64,000 bases of DNA from positions 124,001 to 188,000 of the forward strand of contig JAGQSC010000050.1 of the NCBI GenBank assembly GCA_020439745.1, written 5' to 3'. This stretch comes from Acidobacteriota bacterium. Its GTDB lineage: Bacteria > Acidobacteriota > Holophagae > Acanthopleuribacterales > Acanthopleuribacteraceae. The notes under the pieces were generated by a model. That model searched no databases. It saw only the letters and a list, made by a program, of their open reading frames with translations, and was not told the origin of the DNA. Made by a program: the position numbers and the translations under genes. The number at the start of each line of letters is the position of its first letter. Within the stretch, counting starts at the first letter, position 1. This document shows positions 1 through 64,000 of the stretch, one piece after another.

Positions 1-649
1 AAAGTGGCCCCTGAAGAAGCGATTGGGCTTGGCCTTTCATGCTTGGATGGGTACCAAACGCATGTTGAATTGGGCATTGAAGCGGGGACCCTACCGCTTG
101 AGCCTTAAGCAACTTAAGAAGACGCCTCACGGATTGGACTTGGGACCCATGACACCACAATTGCCAGACATACTCAGGCGTCCCAAGATTCAATTGGCGC
201 CCGAACGGTTCCTGGCGGATGCCAAACGACTGCAAGAGACCCAGCCAACCACATCGATGTTATTGGTGGGTCGCCGGCACTTGCTACAAAACAATTCGTG
301 GCTACGCCATGTGCCCCATCTCACCAAGCAAACCGACCGCAGCGCCATGCACATGTCTCCTAAAGACGCCACGCGTTTGGGTCTGGTAGACGGTCAGAGG
401 GCACGCGTGACCAGCGAAAGCGGGATGGTGGAAGTAGCCATCGCGATTTCCGATGCCATGGCCGAAGGCACCGTTTCCATACCACATGGCTACAGTAATC
501 GCGCTCACCCCGATAGTGGTGGGCCCTTCTCAGATGCGGTCTCAGTCAACGAACTGACCTCGTGCAAGGCCATCGATCCCATCAGCGGTAATGCCGCACT
601 TAACGGCGTACCCGTCCGCATCGAAGCATTACAAGCAGCCAGCGATTAA
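1..649 (+). CDS. Molybdopterin-dependent oxidoreductase, C-terminal fragment
   Basis: The reading frame is open from base 2, so the gene begins outside the window and only about 215 C-terminal residues are present. They match the molybdopterin-dinucleotide-binding domain that closes bis-MGD enzymes of the formate dehydrogenase/DMSO reductase superfamily: a 'GRRHLLQNNSW' segment that contacts the cofactor, 'MHMSPKDATRLGL.DGQ.ARV', a beta-barrel stretch, 'GTVSIPHGY', and 'VSVNELTS...DPISGNAALNGVPV'. These are family-level signatures, so the enzyme class is secure. The substrate cannot be told because the Fe-S and active-site parts lie outside. The next 176 bases to 825 hold no gene and no convincing terminator; the following gene is convergent. 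Confidence 0.85.
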   Translation, partial: KWPLKKRLGLAFHAWMGTKRMLNWALKRGPYRLSLKQLKKTPHGLDLGPMTPQLPDILRRPKIQLAPERFLADAKRLQETQPTTSMLLVGRRHLLQNNSWLRHVPHLTKQTDRSAMHMSPKDATRLGLVDGQRARVTSESGMVEVAIAISDAMAEGTVSIPHGYSNRAHPDSGGPFSDAVSVNELTSCKAIDPISGNAALNGVPVRIEALQAASD

Positions 650-825
650 ACCAACGATGTGCATGCCCACTTAGCTGCAATACAAGACAACCCTCCTCCA
701 GAGAAAATGTCATGCGGCTCATGTCGGGGTGGTTATGGATAAGGTCACGAAAAGTTGATTTCGAGGTCGCCACGATCACCTCGGGCACCAGCCATTCGAA
801 CGAAAGGAATCCTTGATCACGTTCA

Positions 826-3417
826 TCAACGGTTGAGGTGTTTGCGGACCTTGTTTAGGGCTTCTTCCAGGCCCGGTTCGGACTGTGGTTCCACATTGAT
901 CGGCTTAGAGGCCGAGGGTGTGGGTGCCACTACCTTTTTCATGGCTTGGGCACCCATCAAGCGAACAAGGACACTCGCCAGAAGCCAAATCATGGCGGAT
1001 GCGACAACGAATGGAGCCATGGATACCCAGGAAGGCACAGGTTCGATTTCGTCCCAGATCGCCTTGAAATCGTTGCGAAGATGACCGCCTGTGGCTTGAG
1101 CCAACCATTGCAGCCGCTCTTTGCCACCCTGACTTGGTCGATATTCGGGCGAGTACAAATGGCGCGCCATGGGCAGTGTTTCAACGGTTCCATCCGGCCA
1201 TTCAAGTACGGGTAGCAACTGCGCATCCCCAGCAAGATCCACTTTAGCAACCAGTGCTTCTCGCTCCGGCCAAGTCAACGCAATGTTCCGTGATTGAGGT
1301 TTCTGCCCGGGGAGAGCTGTCAATACCTTCAATTGTGGTACCTCGACATGATTGGCGTCCACGAACAACTTCAGTTGCCAAGATCCACTCACAACGTGAC
1401 TTTGCGAAACGGTATGATTTGTGCCCACTTTTCGTTCAGCATATGAAGCAAGCCCATTGAAGAAGGAACCCACCTTTGGCCAGTCAGATAATGATTTCGA
1501 TCCCGAAGCGTCTCCCATGTAACAGATGACTCGCCCAGAACCCACCTGCCAAAAAGCCACCAGCGGCGCGGGTTCCTCTTCAGTATTCACTGCCGCCACG
1601 TCAGCCCCTGTTTGGAGATAACATACGTTATAAGCGTCCACAATGGGTTGGTCCCGCCAGGGCCCCGAACCAAGCATACTCATAGCGGGCATAAACACCA
1701 TGCCCGTGGGTTCCTGAACGAAGGCGCTGCGCGACATATTAATGGTGTCCTGAACGAATATTTGTGGCAACTCCAGGGCGTCCTCAGTAAAAAAACATTC
1801 CCCGCCACCCAATTGCGCGATTTCGCGCAGGAGCCCGGCGTGTATGTCTGTGGGTGTTCCTAATCCCACAACACTGGTTGTGATGCCTGCCGCTAGCGCC
1901 ATGTCCACCAGTTGGACATATGCGCCCGGATTCTCCGAATCGGACGCATCGGCAAACAAAAACAAATGGCGAACCGAAGTATCGGCCTCAATCAGAGCAC
2001 CGTAGCCCGCCCTTAACGCGTCTTCGATGTAAATACCGCCGCCACTGCTTTGGATGGACAAGATGTTGTTCCGGATCGACGGGTTCACCTTTCGCAGCGA
2101 GACGATTTCGTGGGCTCTGGTGTCAACTGCATACACAGCAATATAATCGTTCTCCCCAAGTACCTTCATTGACTCAACGGCTGCGCGATTGGCGAGATCC
2201 ATCATTGACGTGCCCGATACCTCGCGCATCATGGAACCACTTCGATCCAGGCAAATGACTAACGAAACCGACAGTTTCCTCTGTTCGGCTCTTACCTCCA
2301 TGGTCACGGGGAGTATCGGTTCCAGTGGCGATTTGAAATACCCACCTGCCCCGAAGGCGTGCCCGCCCCCGGTCAACATCAAACCACCGCCACTTTCCTT
2401 CACCCAAGCGGCTAGCACCTCAAGCGTTTGATTGCCGAGTGTCAACGCTGTCACATTCTCCAAGATTACCGCGTCGAATCTCGAGAGTGTGGACAAATCA
2501 ATCTGATTGCGCAGTGGGACCATTGAGACCACATTGCGGCCTGACTTTCGCAGTAGGTCCAACAAGCTGCTAGGTGATTCAGAAGCGAGGTGGAGCCATT
2601 GGGGTTCGCCCTCGATAAGAACGTGAAAGACCGCCTGATTATTGGCTTCTATGGGATCACCCTCAATACCCCATACCTTGAATTCGTAGGTTACCTGGCC
2701 GCCTGCACCTAGTCTGTCTTTCAACAAGACGCGATTCTCCCCGGATTGAGCCAACAGCTCGCCCTCGGCAATTACCGATCCCATCTTGCGGAAGTGATAG
2801 TGGACCTTTGCCTCTCGGTCCGTTACAAAGGTCGCAACGACCGCGATTGTCTCGGATGCCGTGGCTTTGCTAGGTGCCTGAACATCTTCCACGTAGAGTG
2901 GGTCCCTTTGGTCACGACCTAACCAATGTCCATCTATGGTTATGCCCATGTTGCTCAATTGGAGTGCGGCCGACTTGGTCTGGTCCCTATCAAATTCACC
3001 ATCGCTGATGAGCAGTGCTCGCGCTGCTTGACCATCAGCGATAAGCGCCCCGGCCCTTTCCACAGCCAAATCGGCTCGTGAAGCATGGACCCCAATGATT
3101 GATGGAGATGCAGAGTTCTCGCGAACCACGCCATCGGCAAATCCCAATACCTCAAGATCCTTGTCTCGTGGTTGATGCTTCCTAATGAGTTCAATGATCT
3201 CATCAACTCGTGATTGCGAAGCCATTGAAGCACTTCGATCAGCCATCACGATCAATGTACCCTGACTGCGACTGGCCAGCCACTGGGGCTTAGCCAAAGC
3301 CCACACCAGAAGTGCACATACTGGGAGTACCCGCCAGGGACTGCGCTTTCTCCAAGCATAGCCTGCTACAAACAGGGGAATGAAAAGCATCAACCAGCCT
3401 GGTTCCAGGAATCTCAT
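826..3417 (-). CDS. Membrane protein with two von Willebrand factor A domains (Bat-like)
   Basis: 863 residues if translation starts at the ATG that overlaps the upstream stop as ATGA (3414-3417); a longer frame exists upstream but lies inside that gene. Two membrane helices (about 6-22 and 28-45) are followed by a first VWA domain with a MIDAS-like DRSASM at residue 60. A GATase1-like segment comes next (about 270-375, 'GGGLMLTGGGHAFG'), then a second VWA domain with a canonical DRSGSM MIDAS at about 391, and a last helix near the C-terminus ('MIWLLASVLVRLMG'). Related proteins sit in MoxR/DUF58/Bat operons and are thought to be metal-dependent scaffolds in envelope stress or complex assembly. 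It is last in an eight-gene operon. The exact function is unknown. Confidence 0.85.
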   Translation of the reverse strand: MRFLEPGWLMLFIPLFVAGYAWRKRSPWRVLPVCALLVWALAKPQWLASRSQGTLIVMADRSASMASQSRVDEIIELIRKHQPRDKDLEVLGFADGVVRENSASPSIIGVHASRADLAVERAGALIADGQAARALLISDGEFDRDQTKSAALQLSNMGITIDGHWLGRDQRDPLYVEDVQAPSKATASETIAVVATFVTDREAKVHYHFRKMGSVIAEGELLAQSGENRVLLKDRLGAGGQVTYEFKVWGIEGDPIEANNQAVFHVLIEGEPQWLHLASESPSSLLDLLRKSGRNVVSMVPLRNQIDLSTLSRFDAVILENVTALTLGNQTLEVLAAWVKESGGGLMLTGGGHAFGAGGYFKSPLEPILPVTMEVRAEQRKLSVSLVICLDRSGSMMREVSGTSMMDLANRAAVESMKVLGENDYIAVYAVDTRAHEIVSLRKVNPSIRNNILSIQSSGGGIYIEDALRAGYGALIEADTSVRHLFLFADASDSENPGAYVQLVDMALAAGITTSVVGLGTPTDIHAGLLREIAQLGGGECFFTEDALELPQIFVQDTINMSRSAFVQEPTGMVFMPAMSMLGSGPWRDQPIVDAYNVCYLQTGADVAAVNTEEEPAPLVAFWQVGSGRVICYMGDASGSKSLSDWPKVGSFFNGLASYAERKVGTNHTVSQSHVVSGSWQLKLFVDANHVEVPQLKVLTALPGQKPQSRNIALTWPEREALVAKVDLAGDAQLLPVLEWPDGTVETLPMARHLYSPEYRPSQGGKERLQWLAQATGGHLRNDFKAIWDEIEPVPSWVSMAPFVVASAMIWLLASVLVRLMGAQAMKKVVAPTPSASKPINVEPQSEPGLEEALNKVRKHLNR

Positions 3418-5027
3418 CGAAGTCGCCCCATAGCCAGCAACCATCCGTAGCCTAACAAAACAGCCAAAGCAACCAACAGCAGAGGTCCGCGCCATTTGGA
3501 CGGTGACTTCTCGACGGCGATTTCGCCCCATGTACCTGTTACAGCACTTAGGAGGTTGGACTCGTCCGCTGAACTGGCAGCGACCGTCAAATCCCAACGG
3601 GATTCACCTGCGACCAGGGTCCACAACCCTACCATTCGCGGAGCAAACACGCCTTCGTGGAGCTCCTGAACCCTTCCTGCAGGATCCGTCAATAGAGCAG
3701 TCGGCGCCAACGGAATCCTCAGGGTACTACCCAGGTTGGTGTGGGAGTGTCGTGGTTGATCCCTGGCATTCATGCGCCACCGAACGAGGTTCCATATCAT
3801 GATGGGAAAATTGGAATGACGTAGAAGATTCGAATGATCCCCATATCCAACATATATGGATTTGCTGCTCGTACCTTCCAATACCGTGACCAACGACAGT
3901 TGGCCCTGCCAAACCAGGGGACGGCCAGGAAGTTCAGCAAAACACCCCACAAAGTCGGACCACGACGTACCTTCCAACAGTGGATGACGTTTGTCTGATA
4001 AATAGGGTCCCTTTAGGATTTGATCTGCGGCCACAAATTGAACATGCCATTGGTTTTCATAGGGGTCACCGAACACAAGTTCCGGGTTCTCCGTAACCAA
4101 GACCACGTCTGGGTGATGATCAAGGGCATCGCTTAGTGCGCGGTTCAGATCTTCCCGGTCCTCGGTCAACAGAACACGCACGGGTGCTCGTGCCGAAGAG
4201 GCTACCCAGACTTGGTTGTCGATGGCCAGGGCATCGTCGTCAAGTTCCAATCTTAGGAGTCCGTCACTTTCGACTGTTACGGGGATTGTTTTCAGTTCCC
4301 TTGTCGCCAATTCGACAACGACCCGTTGATCATTGATCTTTAGCGTTATGGCATTGGGGTGAATTGAAAAGTTGCCAATTTGAATCAACGTGGGTTCATC
4401 GGGATGGGGCGACCTATGTACGGCCACAATCCCAACGTTTTCCGCAGGCGTACCAAAGGCGTGCCACATCACTTCAGGAGCCAAAGGCCCTTTCGCTGCA
4501 TGATCGGTCATTACGTGCACGGGTAACCCCACATCGAGTGCACTTTGAATTGCCTCAGCCAAATTGGCATGGTTGTCCATACCATCCCATGCATTGATCC
4601 ATGTGCGCTGTTGGTCGGGTACATGGGAAGTCAGGTTAGATCCCGCGAAAAAGACTCGCTGCACATCGATCTCTTCGTCCATCAATCGCACGAGCTCGGA
4701 TTTTGCGGATTCGAGTGCAGAAGGCGATCCTGCAAGCATTGAAAACGACTGGTCGAGTACGAGGCACACGCGCATCTTCTGTGCTTCACCAAAGAGCGGA
4801 TTGGCAAGTGCCAAGCTCAACAACGCCAACACCAGCGCCTCCAACCAAAACGAAGGCGGTAACCGATCTGCGTACCATTTCTTAGAGCTAGGCGCTCTGG
4901 TGGAAATAGACTGGAAAAAGATGTGGCTTGAAACCACATGACGACGCGACTTACCGCGTAACCAATAGATACCCAGCAGAACCGGTATGGAAATCAGACT
5001 CAACAGAGCCAATGGTGCGGCAAACAT
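3414..5027 (-). CDS. BatA-type membrane protein with degenerate VWA domain
   Basis: 537 residues. An N-terminal BatA-like hairpin of two helices (about 3-23 and 60-80, flanking a basic stretch with RGKSRRH) precedes a VWA-like domain whose MIDAS reads DQSFSM (about residue 92), keeping the DxSxS pattern. The middle is a beta-rich, presumably periplasmic region. A final helix ('LLLVALAVLLGYGWLLAMG') precedes the stop. The start abuts the DUF58 stop directly and the end overlaps the next gene by 4 bp, so the genes are translationally coupled. By family it acts beside a MoxR ATPase and a DUF58 protein in the inner membrane. No enzymatic role can be assigned. Confidence 0.8.
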   Translation of the reverse strand: MFAAPLALLSLISIPVLLGIYWLRGKSRRHVVSSHIFFQSISTRAPSSKKWYADRLPPSFWLEALVLALLSLALANPLFGEAQKMRVCLVLDQSFSMLAGSPSALESAKSELVRLMDEEIDVQRVFFAGSNLTSHVPDQQRTWINAWDGMDNHANLAEAIQSALDVGLPVHVMTDHAAKGPLAPEVMWHAFGTPAENVGIVAVHRSPHPDEPTLIQIGNFSIHPNAITLKINDQRVVVELATRELKTIPVTVESDGLLRLELDDDALAIDNQVWVASSARAPVRVLLTEDREDLNRALSDALDHHPDVVLVTENPELVFGDPYENQWHVQFVAADQILKGPYLSDKRHPLLEGTSWSDFVGCFAELPGRPLVWQGQLSLVTVLEGTSSKSIYVGYGDHSNLLRHSNFPIMIWNLVRWRMNARDQPRHSHTNLGSTLRIPLAPTALLTDPAGRVQELHEGVFAPRMVGLWTLVAGESRWDLTVAASSADESNLLSAVTGTWGEIAVEKSPSKWRGPLLLVALAVLLGYGWLLAMGRLR

Positions 5028-5855
5028 CTATTTCAACCACAATCGGGCAATTTCGTCTGAAAACGAGGCCCCTGCTACGAATCCCTCAGCTAGCACAACA
5101 CCAAACTGACCTCGGTATCGTTCAGCGAGATCGCGAAATACGTCCTGAAATCGCGTCAGGTTTCTTTGATATTCCGTTCGTGCACGCTCATCAAAGAGCA
5201 CATCCAGCAACTCGCCCGTTTCCAAATGTTCCAGTTGAACCCAGCCCTGAAAACCCGGATTCACGTCGAGTTCCGCCAACACTTGTAACATGAGAAACGC
5301 ACTGGCACCTTGCGCCAATCGAGCCACGACACGTTCAGGTTCCTCCGGCCACATCAGATCGCTGATCAAGATTCGGATGCCGTTGTTCTGCCACTGCACG
5401 AAACCTGGATCAAAGCTCTTGAATTCGGCTTGGTGCAGATGTTCGTCCCATACAGGCATCAGCAGACAACCATCTGAGAGTCGCCACATCTGAGCACTGA
5501 ATCCTGCATTACGGGCACAGGTCCACCAGAACCCGGCCAGTTGACCCATGGCTCGCTTTTTGTCAGCCGACAGACTCATAGAGGCACTGGTATCAATCAC
5601 CAGGTCTAAATGAACCAGGGATTCGCGATGATATCGCTTGACCATCAAACGTTCCGTCCGAGCGGCCGCATGCCAATCAATGGTTCTCAAGTCATCGCCT
5701 GGCGTATATTCGCGCGTCTCAAGATACTCGAGGGATGATCCCGCATCTGCAGAGATCACCCAGCCAGGCGTTCGTTGAAGGGCGGCGGAAGGATCTACTA
5801 GTTGAAGCTTGCCGGCGCGCAACATGCCCGTTTCAAAATCACCCACTTGGTCCAC
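5028..5855 (-). CDS. DUF58 domain protein
   Basis: 275 residues, soluble. Residues about 40-66 carry the DUF58 signature ('EYLETREYTPGDDLRTIDW' followed by AAR). Next comes a VWA-like beta strand with DTSASM near residue 90, a potential metal site. DUF58 proteins are standard partners of MoxR AAA ATPases, and a MoxR gene lies upstream in the same operon (9748-10776). The start overlaps the end of the ABC permease gene by 17 bp. The molecular function of DUF58 is not established; a role as adaptor or substrate of MoxR is inferred from conserved neighbourhood. Confidence 0.9.
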   Translation of the reverse strand: MDQVGDFETGMLRAGKLQLVDPSAALQRTPGWVISADAGSSLEYLETREYTPGDDLRTIDWHAAARTERLMVKRYHRESLVHLDLVIDTSASMSLSADKKRAMGQLAGFWWTCARNAGFSAQMWRLSDGCLLMPVWDEHLHQAEFKSFDPGFVQWQNNGIRILISDLMWPEEPERVVARLAQGASAFLMLQVLAELDVNPGFQGWVQLEHLETGELLDVLFDERARTEYQRNLTRFQDVFRDLAERYRGQFGVVLAEGFVAGASFSDEIARLWLK

Positions 5856-7191
5856 GTTTCTGCAGATATGCCTTCAATTGATTTTTGAATGGGGCAAAGT
5901 AAAGTGGGCCAATTGACGCGAACGTTATCAAGGAGGCCATGAATTTGCCGAGCATCATCGAATTGTCTGTGAGAAAGACGGGACTGAAATAGATCATGAC
6001 GCTGTGTTCAATGCCTTCAAGTCCTTGACTGGACAGTAGCCCGTATACGAGAAACGGCATCAGGATCACTATCGCTCCTACCCCCAGAACGATCCACCAG
6101 GTATAGGCAGGGCCTCCCCACCGCTTAAGAATTCGGTCTTTGATGACCACAGACAGCAAAGCGTAACTTAAGACAAATACGAATAGGGTTATCCAGGAAA
6201 GCCACTTGACGCCTGCAAGCAGCAGCACGATCAACGCGATTAACAAAGAACAGGTGATCCCATTGGCGGTTCCCGACGAGAACGGAAACAACAAGACTCT
6301 GCGCCACAACTGATCCGATATGGAACGATAGTAACGAATGCCATACTCGCGTCGTTCACCTGCTGCAATAAGGGCCGTAGCAGAAGCGATAATCAATGCC
6401 ATGGCTGCCCAGGCTTCAAATGAAGTGATGTCGACGGCTTTCCAAATCAACCCACCCACCGTCACACAGAACACGGTGTAAAAACGCACCGGCAGGGCCC
6501 TATTGGCATGCACAGATGTGTGCAAGGCACACAACCAAAAGTACAACGCCGCAATGACCACCAACACGGTGAGGGTAAGAATGACTACACCATCACGGTC
6601 AAACCGATTGAATGAGTTCCAACTGACAATATAGGCAAAAAGCGTAATTTGACACGGGACTAAGCTCCAGCACAGGAACTGTTTCCAACCAGAACTGAGT
6701 GTAAGACCACAGATCCAGAAATTCGCATGGGAAAAGGCTATTCCAACCAAGGAAGCCAGCCCCAAAAGCGCGTAGAAGAGACTGAGATCCATGCCACCGA
6801 AATAATGAATCATCACCACAAATGGCAAGGACATCATCAACAAAAGCGCATATTGCACCCACAGCATGCCCAATTGGCCTCTTGCGATCTGAGCAGGACG
6901 TAGCCTGGTCAAGCTGATCAACTCCAAATTGTCCTTAGAGCCAGACTGCATCAGTCCATTCAATGTTGGGAGCACGATAACAAACGAAAACGCAAGAAAC
7001 GAGAGGAGCATCTGCACGTGATCCGACCGACGAATGTTCCAATTGGAGGGCGCCGAACCGACCACCGTGATCATCATGATCACCATGTAGAGCAGCACTG
7101 CAAATAACATGATCTTGCCGCGCATCAAAACGCGAAGCTGCGTCAGAAGGACTGGGTTCATGCGTTCATCCATTCGCGACATCAGGCTCAT
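5839..7191 (-). CDS. ABC transporter permease, about 11-12 helices
   Basis: 450 residues, mostly hydrophobic. An amphipathic N-terminus leads into 'IMLFAVLLYMVIMMITVVG' and about ten further helices, the last being 'FMASLITFASIGPLYF'. It is the membrane partner of the ATPase encoded immediately upstream (7188-8117), with an ATGA overlap. It is ABC-2-like in position and topology, though with more helices than the usual six-helix module, so it may be two fused six-helix halves. The substrate is unknown. Its place inside a MoxR/DUF58/VWA operon suggests work in envelope assembly or export. Confidence 0.8.
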   Translation of the reverse strand: MSLMSRMDERMNPVLLTQLRVLMRGKIMLFAVLLYMVIMMITVVGSAPSNWNIRRSDHVQMLLSFLAFSFVIVLPTLNGLMQSGSKDNLELISLTRLRPAQIARGQLGMLWVQYALLLMMSLPFVVMIHYFGGMDLSLFYALLGLASLVGIAFSHANFWICGLTLSSGWKQFLCWSLVPCQITLFAYIVSWNSFNRFDRDGVVILTLTVLVVIAALYFWLCALHTSVHANRALPVRFYTVFCVTVGGLIWKAVDITSFEAWAAMALIIASATALIAAGERREYGIRYYRSISDQLWRRVLLFPFSSGTANGITCSLLIALIVLLLAGVKWLSWITLFVFVLSYALLSVVIKDRILKRWGGPAYTWWIVLGVGAIVILMPFLVYGLLSSQGLEGIEHSVMIYFSPVFLTDNSMMLGKFMASLITFASIGPLYFAPFKNQLKAYLQKRGPSG

Positions 7192-8117
7192 GGGCGAACT
7201 CCATGGGTCATCTTCATAAAGACGTCTTCAAGACCTCTGGATTCTTCCTTAAACTCCACGATCGAGAACCCTTGCCTTATAGACATGGCTAACAGATCGG
7301 CGCTTGTGCGACGATCACCGGAGTGTTCCAACCAAACGCGTCCTTGCAACAAGCGAACATCGCTCACATGGGGCAATGTTTTCAGAAACTCAAGCAGCCG
7401 TTCTGCATCATCCAACGTACGAATAGACACTTTGAGGTGGCTGTCTTTATGATCGAGGATATCTGCCAAGCTGCCAGTTTTGAGCAGGCGACCATGATCG
7501 ATCATCAGCACGCCGTCACACATTTCAGTCAACTCGCTGAGTATGTGTGACGACACCAGGATGGCTTTACCTTGATCGGCCAGCACGCGCAGTAGTTCAC
7601 GCAGCTCGACACGCGCCTTAGGGTCCAATCCAGCCGCCGGCTCATCCAAAACCAACACCGAAGGATTGTGCAGTAGAGCCCTTGTTAATGTGACCTTTTG
7701 CTTATTGCCCTTGGACAACCTCGCGACCTCGCGGTGCAGTAATTCAGTCAACCCAGTGAAATCAATCATTCGGTTCAAAGTGGACACACGGTTTGTGCCA
7801 CGCAGACCAGAAGCTCTCGAAAAGAAGTCCAAATATTCGTAGACCGTGATCGACTTCATTTCGGGAAGAGCATCCGGCACGTAGCCCATCTTGTCGTGGC
7901 CCTGTTCCGGGAATTGAATCACCGATACGCCATCTATGGTGACGTCGCCTTTGTCGGGTTCTTCCAAATTGGCCATCATCCGCATCGTCGTTGTTTTTCC
8001 CGCACCATTGGGACCCACAAATCCAAAAATCTGGCCGCTCTCGAATGAAAAGTTCAAATCATCAACGGCGACCAAATCTCCGTACCGTTTGTAAAGCCCA
8101 CAAACCGACACTTGCAT
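7188..8117 (-). CDS. ABC transporter ATP-binding protein
   Basis: 309 residues from the ATG at 8117, which follows the upstream stop (TGAGATG). A GTG 15 bp earlier would add five residues, but the family N-terminus aligns best with 'MQVSVCGLYKRYGD'. Visible motifs are Walker A GPNGAGKTTTM, Q-loop region 'MGYVPDALPEM', ABC signature LSKGNKQKV (the usual LSGGQ weakened to LSKGN), Walker B VLVLDEPAAGLDP, and the switch His in SSHIL. The roughly 80-residue C-terminal extension is typical of CcmA/NatA-like exporters. It energises the adjacent 12-helix permease. Confidence 0.93.
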   Translation of the reverse strand: MQVSVCGLYKRYGDLVAVDDLNFSFESGQIFGFVGPNGAGKTTTMRMMANLEEPDKGDVTIDGVSVIQFPEQGHDKMGYVPDALPEMKSITVYEYLDFFSRASGLRGTNRVSTLNRMIDFTGLTELLHREVARLSKGNKQKVTLTRALLHNPSVLVLDEPAAGLDPKARVELRELLRVLADQGKAILVSSHILSELTEMCDGVLMIDHGRLLKTGSLADILDHKDSHLKVSIRTLDDAERLLEFLKTLPHVSDVRLLQGRVWLEHSGDRRTSADLLAMSIRQGFSIVEFKEESRGLEDVFMKMTHGVRP

Positions 8118-8118
8118 C

Positions 8119-9744
8119 TCAAAACCGTCCACAAACCATGGAATCGGTACGAATCAGACAGGACTCATCGAATGGAACGTCGACGAACGGAGCGCCATTT
8201 AAGACGAGCACATAAGTTCCCGGATCGAGGGCTATCGTATTGTTTAGATCAACTTCGTCAAGGGATGTTTTTTCAAGCTGCCGTTTTCTCACCAACTCAT
8301 TCAGGAAAAGTTCCCTGGGGCTTTGTTGAAGGTGGCTTGCGTTCACCACCAAGGATGCGCCCTCATCGAGGTTGCCTAATCTGTAGAAAGCACCGGATAG
8401 ACCACACACCAACCCCTTGCGAATAGACGTACCCATATGGTTCGTCACATGCAACACTCCGTCCTGCTCTTCTATGATCAGACGTTCGCGCCTGGTCTCA
8501 AACTGACGGGTGTAAATCAGTTCAGGACGTTTAGGTGCCAAAAAGTCACCACGCCATTGAGATCCAGGACCATCATGAACCTGTAAGTCACTTCCGCGAT
8601 AATCTGAGTCTGGAAGATAAACCCAGGTCGACGACGGAAATTGCAGCCCTTTACGAGGCCAGTGATAAGTGAAGTTGGATTGAACGGCCAGAGTCACAGC
8701 CAAGTGTTCCTGTTGGTCCAGCAAAGTAACAGCACGTACGCGAGCTCGGTCTAGCTTTCCCCAGGTCCCGATCGCATAAATGCCCAGGCCCCATACGACT
8801 GAGATGGCAGGTATTGAAAAATACAGACGCATAATGGCTTTTCTGCGGGCAAACCACCAATAGTTCACGGGGCCCACCACAATCACAAATAACAGCAAAG
8901 CCAAGAACAAGGATCTCGTTGAAGGTGGCTGCACTTGATCTCCAAAAAAGGCGAGCGCAGAAGCATTCGGAGCATTCGAATCTGTAATCGAGATGGTTTC
9001 CAACAAATCCAAATAAGGCTCGGGACTGAGCACCGAATCTTGATTGTACGTAAGTCTTAGACCGAACCGATCCGGTGACACGGTAATTTCGTTGCGGCTA
9101 CCGTCCACAGACAGTAAGAGCAGATTACCTCCCATCGCAACGAACTCATCAATGCGCGCCTTTTCAAGCTGACTTAGTACCTCCCAAGCGGAAAAACGCA
9201 TGGCAAGCATGTCGTAACAGGACAAACCCCGCGCCGTTTTTGGCCACAACGAGGCTGGCATATAGTCAGCAACGATTGGATTCTGTCGGTGTCGATAGGG
9301 TACTGCGGCCATTAAACGCGCTTCCTGTGTGGGATTCAGATTGGGCAACGCAAAATAGCCACTGGGTACCGAATCATCACACAACACACCCAGGGCACTT
9401 CGTTTGAAGTTAATGGTGACATCCGCATCTGCATGCCCTAGATCACGGTTGTAGAACCGCACCTTGTCGATCATTCTCAGTGAAGCGGGCACAAACACCT
9501 CATAGGCATGACTACCCGGATCCACATCCATTTCCACCTGATAACGGTGTGGCGTGAGCGTGGAACTAAACGTGACGGTCATGGATGTGGGGGCATTTGC
9601 ATGGCTGGATGCACGTACAAGGCAGGTGGCGTATCCCACATGTGTGTAGGCGTAAGTTACCGGCTCCACCCCAAACTCGATGTCGCCTAGCGTAACCTGG
9701 GCCACGAGTTCACAGCTCAAGGCCAGGATCAGTAGTCCGCGCAC
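8119..9744 (-). CDS. Membrane-anchored protein of unknown function in Bat/MoxR operon
   Basis: 541 residues. An N-terminal hydrophobic signal (MRGLLILALSCELVAQ) precedes about 260 residues of predicted beta-rich extracytoplasmic sequence. This includes a stretch like a GATase/ThuA-type flap ('LARIDEFVAMGGNLLLLSVDG'-like, about 190-215). Two helices follow in mid-protein ('LFLALLLFVIVVGPVNYWWF' and 'LYFSIPAISVVWGLGIYAIG'), then a second beta-rich domain. The 'VGPVNYWWFARRK' motif between helix and basic loop is typical of uncharacterised proteins that accompany ABC exporters in such operons. It is coupled to the MoxR gene upstream (3 bp gap) and to the ATPase downstream. I do not assign a function. 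Confidence 0.7.
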   Translation of the reverse strand: MRGLLILALSCELVAQVTLGDIEFGVEPVTYAYTHVGYATCLVRASSHANAPTSMTVTFSSTLTPHRYQVEMDVDPGSHAYEVFVPASLRMIDKVRFYNRDLGHADADVTINFKRSALGVLCDDSVPSGYFALPNLNPTQEARLMAAVPYRHRQNPIVADYMPASLWPKTARGLSCYDMLAMRFSAWEVLSQLEKARIDEFVAMGGNLLLLSVDGSRNEITVSPDRFGLRLTYNQDSVLSPEPYLDLLETISITDSNAPNASALAFFGDQVQPPSTRSLFLALLLFVIVVGPVNYWWFARRKAIMRLYFSIPAISVVWGLGIYAIGTWGKLDRARVRAVTLLDQQEHLAVTLAVQSNFTYHWPRKGLQFPSSTWVYLPDSDYRGSDLQVHDGPGSQWRGDFLAPKRPELIYTRQFETRRERLIIEEQDGVLHVTNHMGTSIRKGLVCGLSGAFYRLGNLDEGASLVVNASHLQQSPRELFLNELVRKRQLEKTSLDEVDLNNTIALDPGTYVLVLNGAPFVDVPFDESCLIRTDSMVCGRF

Positions 9745-9747
9745 GTT

Positions 9748-10776
9748 TCAGGCTTTCATTTGAACGTTTTTGGGAACATCCAACTCAGCGGGTTGAATGG
9801 AATGCACCAAATCCGCAACAATATCGGTGGCCGTCACCTGATCGATACCGGCCTTGTAATTCAATACGAGCCGATGGTTAAGTGCAGCACTGGCCACCGA
9901 ATCCACATCCTCAAAACCAACCGTGGGTCGGCCGTTCAGAAGGGCGTGTGCCCTTGCGCCCGAACTCAGCGCGAAAAGCGCCCGTGGCGACGCCCCATAA
10001 CTGACATATTTGTCCACCAACCGGGCTCCGTCGGCTTGTGGATGACTTTCCTTGACCAATCGGGCGATATATTTCCCTACATAAGGTGAAAGAAACACGC
10101 GGTCCACACAATCAAAGGCCTGCACCAACTGTGTCCCATCCACGGTCTGTTTACAGGGTGGTGTGATGCCCCTCACTCTGGTATTCACCATGTCAGCCAA
10201 GGTTTCCAGGTCGGGTTGATTCACCAACAGCTTGAACATGAAACGATCCATTTGAGCTTCTGGCAAGGGATAGGTCCCCTGTTGTTCGATGGGGTTTTGA
10301 CTTGCTAGAACAAAGAATGGATCTGGCAAGGTGTGCGTCTCGCCGAGCAGCGTCACGGTCTGTTCTTGCATGGCTTCCAATAGGGCTGATTGGGTCTTGG
10401 GCGACGCGCGATTGATCTCATCAGCCAGCAGAATATGGGTGAATACGGGGCCCTTTCTAAACACCATGTTCCGATTACCCCGATCATCTTGTTGCAAGAT
10501 ATGACTGCCGAGAATATCAGATGGCATCAGATCAGGCGTGAATTGGATGCGCTTGAAGTCCATTTGCAAGATGTCACCGAGTGCTTTGACCAAAGCGGTC
10601 TTTCCCAACCCAGGTAGCCCTTCCAACAACACATGTCCGCGACTTACCAAAGCAATCGTAGCCAGTTGATGAAGGTGTTCCCTACCCAACAAAAGCCGAT
10701 CCAACTCGTCGCAGATCAATTGCATGATGCTTTGACCTCGCTCCAGTTCTTCCTTTACCAGTAGCGTTCCATTCAT
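9748..10776 (-). CDS. MoxR-family AAA+ ATPase
   Basis: 342 residues. Walker A is GLPGLGKTA (about 53-61), Walker B is ILLADEINRASPKTQSALLE, sensor 1 lies in 'VLASQNPIEQQGTYPLPEAQ', and the C-terminal lid has 'YGASPRALFALSSGARAHAL'. This is the classical MoxR arrangement. The family acts as chaperone-like ATPases that remodel VWA/DUF58 partners during metal insertion or complex assembly, and all three partner types are encoded downstream in the same operon. The start overlaps the upstream membrane gene as ATGA. Confidence 0.95.
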   Translation of the reverse strand: MNGTLLVKEELERGQSIMQLICDELDRLLLGREHLHQLATIALVSRGHVLLEGLPGLGKTALVKALGDILQMDFKRIQFTPDLMPSDILGSHILQQDDRGNRNMVFRKGPVFTHILLADEINRASPKTQSALLEAMQEQTVTLLGETHTLPDPFFVLASQNPIEQQGTYPLPEAQMDRFMFKLLVNQPDLETLADMVNTRVRGITPPCKQTVDGTQLVQAFDCVDRVFLSPYVGKYIARLVKESHPQADGARLVDKYVSYGASPRALFALSSGARAHALLNGRPTVGFEDVDSVASAALNHRLVLNYKAGIDQVTATDIVADLVHSIQPAELDVPKNVQMKA

Positions 10777-12023
10777 GGTTTTTCCCTCTTAAAGTAGCCC
10801 TGCACCATTTTGCGGTGATGCGGTAACAAGGTTTGACGCTGATGTTCGCGTATCCCGGTATCGGTGACTTCCAATCCTCTGAAATTCGCATGATGTTCAG
10901 CCAACAATTCGGGCGATTCGGTCGTGCGTGCTACAACCTGGCTTCGGTCGGTATCCATTCTTCCGCTGACCATTTCCATTATGGTCTCGGCTTCGATTTC
11001 CCGGGGGCCTTCGCCCAAGACGTCGCGACCTGGTCCGCCACCCAATTCGGAGATCAGACGACAGGCCTCATCAGACCCATCCTTATCGCATCGGCCGAGC
11101 TTGGCCAGCAGATCGCGCAATTCCGCTTGCGACCACTGGACTTGACGAACCATACCTGCATCCGAAAGCATCTTGTGTTTTTCCATGAGTTCTTTGAGGG
11201 CCTGACTCAATTCACCGGATGCGGATTCGGGATCTGTTGCATCCGACAACAATGCTTGAAGACGTTCATGTTTGGAACGCTGATCGCCCCAATGATCGTT
11301 GAATTGTCGCCACAACTCTGAATCACCGGTCATAGGGGTTTGCAGCATAACTTCCATGAGACTCGCCGACGCTGCAGCAGCAGCCAGAGAATCACCAAAT
11401 CCTTGAGCAAATGATTTGAGGTTTGCATCCAGTTGATCCAACTGAAGCCAAAACTGCTGATCGGTTTCATGTGCGGATTGAAGTGCGTCTATGGATTGCT
11501 TGAGTTCTTTTAGCTGATCATCCGTAGCGCCGGCCTGCGCCAATCGTTGGATATCCGCAATCATAGCCGCAGTAAGGTGAGCGATGCTTGCTTGTTGCGT
11601 ATGGGCTCGATGATCGAACCACTCATGTGGCATGACAGAAATCGCACCAAACCAAAGGCAACCCAACAAGGGCCACGCAAAAGACGAAGGACTCAAACGA
11701 ACCTTGCCGATGGGTAAATCGCCCTGATAGCAATTGGCCATCAACAAACCACCAAGTTGGTGTCTGGCATCAAGAAAAGCGGCGATCTGATCGTGATCTG
11801 GTCGTTTCGTTTTCAACCAGCCAACAACACCCACCACGGGCACAAAGACAATGCCCCACCACCCGGGAATGTCTACTGATTGGGTTGCCGCAAACCCAAG
11901 TATGACACCGCCCATCAACCAAGAAACCACCGTCAGATATCGCAAGCTACAAGCGAGCCAGGAAGTAAGACGCAGACGAGCCGCGAAATTGGAGAGATCG
12001 GGATGGGTTTTCACAGATGCCAT
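10773..12023 (-). CDS. Membrane protein with long helical/coiled-coil domain, first gene of Bat/MoxR operon
   Basis: 416 residues. Two N-terminal helices (about 24-45 and 53-69) flank a short loop; a possible third helix ('FAWPLLGCLWFGAISVMP') lies near residue 110. About 250 residues rich in Leu, Gln, Glu and Ala follow, predicted helical or coiled-coil (130-330), then a polar tail. The layout resembles DUF4175-type proteins that accompany MoxR/DUF58 operons in other phyla, but I cannot show homology by eye. It is the promoter-proximal gene. The Shine-Dalgarno sequence before the ATG at 12023 is weak and no convincing promoter was found upstream. Confidence 0.65.
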   Translation of the reverse strand: MASVKTHPDLSNFAARLRLTSWLACSLRYLTVVSWLMGGVILGFAATQSVDIPGWWGIVFVPVVGVVGWLKTKRPDHDQIAAFLDARHQLGGLLMANCYQGDLPIGKVRLSPSSFAWPLLGCLWFGAISVMPHEWFDHRAHTQQASIAHLTAAMIADIQRLAQAGATDDQLKELKQSIDALQSAHETDQQFWLQLDQLDANLKSFAQGFGDSLAAAAASASLMEVMLQTPMTGDSELWRQFNDHWGDQRSKHERLQALLSDATDPESASGELSQALKELMEKHKMLSDAGMVRQVQWSQAELRDLLAKLGRCDKDGSDEACRLISELGGGPGRDVLGEGPREIEAETIMEMVSGRMDTDRSQVVARTTESPELLAEHHANFRGLEVTDTGIREHQRQTLLPHHRKMVQGYFKREKP

Positions 12024-12136
12024 CTTAACCGAATGACCGAACAGAACGACAACTCAGAACGAAGCTTTACGTGACTTTTCCTGATTGTTTTGGGACCCCG
12101 TACCGCTTCCCCGATACCAAGGAATAGCGGTCCATT

Positions 12137-12526
12137 CTAGTTCAACTTAAACCGCAACGAGCCGGTGGGATACTCCCTCCCGTTGCGTTTCCGCTCGGCG
12201 TGGGTGCCGCTGAACACCCCGTCCCGTGACGTACCCTTGAAGACAAAGGTGCGATTGCCACCAGGATTGTGAACGGTTCCTTCCATACTTCCGGACCGAG
12301 GACTCCCAACTGCCGTTCCCGAATAAACCAGAGGACTGCCGTCAAAAGTGAAATAAAACGCAACTAGATACCTATCATTACCTTGAGGTTGGAATTCGAC
12401 GCGTAGCTCACTGGACTGACCATTCCTTTGATTCCAAACGTAACTTCCTCGGCAAACTAATACTTCACCCTCGTTCAAAGGCCCCAGACACCACAAAAAA
12501 AACAAAACCACCTGGACACCTCTCAT
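12137..12526 (-). CDS. Small secreted hypothetical protein
   Basis: 129 residues. An N-terminal hydrophobic segment (about 5-18, VVLFFLWCLGPL) looks like a signal peptide. The mature part is Gly/Ser/Arg-rich with alternating strands ('SGTAVGSPRSGSMEGTVHN', 'FVFKGTSRDGVFSGTHAER'), suggesting a small beta-barrel or sandwich. There is no lipobox and no recognisable family. The ribosome site is modest (AAGAG about 10 nt before the ATG); a GTG five codons in is an alternative start. It stands between the Bat operon and the DUF3857 pair, with separate short gaps. Confidence 0.6.
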   Translation of the reverse strand: MRGVQVVLFFLWCLGPLNEGEVLVCRGSYVWNQRNGQSSELRVEFQPQGNDRYLVAFYFTFDGSPLVYSGTAVGSPRSGSMEGTVHNPGGNRTFVFKGTSRDGVFSGTHAERKRNGREYPTGSLRFKLN

Positions 12527-12583
12527 GAAAACGCTCTTGAAAAGATACGGATCACAAGGCGCCCAGGATTCAGTGGTTGTTCA

Positions 12584-14491
12584 TCACGGGATCAGCAAAG
12601 TCGCCGACTTGTAGAAGTCGTTGTAGGTCTTTCGGTATTCAGCCCAAGCCTGAACACCATGCTCTCGCTCATCCGCGAAGTACTGATGTTCATTGCCCCA
12701 CAACTCGTAATGGACGGTGAGTTGGTGCGTCATCTTTGCTTGCCAGGAGAATGAACGATGGGCTCCTTCCCAACTGAGGTTGCCTTCGCCAGGTTCCAAA
12801 CGTACGGGTGAATCAATCACAACGTCCCAGGTGACTTTGGGCACAAAACCGAATTCGATGGGCTCCCATCGCTTCGAGTCCGCTCGTGTGAGTGTGGCTC
12901 TCGGCGCTTGAATGACCGCGTAGGGTAACCGATAGCCATAGGCATCGCGGCGCAAAAAACTAGCCCAGCTCATTTCGTAAGTGAGTGTCACCACACCGTC
13001 GTTCACCTTTTGGTCCCGCAGCGACATGATGGTGGTATTGGGTATATCGAGCGCCCACCGTACACCGCGTTCCACTTCAAGGGGATTGTTCTTGTTGTCA
13101 ATCAGGGCACGAAGACCATAGGTGTTACCCCACTCTTGGATTTGGATCAGTCCGGTAAAAGTGCAATGGGTATCTACACCGCCTTCAAGGCGAACCTTGA
13201 CTTCACCTGACTCAAGCGTCTTATCCTCTATTTGATGCCAGATGGCACCTTGAGGGCTGCATACCAGTACCGATCGCCCCTTGTAGGTATAGGCGAGTTT
13301 CCCCACGGGCGTGTTCTTAGAGGTAGGGTCCAACAATAGGTAACGTTTACCCCCTGCCTGAAATTCGCTATCCAACCCAAGACTCTGGGTTAGGGGGACT
13401 GCGGCAATCAGGTGATTAAAGGCCGGTGAGACGGGGGAATCGGGACCGGTATTGGGTCCATCGTCCACCGAAGCAAGGACAGGTAGCACCGCAATTTGTT
13501 TTTGTTTAGCTTGTTCCGACAGGCAGCTCACCATATCTTTGCAGTCACCATATGCCTTTCTGAACACTTCTTTCCCAGGATGAGGCTGCCAACCGCTGGA
13601 CGGGCTCAAATAGACCTGCTTGTATCGGACACGCTGTTGGACCGTCTTCATGAGATCAGCAATTTCCTCGAAAGACGAAGCACCATGTCCGTCCAGAGAC
13701 ACTCCAGCAGCGCTTGCGTAGGCACCGGCATACCAGGCCGCAAATGCATCCCAACTTTCATAACGGGCATCTATGCTGGGTTCACCATGAAGCTTCACGA
13801 ACACACGGGGATAGTCGTCGACGCGTTCAGGTAACAGAAACGTATCTTCCAGAGCCGGTAGGTTCTGAAACGTGACGGAACCTGATGTCACGTCGGCAGT
13901 CAATCCCCACGCCTCGCACTTGAGCGGCATCAATTCGAAATGCTTACCTCCATCGGCTGACACAGTGATCGTTCTTTTCAAAATGGGCATAGAGTCAAGG
14001 ACGCCCAAATTGAATACCGGTCCCAAGTAAGAATTCTCGCGTTCATTACTCTCGAAAACCACAACCGAGCCCTTGGAAACATGTTCAAATACGGCAAGTG
14101 TGGTTGTATCGCGCGTGATCAGGTCGTTGGATGCATTGCCAACCGTGATCACGTTGTCCCGGTCCAGGCGGTCCAGTTTTCCATTGGCACGCAGATGCCA
14201 TCCCTTCAGTTTTTTAACGCTTCGTGTTTGATCGTCGCCATCTACCAAAAAGACGCTGGCTTCGTCGGATCCCCGATCCTTCAGAACCACTTGTACCAAC
14301 CTGCGCTCAAGATGAAGCTGACCCTTGACCCATTTGATAGACGTACTGTCAAAGACACGCCAGACATCGGCGTCCGGTACTTCCTTGGTAGCAGCAGACT
14401 TCATTGCGAGTGCTGCCCAATCGGGCAGTTTGTCGTAGTTCTGGCTCAAGACGAGCGGCGCAAACAACCACAAAAACACCAAGCGTCTCAC
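12584..14491 (-). CDS. DUF3857/transglutaminase-like secreted protein (intact triad)
   Basis: 635 residues from a GTG that overlaps the upstream stop (GTGA) and has GGAGG in front. A signal peptide (about 1-16) precedes a DUF3857 beta domain (about 45-250) and a transglutaminase-like core. The core shows the Cys motif YGDCKDM, the His motif FNHLIAA and the Asp motif LLLDPTSKNTP, so the papain-like triad is complete. A C-terminal beta-rich domain follows. Such proteins are exported; their substrates are unknown and they may act as proteases, cross-linkers or inactive scaffolds. The adjacent upstream gene is a homologue with the triad destroyed. Confidence 0.85.
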   Translation of the reverse strand: MRRLVFLWLFAPLVLSQNYDKLPDWAALAMKSAATKEVPDADVWRVFDSTSIKWVKGQLHLERRLVQVVLKDRGSDEASVFLVDGDDQTRSVKKLKGWHLRANGKLDRLDRDNVITVGNASNDLITRDTTTLAVFEHVSKGSVVVFESNERENSYLGPVFNLGVLDSMPILKRTITVSADGGKHFELMPLKCEAWGLTADVTSGSVTFQNLPALEDTFLLPERVDDYPRVFVKLHGEPSIDARYESWDAFAAWYAGAYASAAGVSLDGHGASSFEEIADLMKTVQQRVRYKQVYLSPSSGWQPHPGKEVFRKAYGDCKDMVSCLSEQAKQKQIAVLPVLASVDDGPNTGPDSPVSPAFNHLIAAVPLTQSLGLDSEFQAGGKRYLLLDPTSKNTPVGKLAYTYKGRSVLVCSPQGAIWHQIEDKTLESGEVKVRLEGGVDTHCTFTGLIQIQEWGNTYGLRALIDNKNNPLEVERGVRWALDIPNTTIMSLRDQKVNDGVVTLTYEMSWASFLRRDAYGYRLPYAVIQAPRATLTRADSKRWEPIEFGFVPKVTWDVVIDSPVRLEPGEGNLSWEGAHRSFSWQAKMTHQLTVHYELWGNEHQYFADEREHGVQAWAEYRKTYNDFYKSATLLIP

Positions 14492-16458
14492 AGGGCACCT
14501 CCATTGGTATCAATGGCGAGGGTTTGGTTCATGGCTTCCTCCATCCAAGCTGCGAGAATCATGAGATGAGGTTGAGCCTCCTTTGAAACTAGACTGTTTT
14601 CAAGGACCATTTCACGCTTTACAAATAGATCTCTGCCCTCTTGCTTGACCGTGAATCTAACTGACCCCATGCCACAGCCTTTCTCCCAAGACGGATCACC
14701 GATCACAGACCAGCCTTCAGGCAGAACGCAGTGTGTTTCATCTATTTGCCCACAGGAGGATGGCAAAAGAATGGGCTGTATGCGCTGTTTGCGCCATTCG
14801 TAATCCAAGTCAATAATGCCTCTGTCCCCTGGAAACGGATTGAGAGCAATCCACTCAGACCCTTCAATATCCAGCGTGATTTGACCTTCCACTTGGCAAG
14901 ATATGGCTTCGTCAAATCTTGAAGCGTTTACGACTTTGGCATTGGATATCAACCAGCTTCTTGCTCGACGTTGCCAAATGGATCTCAGTAAATCGCTGCG
15001 CTCCTCGTCGGATAGCTGAAAAAAGCTATTTCGCAATCGGGCCGCCATTCTGCCCCGACCCTGCTCGACCACACGAAACTGCGCCTTGCCGTCTGTTTCG
15101 AGCGTCATCTCGTATTGTCGTAATGCCACGTGATTGTCCCAAGGCAACCGTGGAAGACTTACGGTCGTGGGTCCCCACTTGGTTGCATCTGAAAAGCCAA
15201 TGGCCGTTTGACCACGATAATAGGCCGGAACAAAACCAGCCGGGTATTGGGGATCGGATGGCGCAAAGACCAACCACTGATCTTCACCGGTAATTAGCGC
15301 GACCAATGGATAACTAATATCCAATACGAACGGATTCATCTCCTCCAGTCGGAACGGCGCGCTTTCAACTGAACTGGCAAATACCACGTACGGCTCGAAC
15401 TTGAGGTCCTTAAACACTTTCATGAGTATTTGTGCAAGATAATGGGCCGGCGTGTAGCCAGCCTTTTCGACCGAGCTCAACAACAATCGATCATTGAGAA
15501 TCTCCAAGTCAGGTTTCATCGATGCACGTTCTTCTGCCGTCAGAAAACTGGACATACGGTACTTGGCAGCAAAAGCATGAAAAGCAGTCGCTGCATCCTT
15601 TTGCAGGTCACCAGTCATCTGTTTCTTCAGAGCGTCAATCCACACATCGTAGTGTTTTGGCGTGTTGTAAGGAATATCGAAGACTTCGTTCACATAACGC
15701 TTGCCAAAATCCGACCAAAAAGACTGAGGTTCTTTCCCATAGTCGGGAAACGTCTTGAAAATTAAGACATAGGCCATACCCGGATCTAAATATTCATTGC
15801 CAAATGGTTCCTCAATCAGCGGTGGTACATTTCGGTAGACAAATGTGTAATCTCCATTTTTTTCCGTCTGTTGGAACTCGGCAGGTGGGCGAATCTGGGT
15901 CCAAACAAATCTTGTTGGAAGAAAACTAGTCTGCCTACGAATAGCCGTGTTGGTGATCTTTAGGGTCTTCAACAAGCAAAAGAACTGGTCTGGGATGACG
16001 TATCGTTTGGCATACACACCTTGGGGCAATCCATCGGTTCCAGGCTCGCTCCAAGACATTTCTACGATGCAATCACTGGTCAATCCAGGCGGTACTAGTA
16101 TCTTGGACTTGGTTTTCGTCCATCCCGACTTGTACCCCAAGGTCTCAATCAAATCGGTTTTCTCTTTGAAAGTGGTCACCGTGCCGTCAGCATCAATCAC
16201 ACGACCCTCGATGCCCTTGGTTCTGTTGGATATGTCGGTAAGTTCGGCCGCAGATGCGCCGCGTTCACTGAGCACCCGTAGTCTGCGATAGTGCTTGATA
16301 CTCGTAGCCGTGATCAGCGTGGTGTCTTCAAGAATCACCGCATCAAAGATCTCCTTTTCGGTATCTTCCACGACTGACCATTCGGTTTCAGATATCGTTT
16401 TCGAGTAATCCACCTCGGTCTGCTGTGCCAGCAGATATAGCCAAATGACGGCAACCAT
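14488..16458 (-). CDS. DUF3857 protein with degenerate transglutaminase domain
   Basis: 656 residues from the ATG at 16458, which has a strong purine tract (GGGGGGAG) 4 nt upstream; the frame is open 26 codons further but lacks such a site. A signal peptide (MVAVIWLYLLAQQ) precedes a DUF3857 domain (about 20-240). The transglutaminase-like region is recognisable by position, but the Cys motif reads KAGYTPAHY, the His position DISYPLVAL and the Asp position LVFAPSDPQ. All three catalytic residues appear lost. It is coupled to the intact homologue downstream, suggesting a pseudo-enzyme/enzyme pair. Family assignment is good; loss of activity is inferred. Confidence 0.78.
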   Translation of the reverse strand: MVAVIWLYLLAQQTEVDYSKTISETEWSVVEDTEKEIFDAVILEDTTLITATSIKHYRRLRVLSERGASAAELTDISNRTKGIEGRVIDADGTVTTFKEKTDLIETLGYKSGWTKTKSKILVPPGLTSDCIVEMSWSEPGTDGLPQGVYAKRYVIPDQFFCLLKTLKITNTAIRRQTSFLPTRFVWTQIRPPAEFQQTEKNGDYTFVYRNVPPLIEEPFGNEYLDPGMAYVLIFKTFPDYGKEPQSFWSDFGKRYVNEVFDIPYNTPKHYDVWIDALKKQMTGDLQKDAATAFHAFAAKYRMSSFLTAEERASMKPDLEILNDRLLLSSVEKAGYTPAHYLAQILMKVFKDLKFEPYVVFASSVESAPFRLEEMNPFVLDISYPLVALITGEDQWLVFAPSDPQYPAGFVPAYYRGQTAIGFSDATKWGPTTVSLPRLPWDNHVALRQYEMTLETDGKAQFRVVEQGRGRMAARLRNSFFQLSDEERSDLLRSIWQRRARSWLISNAKVVNASRFDEAISCQVEGQITLDIEGSEWIALNPFPGDRGIIDLDYEWRKQRIQPILLPSSCGQIDETHCVLPEGWSVIGDPSWEKGCGMGSVRFTVKQEGRDLFVKREMVLENSLVSKEAQPHLMILAAWMEEAMNQTLAIDTNGGAL

Positions 16459-16642
16459 CGTCTCCCCCCACCGATTCAAAAACAAATCGCTTTTACGATT
16501 CCAAGACAATTCTACACATGTGGGACAATTTGCCAACTAGGAATCATTCGCGGCACCGAAAAAATGCTGCGGGGCCCCAACTGTGACGGGGGTTTTCATT
16601 TTGATCATGGGTTGCCGTGCTAGATTCGTAGCGAGGTGAACG

Positions 16643-16930
16643 GTGTCTGCAGTCCAAATATCGCTGATCGTTGTCTACCTTCTCGAGTGGCTCATGCTCT
16701 GGCGGCTATTCTTTGTCCACCACCCAGGCAATGATGCGGCAGGTCGAGGCATGGCCATGGGGTTCGGCGTTGTATTTGGTTTCTATTTGTTGCTGTGTGG
16801 CGTGGCGCTCGTTTGGGCTTTGAGCGGGCCATCAACGGCTTCCCTGACAACGGCAGCTATAGGCATAGCACTACCCATTCTGTTGGGAACCCGATCCATA
16901 TTGGGTCAGTGGTTTAGAAATAGGCGATAG
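16643..16930 (+). CDS. Small membrane protein, three helices
   Basis: 95 residues starting at GTG (16643) with GAGGTG upstream. Three hydrophobic segments are visible: about 4-22 (ISLIVVYLLEWLMLWRLFF), 38-62 and 66-82, ending in a basic tail (WFRNRR) that predicts a cytoplasmic C-terminus. There is no known family and no operon partner: the flanking genes both lie on the opposite strand, the left one diverging and the right one converging with a 2 bp gap. Confidence 0.55.
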   Translation: MSAVQISLIVVYLLEWLMLWRLFFVHHPGNDAAGRGMAMGFGVVFGFYLLLCGVALVWALSGPSTASLTTAAIGIALPILLGTRSILGQWFRNRR

Positions 16931-16932
16931 GT

Positions 16933-17313
16933 TCAGAAACCGAAGAACTCCCAAATCGGGTTTCCACGATGATCGCGAACCACATAGATCATTCGTCCCA
17001 CTTCGATTTCACGAGCTATCAATAAGTCGCTGCCATCCGGCATCAAGACCACGTTCGCAGTGACTCTAATTTTTGCCCCCTCTGGGATGTTGATTTCTTG
17101 GGAGGCCATAAACCTAGTGGGTGCCACGTACAGATCCATCAGGCGTTCCTCTTGTGTTTCCACGACGAATTGAGGATGAGGTTCCTCGACGGTTGAAGAT
17201 ACGTGGGCGCGGAGCACCTGCACACGAATTGTGATTTCATTATTCACGTCGTAGTTCAGGTTTTGCGCGTAGGCGCCCAAAGCGGTTACGGCTATAACGA
17301 TCAGTTTCAGCAT
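16933..17313 (-). CDS. Small secreted hypothetical protein
   Basis: 126 residues if started at the ATG at 17313, which has GGAG six bases upstream; an ATG four codons earlier overlaps that site. A signal peptide (MLKLIVIAVTALGAYAQ) with a likely AYA cleavage precedes a domain of alternating strands ('ITIRVQVLRAHVSS', 'AKIRVTANVVLMPDGSDLLIAREIEV', 'IYVVRDHRGNPIWEFFGF'). It is probably a small periplasmic beta protein. No family was recognised and there is no clear operon partner. Confidence 0.6.
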   Translation of the reverse strand: MLKLIVIAVTALGAYAQNLNYDVNNEITIRVQVLRAHVSSTVEEPHPQFVVETQEERLMDLYVAPTRFMASQEINIPEGAKIRVTANVVLMPDGSDLLIAREIEVGRMIYVVRDHRGNPIWEFFGF

Positions 17314-17384
17314 GTCAGACTCCATGGCAAGATTAGATGACCCGTTAGTCCTCTATTGAAATTTAGGTTCTCGCCAGGCCAGAG

Positions 17385-19433
17385 TCAACCAGGTACCCAA
17401 ACGCTTTTGATGACTTGTTCCAAGGTGCTTAGTCGGAAAGGCTTTTGCAGGTAGCTGGCCACTACGTGGGCACCCAATTGACGGGTGACCTCACCTTCGG
17501 TGTAACCACTCATGATCACAATCGGAACGTCATCCGAGATTCGTTTCAGCTCCCTTAACGCGTCGGCACCGTCCAAGTTGGGCATTGTCCAGTCCAAAAA
17601 CAGAATTGCCAGTTCGCGATGGTGCGCCCGAAACAGATCAATCGCTTCGCTCCCGTCGCAGGCCTCAATCACGTTGAACCCAATGCGCTCCAAAAGTAGC
17701 CGTGTGATGCCGCGCACCGATTCCTCGTCGTCCACCAGCAGGATCGTTCCGGTTCCCCGAATCATTGCCTCTTGTTCACCAGCCGTCCCATCCTCCACTT
17801 CCTGGTCATCGCACACAGGAAAAAAGACTGAAAAAACCGAACCCTTGCCAGGAGAAGACTCAATGCGTATGAACCCGCCATGGGCTCTCACGATGCCCAT
17901 GACTGCTGCCAATCCTAGACCTCGACCCGTGAACTTGGTCGTAAAGAACGGGTCAAATATCCGATTGAGAGTTTTTTCATCCATGCCCTCACCGGTGTCG
18001 GACACTGACAACCAAACAAATTCACCGGGTTCTACTTCCGTTTCATTTGGCAACAAGACATTCCTATCGATGGATCGAACACCGGTTGATAGCTTGATCT
18101 CACCTGCTTGATCACCCATGGCCTCCGATGCGTTCGTGATCAGATTCATGATGATTTGGCGAATCTGAGTTGCGTCAGCCTGGATCAAAGGCAGATCAGG
18201 ATCTATGGTCGCGTTCATCCTTACCTTCTTGGAGATCGAGACACCGAGGATGTTCGACATCTCGGCGAGTACCTCAGACACATTGAAACGCGTCAGCTCG
18301 ACCTGTCCCTTTCCCGCATATGCCAACATTTGATTGCATAAATCGGCACCACGACGAGATGCCCGAATGATCTCTTCCACGTACAAGCGGACCGACGACT
18401 CCTTGCTGAGCGTCCGCATGATCAGATCTGCGTTTCCCAATACCGACGTTAACAGATTATTGAAATCATGGGCAATACCACCGGCCATGACGCCGAGACT
18501 CTCCAATTTTTGTGCTTCTTGAGCTCGTGCCGTTAGATCGCGTGACTCGCGTTCAGAATTCACGCGATCGGTGATATCTTGCGCTGTTCCCACGATCTGG
18601 GTCACTTCACCGCCATGGCCGCGTTTGAAAACCTTGTCCCTAGCCATAAACCAACGCCAGCTGCCATCACGAGCTTTCATTCGGTATTCCACTGTCAAGA
18701 CATCGCTGTCGTCCACCGAATCCCATCGTTTCAACAATCTCGGCACGCGTTCCAGATCTTCAGGGTGCAACAACATAGCTAGGAAGTTCGGACCCATGGA
18801 CTCGATTTCTGAAGGCTCGTATCCCAACACCTTTTCAATCGGACTACTCACATACACATTCCGTTGTTCAACGAGGTCGAAGATGTAGATGATGTTGGGT
18901 GATGCATCGGTCACGTTGACAATAAATCGTTGGTTTTCCAACAATTCTGCAAGGGTCCAGTCTTTCTCAATGAGGAGGCCCAGCCGTTCCGACACTTCAT
19001 CTACAAGGTTTTGTTTGTGCTGGTTCAGAAGCCCTCGTTCCGAGCCGTGCACTTCGAGCCGCCCCCAGGGTTTACCGCGAACTCTGATTTGTGCAATGTG
19101 CTTAATCGGCAGTTCTCGAAAACCTTCTGTGGCGAAGTTCGCCTCGTCGCTAGTTAAACGTACATGCACCAACTGAGGATTCATCCAAGCTTGGGGCATC
19201 ATGGTTACGGTGTCTGCCAGCTTTTCGTTGAGTTGAGCCTCAGGCCGTTCAATAGCCTTCACCATGCCATAGAGAAAATCCAGCTCCCGACTTCGTTCTT
19301 CCAGCTCATAGGTCCGCTGTCGCAATAACGATTCGGTACGCTCATCCATGGCAGAGAGGCGGTTGCTCCCCGACGAGCTAATCACCTGGGCCAACCACTC
19401 TGACAGCGGTTCGCTTTCCTTGTGTTCTTTCAT
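17385..19433 (-). CDS. Soluble hybrid histidine kinase (PAS-HisKA-HATPase-REC)
   Basis: 682 residues, no membrane segment. A coiled-coil start (about 28-60) leads into a GAF-like sensor region (60-160), then PAS_3/PAC (about 165-292, ending TAQDITDRV). HisKA follows with the phospho-acceptor in GGIAHDFNNLL (His322), then HATPase_c with N box NLITNASEAMG, G1 DTGEGMD and G2 GRGLGLAAV. A C-terminal receiver domain (about 560-680) contains DDEE and the phospho-Asp in LFLDWTMP. It is therefore an intramolecular His-to-Asp relay sensing a cytoplasmic signal; the partner phosphotransferase or regulator is not nearby. The start is uncertain: no Shine-Dalgarno precedes the ATG and a strong hairpin sits just upstream. 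Confidence 0.92.
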   Translation of the reverse strand: MKEHKESEPLSEWLAQVISSSGSNRLSAMDERTESLLRQRTYELEERSRELDFLYGMVKAIERPEAQLNEKLADTVTMMPQAWMNPQLVHVRLTSDEANFATEGFRELPIKHIAQIRVRGKPWGRLEVHGSERGLLNQHKQNLVDEVSERLGLLIEKDWTLAELLENQRFIVNVTDASPNIIYIFDLVEQRNVYVSSPIEKVLGYEPSEIESMGPNFLAMLLHPEDLERVPRLLKRWDSVDDSDVLTVEYRMKARDGSWRWFMARDKVFKRGHGGEVTQIVGTAQDITDRVNSERESRDLTARAQEAQKLESLGVMAGGIAHDFNNLLTSVLGNADLIMRTLSKESSVRLYVEEIIRASRRGADLCNQMLAYAGKGQVELTRFNVSEVLAEMSNILGVSISKKVRMNATIDPDLPLIQADATQIRQIIMNLITNASEAMGDQAGEIKLSTGVRSIDRNVLLPNETEVEPGEFVWLSVSDTGEGMDEKTLNRIFDPFFTTKFTGRGLGLAAVMGIVRAHGGFIRIESSPGKGSVFSVFFPVCDDQEVEDGTAGEQEAMIRGTGTILLVDDEESVRGITRLLLERIGFNVIEACDGSEAIDLFRAHHRELAILFLDWTMPNLDGADALRELKRISDDVPIVIMSGYTEGEVTRQLGAHVVASYLQKPFRLSTLEQVIKSVWVPG

Positions 19434-19445
19434 CTTATAAAGGGG

Positions 19446-19472
19446 AGTGCGCGGCTGCTGAGGCCGCGCACT
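19446..19472 (-). promoter_or_regulatory. Perfect GC-rich hairpin in the leader of the hybrid kinase gene
   Basis: Arms AGTGCGCGGC (19446-19455) and GCCGCGCACT (19463-19472) are perfectly complementary over 10 bp with a 7-base loop. On the minus strand the hairpin ends 12 nt before the kinase ATG. It is followed by CCCCTTTATAAG, so it is not a canonical U-tract terminator, and the start lacks a Shine-Dalgarno. A translational control element or protein-binding site is possible; function is inferred only. Confidence 0.55.
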
Positions 19473-19548
19473 TTAGGGGGAGTTTGATACCTTCTGTTGT
19501 TACACACTTTTTATCGGTGATTCAATGGAAAGACTTAACCGTTTTTGC

Positions 19549-19580
19549 AAAAAAAAAAGAGCTTTCTTCGCAGAAAGCTC
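19549..19580 (-). terminator. Rho-independent terminator of the sucCD-ndk operon
   Basis: A 9 bp stem (GAGCTTTCT / AGAAAGCTC, 19559-19567 and 19572-19580) with a 4-base loop is followed on the minus strand by ten T residues (19549-19558 read as A on the plus strand). It lies about 60 nt past the ndk stop codon. Confidence 0.9.
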
Positions 19581-19638
19581 CATTTTCATCGTAAGTACCT
19601 GATAAACAACAAGTTTATTTTGGATAATACCTGATGTT

Positions 19639-20055
19639 CTAGCCCACCATTTCCATGGCGTTAAAGAAGTAGCGCGTTTCAAAGGCCGCCGTTTCCTCAG
19701 CATCTGACCCATGCACGGCATTGCGTTCAATATTGGTGGCGAATCGCTTGCGAAGGGTGCCTTCTGCGGCTTGTTCCGGATTCGTTGCACCCATCAAGTC
19801 ACGCCAGCCTTTGATTGCCTGTTCCTTTTGCAGGATCATGGCGACCACCGGTCCTTCAGTCATAAAGGTCACCAAATCATTAAAAAACGGGCGTTCTCTG
19901 TGCACCGCGTAGAATCCTTCGGCCTGAGTGCGGCTGAGGTGCATCAGCTTCATGGCGATAATTTTGAAACCATTTTTTTCAATTTCGGCCAATATCGCGC
20001 CAGCGTTGCCTTGCGCTACCGCGTCGGGTTTGATGATGGCAAAAGTTCTCTGCAT
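19639..20055 (-). CDS. ndk: Nucleoside diphosphate kinase
   Basis: 138 residues, the usual length. It opens with RTFAIIKPDAV and carries the active-site histidine motif NAVHGSDA, plus 'HRERPFFNDLV' and 'GPVVAMIL', which are hallmarks of the family. It transfers the gamma-phosphate of ATP to NDPs through a phosphohistidine. A GGAG site precedes the ATG by 7 nt. It lies 19 bp downstream of sucD, so the three genes form one operon; GTP or ATP made by succinyl-CoA ligase can be exchanged by Ndk, which makes the grouping sensible. Confidence 0.97.
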   Translation of the reverse strand: MQRTFAIIKPDAVAQGNAGAILAEIEKNGFKIIAMKLMHLSRTQAEGFYAVHRERPFFNDLVTFMTEGPVVAMILQKEQAIKGWRDLMGATNPEQAAEGTLRKRFATNIERNAVHGSDAEETAAFETRYFFNAMEMVG

Positions 20056-20074
20056 GATTTATCTCCTCGATTGA

Positions 20075-20953
20075 TTAATTACCCAAAATGCTTTTCATTT
20101 TTTGACCCATATCGGCGGGGCTCTGGACGACGTGAATGCCACAGGCACTCATGATCTCCATTTTCTCGGCTGCCGTGCCCTTCCCTCCCGCAATGATGGC
20201 ACCTGCATGGCCCATACGTTTACCAGGAGGTGCGGTTTGGCCCGCGATGAACCCTATGATCGGTTTTTTCATATGCGCCTTAGCCCAAATGGCAGCTTCG
20301 TCTTCAGCCGTTCCGCCAATCTCGCCGATCATAATGACACCGTCTGTATCCGGATCGTCGTTGAATAGCGACAGGATGTCCTTAAAATTGGAGCCAATCA
20401 CGGGGTCGCCTCCAATACCGACACAGGTAGACTGACCGATTCCAAGGGCTGTGAGCTGCCCCACGGCTTCATACGTCAACGTACCGGATCGCGACACAAC
20501 GCCCACCCTGCCCGGAATATGGATATGGCCCGGCATGATCCCAATCTTGGCTTCACCAGGTGTAATCACGCCTGGACAGTTGGGACCGACAAGACGGACC
20601 CCTTTCTTCTTGACGTAGTTAAAGGCATGGATCATGTCGATGGTTGGAATGCCTTCGGTAATGCAGACAATCAAAGAGACGCCGCCATCTGCGGCCTCCA
20701 TGATGGCGTCTGCCGCAAACGGCGGAGGCACGAAGATCAAAGACACATCGGCCTGGGTCTTTTGCACCGCTTCGGAAACGGTATCATAGACTGGCACCTG
20801 ACCTTCCAAAACGGCGGTACCACCTTTGCCCGGTGTCACACCGGCCACGATTCGGGTTCCATAGTTAATGCAATGCTCTGCGTGAAACGAGCCCTGACTA
20901 CCTGTAATCCCTTGCACCAAGATGCGTGAGTTCTTATTGACCAGAATACTCAT
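20075..20953 (-). CDS. sucD: Succinyl-CoA ligase, alpha subunit
   Basis: 292 residues, typical length. The N-terminal CoA-binding Rossmann domain has '[21 protein letters not shown]'-type sequence, the middle has '[20 protein letters not shown]', and the phosphorylated histidine lies in [10 protein letters not shown] near residue 249. It forms the TCA-cycle enzyme with SucC, converting succinyl-CoA to succinate with NTP synthesis. The start directly abuts the sucC stop, and ndk follows. Confidence 0.97.
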
Positions 20954-22120
20954 TTAAGCTCCCTTCACAACTTCTGCGACACGCTTTGCGGCTGCGGCCA
21001 ACCCCTGAACCGGAATCAATCCCAATCCTGAATCGTTGAGCAGGCGCAGACCTTCTTCGGCATTGGTGCCTTCCAGCCGAACCACTACGGGCACATCCAA
21101 GTCCAAATTGCGGGCAGCTTCAATCACGCCTCGAGCGATCATGTCGCAACGCACGATGCCGCCAAAAATATTGATCAAAACCGCCTTCACGGCGTCATCA
21201 CTGAGAATCAGACGGAAGGCCGCTTCCACCCGTTCTTGAGTGGCTCCACCACCCACATCCAGGAAGTTCGCCGGTTCCTCTCCTGCAAGTTTGATGATGT
21301 CCATGGTGGCCATTGCGAGACCAGCCCCGTTGACCATGCAACCTACTGTGCCAGTCAGCTTGATAAAGTTGAGGTCGTGCTTGCTCGCTTCGATTTCACT
21401 GGGCTCTTCCTCGTCCAAGTCGCGCATCGCCTGTATGTCCTTATGACGATAAAGAGCGTTGTCATCGAAGGTCATCTTGGCATCGAGTGCCGTCAATCCA
21501 CCTGTACCATCGACGATCAGTGGATTTACTTCCAACAGAGAGGCATCGCTGTCGACAAATGCTCGATACGCAGCCTGCATAAACGACACAGCCCGATTGA
21601 TCTGTTTGCCTTCTAAGCCCAACCTATAAGCAATTTTACGTGCCTGAAATGGCATGAGCCCTACTGCCATGTCCACGGTTTCCTTGATGATGGCGTCGGG
21701 ATTCTCAGCGGCCACTTCTTCGATATCCATGCCACCTTCGGACGAAGCCATGATGACTGGAGAACTCGTGGCCCGGTCAATGACGATCCCAAAATACAGT
21801 TCTCGCCGAATGTCCTGGCCTGCTTCGACGAGCACATTCTTGACCCTCTTCCCTTCAGGTCCGGTCTGATGTGTGACCAAATTCATACCAATGATTGCCT
21901 GCGCATGTTGCGCCACTTCATCGAATGATCGGGCCAGTTTTACGCCGCCACCTTTACCGCGGCCACCCGCATGGATTTGGGCTTTGACAACCCAAACCGA
22001 ACCACCCAGATCCTTGGCAATTGCCACTGCGCGTTCTGGGGTGTCTGCCACGTCACCCTTCGGCACAGGAACCCCATATTTGGCCAAAACTGACTTGGCC
22101 TGATATTCGTGAATCTTCAC
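20954..22120 (-). CDS. sucC: Succinyl-CoA ligase, beta subunit
   Basis: 388 residues from a GTG with GGAGG five bases upstream. The N-terminus ([21 protein letters not shown]) is diagnostic. The ATP-grasp fold is seen in '[20 protein letters not shown]', and the C-terminal flavodoxin-like domain has '[13 protein letters not shown]', '[13 protein letters not shown]' and '[16 protein letters not shown]'. It is the first gene of sucC-sucD-ndk. The 204 bp to the divergent rsmA (22121-22324) must hold both promoters. I see a TATGAT on the plus strand at 22299-22304 but no matching -35 box. Confidence 0.97.
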
Positions 22121-22324
22121 ACTAACCTCCAGATTCCCAAGGCGAGGTCCAATGTGCCTGATCCACCAAAACAGGGATCAAAGGCGACCTCTTACCAAAA
22201 CCGGCCTAGTCTACCACGTCACGCGCGAATATGAACGGTCATATGATGCAAAATTCGAGATGCTATCTTTGTGCATCTTTCGGGCCTAAGTTCCGTCCTA
22301 TGATGGGCCTTCAAAGGAGACTTC

Positions 22325-23116
22325 TTGATTCGGGCAAAAAAGCACTTCGGCCAGCATTTCTTGCACGACAGAGCAATCATTGAGCGTATTGTGGCGGCCC
22401 TAGATATCCAAAACGAAGATCGGATTCTGGAAATCGGTCCAGGTCCGGGCGCCTTGACATTTAGGTTGGCAGATTATGACGTTCCATTGACTGCGATTGA
22501 TGCGGATCCCGATATGATTACTCATCTGCAGACTCATCACTGGCATCGCCGCGTGCACTTGATTTGCGCAGATGCCCTAGAATTCGACTACGATTCGATC
22601 ATCAAAGCATCCACAAAAGTGATTTCCAATCTTCCATACCAAACGTCCGTTCCGATTACAGGTCGTTTGTTGCACTACTGTGAGCGCATTTCGAGAATGG
22701 TGTTGATGTACCAAAAAGAAGTGGCCGAACGCATTCGAGCCGAGCCGGGCCAAAAAGCCTATGGTCCCATTTCCGTGTTATGCCAGACTCAATTCCATGT
22801 CGATCGCGTCATGAATCTTGGACCGGGTGCATTTTCGCCTCCACCCAAAGTTCAAAGCCAGGTGTTGCGATTTGAACGCAGAGAGAGGCCATTTCTGGAT
22901 GTGCGTTTCCTGGACCAACTTCGCCATTTGATCGAGCCCTTGTTTCAGAACCGCAGGAAGATGGTGGTCACCACACTCAAGAAACTCACACACAAATCAG
23001 GAGCTAACAGCGATTTGCTAGAATCCTTTGCACAAACCGGCCTCCCATCTCAGGCGCGACCTGAAGAAATCAGCCCAGAAGATTACGTCCGATGGCTAAT
23101 GACCCTGAAACCATGA
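22325..23116 (+). CDS. rsmA: 16S rRNA (adenine1518-N6/1519-N6)-dimethyltransferase
   Basis: 263 residues from a TTG with AAAGGAG five bases upstream. The N-terminal KKHFGQHFLHD, SAM-binding motif ILEIGPGPGALT, acidic AIDADPDM and catalytic NLPYQTSVPI motifs define KsgA/RsmA. It dimethylates two adenines in the 16S 3' hairpin during 30S maturation. Length matches the family (about 265-275). The last bases overlap the start of the RNase J gene, suggesting co-translation of two RNA-metabolism genes. Confidence 0.96.
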   Translation: MIRAKKHFGQHFLHDRAIIERIVAALDIQNEDRILEIGPGPGALTFRLADYDVPLTAIDADPDMITHLQTHHWHRRVHLICADALEFDYDSIIKASTKVISNLPYQTSVPITGRLLHYCERISRMVLMYQKEVAERIRAEPGQKAYGPISVLCQTQFHVDRVMNLGPGAFSPPPKVQSQVLRFERRERPFLDVRFLDQLRHLIEPLFQNRRKMVVTTLKKLTHKSGANSDLLESFAQTGLPSQARPEEISPEDYVRWLMTLKP

Positions 23117-24714
23117 AACCCTACCTGAAAGTGATCCCGCTTGGCGGCGTGGGCGATTTTGGTGCCAATGCCACCCTATTTCAAACCGACGACACGTCCA
23201 TTCTGGTGGACTATGGTTTGATGTTCCCACCTGATGCACGCCAACCCGGTGTGGATTATTACGTCCTTGATCCCGATGAACTCTTGGATCGTTTTCCGAA
23301 CTTGGCGGCCATTTTCGTGACCCATGGGCATGAAGATCACATTGGGGGCCTTCCGTTCTTATTGAAGCGGCACCCATTGCCGATATACACCATGCCCTAC
23401 ACAGCTCAATTGATACGCCAGAAAGTGCCATCGGCTACCATTCATGAGGTCACGTTGGACGCTTCTGTGACCGTCGGTGGTTTTGAGGTTCAATTCGTCG
23501 GTGTCACCCATTCCATTGTTCAAGCCTGTGCCTTGGCCATCAAAGCCAATGGCCAGACAGTCGTCCATTCAGGTGATTTCAAGGTGGACGCACTTCCAGG
23601 AGATGACTACCCATTTGAATGGACCCGCTTCAAGCAATTAGGCGAGCAAGGCGTAGACCTTTTGATCATGGACTCCACGAACGCGCACAAGCCTGGTTTC
23701 TGCCCCAGTGACGCCGAAATCGTGGATGCCATTGAGGACCACATTCGTCAGGCAAAGGGACGCGTCTTTTTCACCACTTTCTCCTCGCACATACCCCGAC
23801 TGAAGAAGCTCAAGCATATCGCGCACATGTTGGATCGAAAGATTGTCTTATTGGGCCGCAGTTTTATCCGGCACTACATGGCTAGCTTGGATGCAGCTTA
23901 TTTGGCTCATGCGCCCGACATTTTCGTGTCCGCAGCAGAGGCGGAGACCATGCCGGACGAATCACTGATATTTGTCGTAACTGGTTCACAAGGGGAACGC
24001 GCTTCCGCTTTGGTCAAACTCACCCATGAGACGTTTCAAGGATTGGGATTGAAGGCTGGCGATACGGTCATCTTTTCGTCAAGAACCATCCCTGGTAACG
24101 AGCGAGTTATTGCGCTGTTGATCAGTGAGCTGGAAAACAAAGGGGTGCATGTTGTAACGGCTTCAAAATCACCAGTGCACACTTCTGGCCATGGCTACCG
24201 TGAAGACGCCGCATACCTGTTCGCCTTGACCCAACCCAAACATGTGATCCCCATACACGGTGAATTCAATTTTCTGCTTCGCCACTACCAGTGGCTGAAA
24301 CCACTCCTTAATAGTCGGCAACAGGCACACCTGATTCAAAACGGCGATGTCGTCGTGCTAAAGGCCGGTAGCCTGGAATTAGCTGGACAATCTGGAATAT
24401 CCCTGATTCCGATAGACGGCAATCAGAACCTGCCGTTACCCACCAAGACTATTCGCGAACGCAAAGACATGATGTATAGCGGACTGATCGTCATCAGCGC
24501 ATGTGTCTATCCACAACGGGTACAGGTTCGTTGTCATGGACTCGTGGAGGAACGTGAAGGAGACTTGGCGGACGATTTGGCGGCTCATCTTCATCCACAG
24601 GTCACCTCAGCCCAATGCGGCCTCGCGTTGAAACGCGCCGCACGACGATTTCTTCGGGGTCGGTTTTTTGGCCGACCTAAGATCATTGTCTTGGTCGATG
24701 GACAATTTACCTAA
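23113..24714 (+). CDS. rnj: Ribonuclease J (beta-CASP metallo-beta-lactamase)
   Basis: 533 residues from the ATG that overlaps the rsmA stop (ATGA); an in-frame ATG at 23092 would add seven residues and neither has a good Shine-Dalgarno. The metallo-beta-lactamase motif VTHGHEDHIGG, then HSGDFKVD, the beta-CASP region and the C-terminal 'HTSGHGYREDA' and 'PIHGEF' motifs are all present. A C-terminal beta domain follows 'YSGLIVISACVY'. RNase J acts as a 5'-3' exonuclease and endonuclease in mRNA turnover and rRNA maturation. The length is close to the roughly 550 of known family members. The stop overlaps the convergent moxR stop by 4 bp. Confidence 0.93.
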   Translation: MKPYLKVIPLGGVGDFGANATLFQTDDTSILVDYGLMFPPDARQPGVDYYVLDPDELLDRFPNLAAIFVTHGHEDHIGGLPFLLKRHPLPIYTMPYTAQLIRQKVPSATIHEVTLDASVTVGGFEVQFVGVTHSIVQACALAIKANGQTVVHSGDFKVDALPGDDYPFEWTRFKQLGEQGVDLLIMDSTNAHKPGFCPSDAEIVDAIEDHIRQAKGRVFFTTFSSHIPRLKKLKHIAHMLDRKIVLLGRSFIRHYMASLDAAYLAHAPDIFVSAAEAETMPDESLIFVVTGSQGERASALVKLTHETFQGLGLKAGDTVIFSSRTIPGNERVIALLISELENKGVHVVTASKSPVHTSGHGYREDAAYLFALTQPKHVIPIHGEFNFLLRHYQWLKPLLNSRQQAHLIQNGDVVVLKAGSLELAGQSGISLIPIDGNQNLPLPTKTIRERKDMMYSGLIVISACVYPQRVQVRCHGLVEEREGDLADDLAAHLHPQVTSAQCGLALKRAARRFLRGRFFGRPKIIVLVDGQFT

Positions 24715-25637
24715 ACGGGTGATGGCAAAGCATCGAGAATACTCTCAAAAAGGGCGCGGCTCGGTTCGTCGTCCAGCGTTCCCAACGTGTTTTTTGCCAA
24801 TATGCGATGGCCGAAGATAAGTGGTGCCAGTTCACGAACATCGTCCGGTACGACAAACGTCCTCCCTCGCACCAAGGCCAACGCTTTCACGGCCCGGTAC
24901 ATAGCCTGGCCACCTCGTGGGGACACGCCGACTCGAATATTTTCGTGGCGTCGCGTCGCGTCTACGATCTGATAGATATAATCCAGCACTTCGTCCGCCA
25001 CTGCGACGTCGTTCGAAATCCCCTGAAGCTGCATCAAATCATCGACATGGCTCACATGTATCATCTGATCAGACGATTCGTATTCGCCTTTGATGACCGA
25101 TTTCTCGTCTTCAGCTTCGGGATAACCCAATCTCAGTCGCATCAGAAATCGATCCAGTTGTGACTCAGGCAAAGGAAATGTACCGTGGTGGTCTTTGCTG
25201 TTCTGCGTCGCAATCACAAAGAAGGGCCTGGGGAGTTGAAAGGTTTCGTTGTCATGGCTGATCTGTCCTTCATGCATGGCTTCGAGCAAGGCACTTTGGG
25301 TTTTTGGGTTGGCCCGATTGACCTCGTCGGCCAACAGCACGTTGGTGAAGATTGGTCCGCGGTTAAATTCGAATCGTTCTTCTTTCTGCCGATAAATAGT
25401 GACACCGATTAAGTCGCTGGGAAGTAGGTCCGAAGTAAATTGAATGCGCTTAAATGCCACGTCAAAACACGAGGCCAAGCTCTTTGCCAGCGTTGTTTTT
25501 CCCACACCAGGTACATCTTCAATCAACAAATGGCCACCCGCCAGCAAACAGGCCAGTGCATACTCGAGTTTGTCACTTTTGCCCAGCAACCTCGCGCCAA
25601 GGGCCTTTAGAGATCGCTGGATAAGTGTCTGGGGCAT
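24711..25637 (-). CDS. Second MoxR-family AAA+ ATPase (orphan)
   Basis: 308 residues. Walker A is GVPGVGKTTLAKS, Walker B is VLLADEVNRANPKTQSALLE, followed by 'VIATQNSKDHHGTFPLPESQ' and the lid 'VGVSPRGGQAMYRAVKALAL'. It is closer to the generic MoxR type than the operon copy at 9748-10776 and has no DUF58 or VWA gene beside it. It diverges from uppS (128 bp gap) and converges on the RNase J gene. Its partner must be elsewhere, or it serves the proteins of the first cluster. Confidence 0.93.
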   Translation of the reverse strand: MPQTLIQRSLKALGARLLGKSDKLEYALACLLAGGHLLIEDVPGVGKTTLAKSLASCFDVAFKRIQFTSDLLPSDLIGVTIYRQKEERFEFNRGPIFTNVLLADEVNRANPKTQSALLEAMHEGQISHDNETFQLPRPFFVIATQNSKDHHGTFPLPESQLDRFLMRLRLGYPEAEDEKSVIKGEYESSDQMIHVSHVDDLMQLQGISNDVAVADEVLDYIYQIVDATRRHENIRVGVSPRGGQAMYRAVKALALVRGRTFVVPDDVRELAPLIFGHRILAKNTLGTLDDEPSRALFESILDALPSPV

Positions 25638-25691
25638 ATGTCCTCCCGGGCCTCTCCCTATTTGGACCCATCGACTGGTGTTACGGGAATC

Positions 25692-25719
25692 TTAACATCA
25701 TAGATTCATGTGTTAGGAT
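25692..25719 (+). promoter_or_regulatory. Candidate sigma-70 promoter for uppS-cdsA
   Basis: TTAACA (25692-25697) and TAGGAT (25714-25719) are separated by 16 bp and lie about 46 bp before the uppS start. Five of six and four of six bases match the consensus boxes. Predicted from sequence only. Confidence 0.45.
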
Positions 25720-25732
25720 TAGGCCCCAATCA

Positions 25733-25760
25733 GCCGATGACAGATCGGCCTCTTAAGAGG
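25733..25760 (+). promoter_or_regulatory. Two adjacent inverted repeats in the uppS leader, one covering the Shine-Dalgarno
   Basis: GCCGAT-GACAG-ATCGGC (25733-25749) can form a small hairpin. It is followed at once by the 12 bp palindrome CCTCTTAAGAGG (25749-25760), whose right half AAGAGG is the ribosome site of uppS, five bases before the TTG start. Pairing of the palindrome within one RNA is sterically poor, so a dimeric protein site or an RNA switch involving the first hairpin are both possible. Confidence 0.4.
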
Positions 25761-25765
25761 TTTGT

Positions 25766-26521
25766 TTGCCCGCGGATATCGCGCCACCCCAACTATCTGA
25801 ACGCGAGCAGCTTCTGTTGGAAGCCATCGATCGCGAACGGTTGCCAAGGCATATTGCCATCATTATGGATGGCAATGGTCGCTGGGCGAGAGAGCGCGGT
25901 TTTACGCGCATAAAGGGACATAAAGCGGCCATAAATGCCGTGCAAAGTGTGGTCAAGGCGTGCATTGAGCTCAAAGTCGAACACCTCACCCTGTTTGCGT
26001 TTTCCACCGAGAACTGGAAACGTCCGCCACAGGAAACCGGGACTTTGATGGCCTTATTACGCCAGTACCTCCGCATGGAATTCAAGACCGTTGACCAATA
26101 TGACGTTCGATTGCACGCCATTGGAGCCATTGACCAACTGGGTACTGGGATCCAAAAGGATCTGGCTAGGGTCGTAAAGGCCACCGAACACCATCGCGGC
26201 ATGTTGTTTAATCTGGCCTTGAATTATTCAGGCCGCTCCGACATTATCCACGCCATCCAGACCCTCTACAAATCAGGCAAGGATCTTTCTCAACTCACGG
26301 AAGGAGAGTTCAATCAATGGCTCTCAACTGCGGGCCAACCGGACCCTGATCTCGTCATTCGCACCAGCGGAGAGTACCGAATTTCGAATTTCCTGCTATG
26401 GCAAATCGCCTATTCCGAAATTTGGGTAACCAAGACCTATTGGCCGGATTTTGGTCGGGCCGATCTTTACCGAGCCATTTCGGACTATCAAAACAGAAAC
26501 CGCCGGTTCGGGGGCATATAG
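25766..26521 (+). CDS. uppS: Undecaprenyl diphosphate synthase (cis-prenyltransferase)
   Basis: 251 residues from a TTG with AAGAGG five bases upstream. The catalytic IIMDGNGRWARERG motif, 'GHKAAINAV', 'LFAFSTENWKRP' and the C-terminal 'PDLVIRTSGEYRISNFLLWQ' are all conserved; the last holds the usual RTSGE Arg/Glu pair. It makes the C55 carrier lipid for peptidoglycan and LPS from FPP and IPP. An N-terminal extension of about 25 residues precedes the core. It overlaps nothing but is followed after one base by cdsA. Confidence 0.96.
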   Translation: MPADIAPPQLSEREQLLLEAIDRERLPRHIAIIMDGNGRWARERGFTRIKGHKAAINAVQSVVKACIELKVEHLTLFAFSTENWKRPPQETGTLMALLRQYLRMEFKTVDQYDVRLHAIGAIDQLGTGIQKDLARVVKATEHHRGMLFNLALNYSGRSDIIHAIQTLYKSGKDLSQLTEGEFNQWLSTAGQPDPDLVIRTSGEYRISNFLLWQIAYSEIWVTKTYWPDFGRADLYRAISDYQNRNRRFGGI

Positions 26522-26522
26522 C

Positions 26523-27356
26523 GTGGCTTTACAAATCGGGAAATTGGCCAAGCGCAGCGCGACTACCCTATGCGGTGCCCTGCTCATTTTGGGAATGGTC
26601 CTTTACCTTCCCAAGCCCGTGTTTCACGTGGCACTAGCGGGTTTCGGTGTGGTTGGTGCAATGGAGTTCAAAGCGATTGCACAGGGGTTCGATGTCAAGT
26701 TGCTGATCGTACCCGTGGTGATCACGGTCATTTACGGGATCGCTAGCCTTTATGTGCCGCAGTTGAACATTCATTGGCTTCCTTTCTTGGTGGTCGCGTT
26801 GACATGTTTGTGTACCCTGGCACCACCTCATACCGTCACATCGGCGCTCCCTAGCCTGGGGATCACTTTGGCCGCAAGCGCCTATCTGGGTTTCTCGTTG
26901 ATTGGACTGTCCTATATCTTTGCCTTAGGTACGGAGGGCAATGATCACCGCGGCAGGTTACTGGTCCTTTTCTGTTTCTTTGTCGTTTGGATGGGCGATT
27001 CCGCTGCGTATTTCTTTGGCAGTATTTTCGGCAAGCACAAAATCGCTAAAGTTATTTCGCCCAACAAATCACTGGAGGGTGCCATCGCGAATCTCGCCGG
27101 AAACGCCGTAGCTTTGTGGCTGGGCCAAATAACCTTTTTCCCAAATCTAACGGGCATCACCATCGGCGCGCTAACCTTAGTATTCTTCGTGTTTGGCTTA
27201 TTTGGCGATCTCGTTGAGTCGTCGTGGAAACGAGGATCGGACATAAAAGATAGCGGTCAGATTTTTCCAGGTCACGGTGGCGTTCTCGATCGCGTGGACA
27301 GTATTTTCCTGACCGCCCCGGTGTTCTACATCACGGTCGTGCACGCCGGTATCTGA
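26523..27356 (+). CDS. cdsA: Phosphatidate cytidylyltransferase
   Basis: 277 residues if begun at the GTG at 26523, one base after the uppS stop. The frame is open upstream but that part overlaps uppS. About eight helices are visible. The signature 'DLVESSWKRGSDIKDSG' followed by PGHGGVLDRVDS is diagnostic of CdsA, as is 'ISPNKSLEGAIANL'. It makes CDP-diacylglycerol from phosphatidate and CTP at the inner membrane. The uppS-cdsA-dxr order is widely conserved; rseP and bamA, which often follow, are absent here. Confidence 0.95.
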   Translation: MALQIGKLAKRSATTLCGALLILGMVLYLPKPVFHVALAGFGVVGAMEFKAIAQGFDVKLLIVPVVITVIYGIASLYVPQLNIHWLPFLVVALTCLCTLAPPHTVTSALPSLGITLAASAYLGFSLIGLSYIFALGTEGNDHRGRLLVLFCFFVVWMGDSAAYFFGSIFGKHKIAKVISPNKSLEGAIANLAGNAVALWLGQITFFPNLTGITIGALTLVFFVFGLFGDLVESSWKRGSDIKDSGQIFPGHGGVLDRVDSIFLTAPVFYITVVHAGI

Positions 27357-27372
27357 CAAAAGTGAAAAGAGT

Positions 27373-27402
27373 TTGTATCCCGACACCATACCAAGGTATG
27401 TT
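27373..27402 (+). promoter_or_regulatory. Candidate dxr promoter with internal palindrome
   Basis: In the 60 bp gap between cdsA and dxr, TTGTAT (27373-27378) and TATGTT (27397-27402) are separated by 18 bp. A palindrome CATACC-AA-GGTATG (27387-27400) fills the spacer and overlaps the -10 box. This is the geometry of a repressor operator, but no regulator is known for it here. Confidence 0.4.
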
Positions 27403-27416
27403 TCTTACATAGCGTT

Positions 27417-28574
27417 ATGGTCAAAGTAATCAGCATTCTCGGTTCCACAGGATCCATCGGGCAATCCACCCTTAAGGTGGTTCGGGCCTTTCCCGATCGA
27501 TTCAAAGTGAAATTGCTGGCGGCGAACCGCCAGAGAGAGAAACTCCTTCAACAGGCCATGGAGTTTGAGCCTGACTGGGTGTACATCACGCGCGACTTCG
27601 ATGCAATCTGGCTGAAGAACCAAATTGGCTCCAAAAAGATCCGGGTCATCCAAGGACCTGACCAATTGGACCGGGTGGTGCGACGACTACGCGTGGACGT
27701 CACCGTGGCCGCCATAGTCGGGGCAGCAGGGTTACGCCCAGCAATGGCTGCCATGGAGGCTGGATCTAACCTTGCCTTAGCGAACAAGGAAGCCATGGTG
27801 GTTGCAGGTCGCCTGATGAATCAATTGGCTCAAGAAAAGGACGTCGCGATCATTCCTGTGGACTCAGAACACAACGCGATCCACCAATGCTTGCGTGGAG
27901 CGGACCACCATGAAGTGAAGCGCCTCATACTGACGGCGTCTGGCGGGCCATTTCGCGAATTTGAAGGTGATTTCAGTGCCATTACCCCACAGCAAGCGCT
28001 GAAACATCCCACATGGGACATGGGTAGAAAAATATCGATCGACTCAGCGACCTTAATGAACAAGGGTCTCGAGGTCATTGAGGCCCACTACCTATTCGGA
28101 TTCTCGCCCAATCAAATTGACATCGTCATCCATCCCCAATCGATCGTTCACTCCATGGTGGAATACATTGACAATTCATACATCTGTCAATTGGGGGCCA
28201 CCGACATGGTGCATCCCATCCAGTACGCATTGACGTACCCTGAGAGAACACGCAATCCCTTTCCTTCATTTGACATAACCAAAGGTGCTCACTTGGATTT
28301 CTACAAGGTCGACAGATCCAAGTTCCCCTGTTCCCAGTTAGCCTATGATGCCTTGCTCATGGCCGGCAATGCGCCCGCAGTTCTGAATGCCGCCAATGAA
28401 ATTGCCGTTGAAGCCTTCCTGGAAGAACGCATCAAGTTTACCGATATTCATCGCGTCAACGCCGCCAGCCTCGAAAAGATGGCACACCGCAAGGCACAGA
28501 CCCTCGATGAACTGATCGCATTGGATGAGGCGTCGAGACGCTACGCCTCAAACATGGTCCAAAAACTGGGATAA
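27417..28574 (+). CDS. dxr: 1-deoxy-D-xylulose 5-phosphate reductoisomerase
   Basis: 385 residues, typical. NADPH-binding ILGSTGSIGQSTL, 'ANKEAMVVAG', the metal and substrate motif 'PVDSEHNAIHQCL', 'TASGGPF', and the 'WDMGRKISIDSATLMNKGLE' motif are all intact. It converts DXP to 2-C-methylerythritol 4-phosphate, the committed step of the MEP pathway that supplies uppS. The Shine-Dalgarno is weak. The operon at 33308-36727 may offer an alternative DXP source. Confidence 0.97.
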   Translation: MVKVISILGSTGSIGQSTLKVVRAFPDRFKVKLLAANRQREKLLQQAMEFEPDWVYITRDFDAIWLKNQIGSKKIRVIQGPDQLDRVVRRLRVDVTVAAIVGAAGLRPAMAAMEAGSNLALANKEAMVVAGRLMNQLAQEKDVAIIPVDSEHNAIHQCLRGADHHEVKRLILTASGGPFREFEGDFSAITPQQALKHPTWDMGRKISIDSATLMNKGLEVIEAHYLFGFSPNQIDIVIHPQSIVHSMVEYIDNSYICQLGATDMVHPIQYALTYPERTRNPFPSFDITKGAHLDFYKVDRSKFPCSQLAYDALLMAGNAPAVLNAANEIAVEAFLEERIKFTDIHRVNAASLEKMAHRKAQTLDELIALDEASRRYASNMVQKLG

Positions 28575-28578
28575 ACAA

Positions 28579-28609
28579 AGAAAAAAGCCACCTCGAACTC
28601 AAGGTGGCT
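28579..28609 (-). terminator. Terminator downstream of tRNA-Arg
   Basis: An 8 bp stem (AGCCACCT / AGGTGGCT, 28586-28593 and 28602-28609) has an 8-base loop and a T-rich run on the minus strand (28579-28586). It ends the tRNA transcript. On the plus strand, after dxr, the stem has no T-tract behind it. Confidence 0.8.
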
Positions 28610-28643
28610 AAATGCTAATCCCAGTTAGCAGTCGCCCAGAGAA

Positions 28644-28720
28644 TGGTACGGACGTAGGGATTCGAACCCCAGACCTTCTGGTTCGTAGCCAGATGCTCTA
28701 TCCAACTGAGCTACGTCCGC
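28644..28720 (-). tRNA. tRNA-Arg, anticodon ACG
   Basis: A 77 nt cloverleaf including an encoded CCA end. The acceptor stem GCGGACG pairs with CGTCCGT (one G-U at the first pair), the D arm has the AGCTCAGTTGGAT consensus, the anticodon stem TCTGG/CCAGA encloses the loop CTACGAA with anticodon ACG, and the T loop is TTCGAAT. A34 is expected to be edited to inosine, reading CGN codons. A strong promoter precedes it and a terminator follows it, so it is a monocistronic gene on the minus strand. Confidence 0.97.
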
Positions 28721-28741
28721 ATAAACTCCAGAACGGCCAAA

Positions 28742-28770
28742 AGAATACCGGTTTTCGGCCATCAAGTCAA
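28742..28770 (-). promoter_or_regulatory. Promoter of tRNA-Arg
   Basis: On the minus strand TTGACT (28765-28770) and TATTCT (28742-28747) are separated by exactly 17 bp. The -10 box ends 21 bp before the first base of the tRNA. Confidence 0.72.
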
Positions 28771-28920
28771 AGGTTTTTTGTTCCGCGAGCGGCAACGATA
28801 AATGTCTTGTATGATATGCAACAAGCTCAAAAAAAAGACGTTATCCTTTCGTGAGGCGTCAACATGCCGCAATGCGCTCAGGGTTTACGGGTTTCCAGCC
28901 GATGAGGGTCCAGAAGGGAA

Positions 28921-31551
28921 ATGAAAACAGCTACCGATCAACTATTTCTGGAACGCGCATTACATGAGGCGAAACGCTATGGCGGTGACACCTGGGTATT
29001 TCTGCGCGAATGGGTCCAAAACAGTCGCGACGCAGGTGCCGGTGAAGTCGCGTTGCGCGCGGCTGTGGATATGGACTCTGAATGGGTGGAATGCATGGAT
29101 GACGGCGTGGGTATGTCCGACGCCGAGATGCGCCAGTATCTTTTCCGTCTGTATGCGTCCAGCAAAGAACAAGATGCCCAATCCATCGGTTTCTTTGGTG
29201 TTGGCTTCTGGTCGATTTTGTTGTTTGAGCCGAGCTGGATCTTAATTGAGAGTTGCAAGGGCGATCAGGCAACCGCCTATCGACTCGATTGTGAAACATT
29301 TGAAATAGAGTCCGTGGAGCCATCCCTGTCCTCTCACGGATTTCGTGTCAAGCTACATCGGCGCCGTCGCTTTGCCCGGAGTCGAGATCTGATTGACGAG
29401 CTCTCCGTCGCTTTGATTCGATTTGCGGGCCCTATTCGGCCCCTGCCACCCCAGCTTTCACTCAGATTGACAGTCAACGGATTCCCTGTCAATCAACCGC
29501 TTAAGCAACCTCAGTTTTTAGCCACCTCACTAGTTTTGGAAGGTGCCAGAGGCTATGTAGGTTTCGGAACACGGCCCTGGGTAAGGCTCTACAAAGGCGG
29601 CATCTTGTTGCGCGAGTTAACCGATCTCCACGAACTATTACCAAGGCGTGGGCGCAAGTATGCGCCCAAGGCTCCTGGCGTTTATGCACAAGTCGCAGTG
29701 GATGATGACAACCTGACCGTGTTAATGGACCGCAAGAGTGTGTTTGAAGACGATCACCTTGTTAGTGTTTGCGAAGCGTGCGAAGGCACATTGGTTCAAT
29801 TGGAAAAACAGCTCATTCGTTCCCTTTTCCCACTTAACTGGACCAATCGTAGGTTGCGTATTTGGGATCATCTCCCCAAGAAGATACTGGTCGTCAGCAT
29901 TGCATTGATGGTCATGCTCATGCTTATCGTTGCTCTTTGGCCTGCCAAGGCACCCTACCCCCCTCGACCAGAACTGCATTCCTCGAGCCTGGACACGGTT
30001 TTCGATCATTGGCAGCAATCCACCATTGACCAGGCTGGTCGTCCATCGTCATGGCAATATCAGTCGTCAGCCCCAACCGGTCGCCTTGTTGTGGGCCACC
30101 TTACAGATTTTGACCCGATGTTTGGACTTCAACCACCCGCAAAAAGAGCCATAGCGCCCTATCCCCAACTGCCCGGTGCGGCCGAACCGTTGAGACTTAC
30201 CTTAGGTGTTTCTGGTCAAAACGCGCCAACGCTTTTACCCGTTCCGTCAGGCATGGGTGTGGTTGCAGGCTCTGTAACCTTTGAGGGTCGGCCGGTGCAT
30301 GAACTTGGCGTGACCGCCGAAGGCATGCCACTTGTGGACCTGGAGCCCGTCAAGGCTGGAACACTCACCTATGAGATCACTCAGGCCACCGTGGAACCAA
30401 TCGTCGACAGTCGTTACCTCGAAACAACCGAGTTCCCCCCTCAAATAGCTGCGCAGTTGGACGAACTATCGAGACTTACCCCGGCTGAACGCGTTGAGGG
30501 TGTCAAACGGCTCACCTATTTGCACCTCGAATTTGCTCAAGACGAACAAAGTGCTCAACAATTTATCAGTTCTGACTTGGAATGGGTCAGCAAGACGTTG
30601 CAGATAGGCAAGGGTGATTGCGATGTCATGAACGGCTTAGCTGTACTTATGTTGCGTGCCGTAGATATCCCGGCATTTGTGACCGTAGGGTTGCCCGAGG
30701 ACGACGGCGATATGGGTGCACTGCATGCATGGACACAGTTTCACGACGGGACATGGCAGATGGTCGATTTTTCTCATGGTCGATCGCAATCTACAAACGG
30801 ACCATCCCCGACGCCAGCCTTGGGACAGCAATCGGCACCACTAACCTGGGCATGGCAAATACCCGTTGGCATCCTGATCATTGGAGGTGCGGTGTGGTTA
30901 TGGCGAAAGCGCTCTCGACGCAATTCGGAGCTCCCCGATCAAGCCGGAGAATTACTAGCCCAAATTATTGAGGACGAGTCATCGAAGGAATCTGAGCTTG
31001 GGAAACTGGCTCATTACGTCCCTGCGTTGCGAACGATTCATGGCGGTAAGCTCAGTCTACGCGAGATCGAGAAATTAGCCTTGAGGCACACACCCATCCT
31101 TGCAGACGCAAAAGACCCACGACTTTCGGTCCTCCACCCGTCGACAACCATCCTCGATCGAACCTGTCCATTTGTCGCCAAACTCATGCCCATTCTGCCC
31201 AGCATGCTAACGCTTGACCAGTTGGAGCGTTTTCAAGGTGCGGGTCCAATACCGGACGTACTCAAGCCTGTAGGCGACGCAATTCAAAGACATGACAAGA
31301 GCTCGAAACTGGTCGTGCTCGATCACATTCGATCCTCGACGGAGGCGCGAATCCGCTTCCTGGATGGTTGGCAACAATATCTCGCCATCCCAGCCCGAGC
31401 GGAATGGTTGCTTCGTGCCATCGACCATCATGCACATGAGCCCTTGAAAGCGACGATTTCAGCGGCCGTCGAACTCCTATCTCGTCAAGTGACTTATCGC
31501 GGTGCCATGGACGCCATCATGGCAGATGTCGTAAAGGAACAGCTGGCATGA
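28921..31551 (+). CDS. Hsp90-type GHKL ATPase fused through the membrane to a transglutaminase-like domain
   Basis: 876 residues; ATG preceded by AGAAGGGAA. Residues 1-110 carry a Bergerat ATP site very like Hsp90: N box REWVQNSRDA (about 29-38), G1 MDDGVGM, G2 IGFFGVGFWS. A second beta-rich domain runs to about 310, resembling the middle domain of GHKL proteins. A helix (about 320-341) follows a basic stretch. Residues 342-640 hold a transglutaminase-like fold with KGDCDVMNG (Cys near 567), LHAWTQF (His near 601) and MVDFSHG (Asp near 614). A second helix (about 643-662) is followed by WRKRSRR and a roughly 210-residue helical tail. Charge flanks predict the ATPase and tail in the cytoplasm and the transglutaminase outside. 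The stop overlaps the next gene (ATGA). I know no described protein with this order; function is unknown. Confidence 0.8.
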   Translation: MKTATDQLFLERALHEAKRYGGDTWVFLREWVQNSRDAGAGEVALRAAVDMDSEWVECMDDGVGMSDAEMRQYLFRLYASSKEQDAQSIGFFGVGFWSILLFEPSWILIESCKGDQATAYRLDCETFEIESVEPSLSSHGFRVKLHRRRRFARSRDLIDELSVALIRFAGPIRPLPPQLSLRLTVNGFPVNQPLKQPQFLATSLVLEGARGYVGFGTRPWVRLYKGGILLRELTDLHELLPRRGRKYAPKAPGVYAQVAVDDDNLTVLMDRKSVFEDDHLVSVCEACEGTLVQLEKQLIRSLFPLNWTNRRLRIWDHLPKKILVVSIALMVMLMLIVALWPAKAPYPPRPELHSSSLDTVFDHWQQSTIDQAGRPSSWQYQSSAPTGRLVVGHLTDFDPMFGLQPPAKRAIAPYPQLPGAAEPLRLTLGVSGQNAPTLLPVPSGMGVVAGSVTFEGRPVHELGVTAEGMPLVDLEPVKAGTLTYEITQATVEPIVDSRYLETTEFPPQIAAQLDELSRLTPAERVEGVKRLTYLHLEFAQDEQSAQQFISSDLEWVSKTLQIGKGDCDVMNGLAVLMLRAVDIPAFVTVGLPEDDGDMGALHAWTQFHDGTWQMVDFSHGRSQSTNGPSPTPALGQQSAPLTWAWQIPVGILIIGGAVWLWRKRSRRNSELPDQAGELLAQIIEDESSKESELGKLAHYVPALRTIHGGKLSLREIEKLALRHTPILADAKDPRLSVLHPSTTILDRTCPFVAKLMPILPSMLTLDQLERFQGAGPIPDVLKPVGDAIQRHDKSSKLVVLDHIRSSTEARIRFLDGWQQYLAIPARAEWLLRAIDHHAHEPLKATISAAVELLSRQVTYRGAMDAIMADVVKEQLA

Positions 31552-32753
31552 ACATCCTCGACATTGATTTGGATGCAGCGCTGAACAAGATCTCCCAACG
31601 GCAGACCCTGAACCAGGTCCATTACTTGGTCCAACTGGTTCGTGATGCGTTGACCCGTGCACCCTCATTGATACGCATCGAACAGAATGAAGATCAACTG
31701 CTCGTCTATCACGATGGGGCGGCAATGGGTGATGATGAGTGGCTTCTCTTGCATGCAACCACGAAGAGCCACGAACCCTCAAAACGCACACAGGCACTCA
31801 GTGAATTGGAAGATCGCATGGGTGTGGCGTTATTGAGTATGTGTCTTAGCGAAAATCCCGCCAAGATTCAGAGCGGCAACTTCATCATGCACGCCCGTGA
31901 TGGTGTACCTTCGTTTTCATCACTGAGCTCAGCCTATGCTGGTTTTGAGTTGAACTTGACGCGGCCTGCCAAGTGGGCCTCCGAGGAACGAGAGGAACTA
32001 GTCTATTTTTGCAGCCGAAGTGATGTTCCAATCTACTTGAATGGCACGACCCTGGACCCCAGCCAGGATGATGTAGCTTGCATCCTTGGAGCGACTCAAA
32101 CCGATGAATCTGGTGCCGTTGACACAGGATTACTATCAGAAGGTACGGTAAGTCGCACATCCTATTTCAAACAGGGAATCCGGTTTGGTGTCAAATACGG
32201 CCAGAGTTCCGATGGGAGTATCACAGCCAGTACATGGAATTCCCACTATTTGTCCTTTGAGCCTCACTTCAGTCATTCAATCAAAACAGGTGACCATGCG
32301 ATTGGATCGCTTGTCGGTCACCTCTACCGCAACATTCCCGACTATTACGACGATCTAGCCATCGACGAACAAGAGCGCGTTCGCAATCTTCTGATTCGAT
32401 TTCGGATTCCAGCCTGGGAAAAGATATTCGGGAAACTAAAACTGTTTGACATGGGGACACAACCCAGACAATTGAGCCTCAAAGACTTGCGGCGTCTTCA
32501 AAAAAACTTTGGTTACTTACCCTTTCAATCCCATGACCATGCCATTCTCGACTTGCCAACCCTCAATCGCGACGAAATCGCATTCCTTCGCCGTTTGGGA
32601 TTCAACTTGAGAGACGTTCCGGCACGCGCCCATCCACTACGACCCAATCGCCGTGACCGCACTTGTTGGGTTTCGCAATTGGAACAAGCAGGTATTTACA
32701 CGGTTGAAGAACTGGCTGCGATTGCCGAGCGTCTCGAAACAAAACCCATTTGA
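31548..32753 (+). CDS. Soluble protein with degenerate GHKL-like fold, partner of the upstream ATPase
   Basis: 401 residues, translationally coupled to the gene before it. The first 100 residues follow the same spacing as the upstream ATPase site but with key residues lost: LVQLVRDALT replaces the N box (the Asn is gone), VYHDGAAM stands for DDGVGM, and EDRMGVALLSM for GFFGVGF. ATP binding is therefore doubtful. A middle beta-rich domain is followed by a C-terminal segment 'LEQAGIYTVEELAAIAERLE' that looks like a helix-hairpin-helix. No membrane segment is present. Homology to GHKL is my reading of motif spacing, not proven. It is likely an obligate partner or regulator of the 876-residue protein. 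Confidence 0.6.
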   Translation: MNILDIDLDAALNKISQRQTLNQVHYLVQLVRDALTRAPSLIRIEQNEDQLLVYHDGAAMGDDEWLLLHATTKSHEPSKRTQALSELEDRMGVALLSMCLSENPAKIQSGNFIMHARDGVPSFSSLSSAYAGFELNLTRPAKWASEEREELVYFCSRSDVPIYLNGTTLDPSQDDVACILGATQTDESGAVDTGLLSEGTVSRTSYFKQGIRFGVKYGQSSDGSITASTWNSHYLSFEPHFSHSIKTGDHAIGSLVGHLYRNIPDYYDDLAIDEQERVRNLLIRFRIPAWEKIFGKLKLFDMGTQPRQLSLKDLRRLQKNFGYLPFQSHDHAILDLPTLNRDEIAFLRRLGFNLRDVPARAHPLRPNRRDRTCWVSQLEQAGIYTVEELAAIAERLETKPI

Positions 32754-32778
32754 CGCATGCCTGTCTTTTTGGTATGCT
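32750..32778 (+). promoter_or_regulatory. Promoter of rplI
   Basis: TTGACG (32750-32755, overlapping the stop codon of the preceding gene) and TATGCT (32773-32778) are separated by 17 bp. They lie 34 bp before the rplI start codon, which has GGAGG in front. Confidence 0.65.
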
Positions 32779-32812
32779 CCACCCCTTGTGAATTGATGCG
32801 GAGGATCTGCAA

Positions 32813-33256
32813 ATGCAAGTATTACTCAGAGAACCAGTTGCAAAGTTGGGTGTACGTGGCCAGGTGGTACGTGTTAAACCGGGGTATGCCCGAAATTTTC
32901 TGTTTCCCAAGCGGCTCGCCGTAGCGGTCACCGATGGTAACAAGCGTCAACTTGAGATTGAAAAACGCAATTACGAGCGGAAACTTCTGGCTGAAAAAGG
33001 CATTGCTGAAGAAGCCAAAGCAAAACTGGATGAGCTGAGCCTAACGATTGAAAAACGAAGTGGTGAGTCCGGTGTACTGTTTGGTTCTGTGACCACTCAA
33101 GAAGTAGCGGCACAGCTCCTGAACAACGGATATGAAATTGATCGTAGAAAGATCTCGTTGCCACACATCAAACAACTGGGTGAGTACGAGGTACACATCA
33201 AACTTCATACTGATGTGACCGCTGAAATAAAATTGACCGTGATTCCCCGAACCTAA
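32813..33256 (+). CDS. rplI: 50S ribosomal protein L9
   Basis: 147 residues, the standard length. The N-terminal MQVLLREPVAKLGVRGQVV and 'VKPGYARNFLFPKRLA' are the L9 signature; a long connecting helix (about 42-75) leads to the C-terminal domain with 'SGESGVLFGSVTTQEVA' and 'IKQLGEYEVHIKLH'. It binds 23S rRNA at the base of the L1 stalk. Usual neighbours rpsF and rpsR are absent; the gene has its own promoter and terminator. Confidence 0.98.
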   Translation: MQVLLREPVAKLGVRGQVVRVKPGYARNFLFPKRLAVAVTDGNKRQLEIEKRNYERKLLAEKGIAEEAKAKLDELSLTIEKRSGESGVLFGSVTTQEVAAQLLNNGYEIDRRKISLPHIKQLGEYEVHIKLHTDVTAEIKLTVIPRT

Positions 33257-33279
33257 AAAGGAATCGACCGAATCCAACG

Positions 33280-33309
33280 AAGGCCCTCCTCTGGTGGGCC
33301 TTTTTTTTT
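33280..33309 (+). terminator. Rho-independent terminator of rplI
   Basis: The stem AAGGCCC/GGGCCTT (33280-33286 and 33296-33302) with a 9-base loop runs into nine T residues (33301-33309). The T-tract reaches the stop codon of the convergent cupin gene. Confidence 0.9.
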
Positions 33310-33769
33310 ATTCGCAGATCTCGCAAAATCCGGCGCCATCCACCTCGACAGGGCGATCACGGTCCGCATCCACAACACACAAAAAACCCAGGGGTTCAGG
33401 TCCGTGCGGATTGAGAAACTGGTGGGGGTCATCAGGGCCTACGTAAATGACGTCGCCCGGAGCCACGGGCAGGTAACGGCAACCAATGCGCACTTCGCCC
33501 TCACCTCGAGTGACGTAGACGACATGTTCATGACGATGATGTTCGTAGGTGGAGTAACCGCCCGGATCGATTTCAAAATAGCGCAGATGGAACTTCGTAT
33601 TTTCACCGCGCTTACCAACTAGTTCACGGCGGGTCATGCCTTGATAATTCTCTGAATCTTTCTTGTAGGGTTCAACGGGAATGTACTTCCAGTCCCCATT
33701 TGAAAGGCTTCTGAAGATCTTACTGGCAGTACCGAACATCTTCTCAGGGGCAATCATGTCCTTATCCAT
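33308..33769 (-). CDS. Cupin protein, possible methylthioxylulose-5-phosphate methylsulfurylase
   Basis: 153 residues, AAGGAG before the ATG. A single cupin barrel is seen: first motif 'PGGYSTYEHHRHEHVVYV' then RGEGEV, second motif 'PGDVIYVGPDDPHQFLN'. His and Glu are available as metal ligands. The C-terminus ends in FCEIC, a CxxC. The gene is the last of speD-speE-RLP-cupin. In Rhodospirillum rubrum a cupin next to an RLP converts 1-methylthioxylulose 5-phosphate to DXP and methanethiol. The same job is inferred here from context and cupin type. A generic cupin with another substrate is the alternative. The fold is certain, the reaction is not. Confidence 0.7.
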   Translation of the reverse strand: MDKDMIAPEKMFGTASKIFRSLSNGDWKYIPVEPYKKDSENYQGMTRRELVGKRGENTKFHLRYFEIDPGGYSTYEHHRHEHVVYVTRGEGEVRIGCRYLPVAPGDVIYVGPDDPHQFLNPHGPEPLGFLCVVDADRDRPVEVDGAGFCEICE

Positions 33770-33778
33770 CTGTGCTCC

Positions 33779-34879
33779 TTATGCGCCTCGTACGGCTCGT
33801 CGGAAAAGTGCGGCTGCACTGCGCAAATCAGTCGCCGCCCGCATGAGACCACCGCCAATCAAGTGTATCAGATCGTCCCCATATTCGCGGCTCATTTCGC
33901 CAATTCGGTCCAGAGTCATTCCTCCTGCAGGTACAGGGAACGAGGGTTTATAGGCGCCATAGGGCTCGCGTAGAGCGGCATTGATGGCATGACACGTATG
34001 GGTATCGAACACAAAACGACCACCCACATTTGGGTAAATCGATGCGTCCGCCCCTAATGACCGAAACAGTTGTCCCAAGACCACTCCGGCGGTCATACCG
34101 TGGTCGGGTGCGCTGAACATCCCTCCTGCTAATGAGGGATGTGCGAGCACTGCAAAGTCCCCTCGCCTTGCAATTTCTGCCATCATGTCCCATCCAACCA
34201 ACCAAGGACACACCATGACGATTTTGATTCCCTGGCTTAAGCAAAGTTCGTAGTCGCGTTCGAATCGAGTTATGGGTGGCATGAAGTTGGGTGCGTAAAG
34301 CGCGTGGCGATTCGTGGTGTCGTTGGCGCGAATGACTGCCTGCTGTACTTTCGGTACTCGTTCGGCGAACGGCGCATATCGCTGATTGGCAAGACCGTGA
34401 TCGTCTTTGATGATGTCCATGCCGCCACAAGCCAAATCGAAAGCCATGGTTGCAAACTCATCCGAAGTTCGTCCCATGGGTTTTAGGGCAGTACACACCA
34501 GCGCACCTTGATGTACTTCTGTTAACTTGCGCATCCCATCGATGCCAAAACTTGGACCCGGGAACACACCATCCAAACCCTCGATTTGGGTAATCAAGAA
34601 ACCCCGTTTCATGGAGATGTTGCCAAACAACAAGTTCAAGAGCTGAGCAGCTTCGCCTCCTGTCGTGTCCAGACTGTAGGAAATCACCGCATGAGCACGG
34701 TTCTCGTCAACATCATTGATTTGTTCAATTCGCCCTACGACCTGTGTCAAGAGTATATCTGGCACCTGATCCAGGGGCAGTTCGGCAGTTTGTTCTAATG
34801 CAATTCCTTGCGCAATTTGACGGGCGTCATCGCCAGGTCCCAGAGACAAACAGAAATGAACCTTGAGCCGGGTTTCCAT
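33779..34879 (-). CDS. RuBisCO-like protein (form IV), likely methylthioribulose-1-phosphate isomerase type
   Basis: 366 residues, ATG overlapping the speE stop (TAATG). The RuBisCO large-chain fold is shown by 'FPGPSFGIDGMRKL', 'TALKPMGRTSDEFA' and the active-site region GGMDIIKDDHGLANQ, where the carbamylated Lys and Asp are kept but the usual KxDE Glu is His. 'LAHPSLAGGMF' and C-terminal 'YPNVGGRFVFD' also fit. True CO2 fixation is unlikely because of the altered motif and short length. With a cupin downstream and polyamine genes upstream it best fits the RLP that isomerises 5-methylthioribulose 1-phosphate to methylthioxylulose 5-phosphate. An OiaX-like decarboxylase is an alternative. 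Confidence 0.8.
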   Translation of the reverse strand: METRLKVHFCLSLGPGDDARQIAQGIALEQTAELPLDQVPDILLTQVVGRIEQINDVDENRAHAVISYSLDTTGGEAAQLLNLLFGNISMKRGFLITQIEGLDGVFPGPSFGIDGMRKLTEVHQGALVCTALKPMGRTSDEFATMAFDLACGGMDIIKDDHGLANQRYAPFAERVPKVQQAVIRANDTTNRHALYAPNFMPPITRFERDYELCLSQGIKIVMVCPWLVGWDMMAEIARRGDFAVLAHPSLAGGMFSAPDHGMTAGVVLGQLFRSLGADASIYPNVGGRFVFDTHTCHAINAALREPYGAYKPSFPVPAGGMTLDRIGEMSREYGDDLIHLIGGGLMRAATDLRSAAALFRRAVRGA

Positions 34880-35757
34880 TAAGTCAATGGCCGCATAAAG
34901 GGAGCCAACAGTCCCTTCTGACGCCTGGGTAGTGCAAATGCGGCATGATGAATGCCTGGGTCATAGTATTTGGTCTCAAGCTGTAGCTGATCCCAGCGCT
35001 CTTGCTGGAAATCATTGAGTGGATGCGCATTCTTGGAAGCAAATGAAAAACTCCACAACCCGCCCGGATAAGTGACGTTGTGGTAGTTATAAAAATTGAC
35101 GGAGGGGAATACACCAGCAAGAATCTCGGCCAATGCCACTTGCCAATCGGGTTCATAATAAGGAGATTCGCCCTGCGAGACGACGATTCCGTTTTCATTC
35201 AGCACACGACGCACGTCCTCGTAAAACTCTGTCCCAAAGAGCGGAGCAGCAGGACCGATGGGGTCCGTGGAATCGACAATGATCACGTCGAAGCGTTGAT
35301 CGGTGTTCTTCACGAAAGCAACGCCATCCTCAATACGTACCGTGACTCTCGGGTCATCCAACGCACTAGCTGTACTGGGTAAGAATTCTTTGGACACCTC
35401 AACCACCAGTGCATCGATTTCCACCAATACGGCTTGCTCAACCGATGGATGGCGCACGACTTCGCGTATGGTGCCTCCATCACCGCCGCCAATCACCAAT
35501 ACTCGCTTGGGGTTGGGATGGCAGAATAACGGAACATGGGCAATCATTTCATGGTAGACGTGTTCGTCGCGTTCCGATAGCATCACCAGCCCATCGATGA
35601 ACATCATGCGACCATGGCCATAGGTGTCGACTATGTCCACCTGTTGGAAATCGCTCTTACCTGTGAACAGCGATTTCTTGACGCGAAATCGCTGTCCTAA
35701 TACGCCCTTATGAACTTCCTCAATCCAGCATTGTGTCAACGAGTCAGGCACTTGCAT
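34879..35757 (-). CDS. speE: Spermidine synthase
   Basis: 292 residues, GGAG before the ATG. An N-terminal beta strand domain precedes the aminopropyltransferase Rossmann core: 'VLVIGGGDGGTIREVVRHP' with VEID acidic loop, and the catalytic 'DVIIVDSTDPIGPAAPLF'. It transfers aminopropyl from decarboxylated SAM to putrescine and releases methylthioadenosine, which the RLP and cupin downstream would help to salvage. It sits 28 bp after speD. Confidence 0.95.
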   Translation of the reverse strand: MQVPDSLTQCWIEEVHKGVLGQRFRVKKSLFTGKSDFQQVDIVDTYGHGRMMFIDGLVMLSERDEHVYHEMIAHVPLFCHPNPKRVLVIGGGDGGTIREVVRHPSVEQAVLVEIDALVVEVSKEFLPSTASALDDPRVTVRIEDGVAFVKNTDQRFDVIIVDSTDPIGPAAPLFGTEFYEDVRRVLNENGIVVSQGESPYYEPDWQVALAEILAGVFPSVNFYNYHNVTYPGGLWSFSFASKNAHPLNDFQQERWDQLQLETKYYDPGIHHAAFALPRRQKGLLAPFMRPLT

Positions 35758-35785
35758 CGGAACTCCTGGTCATAGTATTGCTTGT

Positions 35786-36727
35786 TTATCGGCGTGAAAG
35801 TCGCAACCCACTTCGCACCGAGGCGAACTGCACGCGATAGCCGCACGATAGTGAATGCTCCACGCGATGACTGACAGATTCACATTGTCTCAACAGGCAG
35901 CTTCCATCCTCGCGTTCGAACAACATGACCAGACAGTGCTCAGGTCGAAATATATCCAATACCTTGTCAACGAGATTGGTAATGTCGCCTTCCAAATAGA
36001 AATTCGTTTCAAAGCTGGCATAGGAGCAATGGGGTTGAGGTGTCACGTGGACGGTGTAATAAAGATCGTTGCGAATGGCGTTCAGCGAGTATCCGTAAGG
36101 TTCAAAAACAAAACCGTCGGTTTCAAAGCCGTCGAACACCGAAGTCAGCCCCGATTTTTGGCCCACGGTGGCTGCATCAACATCATCCTGGGCATAAAAC
36201 ACACGCGAATCATCGGGCGACAGGCCATGCATCAATATTTCAAGTGTTGTGTCTCTTGGGTGGGGCTTGTAGGTCGACAGCATGTGGTAGAGACGAATGT
36301 GGTGGCCATCAGGATCACCAAAAAAGTATGCCTCTCCGGGCATTAACTTGTTCAACAGCGCAACGTCTGCTTCAAAATCTGTCGGTTGATCTTCGGGGAG
36401 TTGTTCATTCTTGCGTTCATAAATAAACAATTCTACATCTTGGAGTTTGATGAAGCTAAACACATGTTGCACCGCGCGAATCAGCGTCGTTTGTCCGCAC
36501 GTAATCATGATCACACGATGGTCATACACGAACAGCGAGGATTCTGATAACAGATAGGCATCGCAGTCGTCGTTTGCGATCACCGAAAGAACATGTGCGC
36601 CCGCCGATGCAACCACTTGTTTCCATTGGGCTCCAAATTGTCTTAAGGATGGATGACCTTGCCTGACAACCAATTCAAATTTCTTTTCCGAGCCCTCAAA
36701 AAACAATGTCTTAAGCACCCCCACCAA
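35786..36727 (-). CDS. speD: S-adenosylmethionine decarboxylase proenzyme, eukaryotic type
   Basis: 313 residues from a TTG at 36727; a GTG at 36718 with GGTGGGG in front is a good alternative. Motifs of the animal and plant enzyme are unmistakable: FFEGSEKK (human FFEGTEK, Glu8/Glu11), the self-cleavage site YLLSESSLFV (human YVLSESSMFV, pyruvoyl from Ser68), ITCGQTTL (Cys82), 'TLEILMHGLSP', GYSLNA (Ser229) and TVHVTPQPHCSYASFETN (His243). Typical bacterial SpeD is only about 120-260 residues and lacks these. It makes the aminopropyl donor for SpeE. First gene of a four-gene operon with a strong promoter. Confidence 0.95.
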   Translation of the reverse strand: MVGVLKTLFFEGSEKKFELVVRQGHPSLRQFGAQWKQVVASAGAHVLSVIANDDCDAYLLSESSLFVYDHRVIMITCGQTTLIRAVQHVFSFIKLQDVELFIYERKNEQLPEDQPTDFEADVALLNKLMPGEAYFFGDPDGHHIRLYHMLSTYKPHPRDTTLEILMHGLSPDDSRVFYAQDDVDAATVGQKSGLTSVFDGFETDGFVFEPYGYSLNAIRNDLYYTVHVTPQPHCSYASFETNFYLEGDITNLVDKVLDIFRPEHCLVMLFEREDGSCLLRQCESVSHRVEHSLSCGYRVQFASVRSGLRLSRR

Positions 36728-36756
36728 GGCTTAGCGCCCCTGCGCGACAGCGCACC

Positions 36757-36784
36757 ATTATAGAGGATTGGCGACCGATTTCAA
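36757..36784 (-). promoter_or_regulatory. Strong promoter of the speD-speE-RLP-cupin operon
   Basis: On the minus strand TTGAAA (36779-36784) and TATAAT (36757-36762) are separated by 16 bp, about 30 bp before the start codon. The predicted transcript begins within or near a small stem-loop, TGCGC-TGTC-GCGCA (36741-36754). Confidence 0.75.
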
Positions 36785-36803
36785 TCACAACAAGTCAAAC
36801 ACT

Positions 36804-38204
36804 TCAATGCTCATGTGCCAGGAAAAGACTGGGAATGGCATTTGGTCCGTCGGAACTAGGCTTCAACATGACAGTACGGCTTGAAAACTCCTCTTTCTTG
36901 AGTTGGTCACCCAAGTTCCATTCTAATTTACGCACGCTTTCATTTCGAGATTGGGGAATGGAGATCAGTCGCACGTGATCGCCTGAGTTTTCCAGAACAA
37001 CCGCCACAAAAGAAGCATCGATCGCTGTCAAGGTCGTCACCGGGATGATATTGAAAGCTTTTGAAATCACCATGACAAAAGCCTTGTCCACGGTGGGGTC
37101 ATTGGAAGCAAGTAGCATTTGGATGCACTGGTAGAAAGGTCGGGGTTTAGGGCTGAGTTTCCAAGCCTCGGCCACATGATTTACGGCACGCAACAGGCGC
37201 GATACGGGCAGCGGAGATTCTTCCTGATTCGCCTTATGTCGCGGGGTCTGATAGGCCAGTACGGTGCGGTAATAAAGGGACCGATTGACAAATCTACTAT
37301 CGAGTAGCCAGCCGACCGCTCTATGCGGTAACTCAGCGCGAAACTCTTCCAGTCGTTCACTTTGACGAATAGATGGTGGCACCAATTGCTCACCGAGACA
37401 CTGGAACAAGGCAGCAAGACCAAAATCGATTTGTGCTTGTCGTCCCAGATTGAGGAAACGAGCAATGGCCAAAATCATGATCACGCCGTAAAAGACGCGC
37501 CCTTTTGTACGATCATCGACAGGTGAAGCCATCAACGCATGGATGATCTGAGGATACTGCTCATTGACGCGAATCAGATTCAGCAACACTCGATAGCCTA
37601 CGTTAATCCTCGGTGTTTCTTGATTCTGAATCTGACGATCCATGTCGTTGATGAACATGGCGAGTTTGGCAGCATTGCGAATGGCAAACCGGCGTGCATT
37701 TTCTTCGTCCCTTATGCCGGTCATCATGGTTTCCACATTGCTAAGTCTGATGGCCGTAATGTAAGGACTGTGACGCCTTCCCAAGCCCTGCATGATTGCG
37801 GCCTCACCGCGTGCCTTGTCGTCCAGAATTGATTCTCGCAAGGCAAACATGGTTTTGATCAGTGTTTTAGGGTCCCAACATTCCTCGTGGAAGATCAAAC
37901 CACCTATGTCGGCACCTGCAAAAAAATTCGACAAGAACGCGACACTTTCAATCAGACCGGAATCGATGAACACCCTACTGTCTTCAAGAAAGACCTGATG
38001 CGCATTCACGTGAATCGAACAGCCTCCCACCATTCGGTATGATTCCTTGATGTAACTGGCTAGCGTTTGGGCTAGGCGCACAAAAATCTGGTTATTGGGT
38101 TCAAACAGGTCCGCATTGCGAAACACCTGCTGTACATGAGAGAGAATCGAACGACCAAGCACCTGGATTCGTTCAGCATGAGGGTCTTTCTCTTGAGTAA
38201 TCAT
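36804..38204 (-). CDS. Degenerate HD-GYP-like protein
   Basis: 466 residues, soluble, start overlapping the kinase stop (ATGA). The C-terminal 250 residues follow the HD-GYP layout: 'FYGVIMILAIARFLNLGRQA', then 'LAALFQCLGEQLVPPSI' where a true enzyme has AALLHDIGK, then 'RLLRAVNHVAEAW' and RPFYQCIQML. The HD and GK residues are replaced by QC and GE and no HHE or GYP motif remains, so it should not hydrolyse c-di-GMP. The N-terminal 190 residues resemble the helical lead domain of such proteins. By context it is a partner of the PilZ-domain kinase. The family assignment is by motif spacing. Confidence 0.65.
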   Translation of the reverse strand: MITQEKDPHAERIQVLGRSILSHVQQVFRNADLFEPNNQIFVRLAQTLASYIKESYRMVGGCSIHVNAHQVFLEDSRVFIDSGLIESVAFLSNFFAGADIGGLIFHEECWDPKTLIKTMFALRESILDDKARGEAAIMQGLGRRHSPYITAIRLSNVETMMTGIRDEENARRFAIRNAAKLAMFINDMDRQIQNQETPRINVGYRVLLNLIRVNEQYPQIIHALMASPVDDRTKGRVFYGVIMILAIARFLNLGRQAQIDFGLAALFQCLGEQLVPPSIRQSERLEEFRAELPHRAVGWLLDSRFVNRSLYYRTVLAYQTPRHKANQEESPLPVSRLLRAVNHVAEAWKLSPKPRPFYQCIQMLLASNDPTVDKAFVMVISKAFNIIPVTTLTAIDASFVAVVLENSGDHVRLISIPQSRNESVRKLEWNLGDQLKKEEFSSRTVMLKPSSDGPNAIPSLFLAHEH

Positions 38205-41200
38205 CGCTGACCATCGATCATAGATTTGCAGTGGTTAATCAAATCTCGGTTTCCAAGTAGTTTCTTCGCCATCTTTTCCACGACTCTCTTGGCATCGGGT
38301 TGATTGGATTTCCAAAGTACCTCAGCTGCTAATTTTCGATCCTCCAGTTCAGATTTACCTTGGCCAAACGAGCTCTGATCATTGACCATATCTGTGAGGA
38401 ATTGCAGCCCGGTCTGATCCTTACCCGCCAACTGAATCACCATGGCGCGTTCGTCTGGCTGCAGCGAGACGAACGCTTCCAATTTCATGAACTCTCTCAA
38501 GATCTGCATCAACTTGGGCTTCGCTAACTGAGACAGGACACGCCAGGCATAGCGTCTTGATTCATCAAATCGGGGATTCTGATCGCGCCCAACCTTGACG
38601 ATCAAATCGAGAAAGTCGTGGTTCTGCATCCCTGCGATCATGCGAACCAAGCGAACACGAGTCTGAGGTCCTTTGTGTTTGAGCCAAGATTCAAAAACAT
38701 TGCGTGTGAGGCGATCGGGAATACGCGCAAATCCGTTCAGCATCACCATGGCCTTTTCATCACTCAATTCCATGCTCAGCCGAATCAAGGGCGTTAGGGT
38801 TGCACCACAAGCCATCACCGTTAGTTCGCTGAGAAATATCAAGCGCCATTCCTCGGTTTCCAACTGGAACCGATTGAAGAGGATTTTTACTGCAACACTT
38901 GGCAGCAAGTACTCGCAAATACCAAATATGGCATCTTTCAAATTGCGATCGACCGTAAAAAACTTATCGATCAGTTCGTTGAGAAACTGCTCATCAGAGA
39001 GACGTTCCTTTAACTTCAATAGGCGTTTGTGCATTTCCCGGGGATCAGATTCCGGCACTTCCTGGGACCAGGCATCCAGATAAGCAAACACCCGGGTCAC
39101 GGAGGCCAGGTCGTTTTCTGTCAAACATGAATAGACGATGTCTTCAATTACCGCAAAATGACGCTCAAAAATCTCGTTGTCTTTCTCGTCTCGAAGATGG
39201 CCCAACATAATGTCGATTGCCTTGTGCCTGACAACGGCATCAATTTCCTTCGTGAGGAAATGCTGTAACTTATGAATGGGCATGTTTTGATAGGCGCTCG
39301 CTAACTGGTCATGAAGCTCTAATGCTTGCGAAATCGGAACGCTATCGGCCATTGCCGTCTCCAGATTCCAAGCTGCACGGTAAAACCATTCGTCTTGAGT
39401 CTTCTTGATTCGAGCGAGGCTCTGTTCGTCCTCATAAAACGAATCCACATACTCAAAATCTATGAACTGGAAAACGCACTGAAACAGGATGGTTACACAA
39501 TCCTCTTCTTGATTCTTACGATCGTTGACGTAGCGAAAAAGCCTGATCAGGAATTGCTCTATTTCCTCGCGCGGCATGCCACGAAAGAACATTAGTTTTC
39601 GAATGCCATCGCGGTATAGGTTAAAGCAAAAGGCGTTTTCCTTTTGGTCTTCTTCCCAAATGGCTTCATGGATAAACAGCATGCGCATGGATTCCACATG
39701 GATGTCCAAGCGCTCATGTTTGCCAAAATATCGATCGAAACGGGAGTACAACTCTAATGTCGCTTGCTTTACCAAGTCGTGCGTTTCTGGATAAGTGCCG
39801 ATGGTGCGATACGTTTTTCCAAACTGGATAAACAGGTGACGCACCATATCGATCGATTCTTGATCGAAAGCTGTTTGGGCTTCTACCTCAAGATCACCGC
39901 GTTCCAGGAACAGTGCCACCTTTTCAAGTTCACTCACTAGTTCGCGTGCAGATTGAAAGCGCTCTTCTTTCTTCTTGGCAAGACACTTCATCACCATGTC
40001 GTTCAGGTTTTGAGAAATCTGGGCATCTTGCTCAATCAAGGGTGCTGGTTGTTTATGCAGATGCATGGCGATGGTTTCCACCCAGCGCTCGCCTCTGAAT
40101 GGAGGTTGACCCAACAACATCTCATAGGTCATGACGCCCAGCGAATAAAGGTCCGATCGTCCATCGATTCCTTCTGCAACAACTTGCTCAGGTGAAGCAT
40201 AAATGGGCGTACCCATAAAACCTCTCGTTTTGTCTTGCTCATCTCCTCCTTCAACCGTTGGGTCATCGGACTCCTGTCTTGCCAGGATCTTCGCGATACC
40301 AAAATCGGTCACCAAGACATGGCGATCCAATGTGACCATAATGTTTTCTGGCTTGATGTCTCTGTGAACCACGCCTTTGTCATGGGCATATGCCAGCGCC
40401 TTGCCGACAGCTGACACCCAGGTCAACGTGCGTTTTGCGTCCAACTTCCCTTCGTTCTTAAGGTATTGAGCGATTGAGTGGCCCTGAATGAACTGCATGG
40501 TGAAGTAAACAATGCGATCTTCGTAATTGGCCAACAACTCAAGCGGGAAATCCAATTTGTTCTCATACTCGCCTGGCGTCACTTCGCCCACTTCATAAAC
40601 CGTGGCAATATTGGGATGGTCGAACTGCGCAGCTATTTGCGCTTCAGCCACAAATCTTGAGCTCAATTTGGCATCGCGAGAGAATTTTGGTGACAGAACC
40701 TTCATCGCGACTTCGCGATTGAGCGCCAAATCGCGGACCAGAAATACGTCGGCAAAACCACCCTTCCCCAGTTTCCTCACAAACTTGTACTTCTGCTTGC
40801 TCAGCAAACCGAGGCCGCGCCCTGTCAAAGCAGGCGCAGATGTCATTACCTCGGTGCCGGTTGTACCTTCAGAGTTTCCGGTCTGCCTCATCGTAGCGTC
40901 ATGTTCTTGCTCGCGCCGTAACTGGTTAAAGAAGAGCTTGAATTGGTCATCGGCACGTACGACACGCAAGCCCAATCGCAAACCGATTCCGTCGGGGCGC
41001 TCAACGACCTGTCGTTCCCTTTCCACGGCGTCTACCTGAAAACGATCGCCATCATCCAGAAACACTAAAATGCGTACCTGATCAAATGCTGGCATTTCCA
41101 TGGGTACATAAACACCAATACCCCTTTGGCTCACATCGTGAACCTTGCCAACAAACGTGTTTTCGCCAATTCTCAATTTCGCATCCGCCGAATACAAGAA

Positions 41201-41695
41201 TCGCTTGTCGCTGCGGTGTTCCCGCTTGGTGGATTGCCCCTCTGCTGGGGTTTGATGGCCCAGCTGTTCCGTTGCGCCAGTCGTCCTACCCACGCTACGT
41301 ACCTGTGCGTCTGTTTTCTCTGGGGGCGACTCCATTGCTGCCGCTTGTTGTTTGACCAACCGAACCATGTGTTCAAAAAACGATGCCGGGTTTTGGTTGG
41401 CACCCGTAATTTGCAAGCCCAAGCGCGCAAATTGTTGCGGGCCAATGGTCACATCACTGCGGTTGGCAACGTGTACCTGAAAGGCATAGTCCCTAGGTGC
41501 CCGAATTGAAAACAGCAAGACCAACTGATCGACCACAGGAAGGTGCGGTGTCGTCAAGACACAAAAACCACGGGTACTGAAGTCCGCAGTCTTCGCTGCG
41601 AGCGTCCGGTCACCCACCTGGATTTCTAGGTCGTGCGTGAGATCGTAACGCTTGCGCGCCCTTTTCTCGGTAGCTCCGGCCGGTTCATATCCCAA
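38201..41695 (-). CDS. Ser/Thr protein kinase with two N-terminal PilZ domains and a long C-terminal repeat region
   Basis: 1164 residues, no obvious membrane segment. PilZ 1 (about 12-115) has RARKR and DFSTRG; PilZ 2 (about 160-265) has RSDKR and DVSQRG, the RxxxR and DxSxxG motifs that bind c-di-GMP. The kinase (about 300-600) is complete: glycine loop GKGGFADV, Lys in VAMKVL, HRDIKPEN near 444, DFGIAK, 'GTPIYASPEQV'. The C-terminal 560 residues are helical with HEAT-like periodicity. The probable role is a protein kinase controlled by c-di-GMP; substrates are unknown. It lies 86 bp after a U32 gene. Confidence 0.9.
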   Translation of the reverse strand: MGYEPAGATEKRARKRYDLTHDLEIQVGDRTLAAKTADFSTRGFCVLTTPHLPVVDQLVLLFSIRAPRDYAFQVHVANRSDVTIGPQQFARLGLQITGANQNPASFFEHMVRLVKQQAAAMESPPEKTDAQVRSVGRTTGATEQLGHQTPAEGQSTKREHRSDKRFLYSADAKLRIGENTFVGKVHDVSQRGIGVYVPMEMPAFDQVRILVFLDDGDRFQVDAVERERQVVERPDGIGLRLGLRVVRADDQFKLFFNQLRREQEHDATMRQTGNSEGTTGTEVMTSAPALTGRGLGLLSKQKYKFVRKLGKGGFADVFLVRDLALNREVAMKVLSPKFSRDAKLSSRFVAEAQIAAQFDHPNIATVYEVGEVTPGEYENKLDFPLELLANYEDRIVYFTMQFIQGHSIAQYLKNEGKLDAKRTLTWVSAVGKALAYAHDKGVVHRDIKPENIMVTLDRHVLVTDFGIAKILARQESDDPTVEGGDEQDKTRGFMGTPIYASPEQVVAEGIDGRSDLYSLGVMTYEMLLGQPPFRGERWVETIAMHLHKQPAPLIEQDAQISQNLNDMVMKCLAKKKEERFQSARELVSELEKVALFLERGDLEVEAQTAFDQESIDMVRHLFIQFGKTYRTIGTYPETHDLVKQATLELYSRFDRYFGKHERLDIHVESMRMLFIHEAIWEEDQKENAFCFNLYRDGIRKLMFFRGMPREEIEQFLIRLFRYVNDRKNQEEDCVTILFQCVFQFIDFEYVDSFYEDEQSLARIKKTQDEWFYRAAWNLETAMADSVPISQALELHDQLASAYQNMPIHKLQHFLTKEIDAVVRHKAIDIMLGHLRDEKDNEIFERHFAVIEDIVYSCLTENDLASVTRVFAYLDAWSQEVPESDPREMHKRLLKLKERLSDEQFLNELIDKFFTVDRNLKDAIFGICEYLLPSVAVKILFNRFQLETEEWRLIFLSELTVMACGATLTPLIRLSMELSDEKAMVMLNGFARIPDRLTRNVFESWLKHKGPQTRVRLVRMIAGMQNHDFLDLIVKVGRDQNPRFDESRRYAWRVLSQLAKPKLMQILREFMKLEAFVSLQPDERAMVIQLAGKDQTGLQFLTDMVNDQSSFGQGKSELEDRKLAAEVLWKSNQPDAKRVVEKMAKKLLGNRDLINHCKSMIDGQR

Positions 41696-41781
41696 AATTT
41701 ACGATACCTTTTTGGCAAATTGATGTGCATTATTCTAACCCGAGAAGTGGTGAACGACACTACGAATCCTCGCGCCCCCAA

Positions 41782-44160
41782 CTACAGGAGCACGCGATTC
41801 AGATTCTCTTGATGGCTGTGGGCTATGGGCTCATTGTGCCGAATGGCCTCCATCACCTGAAGCACTTCTTGCAGCGCATACTGTCGCACGGTGAAATCCG
41901 CACGAAAACGCGATACGCCTCGTTCCTGAAACCAATGGCGTTCTCCGCTCCAGCTCAATGGCTGCTCACCAATGACGGTACTGCGACACCGATCGTGGTG
42001 AATGTGGAATCGATCGCCATGATCGTTTTCGACAGTCAGTGTCTCATGGCCGCAGACTTTGGCACCTGGGCACCCTCCATAAAGGGCAGCCAGCGAACAT
42101 GCCTCTGCTACAAACAACGGGGTATCCGTATAGACAATCGCTTCAAAGCCCACATCCATAGCACTGCACAAGAGGTCTTCCATGTTGGCTTTATCATCTT
42201 CCAGCGACAACGTGAAATGTCCATTGACCCCCATCCTCATGATGGCTTGTACGGCCCAGGGGTTGATGTGGTACAGGCTAAAATCAGCATGTATGGACTT
42301 CGTTTTCACGCCCCAGCGCTTGAGCATCGCCAAGTGGCCGGGATTGGAGACCACCCAATCCATTTCGAGATCTCCAAAGGATTTGATCCGTTGGTTTAGT
42401 ACACGGACATCCCATTTGCGCATCACTGGAGGAAGCACCCAACGCAGAGGCACCTTAGAATCCCGAAGAACAGCCCAAGCCGAGCGCCATGCGGGCGTGG
42501 ACCACGTAGAACGCAGCACAATATCCAAACTCCAATTGCGCGAAAGAGCTTCCGGCAAAAGCGCCTGGGCAAGATCCAATTGATCCACACGAACGATGTA
42601 GCTTGGATGAGTCTGGGTCTTAAAGGGTTTGCGTTCGAATGTCACTTCGTCCAAGTGCACTTCGATCGCCTCCTGATGTTTCGTCGCTAGTTCGGCAAGC
42701 ATCTTGCGACGTACTTCTTTGACGATTTTCATGGGTACAAAACCAAAGCCAACAGGTCCCTCGAACGTACCCGATCGAAAAGGCGAATCGCCAAACCGGT
42801 GCAACACATCTTCCAGCGATAAGGTATTTTCGGATGGCTCTAAAGGTAGAACCGTCCGAACGCACGCTCGGTTTGACTTCATTTCAATGGTTAGCTGGTC
42901 CTTTTCTATGGTCGCCCGAGTATCTACGGTGCCAAAAATTGGCGCAACGCCACGAATCATCGGTTGGTCCACGCTGTATTTTTGAGACACGTCTTGAGAA
43001 TGGGTCCACATCACAAGTGTCCCGTGCGGGTGGTTCTCAGCGAGTTTCACGCGCACGCCTTTGCCTGGACGCATCGAATCCCCTGACGACACGCGATAGT
43101 TCTTGAAGGATCGAAGATGCTCTTGTCGATTGGGATAAACAAGTCTCAATCCGTCGTAACGCTGCAAGCCAGAGGTTTCAAGCGTAAACCAGCCATCAGC
43201 ACCTATGGTTCCGAGATACACCCCTTGAGTACCTGGACTAAAGGTATCCACAGGGGCATCGCCAAACTGGCCACGTAGGTAAAAGGCTTTAGTGGGCTGA
43301 CGGGCAAACGCAAGTTTCAGATCGTTCTCCAGATCGGTGTCCTTGCCAGCCAACCGTTGTCGGTACGCCGACACAGCAGCGTGCACGTAAGCCGGTCCCT
43401 TTCGTCGACCTTCAATCTTGAGACTGTCGACGCCGGACTCCACCAGCGGCTCAACAAGTTCGAGGGTCATCATATCTTTCATGCTAAAGAGGTAATTTAG
43501 ATACGAGCCCTTCTCAGCTTCCTTGGGGAAATGTCTTTCGTTGTGAATGCGATACCCCTTTCGACAGGTGTAGGCACACTCGCCACGATTACCAGATCGA
43601 CCTCCTACCGATCCAGAGAAAAAACACAGACCCGAGTACGTATAACACATGGCGCCATGGCAGAACACTTCAAGTTCGATCACATTCGATGGAAATCGGT
43701 CGCGGATGTCTCGAATCTCCTCTATGGTCAACTCCCGAGCCAAAACCACACGCTGAATTCCCCTATCGACGCAGAACTGAACACCGTCTAAATTGTGAAT
43801 GGCCAACTGCGTTGAGGCATGCCGCCTCAGGTGGGGGTAATACCGCAAAATGAGGTCGCCCAATCCCAAATCCTGAAAGATGACTCCGTCGATACCGGCT
43901 GACACCGCCAAATCCAAAGACTTCATCAAAGAACGCATCTCGGCTGTTTTTACGATCGTGTTTAACGTCAAATAGACGCTCGTACCCACGGCATGAGCCC
44001 TAGGAACATGAAAAGCCAGTTCCTCTGACGTGAAGTTGATCGCATTACCGCGAGCGTTGAATTCCCTTAATCCCAAATAGACGGCATCGGCTCCAGCTTG
44101 CAGGGCAGCCTCAAACGATTCGGGTGATCCAGCAGGAGCGAGGACTTCTACATGCGGCAC
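41782..44160 (-). CDS. U32-family protein (RlhA/YhbU-like)
   Basis: 792 residues from a GTG with GGGAGG five bases upstream. The start 'VEVLAPAGSPESFEAALQAG' and the Cys cluster 'GAMCYTYSGLCFFSG' then 'GNRGECAYTCRKGY' are the U32 signature; these Cys residues probably hold an iron-sulfur centre. 'DSLKIEGRRKGPAYV' closes the core. A C-terminal DUF3656-like region follows, with a final 'GGCPGAKVCGHETL'. Family members hydroxylate rRNA or tRNA bases with prephenate-derived chemistry rather than act as peptidases. The precise target is unknown; length fits RlhA-type long forms. A TTGACA lies upstream on the minus strand without a -10 at proper spacing. Confidence 0.88.
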   Translation of the reverse strand: MPHVEVLAPAGSPESFEAALQAGADAVYLGLREFNARGNAINFTSEELAFHVPRAHAVGTSVYLTLNTIVKTAEMRSLMKSLDLAVSAGIDGVIFQDLGLGDLILRYYPHLRRHASTQLAIHNLDGVQFCVDRGIQRVVLARELTIEEIRDIRDRFPSNVIELEVFCHGAMCYTYSGLCFFSGSVGGRSGNRGECAYTCRKGYRIHNERHFPKEAEKGSYLNYLFSMKDMMTLELVEPLVESGVDSLKIEGRRKGPAYVHAAVSAYRQRLAGKDTDLENDLKLAFARQPTKAFYLRGQFGDAPVDTFSPGTQGVYLGTIGADGWFTLETSGLQRYDGLRLVYPNRQEHLRSFKNYRVSSGDSMRPGKGVRVKLAENHPHGTLVMWTHSQDVSQKYSVDQPMIRGVAPIFGTVDTRATIEKDQLTIEMKSNRACVRTVLPLEPSENTLSLEDVLHRFGDSPFRSGTFEGPVGFGFVPMKIVKEVRRKMLAELATKHQEAIEVHLDEVTFERKPFKTQTHPSYIVRVDQLDLAQALLPEALSRNWSLDIVLRSTWSTPAWRSAWAVLRDSKVPLRWVLPPVMRKWDVRVLNQRIKSFGDLEMDWVVSNPGHLAMLKRWGVKTKSIHADFSLYHINPWAVQAIMRMGVNGHFTLSLEDDKANMEDLLCSAMDVGFEAIVYTDTPLFVAEACSLAALYGGCPGAKVCGHETLTVENDHGDRFHIHHDRCRSTVIGEQPLSWSGERHWFQERGVSRFRADFTVRQYALQEVLQVMEAIRHNEPIAHSHQENLNRVLL

Positions 44161-44248
44161 AAAAACCTCCCAAAGCGATCATAAATCACAAAGACCGAGG
44201 CGAAAAGACTGTCAACAGCAGGGTCTGTTGCGTTAGCATGATTACAAG

Positions 44249-44518
44249 ATGCCCCATGTTCATTTCACGCCCCATTTGCGTCGGCATTTGCAGTGCAACG
44301 ACCTCGTGACATCAGCGTATTCTTTGGATGCCGTCCTCAAGCATTGCTTTCAATCCATCCCAGCATTGAAACACTACATCATGGACGACAATGGTCACAT
44401 ACGCCAGCATATTGCTGTGTTCATTGACGGGTCTTTGGTGAAGAGTCGCACCAATCTGAAGGTTGCGCTTAACCACGATAGTGAAATTTACATCATGCAG
44501 GCATTGTCGGGAGGTTGA
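44249..44518 (+). CDS. MoaD/ThiS-like sulfur-carrier protein
   Basis: 89 residues, ending in ALSGG: the terminal Gly-Gly is the activated tail of the ubiquitin-like MoaD/ThiS family. 'HIAVFIDGSLVKSRTNLKVAL' and 'SEIYIMQALSGG' match the beta-grasp fold. The start has a weak ribosome site. It directly precedes a BNR propeller gene with one base between, a pairing seen in several phyla. Its specific pathway (molybdopterin, thiamine or amino-acid sulfur transfer) is not evident, as no E1-like or MoaE gene lies nearby. Confidence 0.8.
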   Translation: MPHVHFTPHLRRHLQCNDLVTSAYSLDAVLKHCFQSIPALKHYIMDDNGHIRQHIAVFIDGSLVKSRTNLKVALNHDSEIYIMQALSGG

Positions 44519-44519
44519 T

Positions 44520-45587
44520 ATGGCTCAACTTTTGGTATCGACGCGAAAAGGGCTGTTCGAAATTAGCCAACGGGGTTCTGAGTTCAAGATCGATGCGGTC
44601 CATTTTTTGGGAGATCCGGTCACCCTCACATTATGGGACCCAACTCGAGAAACATTATTTGCAGCGTTGAATCTGGGGCATTTCGGCGTGAAGTTCCGCA
44701 GAAAACAGCGTGCCGGTGCGTGGGAGGACCTGGATCCGCCCAGCTTGGCCGAGGTCCCTTCAACTGAAGACCCAACGCCCAGTGTTCAGCAGATATGGTC
44801 TTTAACCATGGACCCCAAAGGAACGCTTTGGGCCGGAACCATACCTGCAGCCTTATTTAGATCCGAAGATCAGGGTGCCACTTGGACATTGAATCAGGCC
44901 TTATGGCAAGAACCGACACGAACCGCTTGGTTTGGGGGAGGATACGACCAGGCGGGTATTCACACGTTGTTGGTACACCCGAACGATCCTGACCAATTGA
45001 CCGTAGGTATTTCCTGTGGCGGCGTTTGGCATTCAGCCGATGGCGGACAGTCCTTCCATCCCCGATGTCAAGGGTTACGCGCCGAATACATGCCCCCTGA
45101 AAAGCAGTCCGCCCCAGAAGCTCAAGACCCGCATATGATTGCTCAATGCCAAGCGGATCCGGCAACTTTGTGGATGCAGCACCACAATGGGATTTTCGTC
45201 ACACGAGATTATGCGGTCACATGGCGTGAAATACGCGATGTGGCTCCGTCCGTTTTCGGTTTTGCAGTCGCCGTTCATCCCGACGATCCGAACACCGCTT
45301 GGTTTGTTCCGGCAGTTAAGGATGAATGCCGCGTGCCGCGTGACGCTCGAGTGGTGGTCAATCGCACGCGCGACGGAGGGAAGTCTTTTGAAACACTGAC
45401 AAACGGTCTGCCTTCGTCCGAGGCATACGACCTGGTTTATCGACACGCCTTGGCCATTCATGCCGACGGTGATCAACTGGCATTTGGCAGCACCACAGGA
45501 GGTTTGTGGATCACGCACAACCAGGGAGATTCATGGCGAATGATCCCGATGCGGCTTCCGCCAATCTATGCCGTCGCCTTCAAGTAG
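44520..45587 (+). CDS. BNR/sialidase-like beta-propeller protein
   Basis: 355 residues from the ATG at 44520; its Shine-Dalgarno GGGAGG is formed by the Gly-Gly codons of the upstream carrier. BNR Asp-box-like repeats recur ('SEDQGATWT', 'SADGGQSFH', 'TRDYAVTWR', 'TRDGGKSFE', 'THNQGDSWR'), about 40-60 residues apart, giving a six- or seven-bladed propeller. There is no signal peptide, so it is probably cytoplasmic. The sialidase catalytic Arg triad is not apparent, so enzymatic glycosidase activity is doubtful. It probably works with the MoaD-like partner. Confidence 0.8.
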   Translation: MAQLLVSTRKGLFEISQRGSEFKIDAVHFLGDPVTLTLWDPTRETLFAALNLGHFGVKFRRKQRAGAWEDLDPPSLAEVPSTEDPTPSVQQIWSLTMDPKGTLWAGTIPAALFRSEDQGATWTLNQALWQEPTRTAWFGGGYDQAGIHTLLVHPNDPDQLTVGISCGGVWHSADGGQSFHPRCQGLRAEYMPPEKQSAPEAQDPHMIAQCQADPATLWMQHHNGIFVTRDYAVTWREIRDVAPSVFGFAVAVHPDDPNTAWFVPAVKDECRVPRDARVVVNRTRDGGKSFETLTNGLPSSEAYDLVYRHALAIHADGDQLAFGSTTGGLWITHNQGDSWRMIPMRLPPIYAVAFK

Positions 45588-45588
45588 T

Positions 45589-46839
45589 TCAGGGTTCAAG
45601 CACCTGCTGATCGTCATCGACCACTGCCGGCGTTGCACGAAGTTGATAAATTCGGCGGTCATCGGCCCGAACAATTTCAACGGATATTCCAGCCAAATCT
45701 ATCTGTGTTCCCACATCAGGAATACGACCCAACGTGGTAAAGATGTGACCCCCGATTGTGTCCACGTCGTCGTTGCTCAACTCCACGTGAAAAAGCTGTT
45801 CGAAATCATCTACATGAATACGACCATCTAACAGATAGGACCCGTCGCCTTGCTGGATGATTTCGTCACTATCCGGCGTCTCATGTTCGTCATGGATCTC
45901 ACCCACGATCTCTTCAATGACATCCTCCAGCGTGATGAGTCCCGACGTTCCGTGGTAGGGGTCCAAAACGACAGCCATTTGAATCCGAGTCCGGAGCATC
46001 TCTTCTAGCAGATCCGCGACACTTAGATCTTCTTGAACATAAAGGATAGGCATGACCAATTGGGCAACCGTTTCCTCTTCATGATTCACCAGATCTTTAA
46101 GGCGAATGATGCCTTCGATTGAGTCTATGTCGGTGCTGTACACCGGGAGTCGCGAAAAACTGCAGGCTTTGAAGGTATCTAGAACATCCGCACGGTCCAT
46201 AGTGATGGGCACGCAGCGCATGTCTGTTCGCGGTGTCATAATTTCGCGAGCCACCGTTTCATCAATGTTCAGAATGTTCTGCACCAGGGCGCGCTGTTTT
46301 TCTTCGATCCAGCCTTCTTCGGTGCCTGCCTCGATATATGCGTTGATCTCTTCTGGCGTTTCCTCTTCATCGTCAGACCGCTTTTCTTCATAGCGCTCTC
46401 CGATTTCCGCAAGGAAATGGGTCAGGTTGGCGAACAATGCAAAGGGAACAAAAAACCATCGAATCAGCGGATATAGCCTCACCAAGAAGGCTTCCGTGTG
46501 ATGGCGCGCCAAATAGTTTGGCAACACCACATCGGCAAAAATCGCATATGTCGCCAACAGAGCTACTGTGGCTAATGAAATCCCAAAAGAAAGAAACACC
46601 ACTGAAGCCACTGCCACGAGGCACACGGCATCCAGCATTTGCATGGAACTTTCCAAACGATGAGGCTGGGATAGTGCTTTCGCTAATATTGGTTTTTCGA
46701 CGCGCATGCGTTCAGCAAGCGCTTTACGGTAGATATCACCAATCCCCAAATAGCCAGTGCGGACTAGATTGTTCAAAAGACGTATCACAATCAGCAGGCT
46801 CAAAATCACCCAAACCGCGTTGCCTAATTCACGAATCAT
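45589..46839 (-). CDS. CorC/HlyC-type membrane protein with CBS pair
   Basis: 416 residues. An N-terminal CNNM-like membrane region has about three helices (8-26, 72-105, 120-140). It is followed by two CBS domains (about 190-310; 'IMTPRTDMRCVPI', 'SRLPVYSTDIDSIEGII', 'GTSGLITLEDVIEEIVGEI') and a CorC_HlyC domain ('GRIHVDDFEQLF', 'DDVDTIGGHIFTTLGRIP'). Such proteins are linked to Mg2+ or Co2+ efflux or regulation. It overlaps the ybeY stop by 4 bp; ybeY-corC is a common bacterial pair. Confidence 0.92.
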   Translation of the reverse strand: MIRELGNAVWVILSLLIVIRLLNNLVRTGYLGIGDIYRKALAERMRVEKPILAKALSQPHRLESSMQMLDAVCLVAVASVVFLSFGISLATVALLATYAIFADVVLPNYLARHHTEAFLVRLYPLIRWFFVPFALFANLTHFLAEIGERYEEKRSDDEEETPEEINAYIEAGTEEGWIEEKQRALVQNILNIDETVAREIMTPRTDMRCVPITMDRADVLDTFKACSFSRLPVYSTDIDSIEGIIRLKDLVNHEEETVAQLVMPILYVQEDLSVADLLEEMLRTRIQMAVVLDPYHGTSGLITLEDVIEEIVGEIHDEHETPDSDEIIQQGDGSYLLDGRIHVDDFEQLFHVELSNDDVDTIGGHIFTTLGRIPDVGTQIDLAGISVEIVRADDRRIYQLRATPAVVDDDQQVLEP

Positions 46840-47285
46840 GAACGGTCCTCAAAAAAAGAGCCCAATTTTTGTCTGATCCTTGATTGCTCTGCAACCATTT
46901 CTCCTTGATCCGTTTCATGGTCAAAACCAAGTAAGTGCAGCACGCCATGAAGTACCAAAAAACGCAATTCCACGGCCAAGCTTTGGCCCAATTCGGCAGC
47001 TTGTTGTTTGGCTCGGTTCACGTTTACGACCACATCGCCCAAATGGTTCCACTCCGGATGGGGGTGTTGAGGAAACGAAAGTACGTCGGTGGGCCTATCC
47101 TTGTTTCGATAGTCGCGATTGAGTGTCTGAATACGGGCATCATTGGTAAAAACCAGACTGCATTCGGCTTGGCCCAACCCCAGTTCCAAAGCCAGCTCAT
47201 CGAGGAATCGCGTCAAGTCAAACGACGGAGGTTCCGCCTCGTCTGCTTCCCACAAAACATCCCATTGAACCGATTGACTCGCCAT
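46836..47285 (-). CDS. ybeY: Endoribonuclease YbeY
   Basis: 149 residues, usual length. The zinc motif HGVLHLLGFDH (HxxxHxxxxxH) is present, preceded by 'RDYRNKDRPTDVLSFP' and 'LGDVVVN', which are diagnostic. It is a metal-dependent RNase needed for 16S 3'-end maturation and 70S quality control. It overlaps corC downstream. Confidence 0.97.
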   Translation of the reverse strand: MASQSVQWDVLWEADEAEPPSFDLTRFLDELALELGLGQAECSLVFTNDARIQTLNRDYRNKDRPTDVLSFPQHPHPEWNHLGDVVVNVNRAKQQAAELGQSLAVELRFLVLHGVLHLLGFDHETDQGEMVAEQSRIRQKLGSFFEDRS

Positions 47286-47422
47286 ATCACCGCAATGTGT
47301 TCTTTAACAACGACTGACATCATAACAGAATCGCCCACATTTCGAGTACCCGGAAGCCAGGATCGACCCGTGGATGTTGCGACCCAATCTCTTAGGTCAC
47401 TGACGACAGAGTCCAAACTATA

Positions 47423-48445
47423 ATGAGTGTCATGTCACTCGCACTCTTGTTCTTACTGCAGCAGATCCAGCCAAAGTCACAATGGCAGGTGCCCTTTTTC
47501 CCGGTGCAACAGGCCGCAATTAATGACGAAAACAAGATGTTCTTTGCCACAGGAAGCGAATTGTACCTCTATGATTTCGCGGGCGAGTTGATTGAGCGGA
47601 GAGCCGTTGAAACAGTCCCTGAATGGGCTTTCAGCACTCAATTGCAGCAGTTTTGCTTGGTAGACCGACATCGATTGATATGTTTTGACCAGAACTTACA
47701 AATGGTATGGTCAAGGCAAATAGAACCTTTGATTGAACAGCCTTTCAGATTTAGAAGCCGGATTGCGCTGCCCTTTAAGCGAAGTATCACGCTCATGAAC
47801 CCAGCCGATGGCCAAATCGATCGCGCCTTGTTTTTAGAAGGGGGTATCGAAAAGGTCCATACATTGGGATCGTTGATGCTCGTCTCTGGCTTAGATGGCC
47901 AAAACCGATTTTGGGATGAGGCATTGACACCTTGGCACATCGCCGCACAAGATCGACTGGAGGCGTCCAGCATCGTCTTCATTGAGCGCGGGCCCGATCA
48001 ATCCATTGCAGTCGCCTATGCCAACCGATCCATCCAACTCATTCGACCAAATTGGAAGAGCATGTGGCAACGCCAATTTGTCGTTGATGTGGCTCTAAGA
48101 CCGGTTTGGCTCGGATCAGCCCATAAACCGGTACTGGCCGTCGCTACCCATGCCCGAGATGTTCGTTTCTACAATATCAAGGGTCGAGAGCTCTGGCGGG
48201 TGAACCTGTCGGACCGCCCCTCATCGATGGTGCTGATGAATCCCCACACGCTGGCGGTGACACACCAGGAACTCAGCGATGTGGTTTGGATCTTACCGGA
48301 GGCGCAGCAAACACACAGGGTGAAACGCGACACGCATCTCACCCATGTGTTGCAAAATCAAGGACATGTGATATTTATTGGTTACGACGGAATCATAAGC
48401 AGTTATGAAAAAGTACTACACGACAGCCCCGAGGTGACACCTTGA
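47423..48445 (+). CDS. Secreted or periplasmic beta-propeller-like hypothetical protein
   Basis: 340 residues. A short N-terminal hydrophobic run (SLALLFLLQQ) may be a signal peptide. The rest shows repeated strands with WD/PQQ-like spacing ('FFATGSELYLYDFAGELIERR', 'LVDRHRLICFDQNLQMVWSRQ', 'DVRFYNIKGRELWRVNLS'), so a propeller is likely; no named family was recognised. The ribosome site is weak. The end overlaps the FAD oxidoreductase start (TTGA), suggesting co-translation. Confidence 0.6.
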   Translation: MSVMSLALLFLLQQIQPKSQWQVPFFPVQQAAINDENKMFFATGSELYLYDFAGELIERRAVETVPEWAFSTQLQQFCLVDRHRLICFDQNLQMVWSRQIEPLIEQPFRFRSRIALPFKRSITLMNPADGQIDRALFLEGGIEKVHTLGSLMLVSGLDGQNRFWDEALTPWHIAAQDRLEASSIVFIERGPDQSIAVAYANRSIQLIRPNWKSMWQRQFVVDVALRPVWLGSAHKPVLAVATHARDVRFYNIKGRELWRVNLSDRPSSMVLMNPHTLAVTHQELSDVVWILPEAQQTHRVKRDTHLTHVLQNQGHVIFIGYDGIISSYEKVLHDSPEVTP

Positions 48446-49785
48446 GCAAAGCCACAATGATTGCTGTAATTGGCGGCGCCTGTGCCGGATCTGAGTTTGC
48501 GGGTAAACTTGCGGAAGCGGGGCACGAGGTTTTTGTTTTCGAACAAAACCAACTGCCGTACGGAAAAATTGAAGACGGACTGCCACGCTGGCATGAGAAG
48601 CTTCAACGTCGTGAGATGGACCTGATTGACCAGCGCCTGGACCGGGAAGGCGTCCACTTCATCCCTAATTGCCGGTTGGGTGAGGACTTGACGATTGAAC
48701 AACTTCGTCGTGAGTGGGGCTTTCCGATCGTCGTCATGGCCAACGGCGCATGGAAAGATCGAGGCGTGCGCCTGGAGGGTCTTGATCAGGTGAAAGACCA
48801 GAGTTTCTTGTATCAGAACCCGTTCGTGTATTGGTTCAATCACTATCAAGACGCCAATTATTCCGGCCCGACCTACACGATCAAGCCGGGTACTGTCATC
48901 TTCGGTGGAGGACTTGCATCTATCGATGTCGCGAAGATTTGTCAATTTGAACTCGCTCTCCAGAAACTTCGCGATCACGGCATTGACGAAAACGTGGTGC
49001 AACTGGAACATTACGGTTTGGCAAAGACGGCCGAGAAACACAATTTATCACCGGAAATCTTTGATTTCGAGCCAGCCGTCATCGTATATCGAAGGCGCAT
49101 CGAAGACATGCCTTTGGTACCTTTGGACGACGACGCTGACGAAGCCCGTCTTGAGAAAGCAAAAATGGTCCGAAAAAAGATCATCGCCAATGCCACTGAT
49201 CGTTACGGCTTTAGAGTCTTACCCTTGCACGTGCCAAAACGCTTGATCACGGAACAGGGATCTGTGACAGGGGTAGAGCTCCAACAGACGAAAATCGAAA
49301 ATGGGCGTGTCATCCTCCAGGGCGAAACGTATGTCCAGCCCACTTCATGTGTCATCAGTTCCATCGGTAGTATTCCAGAACCCATTGACGGTGTGAACAT
49401 GGTTGGGGAGCTCTATGACACATCAGACAAAACTACAGGTGCCTTGAACCAAATAGAGGGTGTCTACTGTGCTGGAAATGCCATTACCGGCAAGGGGAAC
49501 ATCAAGGCCTCGCTGAAAAGTGCCCAGAATTTGGCAGGACTCACCCTTGCGGGTTTAGAAAATACAGATGCTGCACACCAGGCAGCCATGGAAGCACAAC
49601 GCGAGGAGACTCGAGTTCATGTGGCCAAACTCCTCGACTACGCGGGTTCGTTGCCAGAAATGAGCCCTGACGTGAAAGCGTCAATCCGCACGCGAATTGC
49701 CGCCATGCAACTGGACAGAAAGTTCGTGTCATACCGCGATTGGCGTGACAAGACATGGCAACAGAGACACCCTAACCCAGCTTGA
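48442..49785 (+). CDS. FAD/NAD(P)-dependent oxidoreductase (GltD/adrenodoxin-reductase-like)
   Basis: 447 residues from a TTG with GAGG upstream. The FAD-binding site reads IAVIGGACAGSEFAGKL (a GxGxxG variant), then 'HEVFVFEQNQLPYGKIEDGLPRW', resembling the PYGLVRYGVAPDH motif of ferredoxin-NADP reductases. An NADP-binding motif 'TVIFGGGLASIDVAKI' and a C-terminal FAD contact 'GVYCAGNAITGKGNIKASL' follow. An unusually acidic insert sits near residues 225-245. The electron acceptor is unknown. The gene lies between a propeller gene and the PTS promoter, with an 82 bp gap to the PTS genes. Confidence 0.82.
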   Translation: MSKATMIAVIGGACAGSEFAGKLAEAGHEVFVFEQNQLPYGKIEDGLPRWHEKLQRREMDLIDQRLDREGVHFIPNCRLGEDLTIEQLRREWGFPIVVMANGAWKDRGVRLEGLDQVKDQSFLYQNPFVYWFNHYQDANYSGPTYTIKPGTVIFGGGLASIDVAKICQFELALQKLRDHGIDENVVQLEHYGLAKTAEKHNLSPEIFDFEPAVIVYRRRIEDMPLVPLDDDADEARLEKAKMVRKKIIANATDRYGFRVLPLHVPKRLITEQGSVTGVELQQTKIENGRVILQGETYVQPTSCVISSIGSIPEPIDGVNMVGELYDTSDKTTGALNQIEGVYCAGNAITGKGNIKASLKSAQNLAGLTLAGLENTDAAHQAAMEAQREETRVHVAKLLDYAGSLPEMSPDVKASIRTRIAAMQLDRKFVSYRDWRDKTWQQRHPNPA

Positions 49786-49826
49786 CCCCAATCAACCGTC
49801 CCAGGTATAAATGTGTTTGATCCTGG
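49782..49826 (+). promoter_or_regulatory. Promoter of the PTS operon with flanking inverted repeat
   Basis: TTGACC (49782-49787) and TATAAA (49806-49811) are separated by 18 bp. An inverted repeat CCAGG...CCTGG (49801-49805 and 49822-49826) brackets the -10 box and start region with 16 bp between arms. The boxes are near consensus; the repeat as an operator is inference. Confidence 0.6.
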
Positions 49827-49852
49827 TTCAAAGCAACACACTTGGAAGGAGA

Positions 49853-49861
49853 ATGATCTAG
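49853..49861 (+). other. Two-codon mini-ORF before the EIIA gene
   Basis: The sequence ATG ATC TAG lies just behind the purine-rich AAGGAGA and ends 6 bases before the true ATG at 49868. The best Shine-Dalgarno is 16 bases from the real start, which has only a weak GAG nearby. A start-stop element or coincidence. Confidence 0.35.
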
Positions 49862-49867
49862 AGCATC

Positions 49868-50272
49868 ATGATCGGCACACTTATCGTCAGTCATGGCAAT
49901 GTGGCAAAAGCAATGATAGAAGCCACGCAGCACATCATTGGTCGCAGTGATTTCGTCGATTTCTACTGTGTAGGTTGGGAAGAAACGATTCAGGAAGCCG
50001 AATCCAAAGTGAACCAAAAAATTGCCGAACTTGACATGGGCGATGGAGTGCTATTGCTCACGGACATGTTTGGTGGGACGCCCACGAATGTGGCACTTTC
50101 CTACTCTGGCGATTCCAAGATTGAAGTTATTACCGGCGTCAATCTGCCGATGATCATGAAGGCCATGACGCTTTCGCCTGATGTATCTCTGTATCAAGCG
50201 GCACGACAACTCAAGGAGCAAGCACAGAAAGCGATTTATTTAACCTCAGAACTCGCTGGGAGCAGCACATGA
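49868..50272 (+). CDS. PTS EIIA component, mannose family
   Basis: 134 residues. It opens with MIGTLIVSHGN, where His9 is the expected phosphorylation site, and continues with 'DMGDGVLLLTDMFGGTPTNVA', the conserved core of EIIA-Man. No IIB, IIC or IID gene is present, so it may be a regulatory end-point of the relay rather than a transporter part. The stop overlaps the HPr start (ATGA). Confidence 0.92.
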   Translation: MIGTLIVSHGNVAKAMIEATQHIIGRSDFVDFYCVGWEETIQEAESKVNQKIAELDMGDGVLLLTDMFGGTPTNVALSYSGDSKIEVITGVNLPMIMKAMTLSPDVSLYQAARQLKEQAQKAIYLTSELAGSST

Positions 50273-50538
50273 TTGAACGCTCATTGGAAATCACCAACAA
50301 AAAAGGGCTGCATGCTCGCGCTGCTGCAAAACTAATCAATCTCACACACAATTTCCAATCTGACGTGTATATCAGCAAAGGGGACAACGAAGTCAACGGA
50401 AAATCGATCCTGGGATTGTTGATGTTGGCCGCCCATCAAGGTACTTGGGTGACCGTCAAGGTTGAAGGTAATGATGAAGACACCGCTTTAGAGAGCATTT
50501 GTGAGCTGATCAACGGAAAATTCCAGGAAAATGAGTGA
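50269..50538 (+). CDS. ptsH: PTS phosphocarrier protein HPr
   Basis: 89 residues. Active-site His15 lies in KKGLHARAA and a conserved Ser46 lies in VNGKSILGLLML, the site for HPr kinase/phosphorylase in other bacteria. It passes phosphate from enzyme I to the EIIA encoded just upstream. Ser46 suggests HprK-type control, though no hprK is in the window. It is followed by ptsI after 3 bp. Confidence 0.97.
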   Translation: MIERSLEITNKKGLHARAAAKLINLTHNFQSDVYISKGDNEVNGKSILGLLMLAAHQGTWVTVKVEGNDEDTALESICELINGKFQENE

Positions 50539-50541
50539 TCT

Positions 50542-52329
50542 ATGGAAGTAGTTGAAGGCGTCGGGATCGCGTCTGGTATCGCTATCGGCGAGGTTCTCCT
50601 ACTTCTGGACGAAGAAACCGTTGTTTTCAAGGAGAACATTGACGCGGATCAGGTCGAAGCCGAAACGAAAAGGTTTGACGAGGCCATCGATGAGGCTCGA
50701 AAACAAATATCTGCAATCAAGGACCAAGTAAGCAACAAGATTGGTGAGGAACACGCGTTTATTTTCGAGGCTCACCTGCTCTTCTTGGACGACCAGGGTC
50801 TCATCAAGGAAACCAAACAGTACATCGCGTCCCACCATTGCAAAGCCCAATGGGCCTTCAATCAGGTTTTGCTTTCATTACTCCAACAATTCGATGAATT
50901 GGGTGACCCCTATTTCGTTGAAAGAGGCAAGGACCTTGAAGATGTGGGCAAGCGAATTCTGAAAATCCTCAAAGGCGATGACCCCTTCGGTTTTCAGAAC
51001 CTAAATCAAGACATCATCATCGTTGGCAGTGAGTTTGGTCCCTCAAATATCACCACATTCGACAACCCCAACATTTTGGGATTTGCCACGGACCTAGGGG
51101 GCCAAACAACCCACACAGCCATCATTGCAAAAGCACTTGGATTGCCAGCCGTCCTTGGCCTTCACGACATATCCCATCGCGTCAACTCAGGTGACATCAT
51201 CATCCTCGATAGCATCAAGGGTAAAGTCGTTATCAATCCAGACGCCAAAACGCTGGCCGAATATCGCAAAAGCAAAGCGGCTTACAAGCGTGACATTGCC
51301 CGCTATATCAAGGCCACCGAAAAAGACGCGATCACGAAAGATGGACAATCCGTCAGTTTGCTGGCAAATATCGAGATCCCTCACGAAGCCGAATCTGCCA
51401 TGAAATTCGGTGCACGCGGGATCGGACTGTACCGCACGGAATTCTTGTTTCTGCACTATGCACCTGATTTTCCAAGCGAAGACATTCACTACGAAACCTA
51501 TTGTCAGATTGCCGGGCATGTGGCGCCCGAACCCGTCACCATACGAACGTTGGATTTGGGCGGAGAGAAATTCTTCCACAGGGCCTTCGTCAAGGAAAAG
51601 GAACTCAATCCCGTCATGGGACTTCGCGGAGTGCGCCTGTGCCTATTTCGCAAAGATATTTTCCGTACACAGCTCCGGGGTTTACTTCGTGCGGCGGCGC
51701 TCCATGCCAATATCCGAGTCATGTTTCCTCTGATCACATCGGTAGACGAGTTTAAGACCGTACGGGCGTTCGTGAGCTCGGTCGCCGATGAAATGCAAGC
51801 TGAAGGGCAGAACATTCGCCGAAACTTGGATTTGGGCGTGATGATTGAGGTGCCATCTGCGGCATTAGTCGCCGACCATTTGGCCGCTGAAGTGGATTTC
51901 TTTTCCATAGGCTCCAATGATCTCATTCAGTATTTCTTGGCGATCGATCGGGCAAATGATGATGTCAATTACCTTTACGACCCTTTTCACCCCGGTGTCA
52001 TACGGTTGCTGAAACACATTATTGATGAAGGCCACCGAGCGGGAATTGATGTGAGCTGTTGCGGTGAAATGGCCTCATCGCCTCTTTACGCTGCATTACT
52101 CATGCATTTGGGTCTCACCAATCTATCGATGAACCCTGCCTCCGTGCCCACTATTCACCACCTGGTCCGAGAGCTGAATCTGAGCGAACTGCGCCGGCTA
52201 GTTCCTGAACCCACTTCGTTTATGACCGGAGACGCGGCCCGGACCGCTTTCAAACAAGGGCTAAGGAACCTTTTGAAAGTGAAATCCTACAAACACCTCA
52301 TCGAGAATCAAGGTCGAAAGGCAACCTAG
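50542..52329 (+). CDS. ptsI: Phosphoenolpyruvate-protein phosphotransferase (enzyme I)
   Basis: 595 residues, the usual size is 570-580. The N-terminal domain begins 'VEGVGIASGIAIGEV' with the active His191 in GGQTTHTAII; the PEP-binding barrel has 'GARGIGLYRTEFLFL', 'VMIEVPSAALVADHLA', 'IGSNDLIQYFLAIDR' and the catalytic Cys in CCGEMASSP. It starts the PEP-dependent phosphorelay to HPr and EIIA. The last base of its stop is the first base of the next start codon. Confidence 0.97.
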   Translation: MEVVEGVGIASGIAIGEVLLLLDEETVVFKENIDADQVEAETKRFDEAIDEARKQISAIKDQVSNKIGEEHAFIFEAHLLFLDDQGLIKETKQYIASHHCKAQWAFNQVLLSLLQQFDELGDPYFVERGKDLEDVGKRILKILKGDDPFGFQNLNQDIIIVGSEFGPSNITTFDNPNILGFATDLGGQTTHTAIIAKALGLPAVLGLHDISHRVNSGDIIILDSIKGKVVINPDAKTLAEYRKSKAAYKRDIARYIKATEKDAITKDGQSVSLLANIEIPHEAESAMKFGARGIGLYRTEFLFLHYAPDFPSEDIHYETYCQIAGHVAPEPVTIRTLDLGGEKFFHRAFVKEKELNPVMGLRGVRLCLFRKDIFRTQLRGLLRAAALHANIRVMFPLITSVDEFKTVRAFVSSVADEMQAEGQNIRRNLDLGVMIEVPSAALVADHLAAEVDFFSIGSNDLIQYFLAIDRANDDVNYLYDPFHPGVIRLLKHIIDEGHRAGIDVSCCGEMASSPLYAALLMHLGLTNLSMNPASVPTIHHLVRELNLSELRRLVPEPTSFMTGDAARTAFKQGLRNLLKVKSYKHLIENQGRKAT

Positions 52330-53204
52330 TGACTGCGCTCATCATTGGGTACACTTTGGTCGGCTTTCTGATCGGACACGTCATCCGACGTCTGATCCCT
52401 CGTCTTCTGAATCTAAAAGACCGAAGCTTACCTTTTGCTTGGCCTTGGCTGGAACTGACTGGCGGAATCATGTTCGCCGTAACCAGTTGGCGATTCGACG
52501 CAATGGCTGCCCTGCCTTGGCTATTGTTTTGCAGCGTAACACTTGCGGCTATTGGCACCGATTACGGATTCAAGCTCATACCTGACGAGGTCCAGCTGGT
52601 GGGCATCGTGTTGGGTGTGATTGCATCCACGTGGCAACCGGAGCCGATCCTATCATTCTTAGGGCATAAACAACTCATTTGGTCCATGCTCGGTAGCGCC
52701 AACCCTCATGTCGCGGGCGCGGCCCTTTCCATCAGCGGAGCCATTAGCGGCTTCGTGTTTTTGGGTCTAGCCCGATGGGTGTTGGGTCGCATGGCTGGGA
52801 TGGATGTCATGGGATTTGGCGATGTCAAGTTCATGGCGCTTCTGGGCGCGTTCGTGGGCCCGGAAATGGCTGTCGTGATTCTCTTTCCGTCGTCAATCAT
52901 CGGCATTGTCAGCGGCGTAACGGTACGCCTTATCTACGGCATTCCCCACGCGCCGTTTGGTCCGCCCCTCGCATTTGGGGCTATGGTCATGGCCTATTTT
53001 CACAATGAACTGGTCCATTCGGTGTCCGCCTTTTACGGCCGTCTTTTCAGCTTACCCAAATCATTCAATCTGATTTTCTTTTTCGTACTGATTGCCACGC
53101 TTGTTTGGTTGCTACTGCGTATCAAGAAACGGGCCTCGATGTATTCCAAAATGATCGAACGCGACTACGAAGAAATCTCTCAGCACATTGAGGAGGATTC
53201 GTGA
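52329..53204 (+). CDS. Type IV prepilin peptidase-like (A24) protein lacking the zinc/methylase loop
   Basis: 291 residues from a GTG sharing one base with the ptsI stop. About seven helices are visible. The two peptidase aspartates are kept: 'GTDYGFKLIPDEVQLVG' (near residue 80) and 'GFGDVKFMALLGAFVGP' (near 163). The N-terminal region where PilD has two CxxC pairs and the N-methylase loop is reduced to 'NLKDRSLPFAWPWLEL', with no Cys. It should cleave but probably cannot methylate prepilins. A C-terminal helix and basic-acidic tail are extra. It is coupled to the Lon-like gene (4 bp overlap). Confidence 0.8.
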   Translation: MTALIIGYTLVGFLIGHVIRRLIPRLLNLKDRSLPFAWPWLELTGGIMFAVTSWRFDAMAALPWLLFCSVTLAAIGTDYGFKLIPDEVQLVGIVLGVIASTWQPEPILSFLGHKQLIWSMLGSANPHVAGAALSISGAISGFVFLGLARWVLGRMAGMDVMGFGDVKFMALLGAFVGPEMAVVILFPSSIIGIVSGVTVRLIYGIPHAPFGPPLAFGAMVMAYFHNELVHSVSAFYGRLFSLPKSFNLIFFFVLIATLVWLLLRIKKRASMYSKMIERDYEEISQHIEEDS

Positions 53205-55588
53205 ACGAGAACCACAAGCCACTTGGACCGGATCTTCTGCGCTGGAAATTTGACGAATCTCAATTCGATTTCAAGACCACCGCTGAAGTCGAGCCGATCA
53301 AAGGCATTGTGGGCCAAGACGCGGCTGTTGCTTCATTGGAGTTTGGGTTGGCCACCACCGCGCCCGGTCAGAACATCTATGTGCGTGGCCTGGATGGGAC
53401 TGGCCGCATGGCCCTAATCAAACGATTGTTGGACGAAAATCATCCGATCTGTCGAAGACAGTTTGATCGCTGTTACGTGACTGACTTCGAACGATTGGAT
53501 CGCCCCCGCCTGATCACTTTAGACGCTGGACAAGGCGCGAAGTTTCGCAAGAAGGTTCATAAGCTCGCTGATTTTATTCGCGACGATTTGGCCGCCGCCC
53601 TTGACTCAGATGCGATTGCGGCAAAACGCAAGAAGATGGCCGTCGATTTTCAGAAACAGCTTGCTGACCTGGTTAAGCCCTTTGAGGATGCCCTTGCCCA
53701 AGCCGAAATGAAATTGGTCCAATTGCAAGCCGGAAATAGCACCAAGACCTCCATATTTCCGATTCATGGAAACGCACCCGTCGCACCTGAAGAATTTGAA
53801 AAACTGCGCCGAGAAGGCCGGATCAGCGAGAAGCGCTACAACGACTACATGGACAATCGCGAAAGGTTCAGCACTGAATTCGAAGAGATTTCACTGCGCG
53901 TGCAAGAATTACAGGCAGCTCAATCTGACGCTCTATTTGAGTTGATGGCATCGGAATCACGACGCATTTTGGAACGGATGGCCAAATCAATTCGCAAGGA
54001 ATTCAAAGAGGCTTCGCAGTTTCTGGACCAATTGATTGCCGACGTAGTGGAAAACAAACTCGGCAGAATGTCAGAGCTGGAACACGATTTCACTGACGCT
54101 TATCGCGTCAATCTCATATCCAGTCGGTGTCCCGATCAGGAATGTCCGATCGTCGTTGAAAACACACCCACTGTATCGCGACTTCTGGGCAACATAGACT
54201 CGATCTACGATCCGCAACAAGGTGGAGCCCGCACGGATCACACGATGATCAAAGCAGGGTCCATATTACGTGCTGATGGGGGCTATCTCATTCTAGACGC
54301 CCGTGACGTGCTTGAGGAGCCCGGAGCCTGGAAGGTGCTCGTAAGGTCGCTTCGCACCGGCAAACTGGAAATCGTCCCACACGACTGGAACATGCCTTTT
54401 CAAGGTCTGACCTTGAAACCTGAACCCATCAATATTGACGTCAAGGTCATCCTCATTGGGGATGCTGATATTTACTACGCCCTCGAACAGGTCGCTCGTG
54501 ATTTCACGAACCTATTCAAGGTACTGGTGGACTTTGATAGTCACATACCACGATCGACGGAGTCGGCGCGGCAGTATGCTTCGGTTTTGTCGCGCATGGT
54601 CCATGAAGAATCGCTCATCCATTTTTCTAGTGATGCAGTAGCTAGACTCGTAGAACACGGGGCCCGCATCGCGTCGCGAGGCGGAAAGATCTCAGCTCGG
54701 TTCGGTCGCCTAGCCGACATTGCCCGGGAATCATCGTTCCTGGCACAACAACAAGAGGAGCAAATTGTCACGGGGCAACACGTGATTGAAACGGTGATCC
54801 GCACAAAACGCAGGGCAGATTTGCCATCACGTCGATTTGCTGAACTCATCCAACAGGGCATTATCAAAATCAACACATCGGGAACGGCCGTTGGACAAAT
54901 AAATGGGCTCGCCGTCATGAATGCCGGTCCACTGACCTATGGATTTCCAGCCAGAATCACGGCTACGATCGGGCCAGGCACTGCCGGGGTCATCAATATT
55001 GAGCGGGAAGCGGCTTTGAGCGGTGCCATTCACACCAAAGGCTTTTACATCCTTAATGGATTGATGCGCTACCTGTTGCGCACACCTCACCCGCTGACAT
55101 TTGAAGCATCGATTGCTTTTGAACAAAGCTATGGCGGAATCGATGGAGACTCAGCGTCTGGAGCCGAAATTTGCTGCCTATTAAGCGCGCTGACCGACCT
55201 GCCCATTCGACAGGATTTGGCAATGACCGGTGCTATTGACCAGACTGGAAATATTCTTGCTATTGGCGCGGTCAACGAAAAGATCGAAGGCTTTTTCGAC
55301 ATTTGTCGTGCCAACGGTCTAACAGGTAGCCAAGGTGCCATTATCCCCCAATCCAATGCCGGAGACCTCATGTTGCGCAGAGATGTGGTTCAAGCGGCAG
55401 AGCAAGGTCAATTCCACATTTACTCGGTTTCCTCCATCTTGGAGGCACTGGAATTGTTTATGGGCATGGCGGCGGGTTCGTCTGGAGAACCTGGAGAACA
55501 TACGGTCTTGGGTGTGGCCATAAAAAGGGCACGTGAATACTGGATTCGTGCACATCAAACCAACGGAGGAGCTGAGAACACCTCGTGA
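53201..55588 (+). CDS. Lon-like ATP-dependent protease (LonB-type/LonC-like AAA + S16)
   Basis: 795 residues from a GTG with GAGGAGG upstream. The N-terminal ATP site is weakened ('IYVRGLDGTGRMALIKRL' instead of GxxGxGKT) and is followed by a helical insert (about 110-290) with coiled-coil character. An ATPase core remnant ('GGYLILDARDVLEEPGAWKVL') precedes the S16 domain with catalytic Ser in DGDSASGAE (about 651) and Lys in NEKIEGFF (about 692). Such 'Lon-related' proteins degrade misfolded proteins. It is not canonical Lon: it lacks the LON N-domain. Coupled to the YiiX-like gene. Confidence 0.9.
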   Translation: MNENHKPLGPDLLRWKFDESQFDFKTTAEVEPIKGIVGQDAAVASLEFGLATTAPGQNIYVRGLDGTGRMALIKRLLDENHPICRRQFDRCYVTDFERLDRPRLITLDAGQGAKFRKKVHKLADFIRDDLAAALDSDAIAAKRKKMAVDFQKQLADLVKPFEDALAQAEMKLVQLQAGNSTKTSIFPIHGNAPVAPEEFEKLRREGRISEKRYNDYMDNRERFSTEFEEISLRVQELQAAQSDALFELMASESRRILERMAKSIRKEFKEASQFLDQLIADVVENKLGRMSELEHDFTDAYRVNLISSRCPDQECPIVVENTPTVSRLLGNIDSIYDPQQGGARTDHTMIKAGSILRADGGYLILDARDVLEEPGAWKVLVRSLRTGKLEIVPHDWNMPFQGLTLKPEPINIDVKVILIGDADIYYALEQVARDFTNLFKVLVDFDSHIPRSTESARQYASVLSRMVHEESLIHFSSDAVARLVEHGARIASRGGKISARFGRLADIARESSFLAQQQEEQIVTGQHVIETVIRTKRRADLPSRRFAELIQQGIIKINTSGTAVGQINGLAVMNAGPLTYGFPARITATIGPGTAGVINIEREAALSGAIHTKGFYILNGLMRYLLRTPHPLTFEASIAFEQSYGGIDGDSASGAEICCLLSALTDLPIRQDLAMTGAIDQTGNILAIGAVNEKIEGFFDICRANGLTGSQGAIIPQSNAGDLMLRRDVVQAAEQGQFHIYSVSSILEALELFMGMAAGSSGEPGEHTVLGVAIKRAREYWIRAHQTNGGAENTS

Positions 55589-56991
55589 TTTTGATGATAT
55601 GTCTTGCACTTCAAATAACCAGCATGAACCCAGAACACGCTTCGTATGAGACGGTACTCGTGATTCGACAAGGACTGCAGAGCACGATCGCCGATGCAAA
55701 GCAGGCGGGTCTGTTTGACAAAACCGACAAAAACATGGTCTGGCCGCCACAGAGACGTGATGACGCACGCGCAATTTGGGGGCGTTGGTGTGACTACTAT
55801 TTCGCATTGGACTCCATCGCCGCGTACTACAAGCGATACGATTCAGAGCGAGGCACCAACCGAAGTCTGTATTTTGATCTTCACTACGGTGCATTTTTGA
55901 CCCAATACCGCTTCGCTCTTGAGTTTCTCAGTCACATCCAGGACTTAGGTACCTTTGATGTATTGCTCAATGAGGCACAAGTTGGTCTTCCGGAGCGATC
56001 ATTAGCACGGTTCAAGTTCCGTTATCTCAATGTCAAGATTGCATCTGAGTTTGTCGCCCTCGATTCAATGCGCCAGCAATATCGGATCGATGACAGCCCC
56101 CTTACCGAAAGTATGGAGGACGATCGCCGCGCCGTTTGGTCATTTGGTGCAGGCAAAGGCGAATTGATGACCCTGGCCAACGGGCTGAAGATCTTAACGC
56201 AAAGCGCTGAAGATCAGTGGTTTCCAATACAAAAAGGGCTCGCCAATGCCATGGGTGACACCCGAGTAAGGCGAGGGCACGATTTCTTAATCGACGAAAG
56301 CCAGCTGTTGCGATGTGCAGATCTCATGCAGCCGGGCGATATCATGATTCAACGCAGAGAATGGTATATGTCCAACCTCGGCATTCCTGGCTACTGGACG
56401 CACGCGGCACTTTATCTCGGAACGGCCGAGCAACGTGAGCAACTCTCGCAACAACCTGAAGTTATGAATCATCTCGGGAGATTGGGTATCACTAACCTCA
56501 ACCAGCTAATTCCCAAAGGTGATAGCACCTTCAAATATGCGGTGGTTGAGGCCATCGGAGAAGGTGTCAGCCTGACTGACCTGATGACATCGGGCGCAGC
56601 CGACAGCATGGCTGTACTGAGACCCACCTGTTCCGATCGCGCACGTGCCGACGCGATCGCCAGAGCATTGACTTACTTGGGTCGACCGTACGACTACCGT
56701 TTTGACTTTGATTCGGATACGGCTTTAGTGTGCTCTGAGCTCGTCTTTAAGGCCTATCAGGGATATGTTTCTCTAGAATTAGAGTTCGTGGCAGGCAAAA
56801 AGTTGTTGCCGCCCAATAACCTTGCTCGTATCCACCAAAACCAGAGTCCTTCGCCCTTTTCGTTCGTTCTTTTTCTGGATGGCGATGAGTCCCGCGGCAC
56901 GGCAACCTTTGAAAGCGAAGAAACATTCTCCGAGTCGTGGAAACGTCCAAAATGGCATATAGTTAGCAAGGCGTTTATCCAAGCGGACTGA
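55585..56991 (+). CDS. YiiX/YebB-like permuted NlpC/P60 (DUF830) protein with N-terminal helical domain
   Basis: 468 residues from a GTG overlapping the Lon-like stop (GTGA); an ATG nine bases later is an alternative. A short hydrophobic N-terminus (MICLALQI) may be a signal. A helical domain (about 30-240) precedes the permuted papain-like core: His in 'GYWTHAALYLG' (about 274), and Cys in 'DSDTALVCSELVFKAY' (about 388). The family is thought to act on lipids or peptides. The N-terminal extension is unusual: typical YiiX is about 200 residues. Confidence 0.75.
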   Translation: MILMICLALQITSMNPEHASYETVLVIRQGLQSTIADAKQAGLFDKTDKNMVWPPQRRDDARAIWGRWCDYYFALDSIAAYYKRYDSERGTNRSLYFDLHYGAFLTQYRFALEFLSHIQDLGTFDVLLNEAQVGLPERSLARFKFRYLNVKIASEFVALDSMRQQYRIDDSPLTESMEDDRRAVWSFGAGKGELMTLANGLKILTQSAEDQWFPIQKGLANAMGDTRVRRGHDFLIDESQLLRCADLMQPGDIMIQRREWYMSNLGIPGYWTHAALYLGTAEQREQLSQQPEVMNHLGRLGITNLNQLIPKGDSTFKYAVVEAIGEGVSLTDLMTSGAADSMAVLRPTCSDRARADAIARALTYLGRPYDYRFDFDSDTALVCSELVFKAYQGYVSLELEFVAGKKLLPPNNLARIHQNQSPSPFSFVLFLDGDESRGTATFESEETFSESWKRPKWHIVSKAFIQAD

Positions 56992-57019
56992 GCCCATAGA
57001 ACCAATTCCGGGAGAAACT

Positions 57020-57895
57020 ATGTTCCTAGCCTTTTGCTTGCTCTCATTGATTCACGATCATGGACCTGCGCCCATAACAAGTGACACGATGCAGGTGGTT
57101 TTGGAAAAGGCACAGGAGAAGTCAGCCCTCTATGGGTCTGGACAAGTGTTGGTTGTTTTTGACATCGACAACACGCTACTGGCCATGGATAAGGACTTCG
57201 GCAGTGATCAATGGTTCAACTGGCAATATCTTTTGCTCCACGAACCTACCAATCCAGACGTACACATGGCCAACTCCATGGAAGAATTGCTGGTATTACA
57301 GCGCGAACTGTTCGCATTGAGTAAGATGCATCCTCCTGAATCAACCACGCCCGAACTCGTCGCACAACTCCAAGCTGCCGGTCACCCTGTATTTGCACTA
57401 ACTTCCCGTGGCCCGGGCGCCCGCAACTCGACGGAACGTGAGATTGCGAAAAACAAGTACAACCTGAAAACAACAGCCATTGGATCAAGCATTGCCGAAT
57501 CATTCAATCTCGCCGACGAGGAAGGCTTGAAAATATTTACACCCGAACAGATCGTCGAATATAAGCTGAACAAACCCAGACCGGTGAGTTACGCTAGCGG
57601 CATTCTCATGAGCGAGGGCCAACACAAAGGAGCCATGCTCTTGTTGATACTTCAACGATTTGGTCTGCACTACAAGGCCGTCATCATGGTCGACGATCAC
57701 CCCCAACACTGTGCCCGCGTCGCAACAGCCCTACAGAACCGCTTTAACACCAATGATCGATCCGACGATGATGTCGACATCACTACGATCCACTACACGA
57801 GAGAGCTACCCCGAGTTGAGGCATTCAATAAGTCAGATAAGTCGGAGACCCTTGCTGCTTGGGAGGCGTTTGTGGCTTTTAAGCGCCACCTGTAG
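57020..57895 (+). CDS. DUF2608-type HAD-like protein, exported
   Basis: 291 residues, GGGAGAA before the ATG. A short signal-like N-terminus (MFLAFCLLSLI) precedes the HAD motif VVFDIDNTLL (DxDxT near residue 50), then motif II 'PVFALTSRGPG' and a later acidic 'VIMVDDHPQHC' motif. The domain order fits DUF2608, a HAD phosphatase-like family common in bacterial pathogens and environmental lineages. The substrate is unknown. Its 3' end overlaps the convergent DUF4388 gene by 17 bp. Confidence 0.8.
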   Translation: MFLAFCLLSLIHDHGPAPITSDTMQVVLEKAQEKSALYGSGQVLVVFDIDNTLLAMDKDFGSDQWFNWQYLLLHEPTNPDVHMANSMEELLVLQRELFALSKMHPPESTTPELVAQLQAAGHPVFALTSRGPGARNSTEREIAKNKYNLKTTAIGSSIAESFNLADEEGLKIFTPEQIVEYKLNKPRPVSYASGILMSEGQHKGAMLLLILQRFGLHYKAVIMVDDHPQHCARVATALQNRFNTNDRSDDDVDITTIHYTRELPRVEAFNKSDKSETLAAWEAFVAFKRHL

Positions 57896-58598
57896 CTCGT
57901 TTCTTTTCAAAACTAACCAATCCCAACAACTCAAGTGCATAAAACAACTTCAGCACAAGGAAGAAATCTAGAAAGCTCTCAAAGGCAATCTGTTTGATCG
58001 TTTTGGTACCATCTGCCAATTCAATCAAATCGACCGGAATTCCGATGTCACGACAAAGCATCTCTGGCAGCTGCGGTGTGACGACAGGCGTCTTTTCAAA
58101 ATCATTGCCCAGATGTTGGGATAAGTGATCCCTTGCCTGCAGTTCAAGTAACGCCATGACAGATGTATGCGGGTGACGAAGACCAACCCTGGGCACATGG
58201 TCTGGCAGTCCTTCGACAAAGCACATCTTGCCACCATAGGCACCGAATACACCGGCTAACACAAGCGTCACATGCCGAGAAGCGGCCGTTCTCAGTTCAT
58301 CCCTGGAAATGAGTCCCATCATCATCAGGTTTTTGGCCAAGGTCCGAGTCGGGTCAAATTCAGAACGCGCCACGCGCATTTGCTCGGCAGTCACAACATT
58401 TCTTTCGACCAATGCGAACGCCAACTTTTCGTCGGGATGGTCGGAACGAGCAAAAACGGCCTTTCCTTCATTGAAAAAGATCTGTCTTTCGACACGACTG
58501 TCCTTCACATGCCAGATGCCACTCGCTTTGCGCCTGCTGATCAGCGAGAACATCTGATGATGGAGATAACCCTCAAATGCCCGCCAATCAAGCGGCAT
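57879..58598 (-). CDS. DUF4388-family protein
   Basis: 239 residues, soluble. The N-terminal 70 residues match the DUF4388/PATAN layout: 'ISRRKASGIWHVKDSRVERQIFFNEGKAVFARSDHPDEKLAFAL' (shown only in part by motif: ASGIWHV, IFFNEGKAVFA). A helical region follows ('DELRTAASRHVTLVLAGVF'), then a polar tail. Related domains occur in myxobacterial and Acidobacteriota signalling proteins, and a second copy lies at 61890-63437. Start two bases after the preceding stop on the minus strand suggests an operon with the acidic protein gene. Confidence 0.72.
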   Translation of the reverse strand: MPLDWRAFEGYLHHQMFSLISRRKASGIWHVKDSRVERQIFFNEGKAVFARSDHPDEKLAFALVERNVVTAEQMRVARSEFDPTRTLAKNLMMMGLISRDELRTAASRHVTLVLAGVFGAYGGKMCFVEGLPDHVPRVGLRHPHTSVMALLELQARDHLSQHLGNDFEKTPVVTPQLPEMLCRDIGIPVDLIELADGTKTIKQIAFESFLDFFLVLKLFYALELLGLVSFEKKRATGGA

Positions 58599-58600
58599 GA

Positions 58601-60487
58601 CTATTCAGACTCGTCGGCAAAGAAATCACCCAGGACACGATAAAACTCGCGAGCCAAATCGCTGATTCCAGCATGGTTCAATCGATCAAAGCTGCTGAGC
58701 ACAGCCTCCATATTCCTACTCTTTCTAAGAATACTTAGCCGCTTTTCATCTAGGTAAGTCTGTATCTGGTTGATGAACTTGGGGAAATTCTCGTCGGGAA
58801 AACAGGCTTTGATTTCCCGAAGAACCTCATTTAAGTCACGAACCAAGTCGTCCTCGCTCTTGGAATCCGAGTCAAGCTCCAAATCATCAAGTGAGAAATC
58901 AGTCGGTTTATATGTTTCATCTTCAAGATGCATACTTTGGTCTACGTCTTCAGAAATTTCGGCAACCGGCGATTCTTCATCAGCATCTTCAGCAGGAATC
59001 GGTTCCACCACGGGGACGTCGTCGATGGGCCCACTGTTTGCATCCACGTTCAAACTGACATCTTCGTCTTGTAATTCGGGGAGGTCCTCAAAATCAGTGA
59101 TCTCAGGCAAATACTCGACTTCTTCACTGCGAATCACAACATCCAAAATATCGTCATCATCAGGCTCAGCCTCTTCGGGCTCGTGGACTTCCCCTTGGTA
59201 GGAATCCGGGTTGAAGTCGCGAATCTCCCGCGTCATGAATTCGTCAACTTCATCATTTGCCGGGGCTTCATCCTCCATCGAGACGGTCGAAACCTCTTCA
59301 TCTTCATCAATCCAGGAGTCGTCACTGTCATCCCCTGAATCGGAGTCATGCTGTTCAACAATTTCAACTCCGTTTTCTTCAGGGCCCTTGTCCCAATCAA
59401 AGATCGCACTGGACGGTATGGGAGGTGGCGTTGCCTGCACGTCATCTGCGACCTCATCTTCCGCCTCCGCATCAGCCTCTGCTTCAGCCTCTGCTTCATC
59501 AGAACTCGATTCAGACAGATCTTCCTCGTCAGACTCAAGCTCAATCGGTTCTTCGCCGTCTTCGCCCACTTCTTCTTGTTCAGGCAGGTCTTCAATTTCT
59601 TCAGCAACACCGTCATCAACGGGCGCTTGATCCATCTCACCTGCATCTGCCGGGATATCTTCTTCCAAAAGAGACTCCACCTCTTCAATGACAGGTGCAT
59701 TAGGTTGTTCCTCATCAACCCGTGTTTCCGGCTCATCAGGTTCGGACGCTACCACTTCAAACGCCACTTTGGAACGCGATCCATCCGCCAGTGACAACAA
59801 AGGGCCCTGTTCCGTCAGCATCTTGAATTCCTGAGGCCTGATAAAGCCCCTCACACCTTCGGCCTTCACTTCATCGGCACTAGTCAGAATGACAATCCCT
59901 GAAACCGAGGCATCCGCTGTGATACGCGGCGCATCGACGAACTTCACAGCAATCTTTCCCGACGTAAAAATCACCTCACGCGACGCAACAATACGCTCAC
60001 ATTCAAACATGGAGCCAGCTTTAATGGTCACTTGATCGCCCTTAATTTCGGACACCTTGCCTCGATCAAACGTAAGTACCGCGGCGCCTTCGACTTGAAT
60101 GGTCTGAACATCCAGTTCACGGCCTGCCGTCAGGTCTAACTCAGAGCACCGGATGTCCTGTGCCTTGAGATGCTCCGATTCCAAAATAAGTTCCTGGCTC
60201 GTCTGAACGGATTGATGAATCACCAGTTCATTAATCCTGAGGATCGCCACTCGCGCACTTAGTGTGTCCGTTTCCAGGCTTTCAGCATCTACTTCCAAAG
60301 TGCCTTGTTCAGCGCTCAGGTGGCTACACGATACGTTGCGGCCGGTTGGCTTAAAGCGTATGTCACCTTGGTCCGACTTAACCGAAAGCGGAACCAGATC
60401 ACTTTCAATCTGGATGTCGCCCTCGTATCGAATTGTGATCTTCTCACCCTGAATCAAGCATGATTTGGGTATCATCAATGGATCCAT
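58601..60487 (-). CDS. Very acidic protein with beta-helix-like N-terminus (bactofilin-like) and disordered middle
   Basis: 628 residues from the ATG at 60487 with AGGTGG upstream; a GTG three codons earlier has no better site. Residues about 1-230 are short alternating strands with evenly spaced hydrophobics ('LSAEQGTLEVDAESLETDTL', 'IRCSELDLTAGRELDVQTIQ'), as in bactofilins and other right-handed beta-helices. Residues about 240-560 are dominated by Glu and Asp with few hydrophobics, predicted disordered. The last 65 residues form a helical domain ('LREIKACFPDENFPKFINQI'). Function unknown; possibly a scaffold. It is likely co-transcribed with the DUF4388 gene. Confidence 0.65.
   Translation of the reverse strand: MDPLMIPKSCLIQGEKITIRYEGDIQIESDLVPLSVKSDQGDIRFKPTGRNVSCSHLSAEQGTLEVDAESLETDTLSARVAILRINELVIHQSVQTSQELILESEHLKAQDIRCSELDLTAGRELDVQTIQVEGAAVLTFDRGKVSEIKGDQVTIKAGSMFECERIVASREVIFTSGKIAVKFVDAPRITADASVSGIVILTSADEVKAEGVRGFIRPQEFKMLTEQGPLLSLADGSRSKVAFEVVASEPDEPETRVDEEQPNAPVIEEVESLLEEDIPADAGEMDQAPVDDGVAEEIEDLPEQEEVGEDGEEPIELESDEEDLSESSSDEAEAEAEADAEAEDEVADDVQATPPPIPSSAIFDWDKGPEENGVEIVEQHDSDSGDDSDDSWIDEDEEVSTVSMEDEAPANDEVDEFMTREIRDFNPDSYQGEVHEPEEAEPDDDDILDVVIRSEEVEYLPEITDFEDLPELQDEDVSLNVDANSGPIDDVPVVEPIPAEDADEESPVAEISEDVDQSMHLEDETYKPTDFSLDDLELDSDSKSEDDLVRDLNEVLREIKACFPDENFPKFINQIQTYLDEKRLSILRKSRNMEAVLSSFDRLNHAGISDLAREFYRVLGDFFADESE
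59463..59498 (-). repeat. Three 12 bp tandem repeats in the acidic-protein gene
   Basis: The units GCCTCCGCATCA, GCCTCTGCTTCA and GCCTCTGCTTCA (plus strand) follow one another. They encode alternating Glu/Ala and Asp on the minus strand (EAEAEADAEAE), in frame. It is a length-variable microsatellite candidate. Confidence 0.75.
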
Positions 60488-60529
60488 GCCAACCACCTGA
60501 AAACAAAAGTACGTCGTGTCGGTGAGTGA

Positions 60530-60558
60530 ATCTTACCCCATAGGACATTGCGGGTAAA
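60530..60558 (-). promoter_or_regulatory. Candidate promoter of the acidic-protein/DUF4388 operon
   Basis: On the minus strand TTTACC (60553-60558) and TAAGAT (60530-60535) are 17 bp apart, four of six matches each, about 42 bp before the start codon. This is the only fair match in the 127 bp gap. Confidence 0.35.
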
Positions 60559-60614
60559 GTTTTCGCGACCAGTAGAATGACGACCCATAAAAGTTCCTAT
60601 TTCGGCGACCATTG

Positions 60615-61841
60615 TCACCCTTTGCGGTTCAATATGACTGCGATTTCAAAACGACTTGTTCCCGGATTTACATTCAACAAATCCACAGAACCTGAGGGCT
60701 CGTAACCCACGAGTCCCTTGAGATCACGAGCGAACGTGGCAACGTCGCATGAGAACATGAGGATCACCGGTGGACCATCAGATACGAACGCGCGGACAAG
60801 TTCTTTTGACAGACCCGTGCGTGGCGGATCTAGAACAGCGCCAGCCAAACCGCTTAACGGGTGTCGAGCGAGCCACTGTTCCGCGGTTCCCAAGAACCAA
60901 TTCACCTTAAATGATGGGATATTCAAGGCTCTTTTTCCGGTCTCGACCGCAAGTTGACTGGGCTCAGACGCATACACCTCCCTGCCACCCATCGCACTGG
61001 TGAGGAAACCAGAACCGGCATGGGCATCCCACAAGGGGCCCTCACCCGTCATCTGTAATAATTGATGCACCTTTGCATGGAACCAGGACCATGAAGCCGG
61101 ATTCGATTGAAAGAAATGTTGTGGACCCAACGTGAAGGATCGGTCATTCCAAATAACCTTGATCGTTTTGGGTCCCTCAGCCGCCACTTCCTTGCCATTC
61201 ACGATCAGCTGGAATCCCACGTTGGGTGGTAGTGACGGACGCCCTTCATCTTGGCACATGCCATGGGCTGCCAGCACCAGATTCTCGTCTGAGGCGACAT
61301 ATTGAATGCGCCCTTCAAATTGGGCCGCACACACCCAATGCTTGAGATCGGAGAGCACGAGTCGCAACAGAGGTGGCGCAACCAGGCAGTCACGGACGGC
61401 GCACAGCGCATGACTCGATCGCCCAAAAAAACCTAATTCACCACCATGGGCCTGGAGCACGCCACGATAACGTGAATGCTCAAGAGGAAAATCAATCCAA
61501 TTGATCGAAACCTGGTCGCGGTTTCCCACCCGACGCAACACGTCGCGAAAGGCACTGATTTTCAAATCGCCTTCCAATGCACGGGATACTTCCTGCATGG
61601 AACAACCGCCACACATGTCCGCGTGAACACACGGTGCAGGCGTTCGGCTGGACACCGAAAGGCACTTGGCCAAGCGGTCGACCAGTACACCTTTTCTCAT
61701 TTGGGGGTTTACAAGCTGCCATTGTTCACCGGGAAACCCACCGGGAATTAACACCACGCGGCCGGAGTCCTGTCGAGCCAAACCCATATCACCAAACAAC
61801 CATTTTTCAATGGTGACAACGGGCATAGACTCAATCGCCAC
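60615..61841 (-). CDS. TrmA/RlmD-type RNA (uracil-5)-methyltransferase
   Basis: 408 residues from the GTG at 61841, which has GAGGAGG eight bases before it; longer in-frame starts overlap the divergent gene. A TRAM domain ('MPVVTIEKWLFGDMGLAR') is followed by Fe-S cysteines ('CVHADMCGGCSMQ' and 'CAVRDC'), the Rossmann core ('LWDAHAGSGFLTSA', 'LDPPRTGLS'), and the nucleophile in MFSCDVATFARDL, where family members have SCNPxTLxRDL. A catalytic Cys is present; the Pro is Val. It methylates U at a 23S or tRNA site. The specific position is not determinable. Confidence 0.88.
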   Translation of the reverse strand: MAIESMPVVTIEKWLFGDMGLARQDSGRVVLIPGGFPGEQWQLVNPQMRKGVLVDRLAKCLSVSSRTPAPCVHADMCGGCSMQEVSRALEGDLKISAFRDVLRRVGNRDQVSINWIDFPLEHSRYRGVLQAHGGELGFFGRSSHALCAVRDCLVAPPLLRLVLSDLKHWVCAAQFEGRIQYVASDENLVLAAHGMCQDEGRPSLPPNVGFQLIVNGKEVAAEGPKTIKVIWNDRSFTLGPQHFFQSNPASWSWFHAKVHQLLQMTGEGPLWDAHAGSGFLTSAMGGREVYASEPSQLAVETGKRALNIPSFKVNWFLGTAEQWLARHPLSGLAGAVLDPPRTGLSKELVRAFVSDGPPVILMFSCDVATFARDLKGLVGYEPSGSVDLLNVNPGTSRFEIAVILNRKG

Positions 61842-61889
61842 TGTTCTATCCTCCTCGAACCAAACTATAATACAATCCAGTTTCTGTTG

Positions 61890-63437
61890 ATGGAGCCTTC
61901 TTTGGACGTCGTCGAGTTTCAGACACAAGACTTAGCATCCATGCGCGTACCTTGGATTCTGTGTGAGATGTTTGAGCACAAGCGCTCGGGCACCCTACAT
62001 ATCATGGGCTCCAACCGCAAATTTGGAAGACGGATCTATGTGCGTGATGGCAACATCAAATTTGCGTTGTCCAATCAGGAATCAGATCGATTCGGCAGAT
62101 TGTTATTGGAATCTGGCATCATCACAGAAGACCAATTCACTCGTGCCATCTTGAAAATGGATGGCAAAAAGAGATTTGGCCACATCCTGTTGGAGATGGA
62201 ATGCATCACTGAAGAGCAATTGCAAGCTCAGCTGGACCGTCAAGTCAAAGAGATCGTCTTTTCCACATTTGAATTGGACTCGGGTCTCTATTTTCTCGAA
62301 GAAAGGGACCCGGGCCTTCCTCCGGACTTAACGCGTAACCTCGATTTTGCGACAACGATCATCTCCGGCATTCGTGCAATCCGCAATCTAATTTTGTTGG
62401 ACGATGAGATGAACCGTTTTAAGGACGAGCCGATCCGGTTCAACGAAAAGCCGACGATACCTTTGCAGCAACTCCCACTCAAGCCTGAAGAGGCCTATGC
62501 CTTGTCGCGTATTGATGGTTTTTCATCGATTGATAAATTGATGCCCATCACAAGAATGGACGAAGACGACTTTCGGCGCATTATGTATGCCATGTTTTGC
62601 TTGAACGTCGTCTCTGCTAAAACGGAACGACCTCAACTGGTGAATCGCTTCGATCATTTCGAGGAAGAGGAACTCAAAGATCCGGACATCGTTTACAAGG
62701 GAAATCTCACCCGCGACCAGGCAAAAGAACGCGAAAGTATCGTAAGGAAGTATCTGGAGATCAAGAACGAAAACCTCTGGAATTTCATGGAAGTCTCTCC
62801 AAAAGCAACCCCTAAGGAGCTCAAAGAAGCATTTCTCAAACACAACAAGAGCTTTCACCCAGACCTGATCAACCAACCCTATTTGATGGACCTTAAGCCC
62901 TACGTCAACAAGATACTCTCGCACGTGAATTACGCATTTAATATCTTGAATGATCCAAACAAACGCGAGTCGTACCTCAAATCATTAAACCAGTTACCTG
63001 AACATGCACAACCCACACTTTCGGCGAATGATCGAGCACAGCTCGCTATTGAGCCCTATAAAATGGCCGTCAAATACATTCACGAAGAGGATTTCTTCAA
63101 TGCGCACCGCTATTTGGAACAAGCTGTGCGACTCGCGCCCAATGAAGCCCGTTACTTGGTGGAATTGGCACGCATTGAAATGCGTAACCCCAACTGGTTA
63201 TCCAAAGCCAAAGTCCACCTGAATAAGGCCCTTGAGTTGGACGCCACCAACGCCAAAGCCCATCACTTGCTAGGCGGACTCTATGCTGAACAGGGCCACA
63301 AACCTCCCGCCATTCAACACCTCAAGCAGGCATTGGAGTATGACCCCATGAACGATCAGGCCAGAGAATTACTGGAGTCACTCAGGACCGAAGAGAAAGT
63401 GTCGTTTATTGACCGGCTGCGGGGCAAGATTACGTAG
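61890..63437 (+). CDS. DUF4388 / J-domain / TPR protein
   Basis: 515 residues from the ATG at 61890 (a TTG three bases before is in frame). Residues about 15-100 are a DUF4388/PATAN-like domain ('SGTLHIMGSNRKFGRRIYV', 'GNIKFALSNQESDRFGRLL'). A helical DUF4388-associated segment follows to about 250. A J domain holds HPD in NKSFHPDLINQ (about 331-333), and two or more TPR units close the protein ('YKMAVKYIHEEDFFNAHRYL', 'ALELDATNAKAHHLLGGLYA'). The HPD motif suggests recruitment of DnaK, with DUF4388 as a sensing part. It is divergent from the methyltransferase gene by 48 bp. Target unknown. Confidence 0.82.
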   Translation: MEPSLDVVEFQTQDLASMRVPWILCEMFEHKRSGTLHIMGSNRKFGRRIYVRDGNIKFALSNQESDRFGRLLLESGIITEDQFTRAILKMDGKKRFGHILLEMECITEEQLQAQLDRQVKEIVFSTFELDSGLYFLEERDPGLPPDLTRNLDFATTIISGIRAIRNLILLDDEMNRFKDEPIRFNEKPTIPLQQLPLKPEEAYALSRIDGFSSIDKLMPITRMDEDDFRRIMYAMFCLNVVSAKTERPQLVNRFDHFEEEELKDPDIVYKGNLTRDQAKERESIVRKYLEIKNENLWNFMEVSPKATPKELKEAFLKHNKSFHPDLINQPYLMDLKPYVNKILSHVNYAFNILNDPNKRESYLKSLNQLPEHAQPTLSANDRAQLAIEPYKMAVKYIHEEDFFNAHRYLEQAVRLAPNEARYLVELARIEMRNPNWLSKAKVHLNKALELDATNAKAHHLLGGLYAEQGHKPPAIQHLKQALEYDPMNDQARELLESLRTEEKVSFIDRLRGKIT

Positions 63438-63464
63438 CTTTGGTTCCTCGCCCGTTCAACCCGA

Positions 63465-64000
63465 TCAAATATTCAGTTGCCGTTGAATGCGCTCAGCGCG
63501 TCTAAAGACACGGGAAGCATAGGTGGACTGGACAAAACCATCTTCATCCAAAATGCGGGCTATGCGAGTAGGCCCCGCATTGTAAGCAGCCAAAGCAGCC
63601 TCTAGAGAATCGAATCGAACGATCAGATCGCCGAGATATTGTGCACCAAAAGCGATGTTCCAATACGGGTCATACACCAGATGGCTATTAAACGTAAACA
63701 AACGCTGCGCTTCGTCTCGCCCCAGAATCCGGTAAGGCATCACCTGCATCAGACCCTGAGCGCCCACGCGTGAACGCGCACAATGGTCATAGGTCGATTC
63801 GACATCGATCACGGCAAGCAAAACATGCGGCTCAACGCCGATCTCTGCTGCCTTATTGAGGATAAGCTGAGACAGGCGCAAAAGTTCAACATCATCGCCG
63901 ATGTTCATTCGCTTCGTCAGAAAAGCAGCTATTTCAAATGCGTCCCGATCAAACGACAAAAGTACATTGACGGGCGAATCTACGGCGACAGCTGATTCTT
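63465..64000 (-). CDS. Lytic transglycosylase (SLT domain), partial at window edge
   Basis: The frame is open from 63465 to the last base, so the N-terminus may lie outside; a TTG at 63959 would give 164 residues. The SLT core reads 'LLAVIDVESTYDHCARSRVG' then AQGLMQVMP (catalytic Glu in VESTYDH), with 'NIAFGAQYLGDLIVRF' and 'ALAAYNAGP', typical of Slt70/MltE-like enzymes. It cleaves the MurNAc-GlcNAc bond with 1,6-anhydro product. An upstream signal peptide cannot be checked. Confidence 0.88.
   Translation of the reverse strand, partial: ESAVAVDSPVNVLLSFDRDAFEIAAFLTKRMNIGDDVELLRLSQLILNKAAEIGVEPHVLLAVIDVESTYDHCARSRVGAQGLMQVMPYRILGRDEAQRLFTFNSHLVYDPYWNIAFGAQYLGDLIVRFDSLEAALAAYNAGPTRIARILDEDGFVQSTYASRVFRRAERIQRQLNI

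Follow-up and report, generated by a model that had tools for sequence, protein, structure and literature searches.

Members of the Hsp90 family such as HtpG, TRAP1, and Hsp90 itself have hitherto been known as soluble homodimeric chaperones, in which a Bergerat ATPase, a middle domain, and a C-terminal domain are arranged in this order; ATP closes their N-domains and moves their middle domains. We have analysed a stretch of 64,000 nucleotides from an Acidobacteriota bacterium (the window) and describe here a protein, P1 (876 aa; 28921..31551, plus strand; examined in a 46-member family alignment), that is composed of the same parts in the same order, the last being a segment resembling the C-terminal domain. 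Unlike the known Hsp90s, however, P1 is inserted in the membrane via a transglutaminase (TGase) domain and is accompanied by a dedicated, ATPase-dead paralogue, P2, which is soluble (401 aa; 31548..32753, plus strand; examined by AlphaFold, Foldseek, and a 42-member alignment).

In terms of its working, P1 is most similar to TgpA of Pseudomonas aeruginosa (PA2873), which sits in the inner membrane and carries a TGase domain in the periplasm between its membrane helices, given that the TGase of P1 is also placed, by prediction, in the periplasm; in vitro, the periplasmic domain of TgpA is active as a transglutaminase, and the tgpA gene appears to be essential to P. aeruginosa (PMC3507681). Nonetheless, TgpA has six membrane helices and a conserved operon, whereas P1 has two helices, no TgpA_N region, and its own Hsp90-type ATPase. 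Membership of P1 in the TgpA family was indeed rejected, with TgpA_N matched in only 1/37 members (E 0.017) and no constant neighbour gene. Another relative is sacsin, a giant single chain with DnaJ and HEPN domains (PMC3710099). The N-terminal ATPase of the P1 family matches the Pfam model SACS in 15/15 members (E down to 2e-6), and the NCBIfam sacsin model matches the P1 ATPase with an E of 1e-10, which is below its cut-off; sacsin has, however, neither a TGase domain nor a membrane segment, and its repeated Hsp90-like modules recall the large partner of the type-B proteins described below. The Tiamat defence protein TmtA was also considered and rejected, because the match is confined to the ATPase region (about 90 residues), as against TmtA models of 1060-1780 residues. 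An earlier note on this DNA knew of no described system with such an architecture; our literature search likewise found no description of an Hsp90 or GHKL protein joined with a membrane transglutaminase, and a report outside the literature searched is possible. To our knowledge, the architecture of P1 has no precedent.

The start of P2 overlaps the stop of P1 by 4 bp (ATGA), as the earlier note had seen, and both frames are open. A tRNA-Arg gene (28644-28720) precedes the pair, and rplI follows it. The pair had been described as an insertion between the dxr region and rplI, and this is the case here and in a genome of the same genus, where a pair with 42% identity has the same dxr-rplI surroundings, but it does not extend to other genomes, in which the contexts differ; in a second genome of the family, for example, the pair is present in different surroundings, with P1 split over two contig ends. 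Across 32 locus groups, no constant third neighbour gene was found. Together with the constant pairing detailed below, this would make P1 and P2 look self-sufficient at the locus level. A MoxR gene at 24711-25637 is absent from the conserved neighbours, and a link to it was rejected; similarly, Ser/Thr kinase ORFs lie near P1 in 6/32 groups at varying places and distances and were treated as chance.

Residues 1-308 of P1 (28921..29844, plus strand) correspond to a GHKL ATPase and the first part of an Hsp90 middle domain. The assignment as an Hsp90-type ATPase is borne out by profile comparison (hhalign) with HtpG (E 3e-20), which is also the best PDB match of the first half of P1. The three Bergerat boxes quoted previously, REWVQNSRDA (residues 29-38; 29005-29034), DDGVGM (residues 60-65; 29098-29115), and GFFGVGFWS (residues 90-98; 29188-29214), are all present on the plus strand, and their key residues (E30, N34, D37, D60, G62, G64, G90, G93, and G95) are invariant in 46/46 aligned homologues. 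P1 also matches HATPase_c_3 (E 2e-10, above the Pfam cut-off), and the Pfam HSP90 model PF00183 matched none of 15 P1-family members. By these residues and, for P2, also by the fold, both proteins can be placed in the Hsp90/GHKL group at large, but P2, like P1, is not recognised by the Pfam HSP90 model. A separate, classical HtpG is encoded in the same genome.

What had been described as a cytoplasmic helical tail of P1 is actually the second half of the Hsp90 middle domain followed by a C-terminal-domain-like part (residues 699-876; 31015..31548, plus strand). This assignment was made through type-B proteins, which are soluble, mostly myxobacterial proteins of about 540 aa (L111-L124) that are related to P1 and align over their full length with E. 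coli HtpG (2iop, residues 16-607; E 9e-17). Residues 22-308 of P1 are collinear with residues 19-297 of type-B (E 6e-45), and residues 699-876 with 321-530 (E 7e-10); the latter segment also aligns with the tail of P2 (E 2.5e-8). Reversed or column-shuffled controls scored 20 or less, as compared with 36-91 for the comparisons of the P1 tail. Between the two collinear parts, P1 has about 390 residues (membrane helix, periplasmic TGase region, membrane helix, and linker) where type-B has about 23, and the insertion point falls at approximately HtpG residues 380-412, within the middle domain, as estimated from the alignment between type-B and HtpG. Given this collinearity with a protein that is itself full-length homologous to HtpG, P1 is considered to be a single Hsp90 chain with an insert in its middle domain. 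Judged from the profiles, the case for the tail as the second half of Hsp90 rests on the type-B bridge, and its direct match to HtpG is weak (E 4.7e-4). Through that bridge, P1 possesses the middle and C-terminal domains in the order of Hsp90; its chain is not a soluble one, with two membrane helices inside.

The first of these helices spans residues 322-340 (29884..29940, plus strand; hydropathy 2.99) and the second about residues 641-662 (30841..30906, plus strand); in hydropathy, the latter is weaker here (1.47) than is usual in the family (mean 2.37). Residues 342-640 in between (29944..30840, plus strand) contain a TGase core (30565-30768, plus strand) that matches Transglut_core with an E of 1e-8, above the Pfam cut-off; this model is matched in 37/37 family members. 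The Cys-His-Asp triad, namely Cys567 (30619-30621), His602 (30724-30726), and Asp616 (30766-30768), all on the plus strand, is invariant in 46/46 homologues with a Cys-His spacing of 35-36 in all, and two membrane helices flank a TGase-like domain much as the earlier note had proposed. The nearest solved sequence to this region is PDB 6g49, a protein-glutamine gamma-glutamyltransferase (E 1.4e-5). On the grounds of the profile and the triad residues, we assign the domain to the Transglutaminase-like superfamily PF01841. As for the topology, the 20-residue segments on either side of the helices in the 46 homologues had a mean net charge of +2.85 before and +0.37 after the first helix, and of +0.30 before and +2.67 after the second. 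This positive-inside pattern is true on average and is seen on both sides in only 29/46 single proteins; it supports the suggested fusion across the membrane, with the TGase domain predicted to be outside. Furthermore, both active sites are invariant at 21-32% identity for most members, which suggests that the protein makes use of ATP as well as of thiol chemistry.

P2 retains the Hsp90 fold without an intact ATP-Mg site. Its N-box is degenerate (LVQLVRDALT; 31626..31655, plus strand), and the residue equivalent to the Mg-binding Asn is not Asn in 42/42 homologues; the P2 relatives in Aminicenantes retain DNGSGM, and some of them match HATPase_c_3 (E down to 4e-9). A fold check of the P2 N-domain had been called for, and the AlphaFold model (pLDDT 88.7, pTM 0.81) indeed adopts an Hsp90 fold: in a Foldseek search against the PDB, the best 50 matches are all Hsp90, led by TRAP1 with nucleotide (E 4e-13). 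Consistent with this, the profiles of P1 and P2 match each other (E 1.4e-13), and P2 is homologous to type-B over its full length (E 3e-24). When P2 alone was compared with Pfam, NCBIfam, and PADLOC, no meaningful match was obtained; a YafO-toxin match (E 0.008) was below the cut-off and limited to one member, and was rejected. The HhH-like look of the P2 end (32628..32750, plus strand) turned out to be a lineage-specific feature, missing in the homologue of the same genus and lying in a low-pLDDT part of the model. In longer P2 relatives, its place is taken by an Hsp90-like tail; this C-terminal tail, present in most P2s and typical of members with about 500 aa, is missing in P2 of the window and about seven others. 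The earlier note was right in regarding P2 as a degenerate GHKL protein, and the degenerate protein is conserved together with P1 in other genomes; "decayed", if taken to mean that it is eroding, is nonetheless inappropriate, given that P2 is an ancient pseudo-Hsp90 that has lost the ATPase site and has been consistently retained. All in all, we have little doubt that P1 is an Hsp90 chain with a TGase insert and P2 its pseudo-Hsp90 partner.

In Myxococcota, type-B proteins also occur in pairs, in which an active Hsp90-like protein is followed by a pseudo-Hsp90, and both genes are homologous to those of P1 and P2. The type-B pairs differ, however, in having no membrane or TGase insert, and the type-B partner is, unlike P2, a protein of 1080-1890 aa with repeated middle-domain-like segments. 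The N-terminus of this large partner gives a better alignment with P2 (E 1e-24) than with P1 (E 6e-17), and these alignments suggest that the pairing of an active with a dead subunit predates the TGase insertion.

The genome scan with the single P1 sequence gave no relatives, and the family alignment was needed. With the P1 profile, homologues spanning both the ATPase and the TGase were found in 16/396 Acidobacteriota genomes sampled, and a scan of 84,980 species revealed more than 50 full-length P1 loci in metagenome-assembled genomes titled Aminicenantes, Holophagae, Thermoanaerobaculales, Vicinamibacteria, Deltaproteobacteria/Myxococcota, Fermentibacteria, and Eisenbacteria. P1 is present in at least 23/29 genomes of the order to which Nannocystis pusilla belongs, a count that takes in partial hits reaching beyond the ATPase or scoring far above type-B proteins; P2 follows P1 in every one of the loci retrieved from this order that has room for it, and all 19 further genomes checked have intact active-site motifs. 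The assembly of N. pusilla Na p29 has apparent frameshifts in both P1 and P2. Lack of conservation of the pair in other genomes had been named beforehand as refuting, and the pair is conserved: among 56 full-length P1 loci, P2 was found in 52, three end with the contig, and one is without P2, so that P2 directly follows P1 in 52/53 contigs with room. The exception is an Aminicenantes contig (L081), where P1 is followed by 1.6 kb without P2. The overlap between the two genes is 4 or 8 bp in most loci. P1 and P2 have also diverged together (r = 0.84), as have two domains of P1 with each other (0.79), the maximum upon permutation being 0.21. A mobile origin was considered and rejected: there were no phage matches, only HtpG appeared among the plasmid matches listed, and two short GHKL matches were found in viral contigs.

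How might such a pair work? We propose, with about even confidence, a two-protein, membrane-anchored Hsp90-type machine, in which an ATP-driven clamp of P1 and P2 gates the periplasmic enzyme. Both cytosolic halves of P1 would be tied to the membrane by the helix-enzyme-helix interruption of the middle domain, and P2, soluble and catalytically dead, would pair with P1 as the second arm of the clamp. As P1 binds and hydrolyses ATP, the clamp would close and open, and its closure would shift the two parts of the P1 middle domain, and hence both helices, relative to each other. This shift may switch or position the Cys-His-Asp enzyme, which would act on proteins or peptides of the cell envelope. 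We know of no Hsp90 precedent for gating through two single helices, which counts against the mechanism; also counted against the clamp are the P2s of the window and of the other members without the C-terminal tail, a part that could serve dimerisation.

It is also conceivable, but rather unlikely, that P1 is a tethered cytosolic chaperone or holdase merely co-localised with a constitutive periplasmic TGase, the fusion serving assembly or stoichiometry. Motion is indeed poorly transmitted by single helices, and TgpA-type periplasmic TGase domains are active in vitro without an ATPase (PMC3507681); nonetheless, the insert is situated inside the middle domain and not at an end, and the domain order and both sites are kept in all 46 homologues, which would be unexpected for a loose tether. 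Alternatively, the signal might run in reverse: the periplasmic TGase-fold domain would bind or process an envelope ligand, and the helices would set the Hsp90 clamp, which acts on cytosolic clients. The same topology would fit, and histidine kinases, which are also GHKL proteins, combine a sensor outside with an ATPase inside. We again consider this reading unlikely, because the invariant triad and its Cys-His spacing of 35-36 speak for a functional enzyme and not just a sensor, and no linked regulator or client gene was seen at the loci. It appears quite improbable that P1 is a homodimer like classical Hsp90, with P2 as a separate regulator or a co-chaperone-like client adaptor; all the well-known Hsp90s are homodimeric and the P2 lineage of the window lacks the tail, but P2 resembles the P1 arm in its fold and in the order of its domains, the tail is retained in most P2s, and both the order of the genes and their overlap are conserved. 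It is highly improbable that the pair is a defence or conflict module with a GHKL sensor setting off an enzyme that damages the envelope; while the distribution in Acidobacteriota is patchy and GHKL proteins are known in defence (the PADLOC match to TmtA covering the ATPase region only), the pair is nearly constant in the Nannocystis order, its genes are co-inherited, no defence-gene neighbourhood was seen, and it is absent from the phage and plasmid records searched.

Returning to the clamp of P1 and P2, we tentatively suggest, at somewhat less than even confidence, that it represents the first membrane-spanning Hsp90: a heterodimer of an active and a pseudo subunit, in which cytosolic ATP would act via two helices to drive an enzyme of the periplasm, either cross-linking or proteolytic. 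This heterodimer would have evolved when a helix-transglutaminase-helix cassette was inserted in one of the subunits of a more ancient pair of soluble Hsp90s, encoded by two genes and surviving in Myxococcota. Pairs of P1 and P2 are found in several bacterial phyla that have been little studied, and the cultured members in the Nannocystis order make the idea testable, with the type-B pairs as a natural comparison. If true, it would show that the Hsp90 clamp is capable of acting as a motor or switch across the membrane, and would point to a route to power or control enzymes in the ATP-free periplasm.

Among the P1 loci, that on the Aminicenantes contig L081 (601-3558) is the only one with room downstream and yet without P2; P1 is followed there by short ORFs that look like a toxin-antitoxin pair of the PIN-domain type. 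The soluble type-B pairs (loci L111-L124), which occur in Myxococcota/Deltaproteobacteria and often several per genome, are composed of an active Hsp90-like protein of ~540 aa and then a pseudo-Hsp90 of 1080-1890 aa with middle-domain-like segments in repeats (e.g., L120:6932-8533 in Nannocystis pusilla and L117:6908-13250); as far as we searched the literature, no description of these soluble pairs was found. Also, another member of the family (G003, an 11.8-Mb genome) encodes one more GHKL protein that is Hsp90-like and has an extended C-terminal part (locus L006, 253-2274, minus strand); its gene is adjoined by one of ~460 aa.

In the window, the gene at 38201-41695 (minus strand) encodes a protein of 1164 aa in which PilZ domains are combined with a Ser/Thr kinase domain and a HEAT-like region; in a few other groups, too, kinase-containing ORFs lie close to P1, but their position varies. 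An aerotolerance-like MoxR cluster (826-12023, minus strand) contains the genes for MoxR (9748-10776), DUF58 (5028-5855), BatA-like (3414-5027), and vWA (826-3597) proteins, among which an ABC ATPase gene sits. A lone MoxR-type AAA gene (24711-25637, minus strand) overlaps by 4 bp with the end of the convergent RNase J gene, and is also kept in the same-genus genome, as is a group at 33779-36727 (minus strand), where a RuBisCO-like protein gene is adjoined by spermidine-synthase-like and S-adenosylmethionine decarboxylase genes (the latter matching PF01536, E = 5e-73).

Follow-up and report, generated by a model that had tools for sequence, protein, structure and literature searches.

A spermidine operon in Acidobacteriota extended by two genes of a predicted methylthioadenosine-isoprenoid shunt

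Within Acidobacteria, a small group appears to have added to its spermidine operon both committed genes of a known, oxygen-independent route, the methylthioadenosine (MTA)-isoprenoid shunt, a reading to which we assign a probability of roughly 0.83. These genes encode a RuBisCO-like protein (RLP) and a cupin, which probably turn the by-product of spermidine synthesis into methanethiol and an isoprenoid precursor and which apparently replace the usual oxygen-dependent recycling route. Judged from sequence, this is a known pathway in a new gene arrangement. Its value lies in a clear-cut genomic example of MTA production and oxygen-independent MTA disposal encoded in a single operon, and of two salvage routes exchanged for one another inside one family. 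No title or abstract in the open-access literature searched describes the operon or an RLP-cupin fusion. The features discussed below lie in a window of 64,000 nucleotides, the whole stretch of DNA analysed (contig JAGQSC010000050.1, assembly GCA_020439745.1):

36757..36784, minus strand: promoter-like site TTGAAA-16-TATAAT upstream of speD (promoter scan)
35786..36727, minus strand: speD, class 2 (eukaryote-type) S-adenosylmethionine decarboxylase, 313 aa from TTG 36727
34879..35757, minus strand: speE, spermidine synthase, 292 aa (TIGR00417, 337 bits, above the cut-off of 249.55)
33779..34879, minus strand: RLP, predicted 5-methylthioribulose-1-phosphate isomerase, 366 aa
33308..33769, minus strand: cupin, predicted 1-methylthioxylulose-5-phosphate methylsulfurylase, 153 aa
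32813..33256, plus strand: rplI (ribosomal protein L9; TIGR00158), convergent neighbour and downstream edge of the operon
27417..28574, plus strand: dxr, DXP reductoisomerase, outside the operon (TIGR00243, 442 bits)
25766-27356: uppS and cdsA, clustered with dxr (family matches)

What ties the four minus-strand genes together? Gene order, families, conservation and the presence or absence of partner genes in the assemblies can be read directly from the DNA. Family profiles bore out the identities that a preliminary description had given to all four: SpeD matches PF01536 (247 bits, 4.8e-73) and aligns with the human enzyme 1msv (3e-39) including the processing site SES, scoring 173 bits on TIGR00535, under the cut-off of 233, and the RLP and the cupin match PF00016 (76 bits) and PF07883 (49 bits), respectively. 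The SpeD homologues favour a start at the in-frame TTG 36706 over one at TTG 36727. The genes are tightly packed, with 28 nt between speD and speE, a 1-nt overlap of the RLP ATG with the speE stop, and 9 nt between RLP and cupin, and by homology they would be co-transcribed as the single operon proposed earlier.

The best solved relative of the RLP is 3qfw from R. palustris (9.5e-69, 37% identical), presumably RLP1, because rlp2 is the title of 2qyg, the other RLP entry from R. palustris. RLP1 (RPA2169) also has a cupin (RPA2170) as its neighbour and shows isomerase activity with a kcat of 1.3 per second (PMC5893883); R. palustris differs in having Ald2 and a second aerobic route as well, and its RLP1 is about 37% identical to the window RLP. 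A structure model (pLDDT 94.7) has 3qfw as its top structural match (Z 45.6); model and search served mainly to identify 3qfw, the RuBisCO fold never having been in doubt. The cupin matches 3ibm (9e-31), 3kgz (2e-23) and 3jzv (1.6e-20), the last being Rru_A2000, the MTXu-5P sulfurylase of the MTA-isoprenoid shunt according to PMC4958253. With 3jzv it has 37% identity, four histidines and C131 in common, and H78, H80, H82, H116, C131, R137 and D138 are each kept in all 38 aligned rows, 3jzv included. The match of RLP and cupin to the R. rubrum and R. palustris pair, claimed earlier for R. rubrum, is supported.

The top NCBIfam match of the RLP is the family of 2,3-diketo-5-methylthiopentyl-1-phosphate enolase (MtnW), which would place it in the classical aerobic pathway. 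However, its 173 bits there are below the cut-off of 409, on TIGR03332 it reaches 117 of the required 513.6 bits, the YkrW type, represented by three structures, branches off as a clade of its own (100/100), and the genome has neither mtnB nor acireductone dioxygenase (ARD) for the steps before and after, making an MtnW function hardly credible. The phylogenetic placement proposed in the preliminary description was obtained in part: the RLP groups with 3qfw, apart from the three YkrW-type structures, as expected of a DeepYkr-type RLP, in trees that contain 3qfw as a stand-in for the R. rubrum RLP, and OiaX was judged by profile score. With 81 bits on OiaX against a cut-off of 700, the RLP gives no sign of belonging to the apionate-pathway decarboxylases, a grouping that the preliminary description had named as refuting its reading.

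A further alternative gives the RLP a different sugar phosphate as substrate, with the cupin serving in that pathway. The active-site columns of the RLP are common to RLPs without a cupin partner. A comparison of 38 cupin-side with 51 no-cupin rows excluded L129 and stripped the no-cupin set of L005-L007 and of seven rows treed on the cupin side; no conserved column fully splits the two groups, and active-site residues were therefore rejected as a marker of cupin-linked RLPs. Some no-cupin RLPs adjoin transketolase-half genes, which would also suit such a role. Against it, the window RLP sits outside the no-cupin clade (99/94), adjoins the gene of the MTA-producing enzyme, and occurs in a genome with mtnP and mtnA and without mtnB or ARD, so that we regard another substrate as unlikely. 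The cupin side of the tree has weak support as one clade (91/46).

The gene content resembles that of R. rubrum, whose shunt involves the RLP Rru_A1998 and the cupin Rru_A2000: homologues of both are present, and the genome also carries mtnP, mtnA and dxr together with a putative glutathione synthetase gene (a gshB-type ATP-grasp, 184 bits). The differences are that RLP and cupin lie here inside a speD-speE operon of an Acidobacteriota host, and that no clear O-acetylhomoserine sulfhydrylase is found, TIGR01326 remaining below cut-off in all seven family genomes and the search for methanethiol assimilation returning only PLP relatives of the cystathionine-gamma-synthase/lyase type. As anticipated, mtnP (TIGR01694, 324 bits) and mtnA (430 bits) are in the genome but outside the window, on other contigs; mtnA occurs in all seven family genomes, and mtnP was identified in the three with the RLP. 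A search for the gshB step of glutathione synthesis found a GshB-type domain in 7/7. Among the three PF01048 genes of the genome, no MTA nucleosidase scores above cut-off.

The classical MtnB-MtnC-MtnD pathway shares the MtnP/MtnA entry steps and is represented in the four RLP-lacking relatives (G003-G006), all of which have ARD with an mtnB-like gene beside it. ARD is absent from all three RLP-bearing family genomes, the present one included, a pattern of three against four related genomes that do not form an independent sample; nor does ARD exceed its cut-off in any of 49 further RLP genomes. The genome has no mtnB, its sole PF00596 gene encoding a 664-aa bifunctional aldolase/dehydrogenase, which would also be the only candidate for a class II aldolase of the Ald2 kind, as in the DHAP shunt; G002 has no mtnB, and a class II aldolase of G001 reaches only 41 bits on TIGR03328 against a cut-off of 137. 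By these searches, which covered mtnB and ARD, the genome has, as the preliminary description had expected, mtnP and mtnA but no complete classical methionine-salvage pathway.

Could the adjacency be an accident of gene order without functional meaning? Among the genomes examined, the complete four-gene operon is limited to three, all of one family, as an accident would allow. Yet the order is kept in two of the six other family genomes, one of the same genus (G001; gaps of 42, -1 and 14 nt in the same order) and one of another genus (G002; 3, 13 and 0 nt), with spacing still tight and RLP identity down to 42%, and in a second Acidobacteriota group (L173, L181) speD-speE is divergent from an RLP. 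An accident is therefore very unlikely. The window operons form one clade in the RLP tree as well as in the cupin tree (100/98 in one, 98/92 in the other). Between the window and G001, changes at codon positions 1/2/3 amount to 0.38/0.24/0.71 for the RLP and 0.19/0.11/0.62 for the cupin, and therefore both are kept as proteins. In G003, which lacks the RLP, speD-speE adjoins rplI with neither RLP nor cupin between.

In the proposed shunt, SpeD would decarboxylate S-adenosylmethionine and SpeE would transfer the aminopropyl group to putrescine, releasing MTA, which MtnP and MtnA, encoded elsewhere in the genome, would convert to 5-methylthioribulose 1-phosphate. The RLP would isomerize this to 1-methylthioxylulose 5-phosphate, from which the cupin, with glutathione, would release DXP together with a methylthio-glutathione adduct, the source of methanethiol; the DXP would enter the MEP pathway alongside that from Dxs. 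The pair would take the place of the oxygen-dependent branch of MtnB, MtnC and MtnD, and because both genes are transcribed from the speD promoter, MTA disposal would scale with spermidine synthesis. We infer each enzymatic step from homology, and likewise the co-transcription and the purpose of the coupling.

As to that purpose, the earlier suggestion that polyamine synthesis is hard-wired to isoprenoid supply goes too far, because the genome has an ordinary dxs (819 bits), because dxr, though encoded in the window as stated, belongs to an ordinary uppS-cdsA-dxr housekeeping cluster about 5 kb from the operon end on the opposite strand, and because mtnP and mtnA are encoded apart from the operon and the searches turned up no clear enzyme for methanethiol assimilation. 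(A split dxs in G002 is most likely an assembly break, the half-genes lying in loci ended by contig ends, and was dismissed as a finding.) The linkage is accounted for just as well by MTA disposal and sulphur salvage. The same enzymes may serve to remove toxic MTA and save sulphur, with DXP as an unimportant by-product, a variant that does not exclude the main reading and that we consider somewhat favoured. The ordinary dxs, the housekeeping setting of dxr and the separate location of mtnP and mtnA speak for it, and the shunt in R. palustris was read by the authors of PMC5893883 as a housekeeping route for MTA. However, for MTA removal alone the mtnB-ARD route kept by the four RLP-lacking relatives would suffice, and the part of this variant that concerns sulphur is less convincing with the MetY-type enzyme missing.

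The shunt's likely range is widened to Acidobacteriota and, through RLP-cupin pairs or fusions, to Gemmatimonadota, Balneolota, anammox Planctomycetota and Fibrobacterota; a 2018 survey names Proteobacteria, Firmicutes and Deinococcus (PMC5893883). RLP and cupin are fused into one ORF of 533-539 aa in 5/80 named RLP loci, in Candidatus Scalindua/Brocadiaceae (anammox bacteria) and a Chitinispirillaceae MAG (Fibrobacterota). The fusions have the same two domains in the same order but as a single polypeptide, with no speE match at the five loci, and their cupins are sister to those of the window operon (96/92). RLP and cupin might form a transferable module able to substitute, at speD-speE, for that half of methionine salvage which depends on oxygen. 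The module might work as a complex or channel, the anammox fusions showing that the two can be one protein, and would then yield one DXP per spermidine and couple polyamines to isoprenoids on one transcript; this whole picture we hold to be doubtful. The fusions are direct test material for the passing of the intermediate between both enzymes.

The near-consensus promoter noted earlier was recovered as TTGAAA-16-TATAAT, although at a looser scan threshold the region contains six sites against 5.0 expected by chance. The form TTGA-16/17-TATAAT, a pattern picked after the sequences had been read, precedes speD in five of the seven family genomes, whereas 2000 dinucleotide shuffles for each genome yielded it in 0-2 cases. 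Three of these are relatives without the RLP, and therefore the promoter belongs to speD and not to the shunt. Riboswitch control was rejected: an Rfam scan of the whole window at gathering thresholds returned a single tRNA and nothing at the operon. The terminator scan gave no intrinsic terminator directly 3' of the cupin on its strand; by eye, the GC-rich hairpin and T-run near 33280-33309 look like the rplI terminator on the plus strand.

What does the operon encode, and to what end? Family scans bear out the identities that the preliminary description gave to all four genes: speD, speE, a RuBisCO-like protein (RLP) gene and a cupin gene. The RLP is a predicted 5-methylthioribulose-1-phosphate isomerase and the cupin a predicted 1-methylthioxylulose-5-phosphate (MTXu-5P) methylsulfurylase; following MtnP and MtnA, they would convert methylthioadenosine (MTA), the by-product of SpeE, into DXP and methanethiol. 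We regard these shunt enzyme assignments as likely, with a probability of roughly 0.83, the systems for comparison being those of R. rubrum and R. palustris as treated in PMC4958253 and PMC5893883.

Features of the operon and its surroundings
36804-41695, minus strand: orphan gene of 466 aa, and a gene with PilZ and Ser/Thr kinase parts; the pair lies immediately 5' of speD
36784-36757, minus strand: promoter-like site, 11/12 matches
36727-33308, minus strand: operon, in the order speD, speE, RLP, cupin
35786-36727, minus strand: speD
28921-31551, plus strand: large protein, GHKL-type ATPase domain joined to a transglutaminase-like domain; by-eye homologue at the equivalent position of G001, a genome of the same genus

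Spacers of 28 nt and 9 nt separate speD from speE and RLP from cupin, and speE overlaps RLP by 1 nt (TAATG). A direct scan of the 250 nt upstream of speD recovered the form TTGA-16/17-TATAAT in five of the seven Acanthopleuribacteraceae genomes compared (the window genome and G001-G006), against 0-2 of 2000 shuffles per genome. As three of these five carriers are without an RLP, the promoter is a property of speD, with the RLP-cupin pair lying downstream of it. The orphan and PilZ-kinase genes, both kept in G001, precede speD on the same strand, so that read-through into the operon is possible. SpeD itself is a eukaryote-type, class 2 AdoMetDC (PF01536; top PDB match the human enzyme, 1msv), and a class 2 speD adjoins speE in all seven family genomes examined.

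The remaining gene content of the window genome (5.1 Mb, 97% complete) agrees with a shunt. It carries mtnA, mtnP, dxs and a GshB-type domain, and its remaining two PF01048 genes encode a purine nucleoside phosphorylase and a futalosine hydrolase. Acireductone dioxygenase (ARD, PF03079) is absent from it, as is mtnB, since PF00596 yields only a 664-aa bifunctional aldolase/dehydrogenase. Across the family, ARD occurs in none of the three genomes with the RLP (window genome, G001, G002) but in all four without it, where an mtnB-like gene, so named from a reading of the open frames, adjoins it each time; mtnA is present in all seven. The class II aldolase of G001 reaches 41 bits on the mtnB model, whose cut-off is 137, and is not mtnB. 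RLP-cupin in place of ARD/mtnB is thus a coherent replacement pattern, to which we attach no probability because the three and the four genomes are relatives. Of another 49 genomes with an RLP, none carries an ARD above the cut-off, and three show weak partial matches. No O-acetylhomoserine sulfhydrylase reaches the cut-off in the seven family genomes, a result at odds with a complete salvage cycle; in the window genome, the best two PLP enzymes resemble gamma-lyase/gamma-synthase relatives.

The closest solved structure to the window RLP is 3qfw (E 9.5e-69), an R. palustris RLP to which it is 37% identical and whose structure superposes with Z 45.6 and an rmsd of 1.9 across 343 residues; G. 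kaustophilus MtnW shares 27% identity and a true RuBisCO 25%. Scores on the NCBIfam MtnW and OiaX models are far under the cut-offs. With mtnB and ARD absent as well, none of the contrary findings anticipated in the preliminary description and open to sequence testing turned up. A scan of named genomes gave 480 RLP relatives, of which 80 loci were analysed; at 28 of these 80 the RLP is accompanied by a cupin homologue: downstream as a separate gene in 22, fused in the same frame in five and upstream in one. Both a 104-row tree (support 95) and a careful 57-row tree (99/94) separate off a large clade of RLPs that lack a cupin partner; outside it fall the window RLP, 3qfw and the RLPs linked to a cupin. 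The 104-row tree places a single cupin-flanked RLP inside that clade, from L129, where the cupin lies upstream and at a distance. Because support for uniting the outer RLPs in a single clade is weak (91/46), we go no further than to place the window RLP outside the no-cupin clade. The window RLP groups with those of G001 and L065 (100/98, 57-row tree), L065 and G002 being one record.

The window cupin matches 3ibm, 3kgz and 3jzv, the last labelled Rru_A2000, which PMC4958253 gives as MTXu-5P sulfurylase. Residues H78, H80, H82, H116, C131, R137 and D138 are invariant in 38/38 rows (39 less L129). The cupins of window-type operons form one clade (98/92), whose sister group is the cupins of fused proteins (96/92). 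In these proteins, of 533-539 aa, the domain order is the window gene order; fusion in five loci independently supports RLP and cupin acting together.

RLP-cupin fusions in a single open frame
L073:5968-7581, Candidatus Scalindua / Brocadiaceae
L077:5974-7593, Candidatus Scalindua / Brocadiaceae
L088:1647-3248, Candidatus Scalindua / Brocadiaceae
L090:5974-7593, Candidatus Scalindua / Brocadiaceae
L117:1105-2706, Chitinispirillaceae MAG

The complete four-gene order occurs in the window genome, in G001 and in G002, which represents a different genus within the family. None of the remaining 79 named loci (many of them cut by contig ends) showed it, and neither did the other 17 RLP genomes of the phylum (396 genomes sampled, 19 with RLP, including the window genome and G001). 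Two of these 17, G365 and G091, carry the RLP in divergent orientation to speD-speE, and no cupin was seen close by; this is a second kind of RLP-speDE link. The G365 RLP is identical to that of locus L079. The divergent arrangement, with class 2 speD-speE and no cupin in the vicinity, lies at L173:4079-7114 and L181:7907-10935, in another Acidobacteriota family. In G003, speE and rplI face each other with neither RLP nor cupin between; in the window genome and G001 the speE-rplI interval holds both. G005 and G006 have rplI after speE in the same orientation; no rplI turned up in the stretches taken from G004 and G002. Between the window and G001, substitutions are concentrated at third codon positions throughout the operon's four genes.

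The preliminary description went further, suggesting that the operon may hard-wire polyamine synthesis to isoprenoid supply. That stronger claim is not supported: providing isoprenoids is one possible purpose and no more, as Dxs is present, dxr sits beside uppS and cdsA, and the shunt's two opening steps are encoded outside the operon. The pathway itself is already known. A review (PMC6302742) names polyamine synthesis as the chief source of MTA, and a survey (PMC10663253) considers shunt genes as possible stand-ins for Dxs; our searches of open-access literature gave no description of the spermidine-operon arrangement, the family-level swap or the RLP-cupin fusion.

RLPs without a cupin partner have neighbours of their own. 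An mtnA-like gene lies 5' of such RLPs at six loci (L069, L095, L102, L106, L132, L135). At four loci from other Acidobacteriota (L170, L171, L172, L174), members of the no-cupin RLP clade adjoin transketolase-half genes, joined at L174 by a regulator-like gene (by eye), and perhaps act in a sugar pathway.
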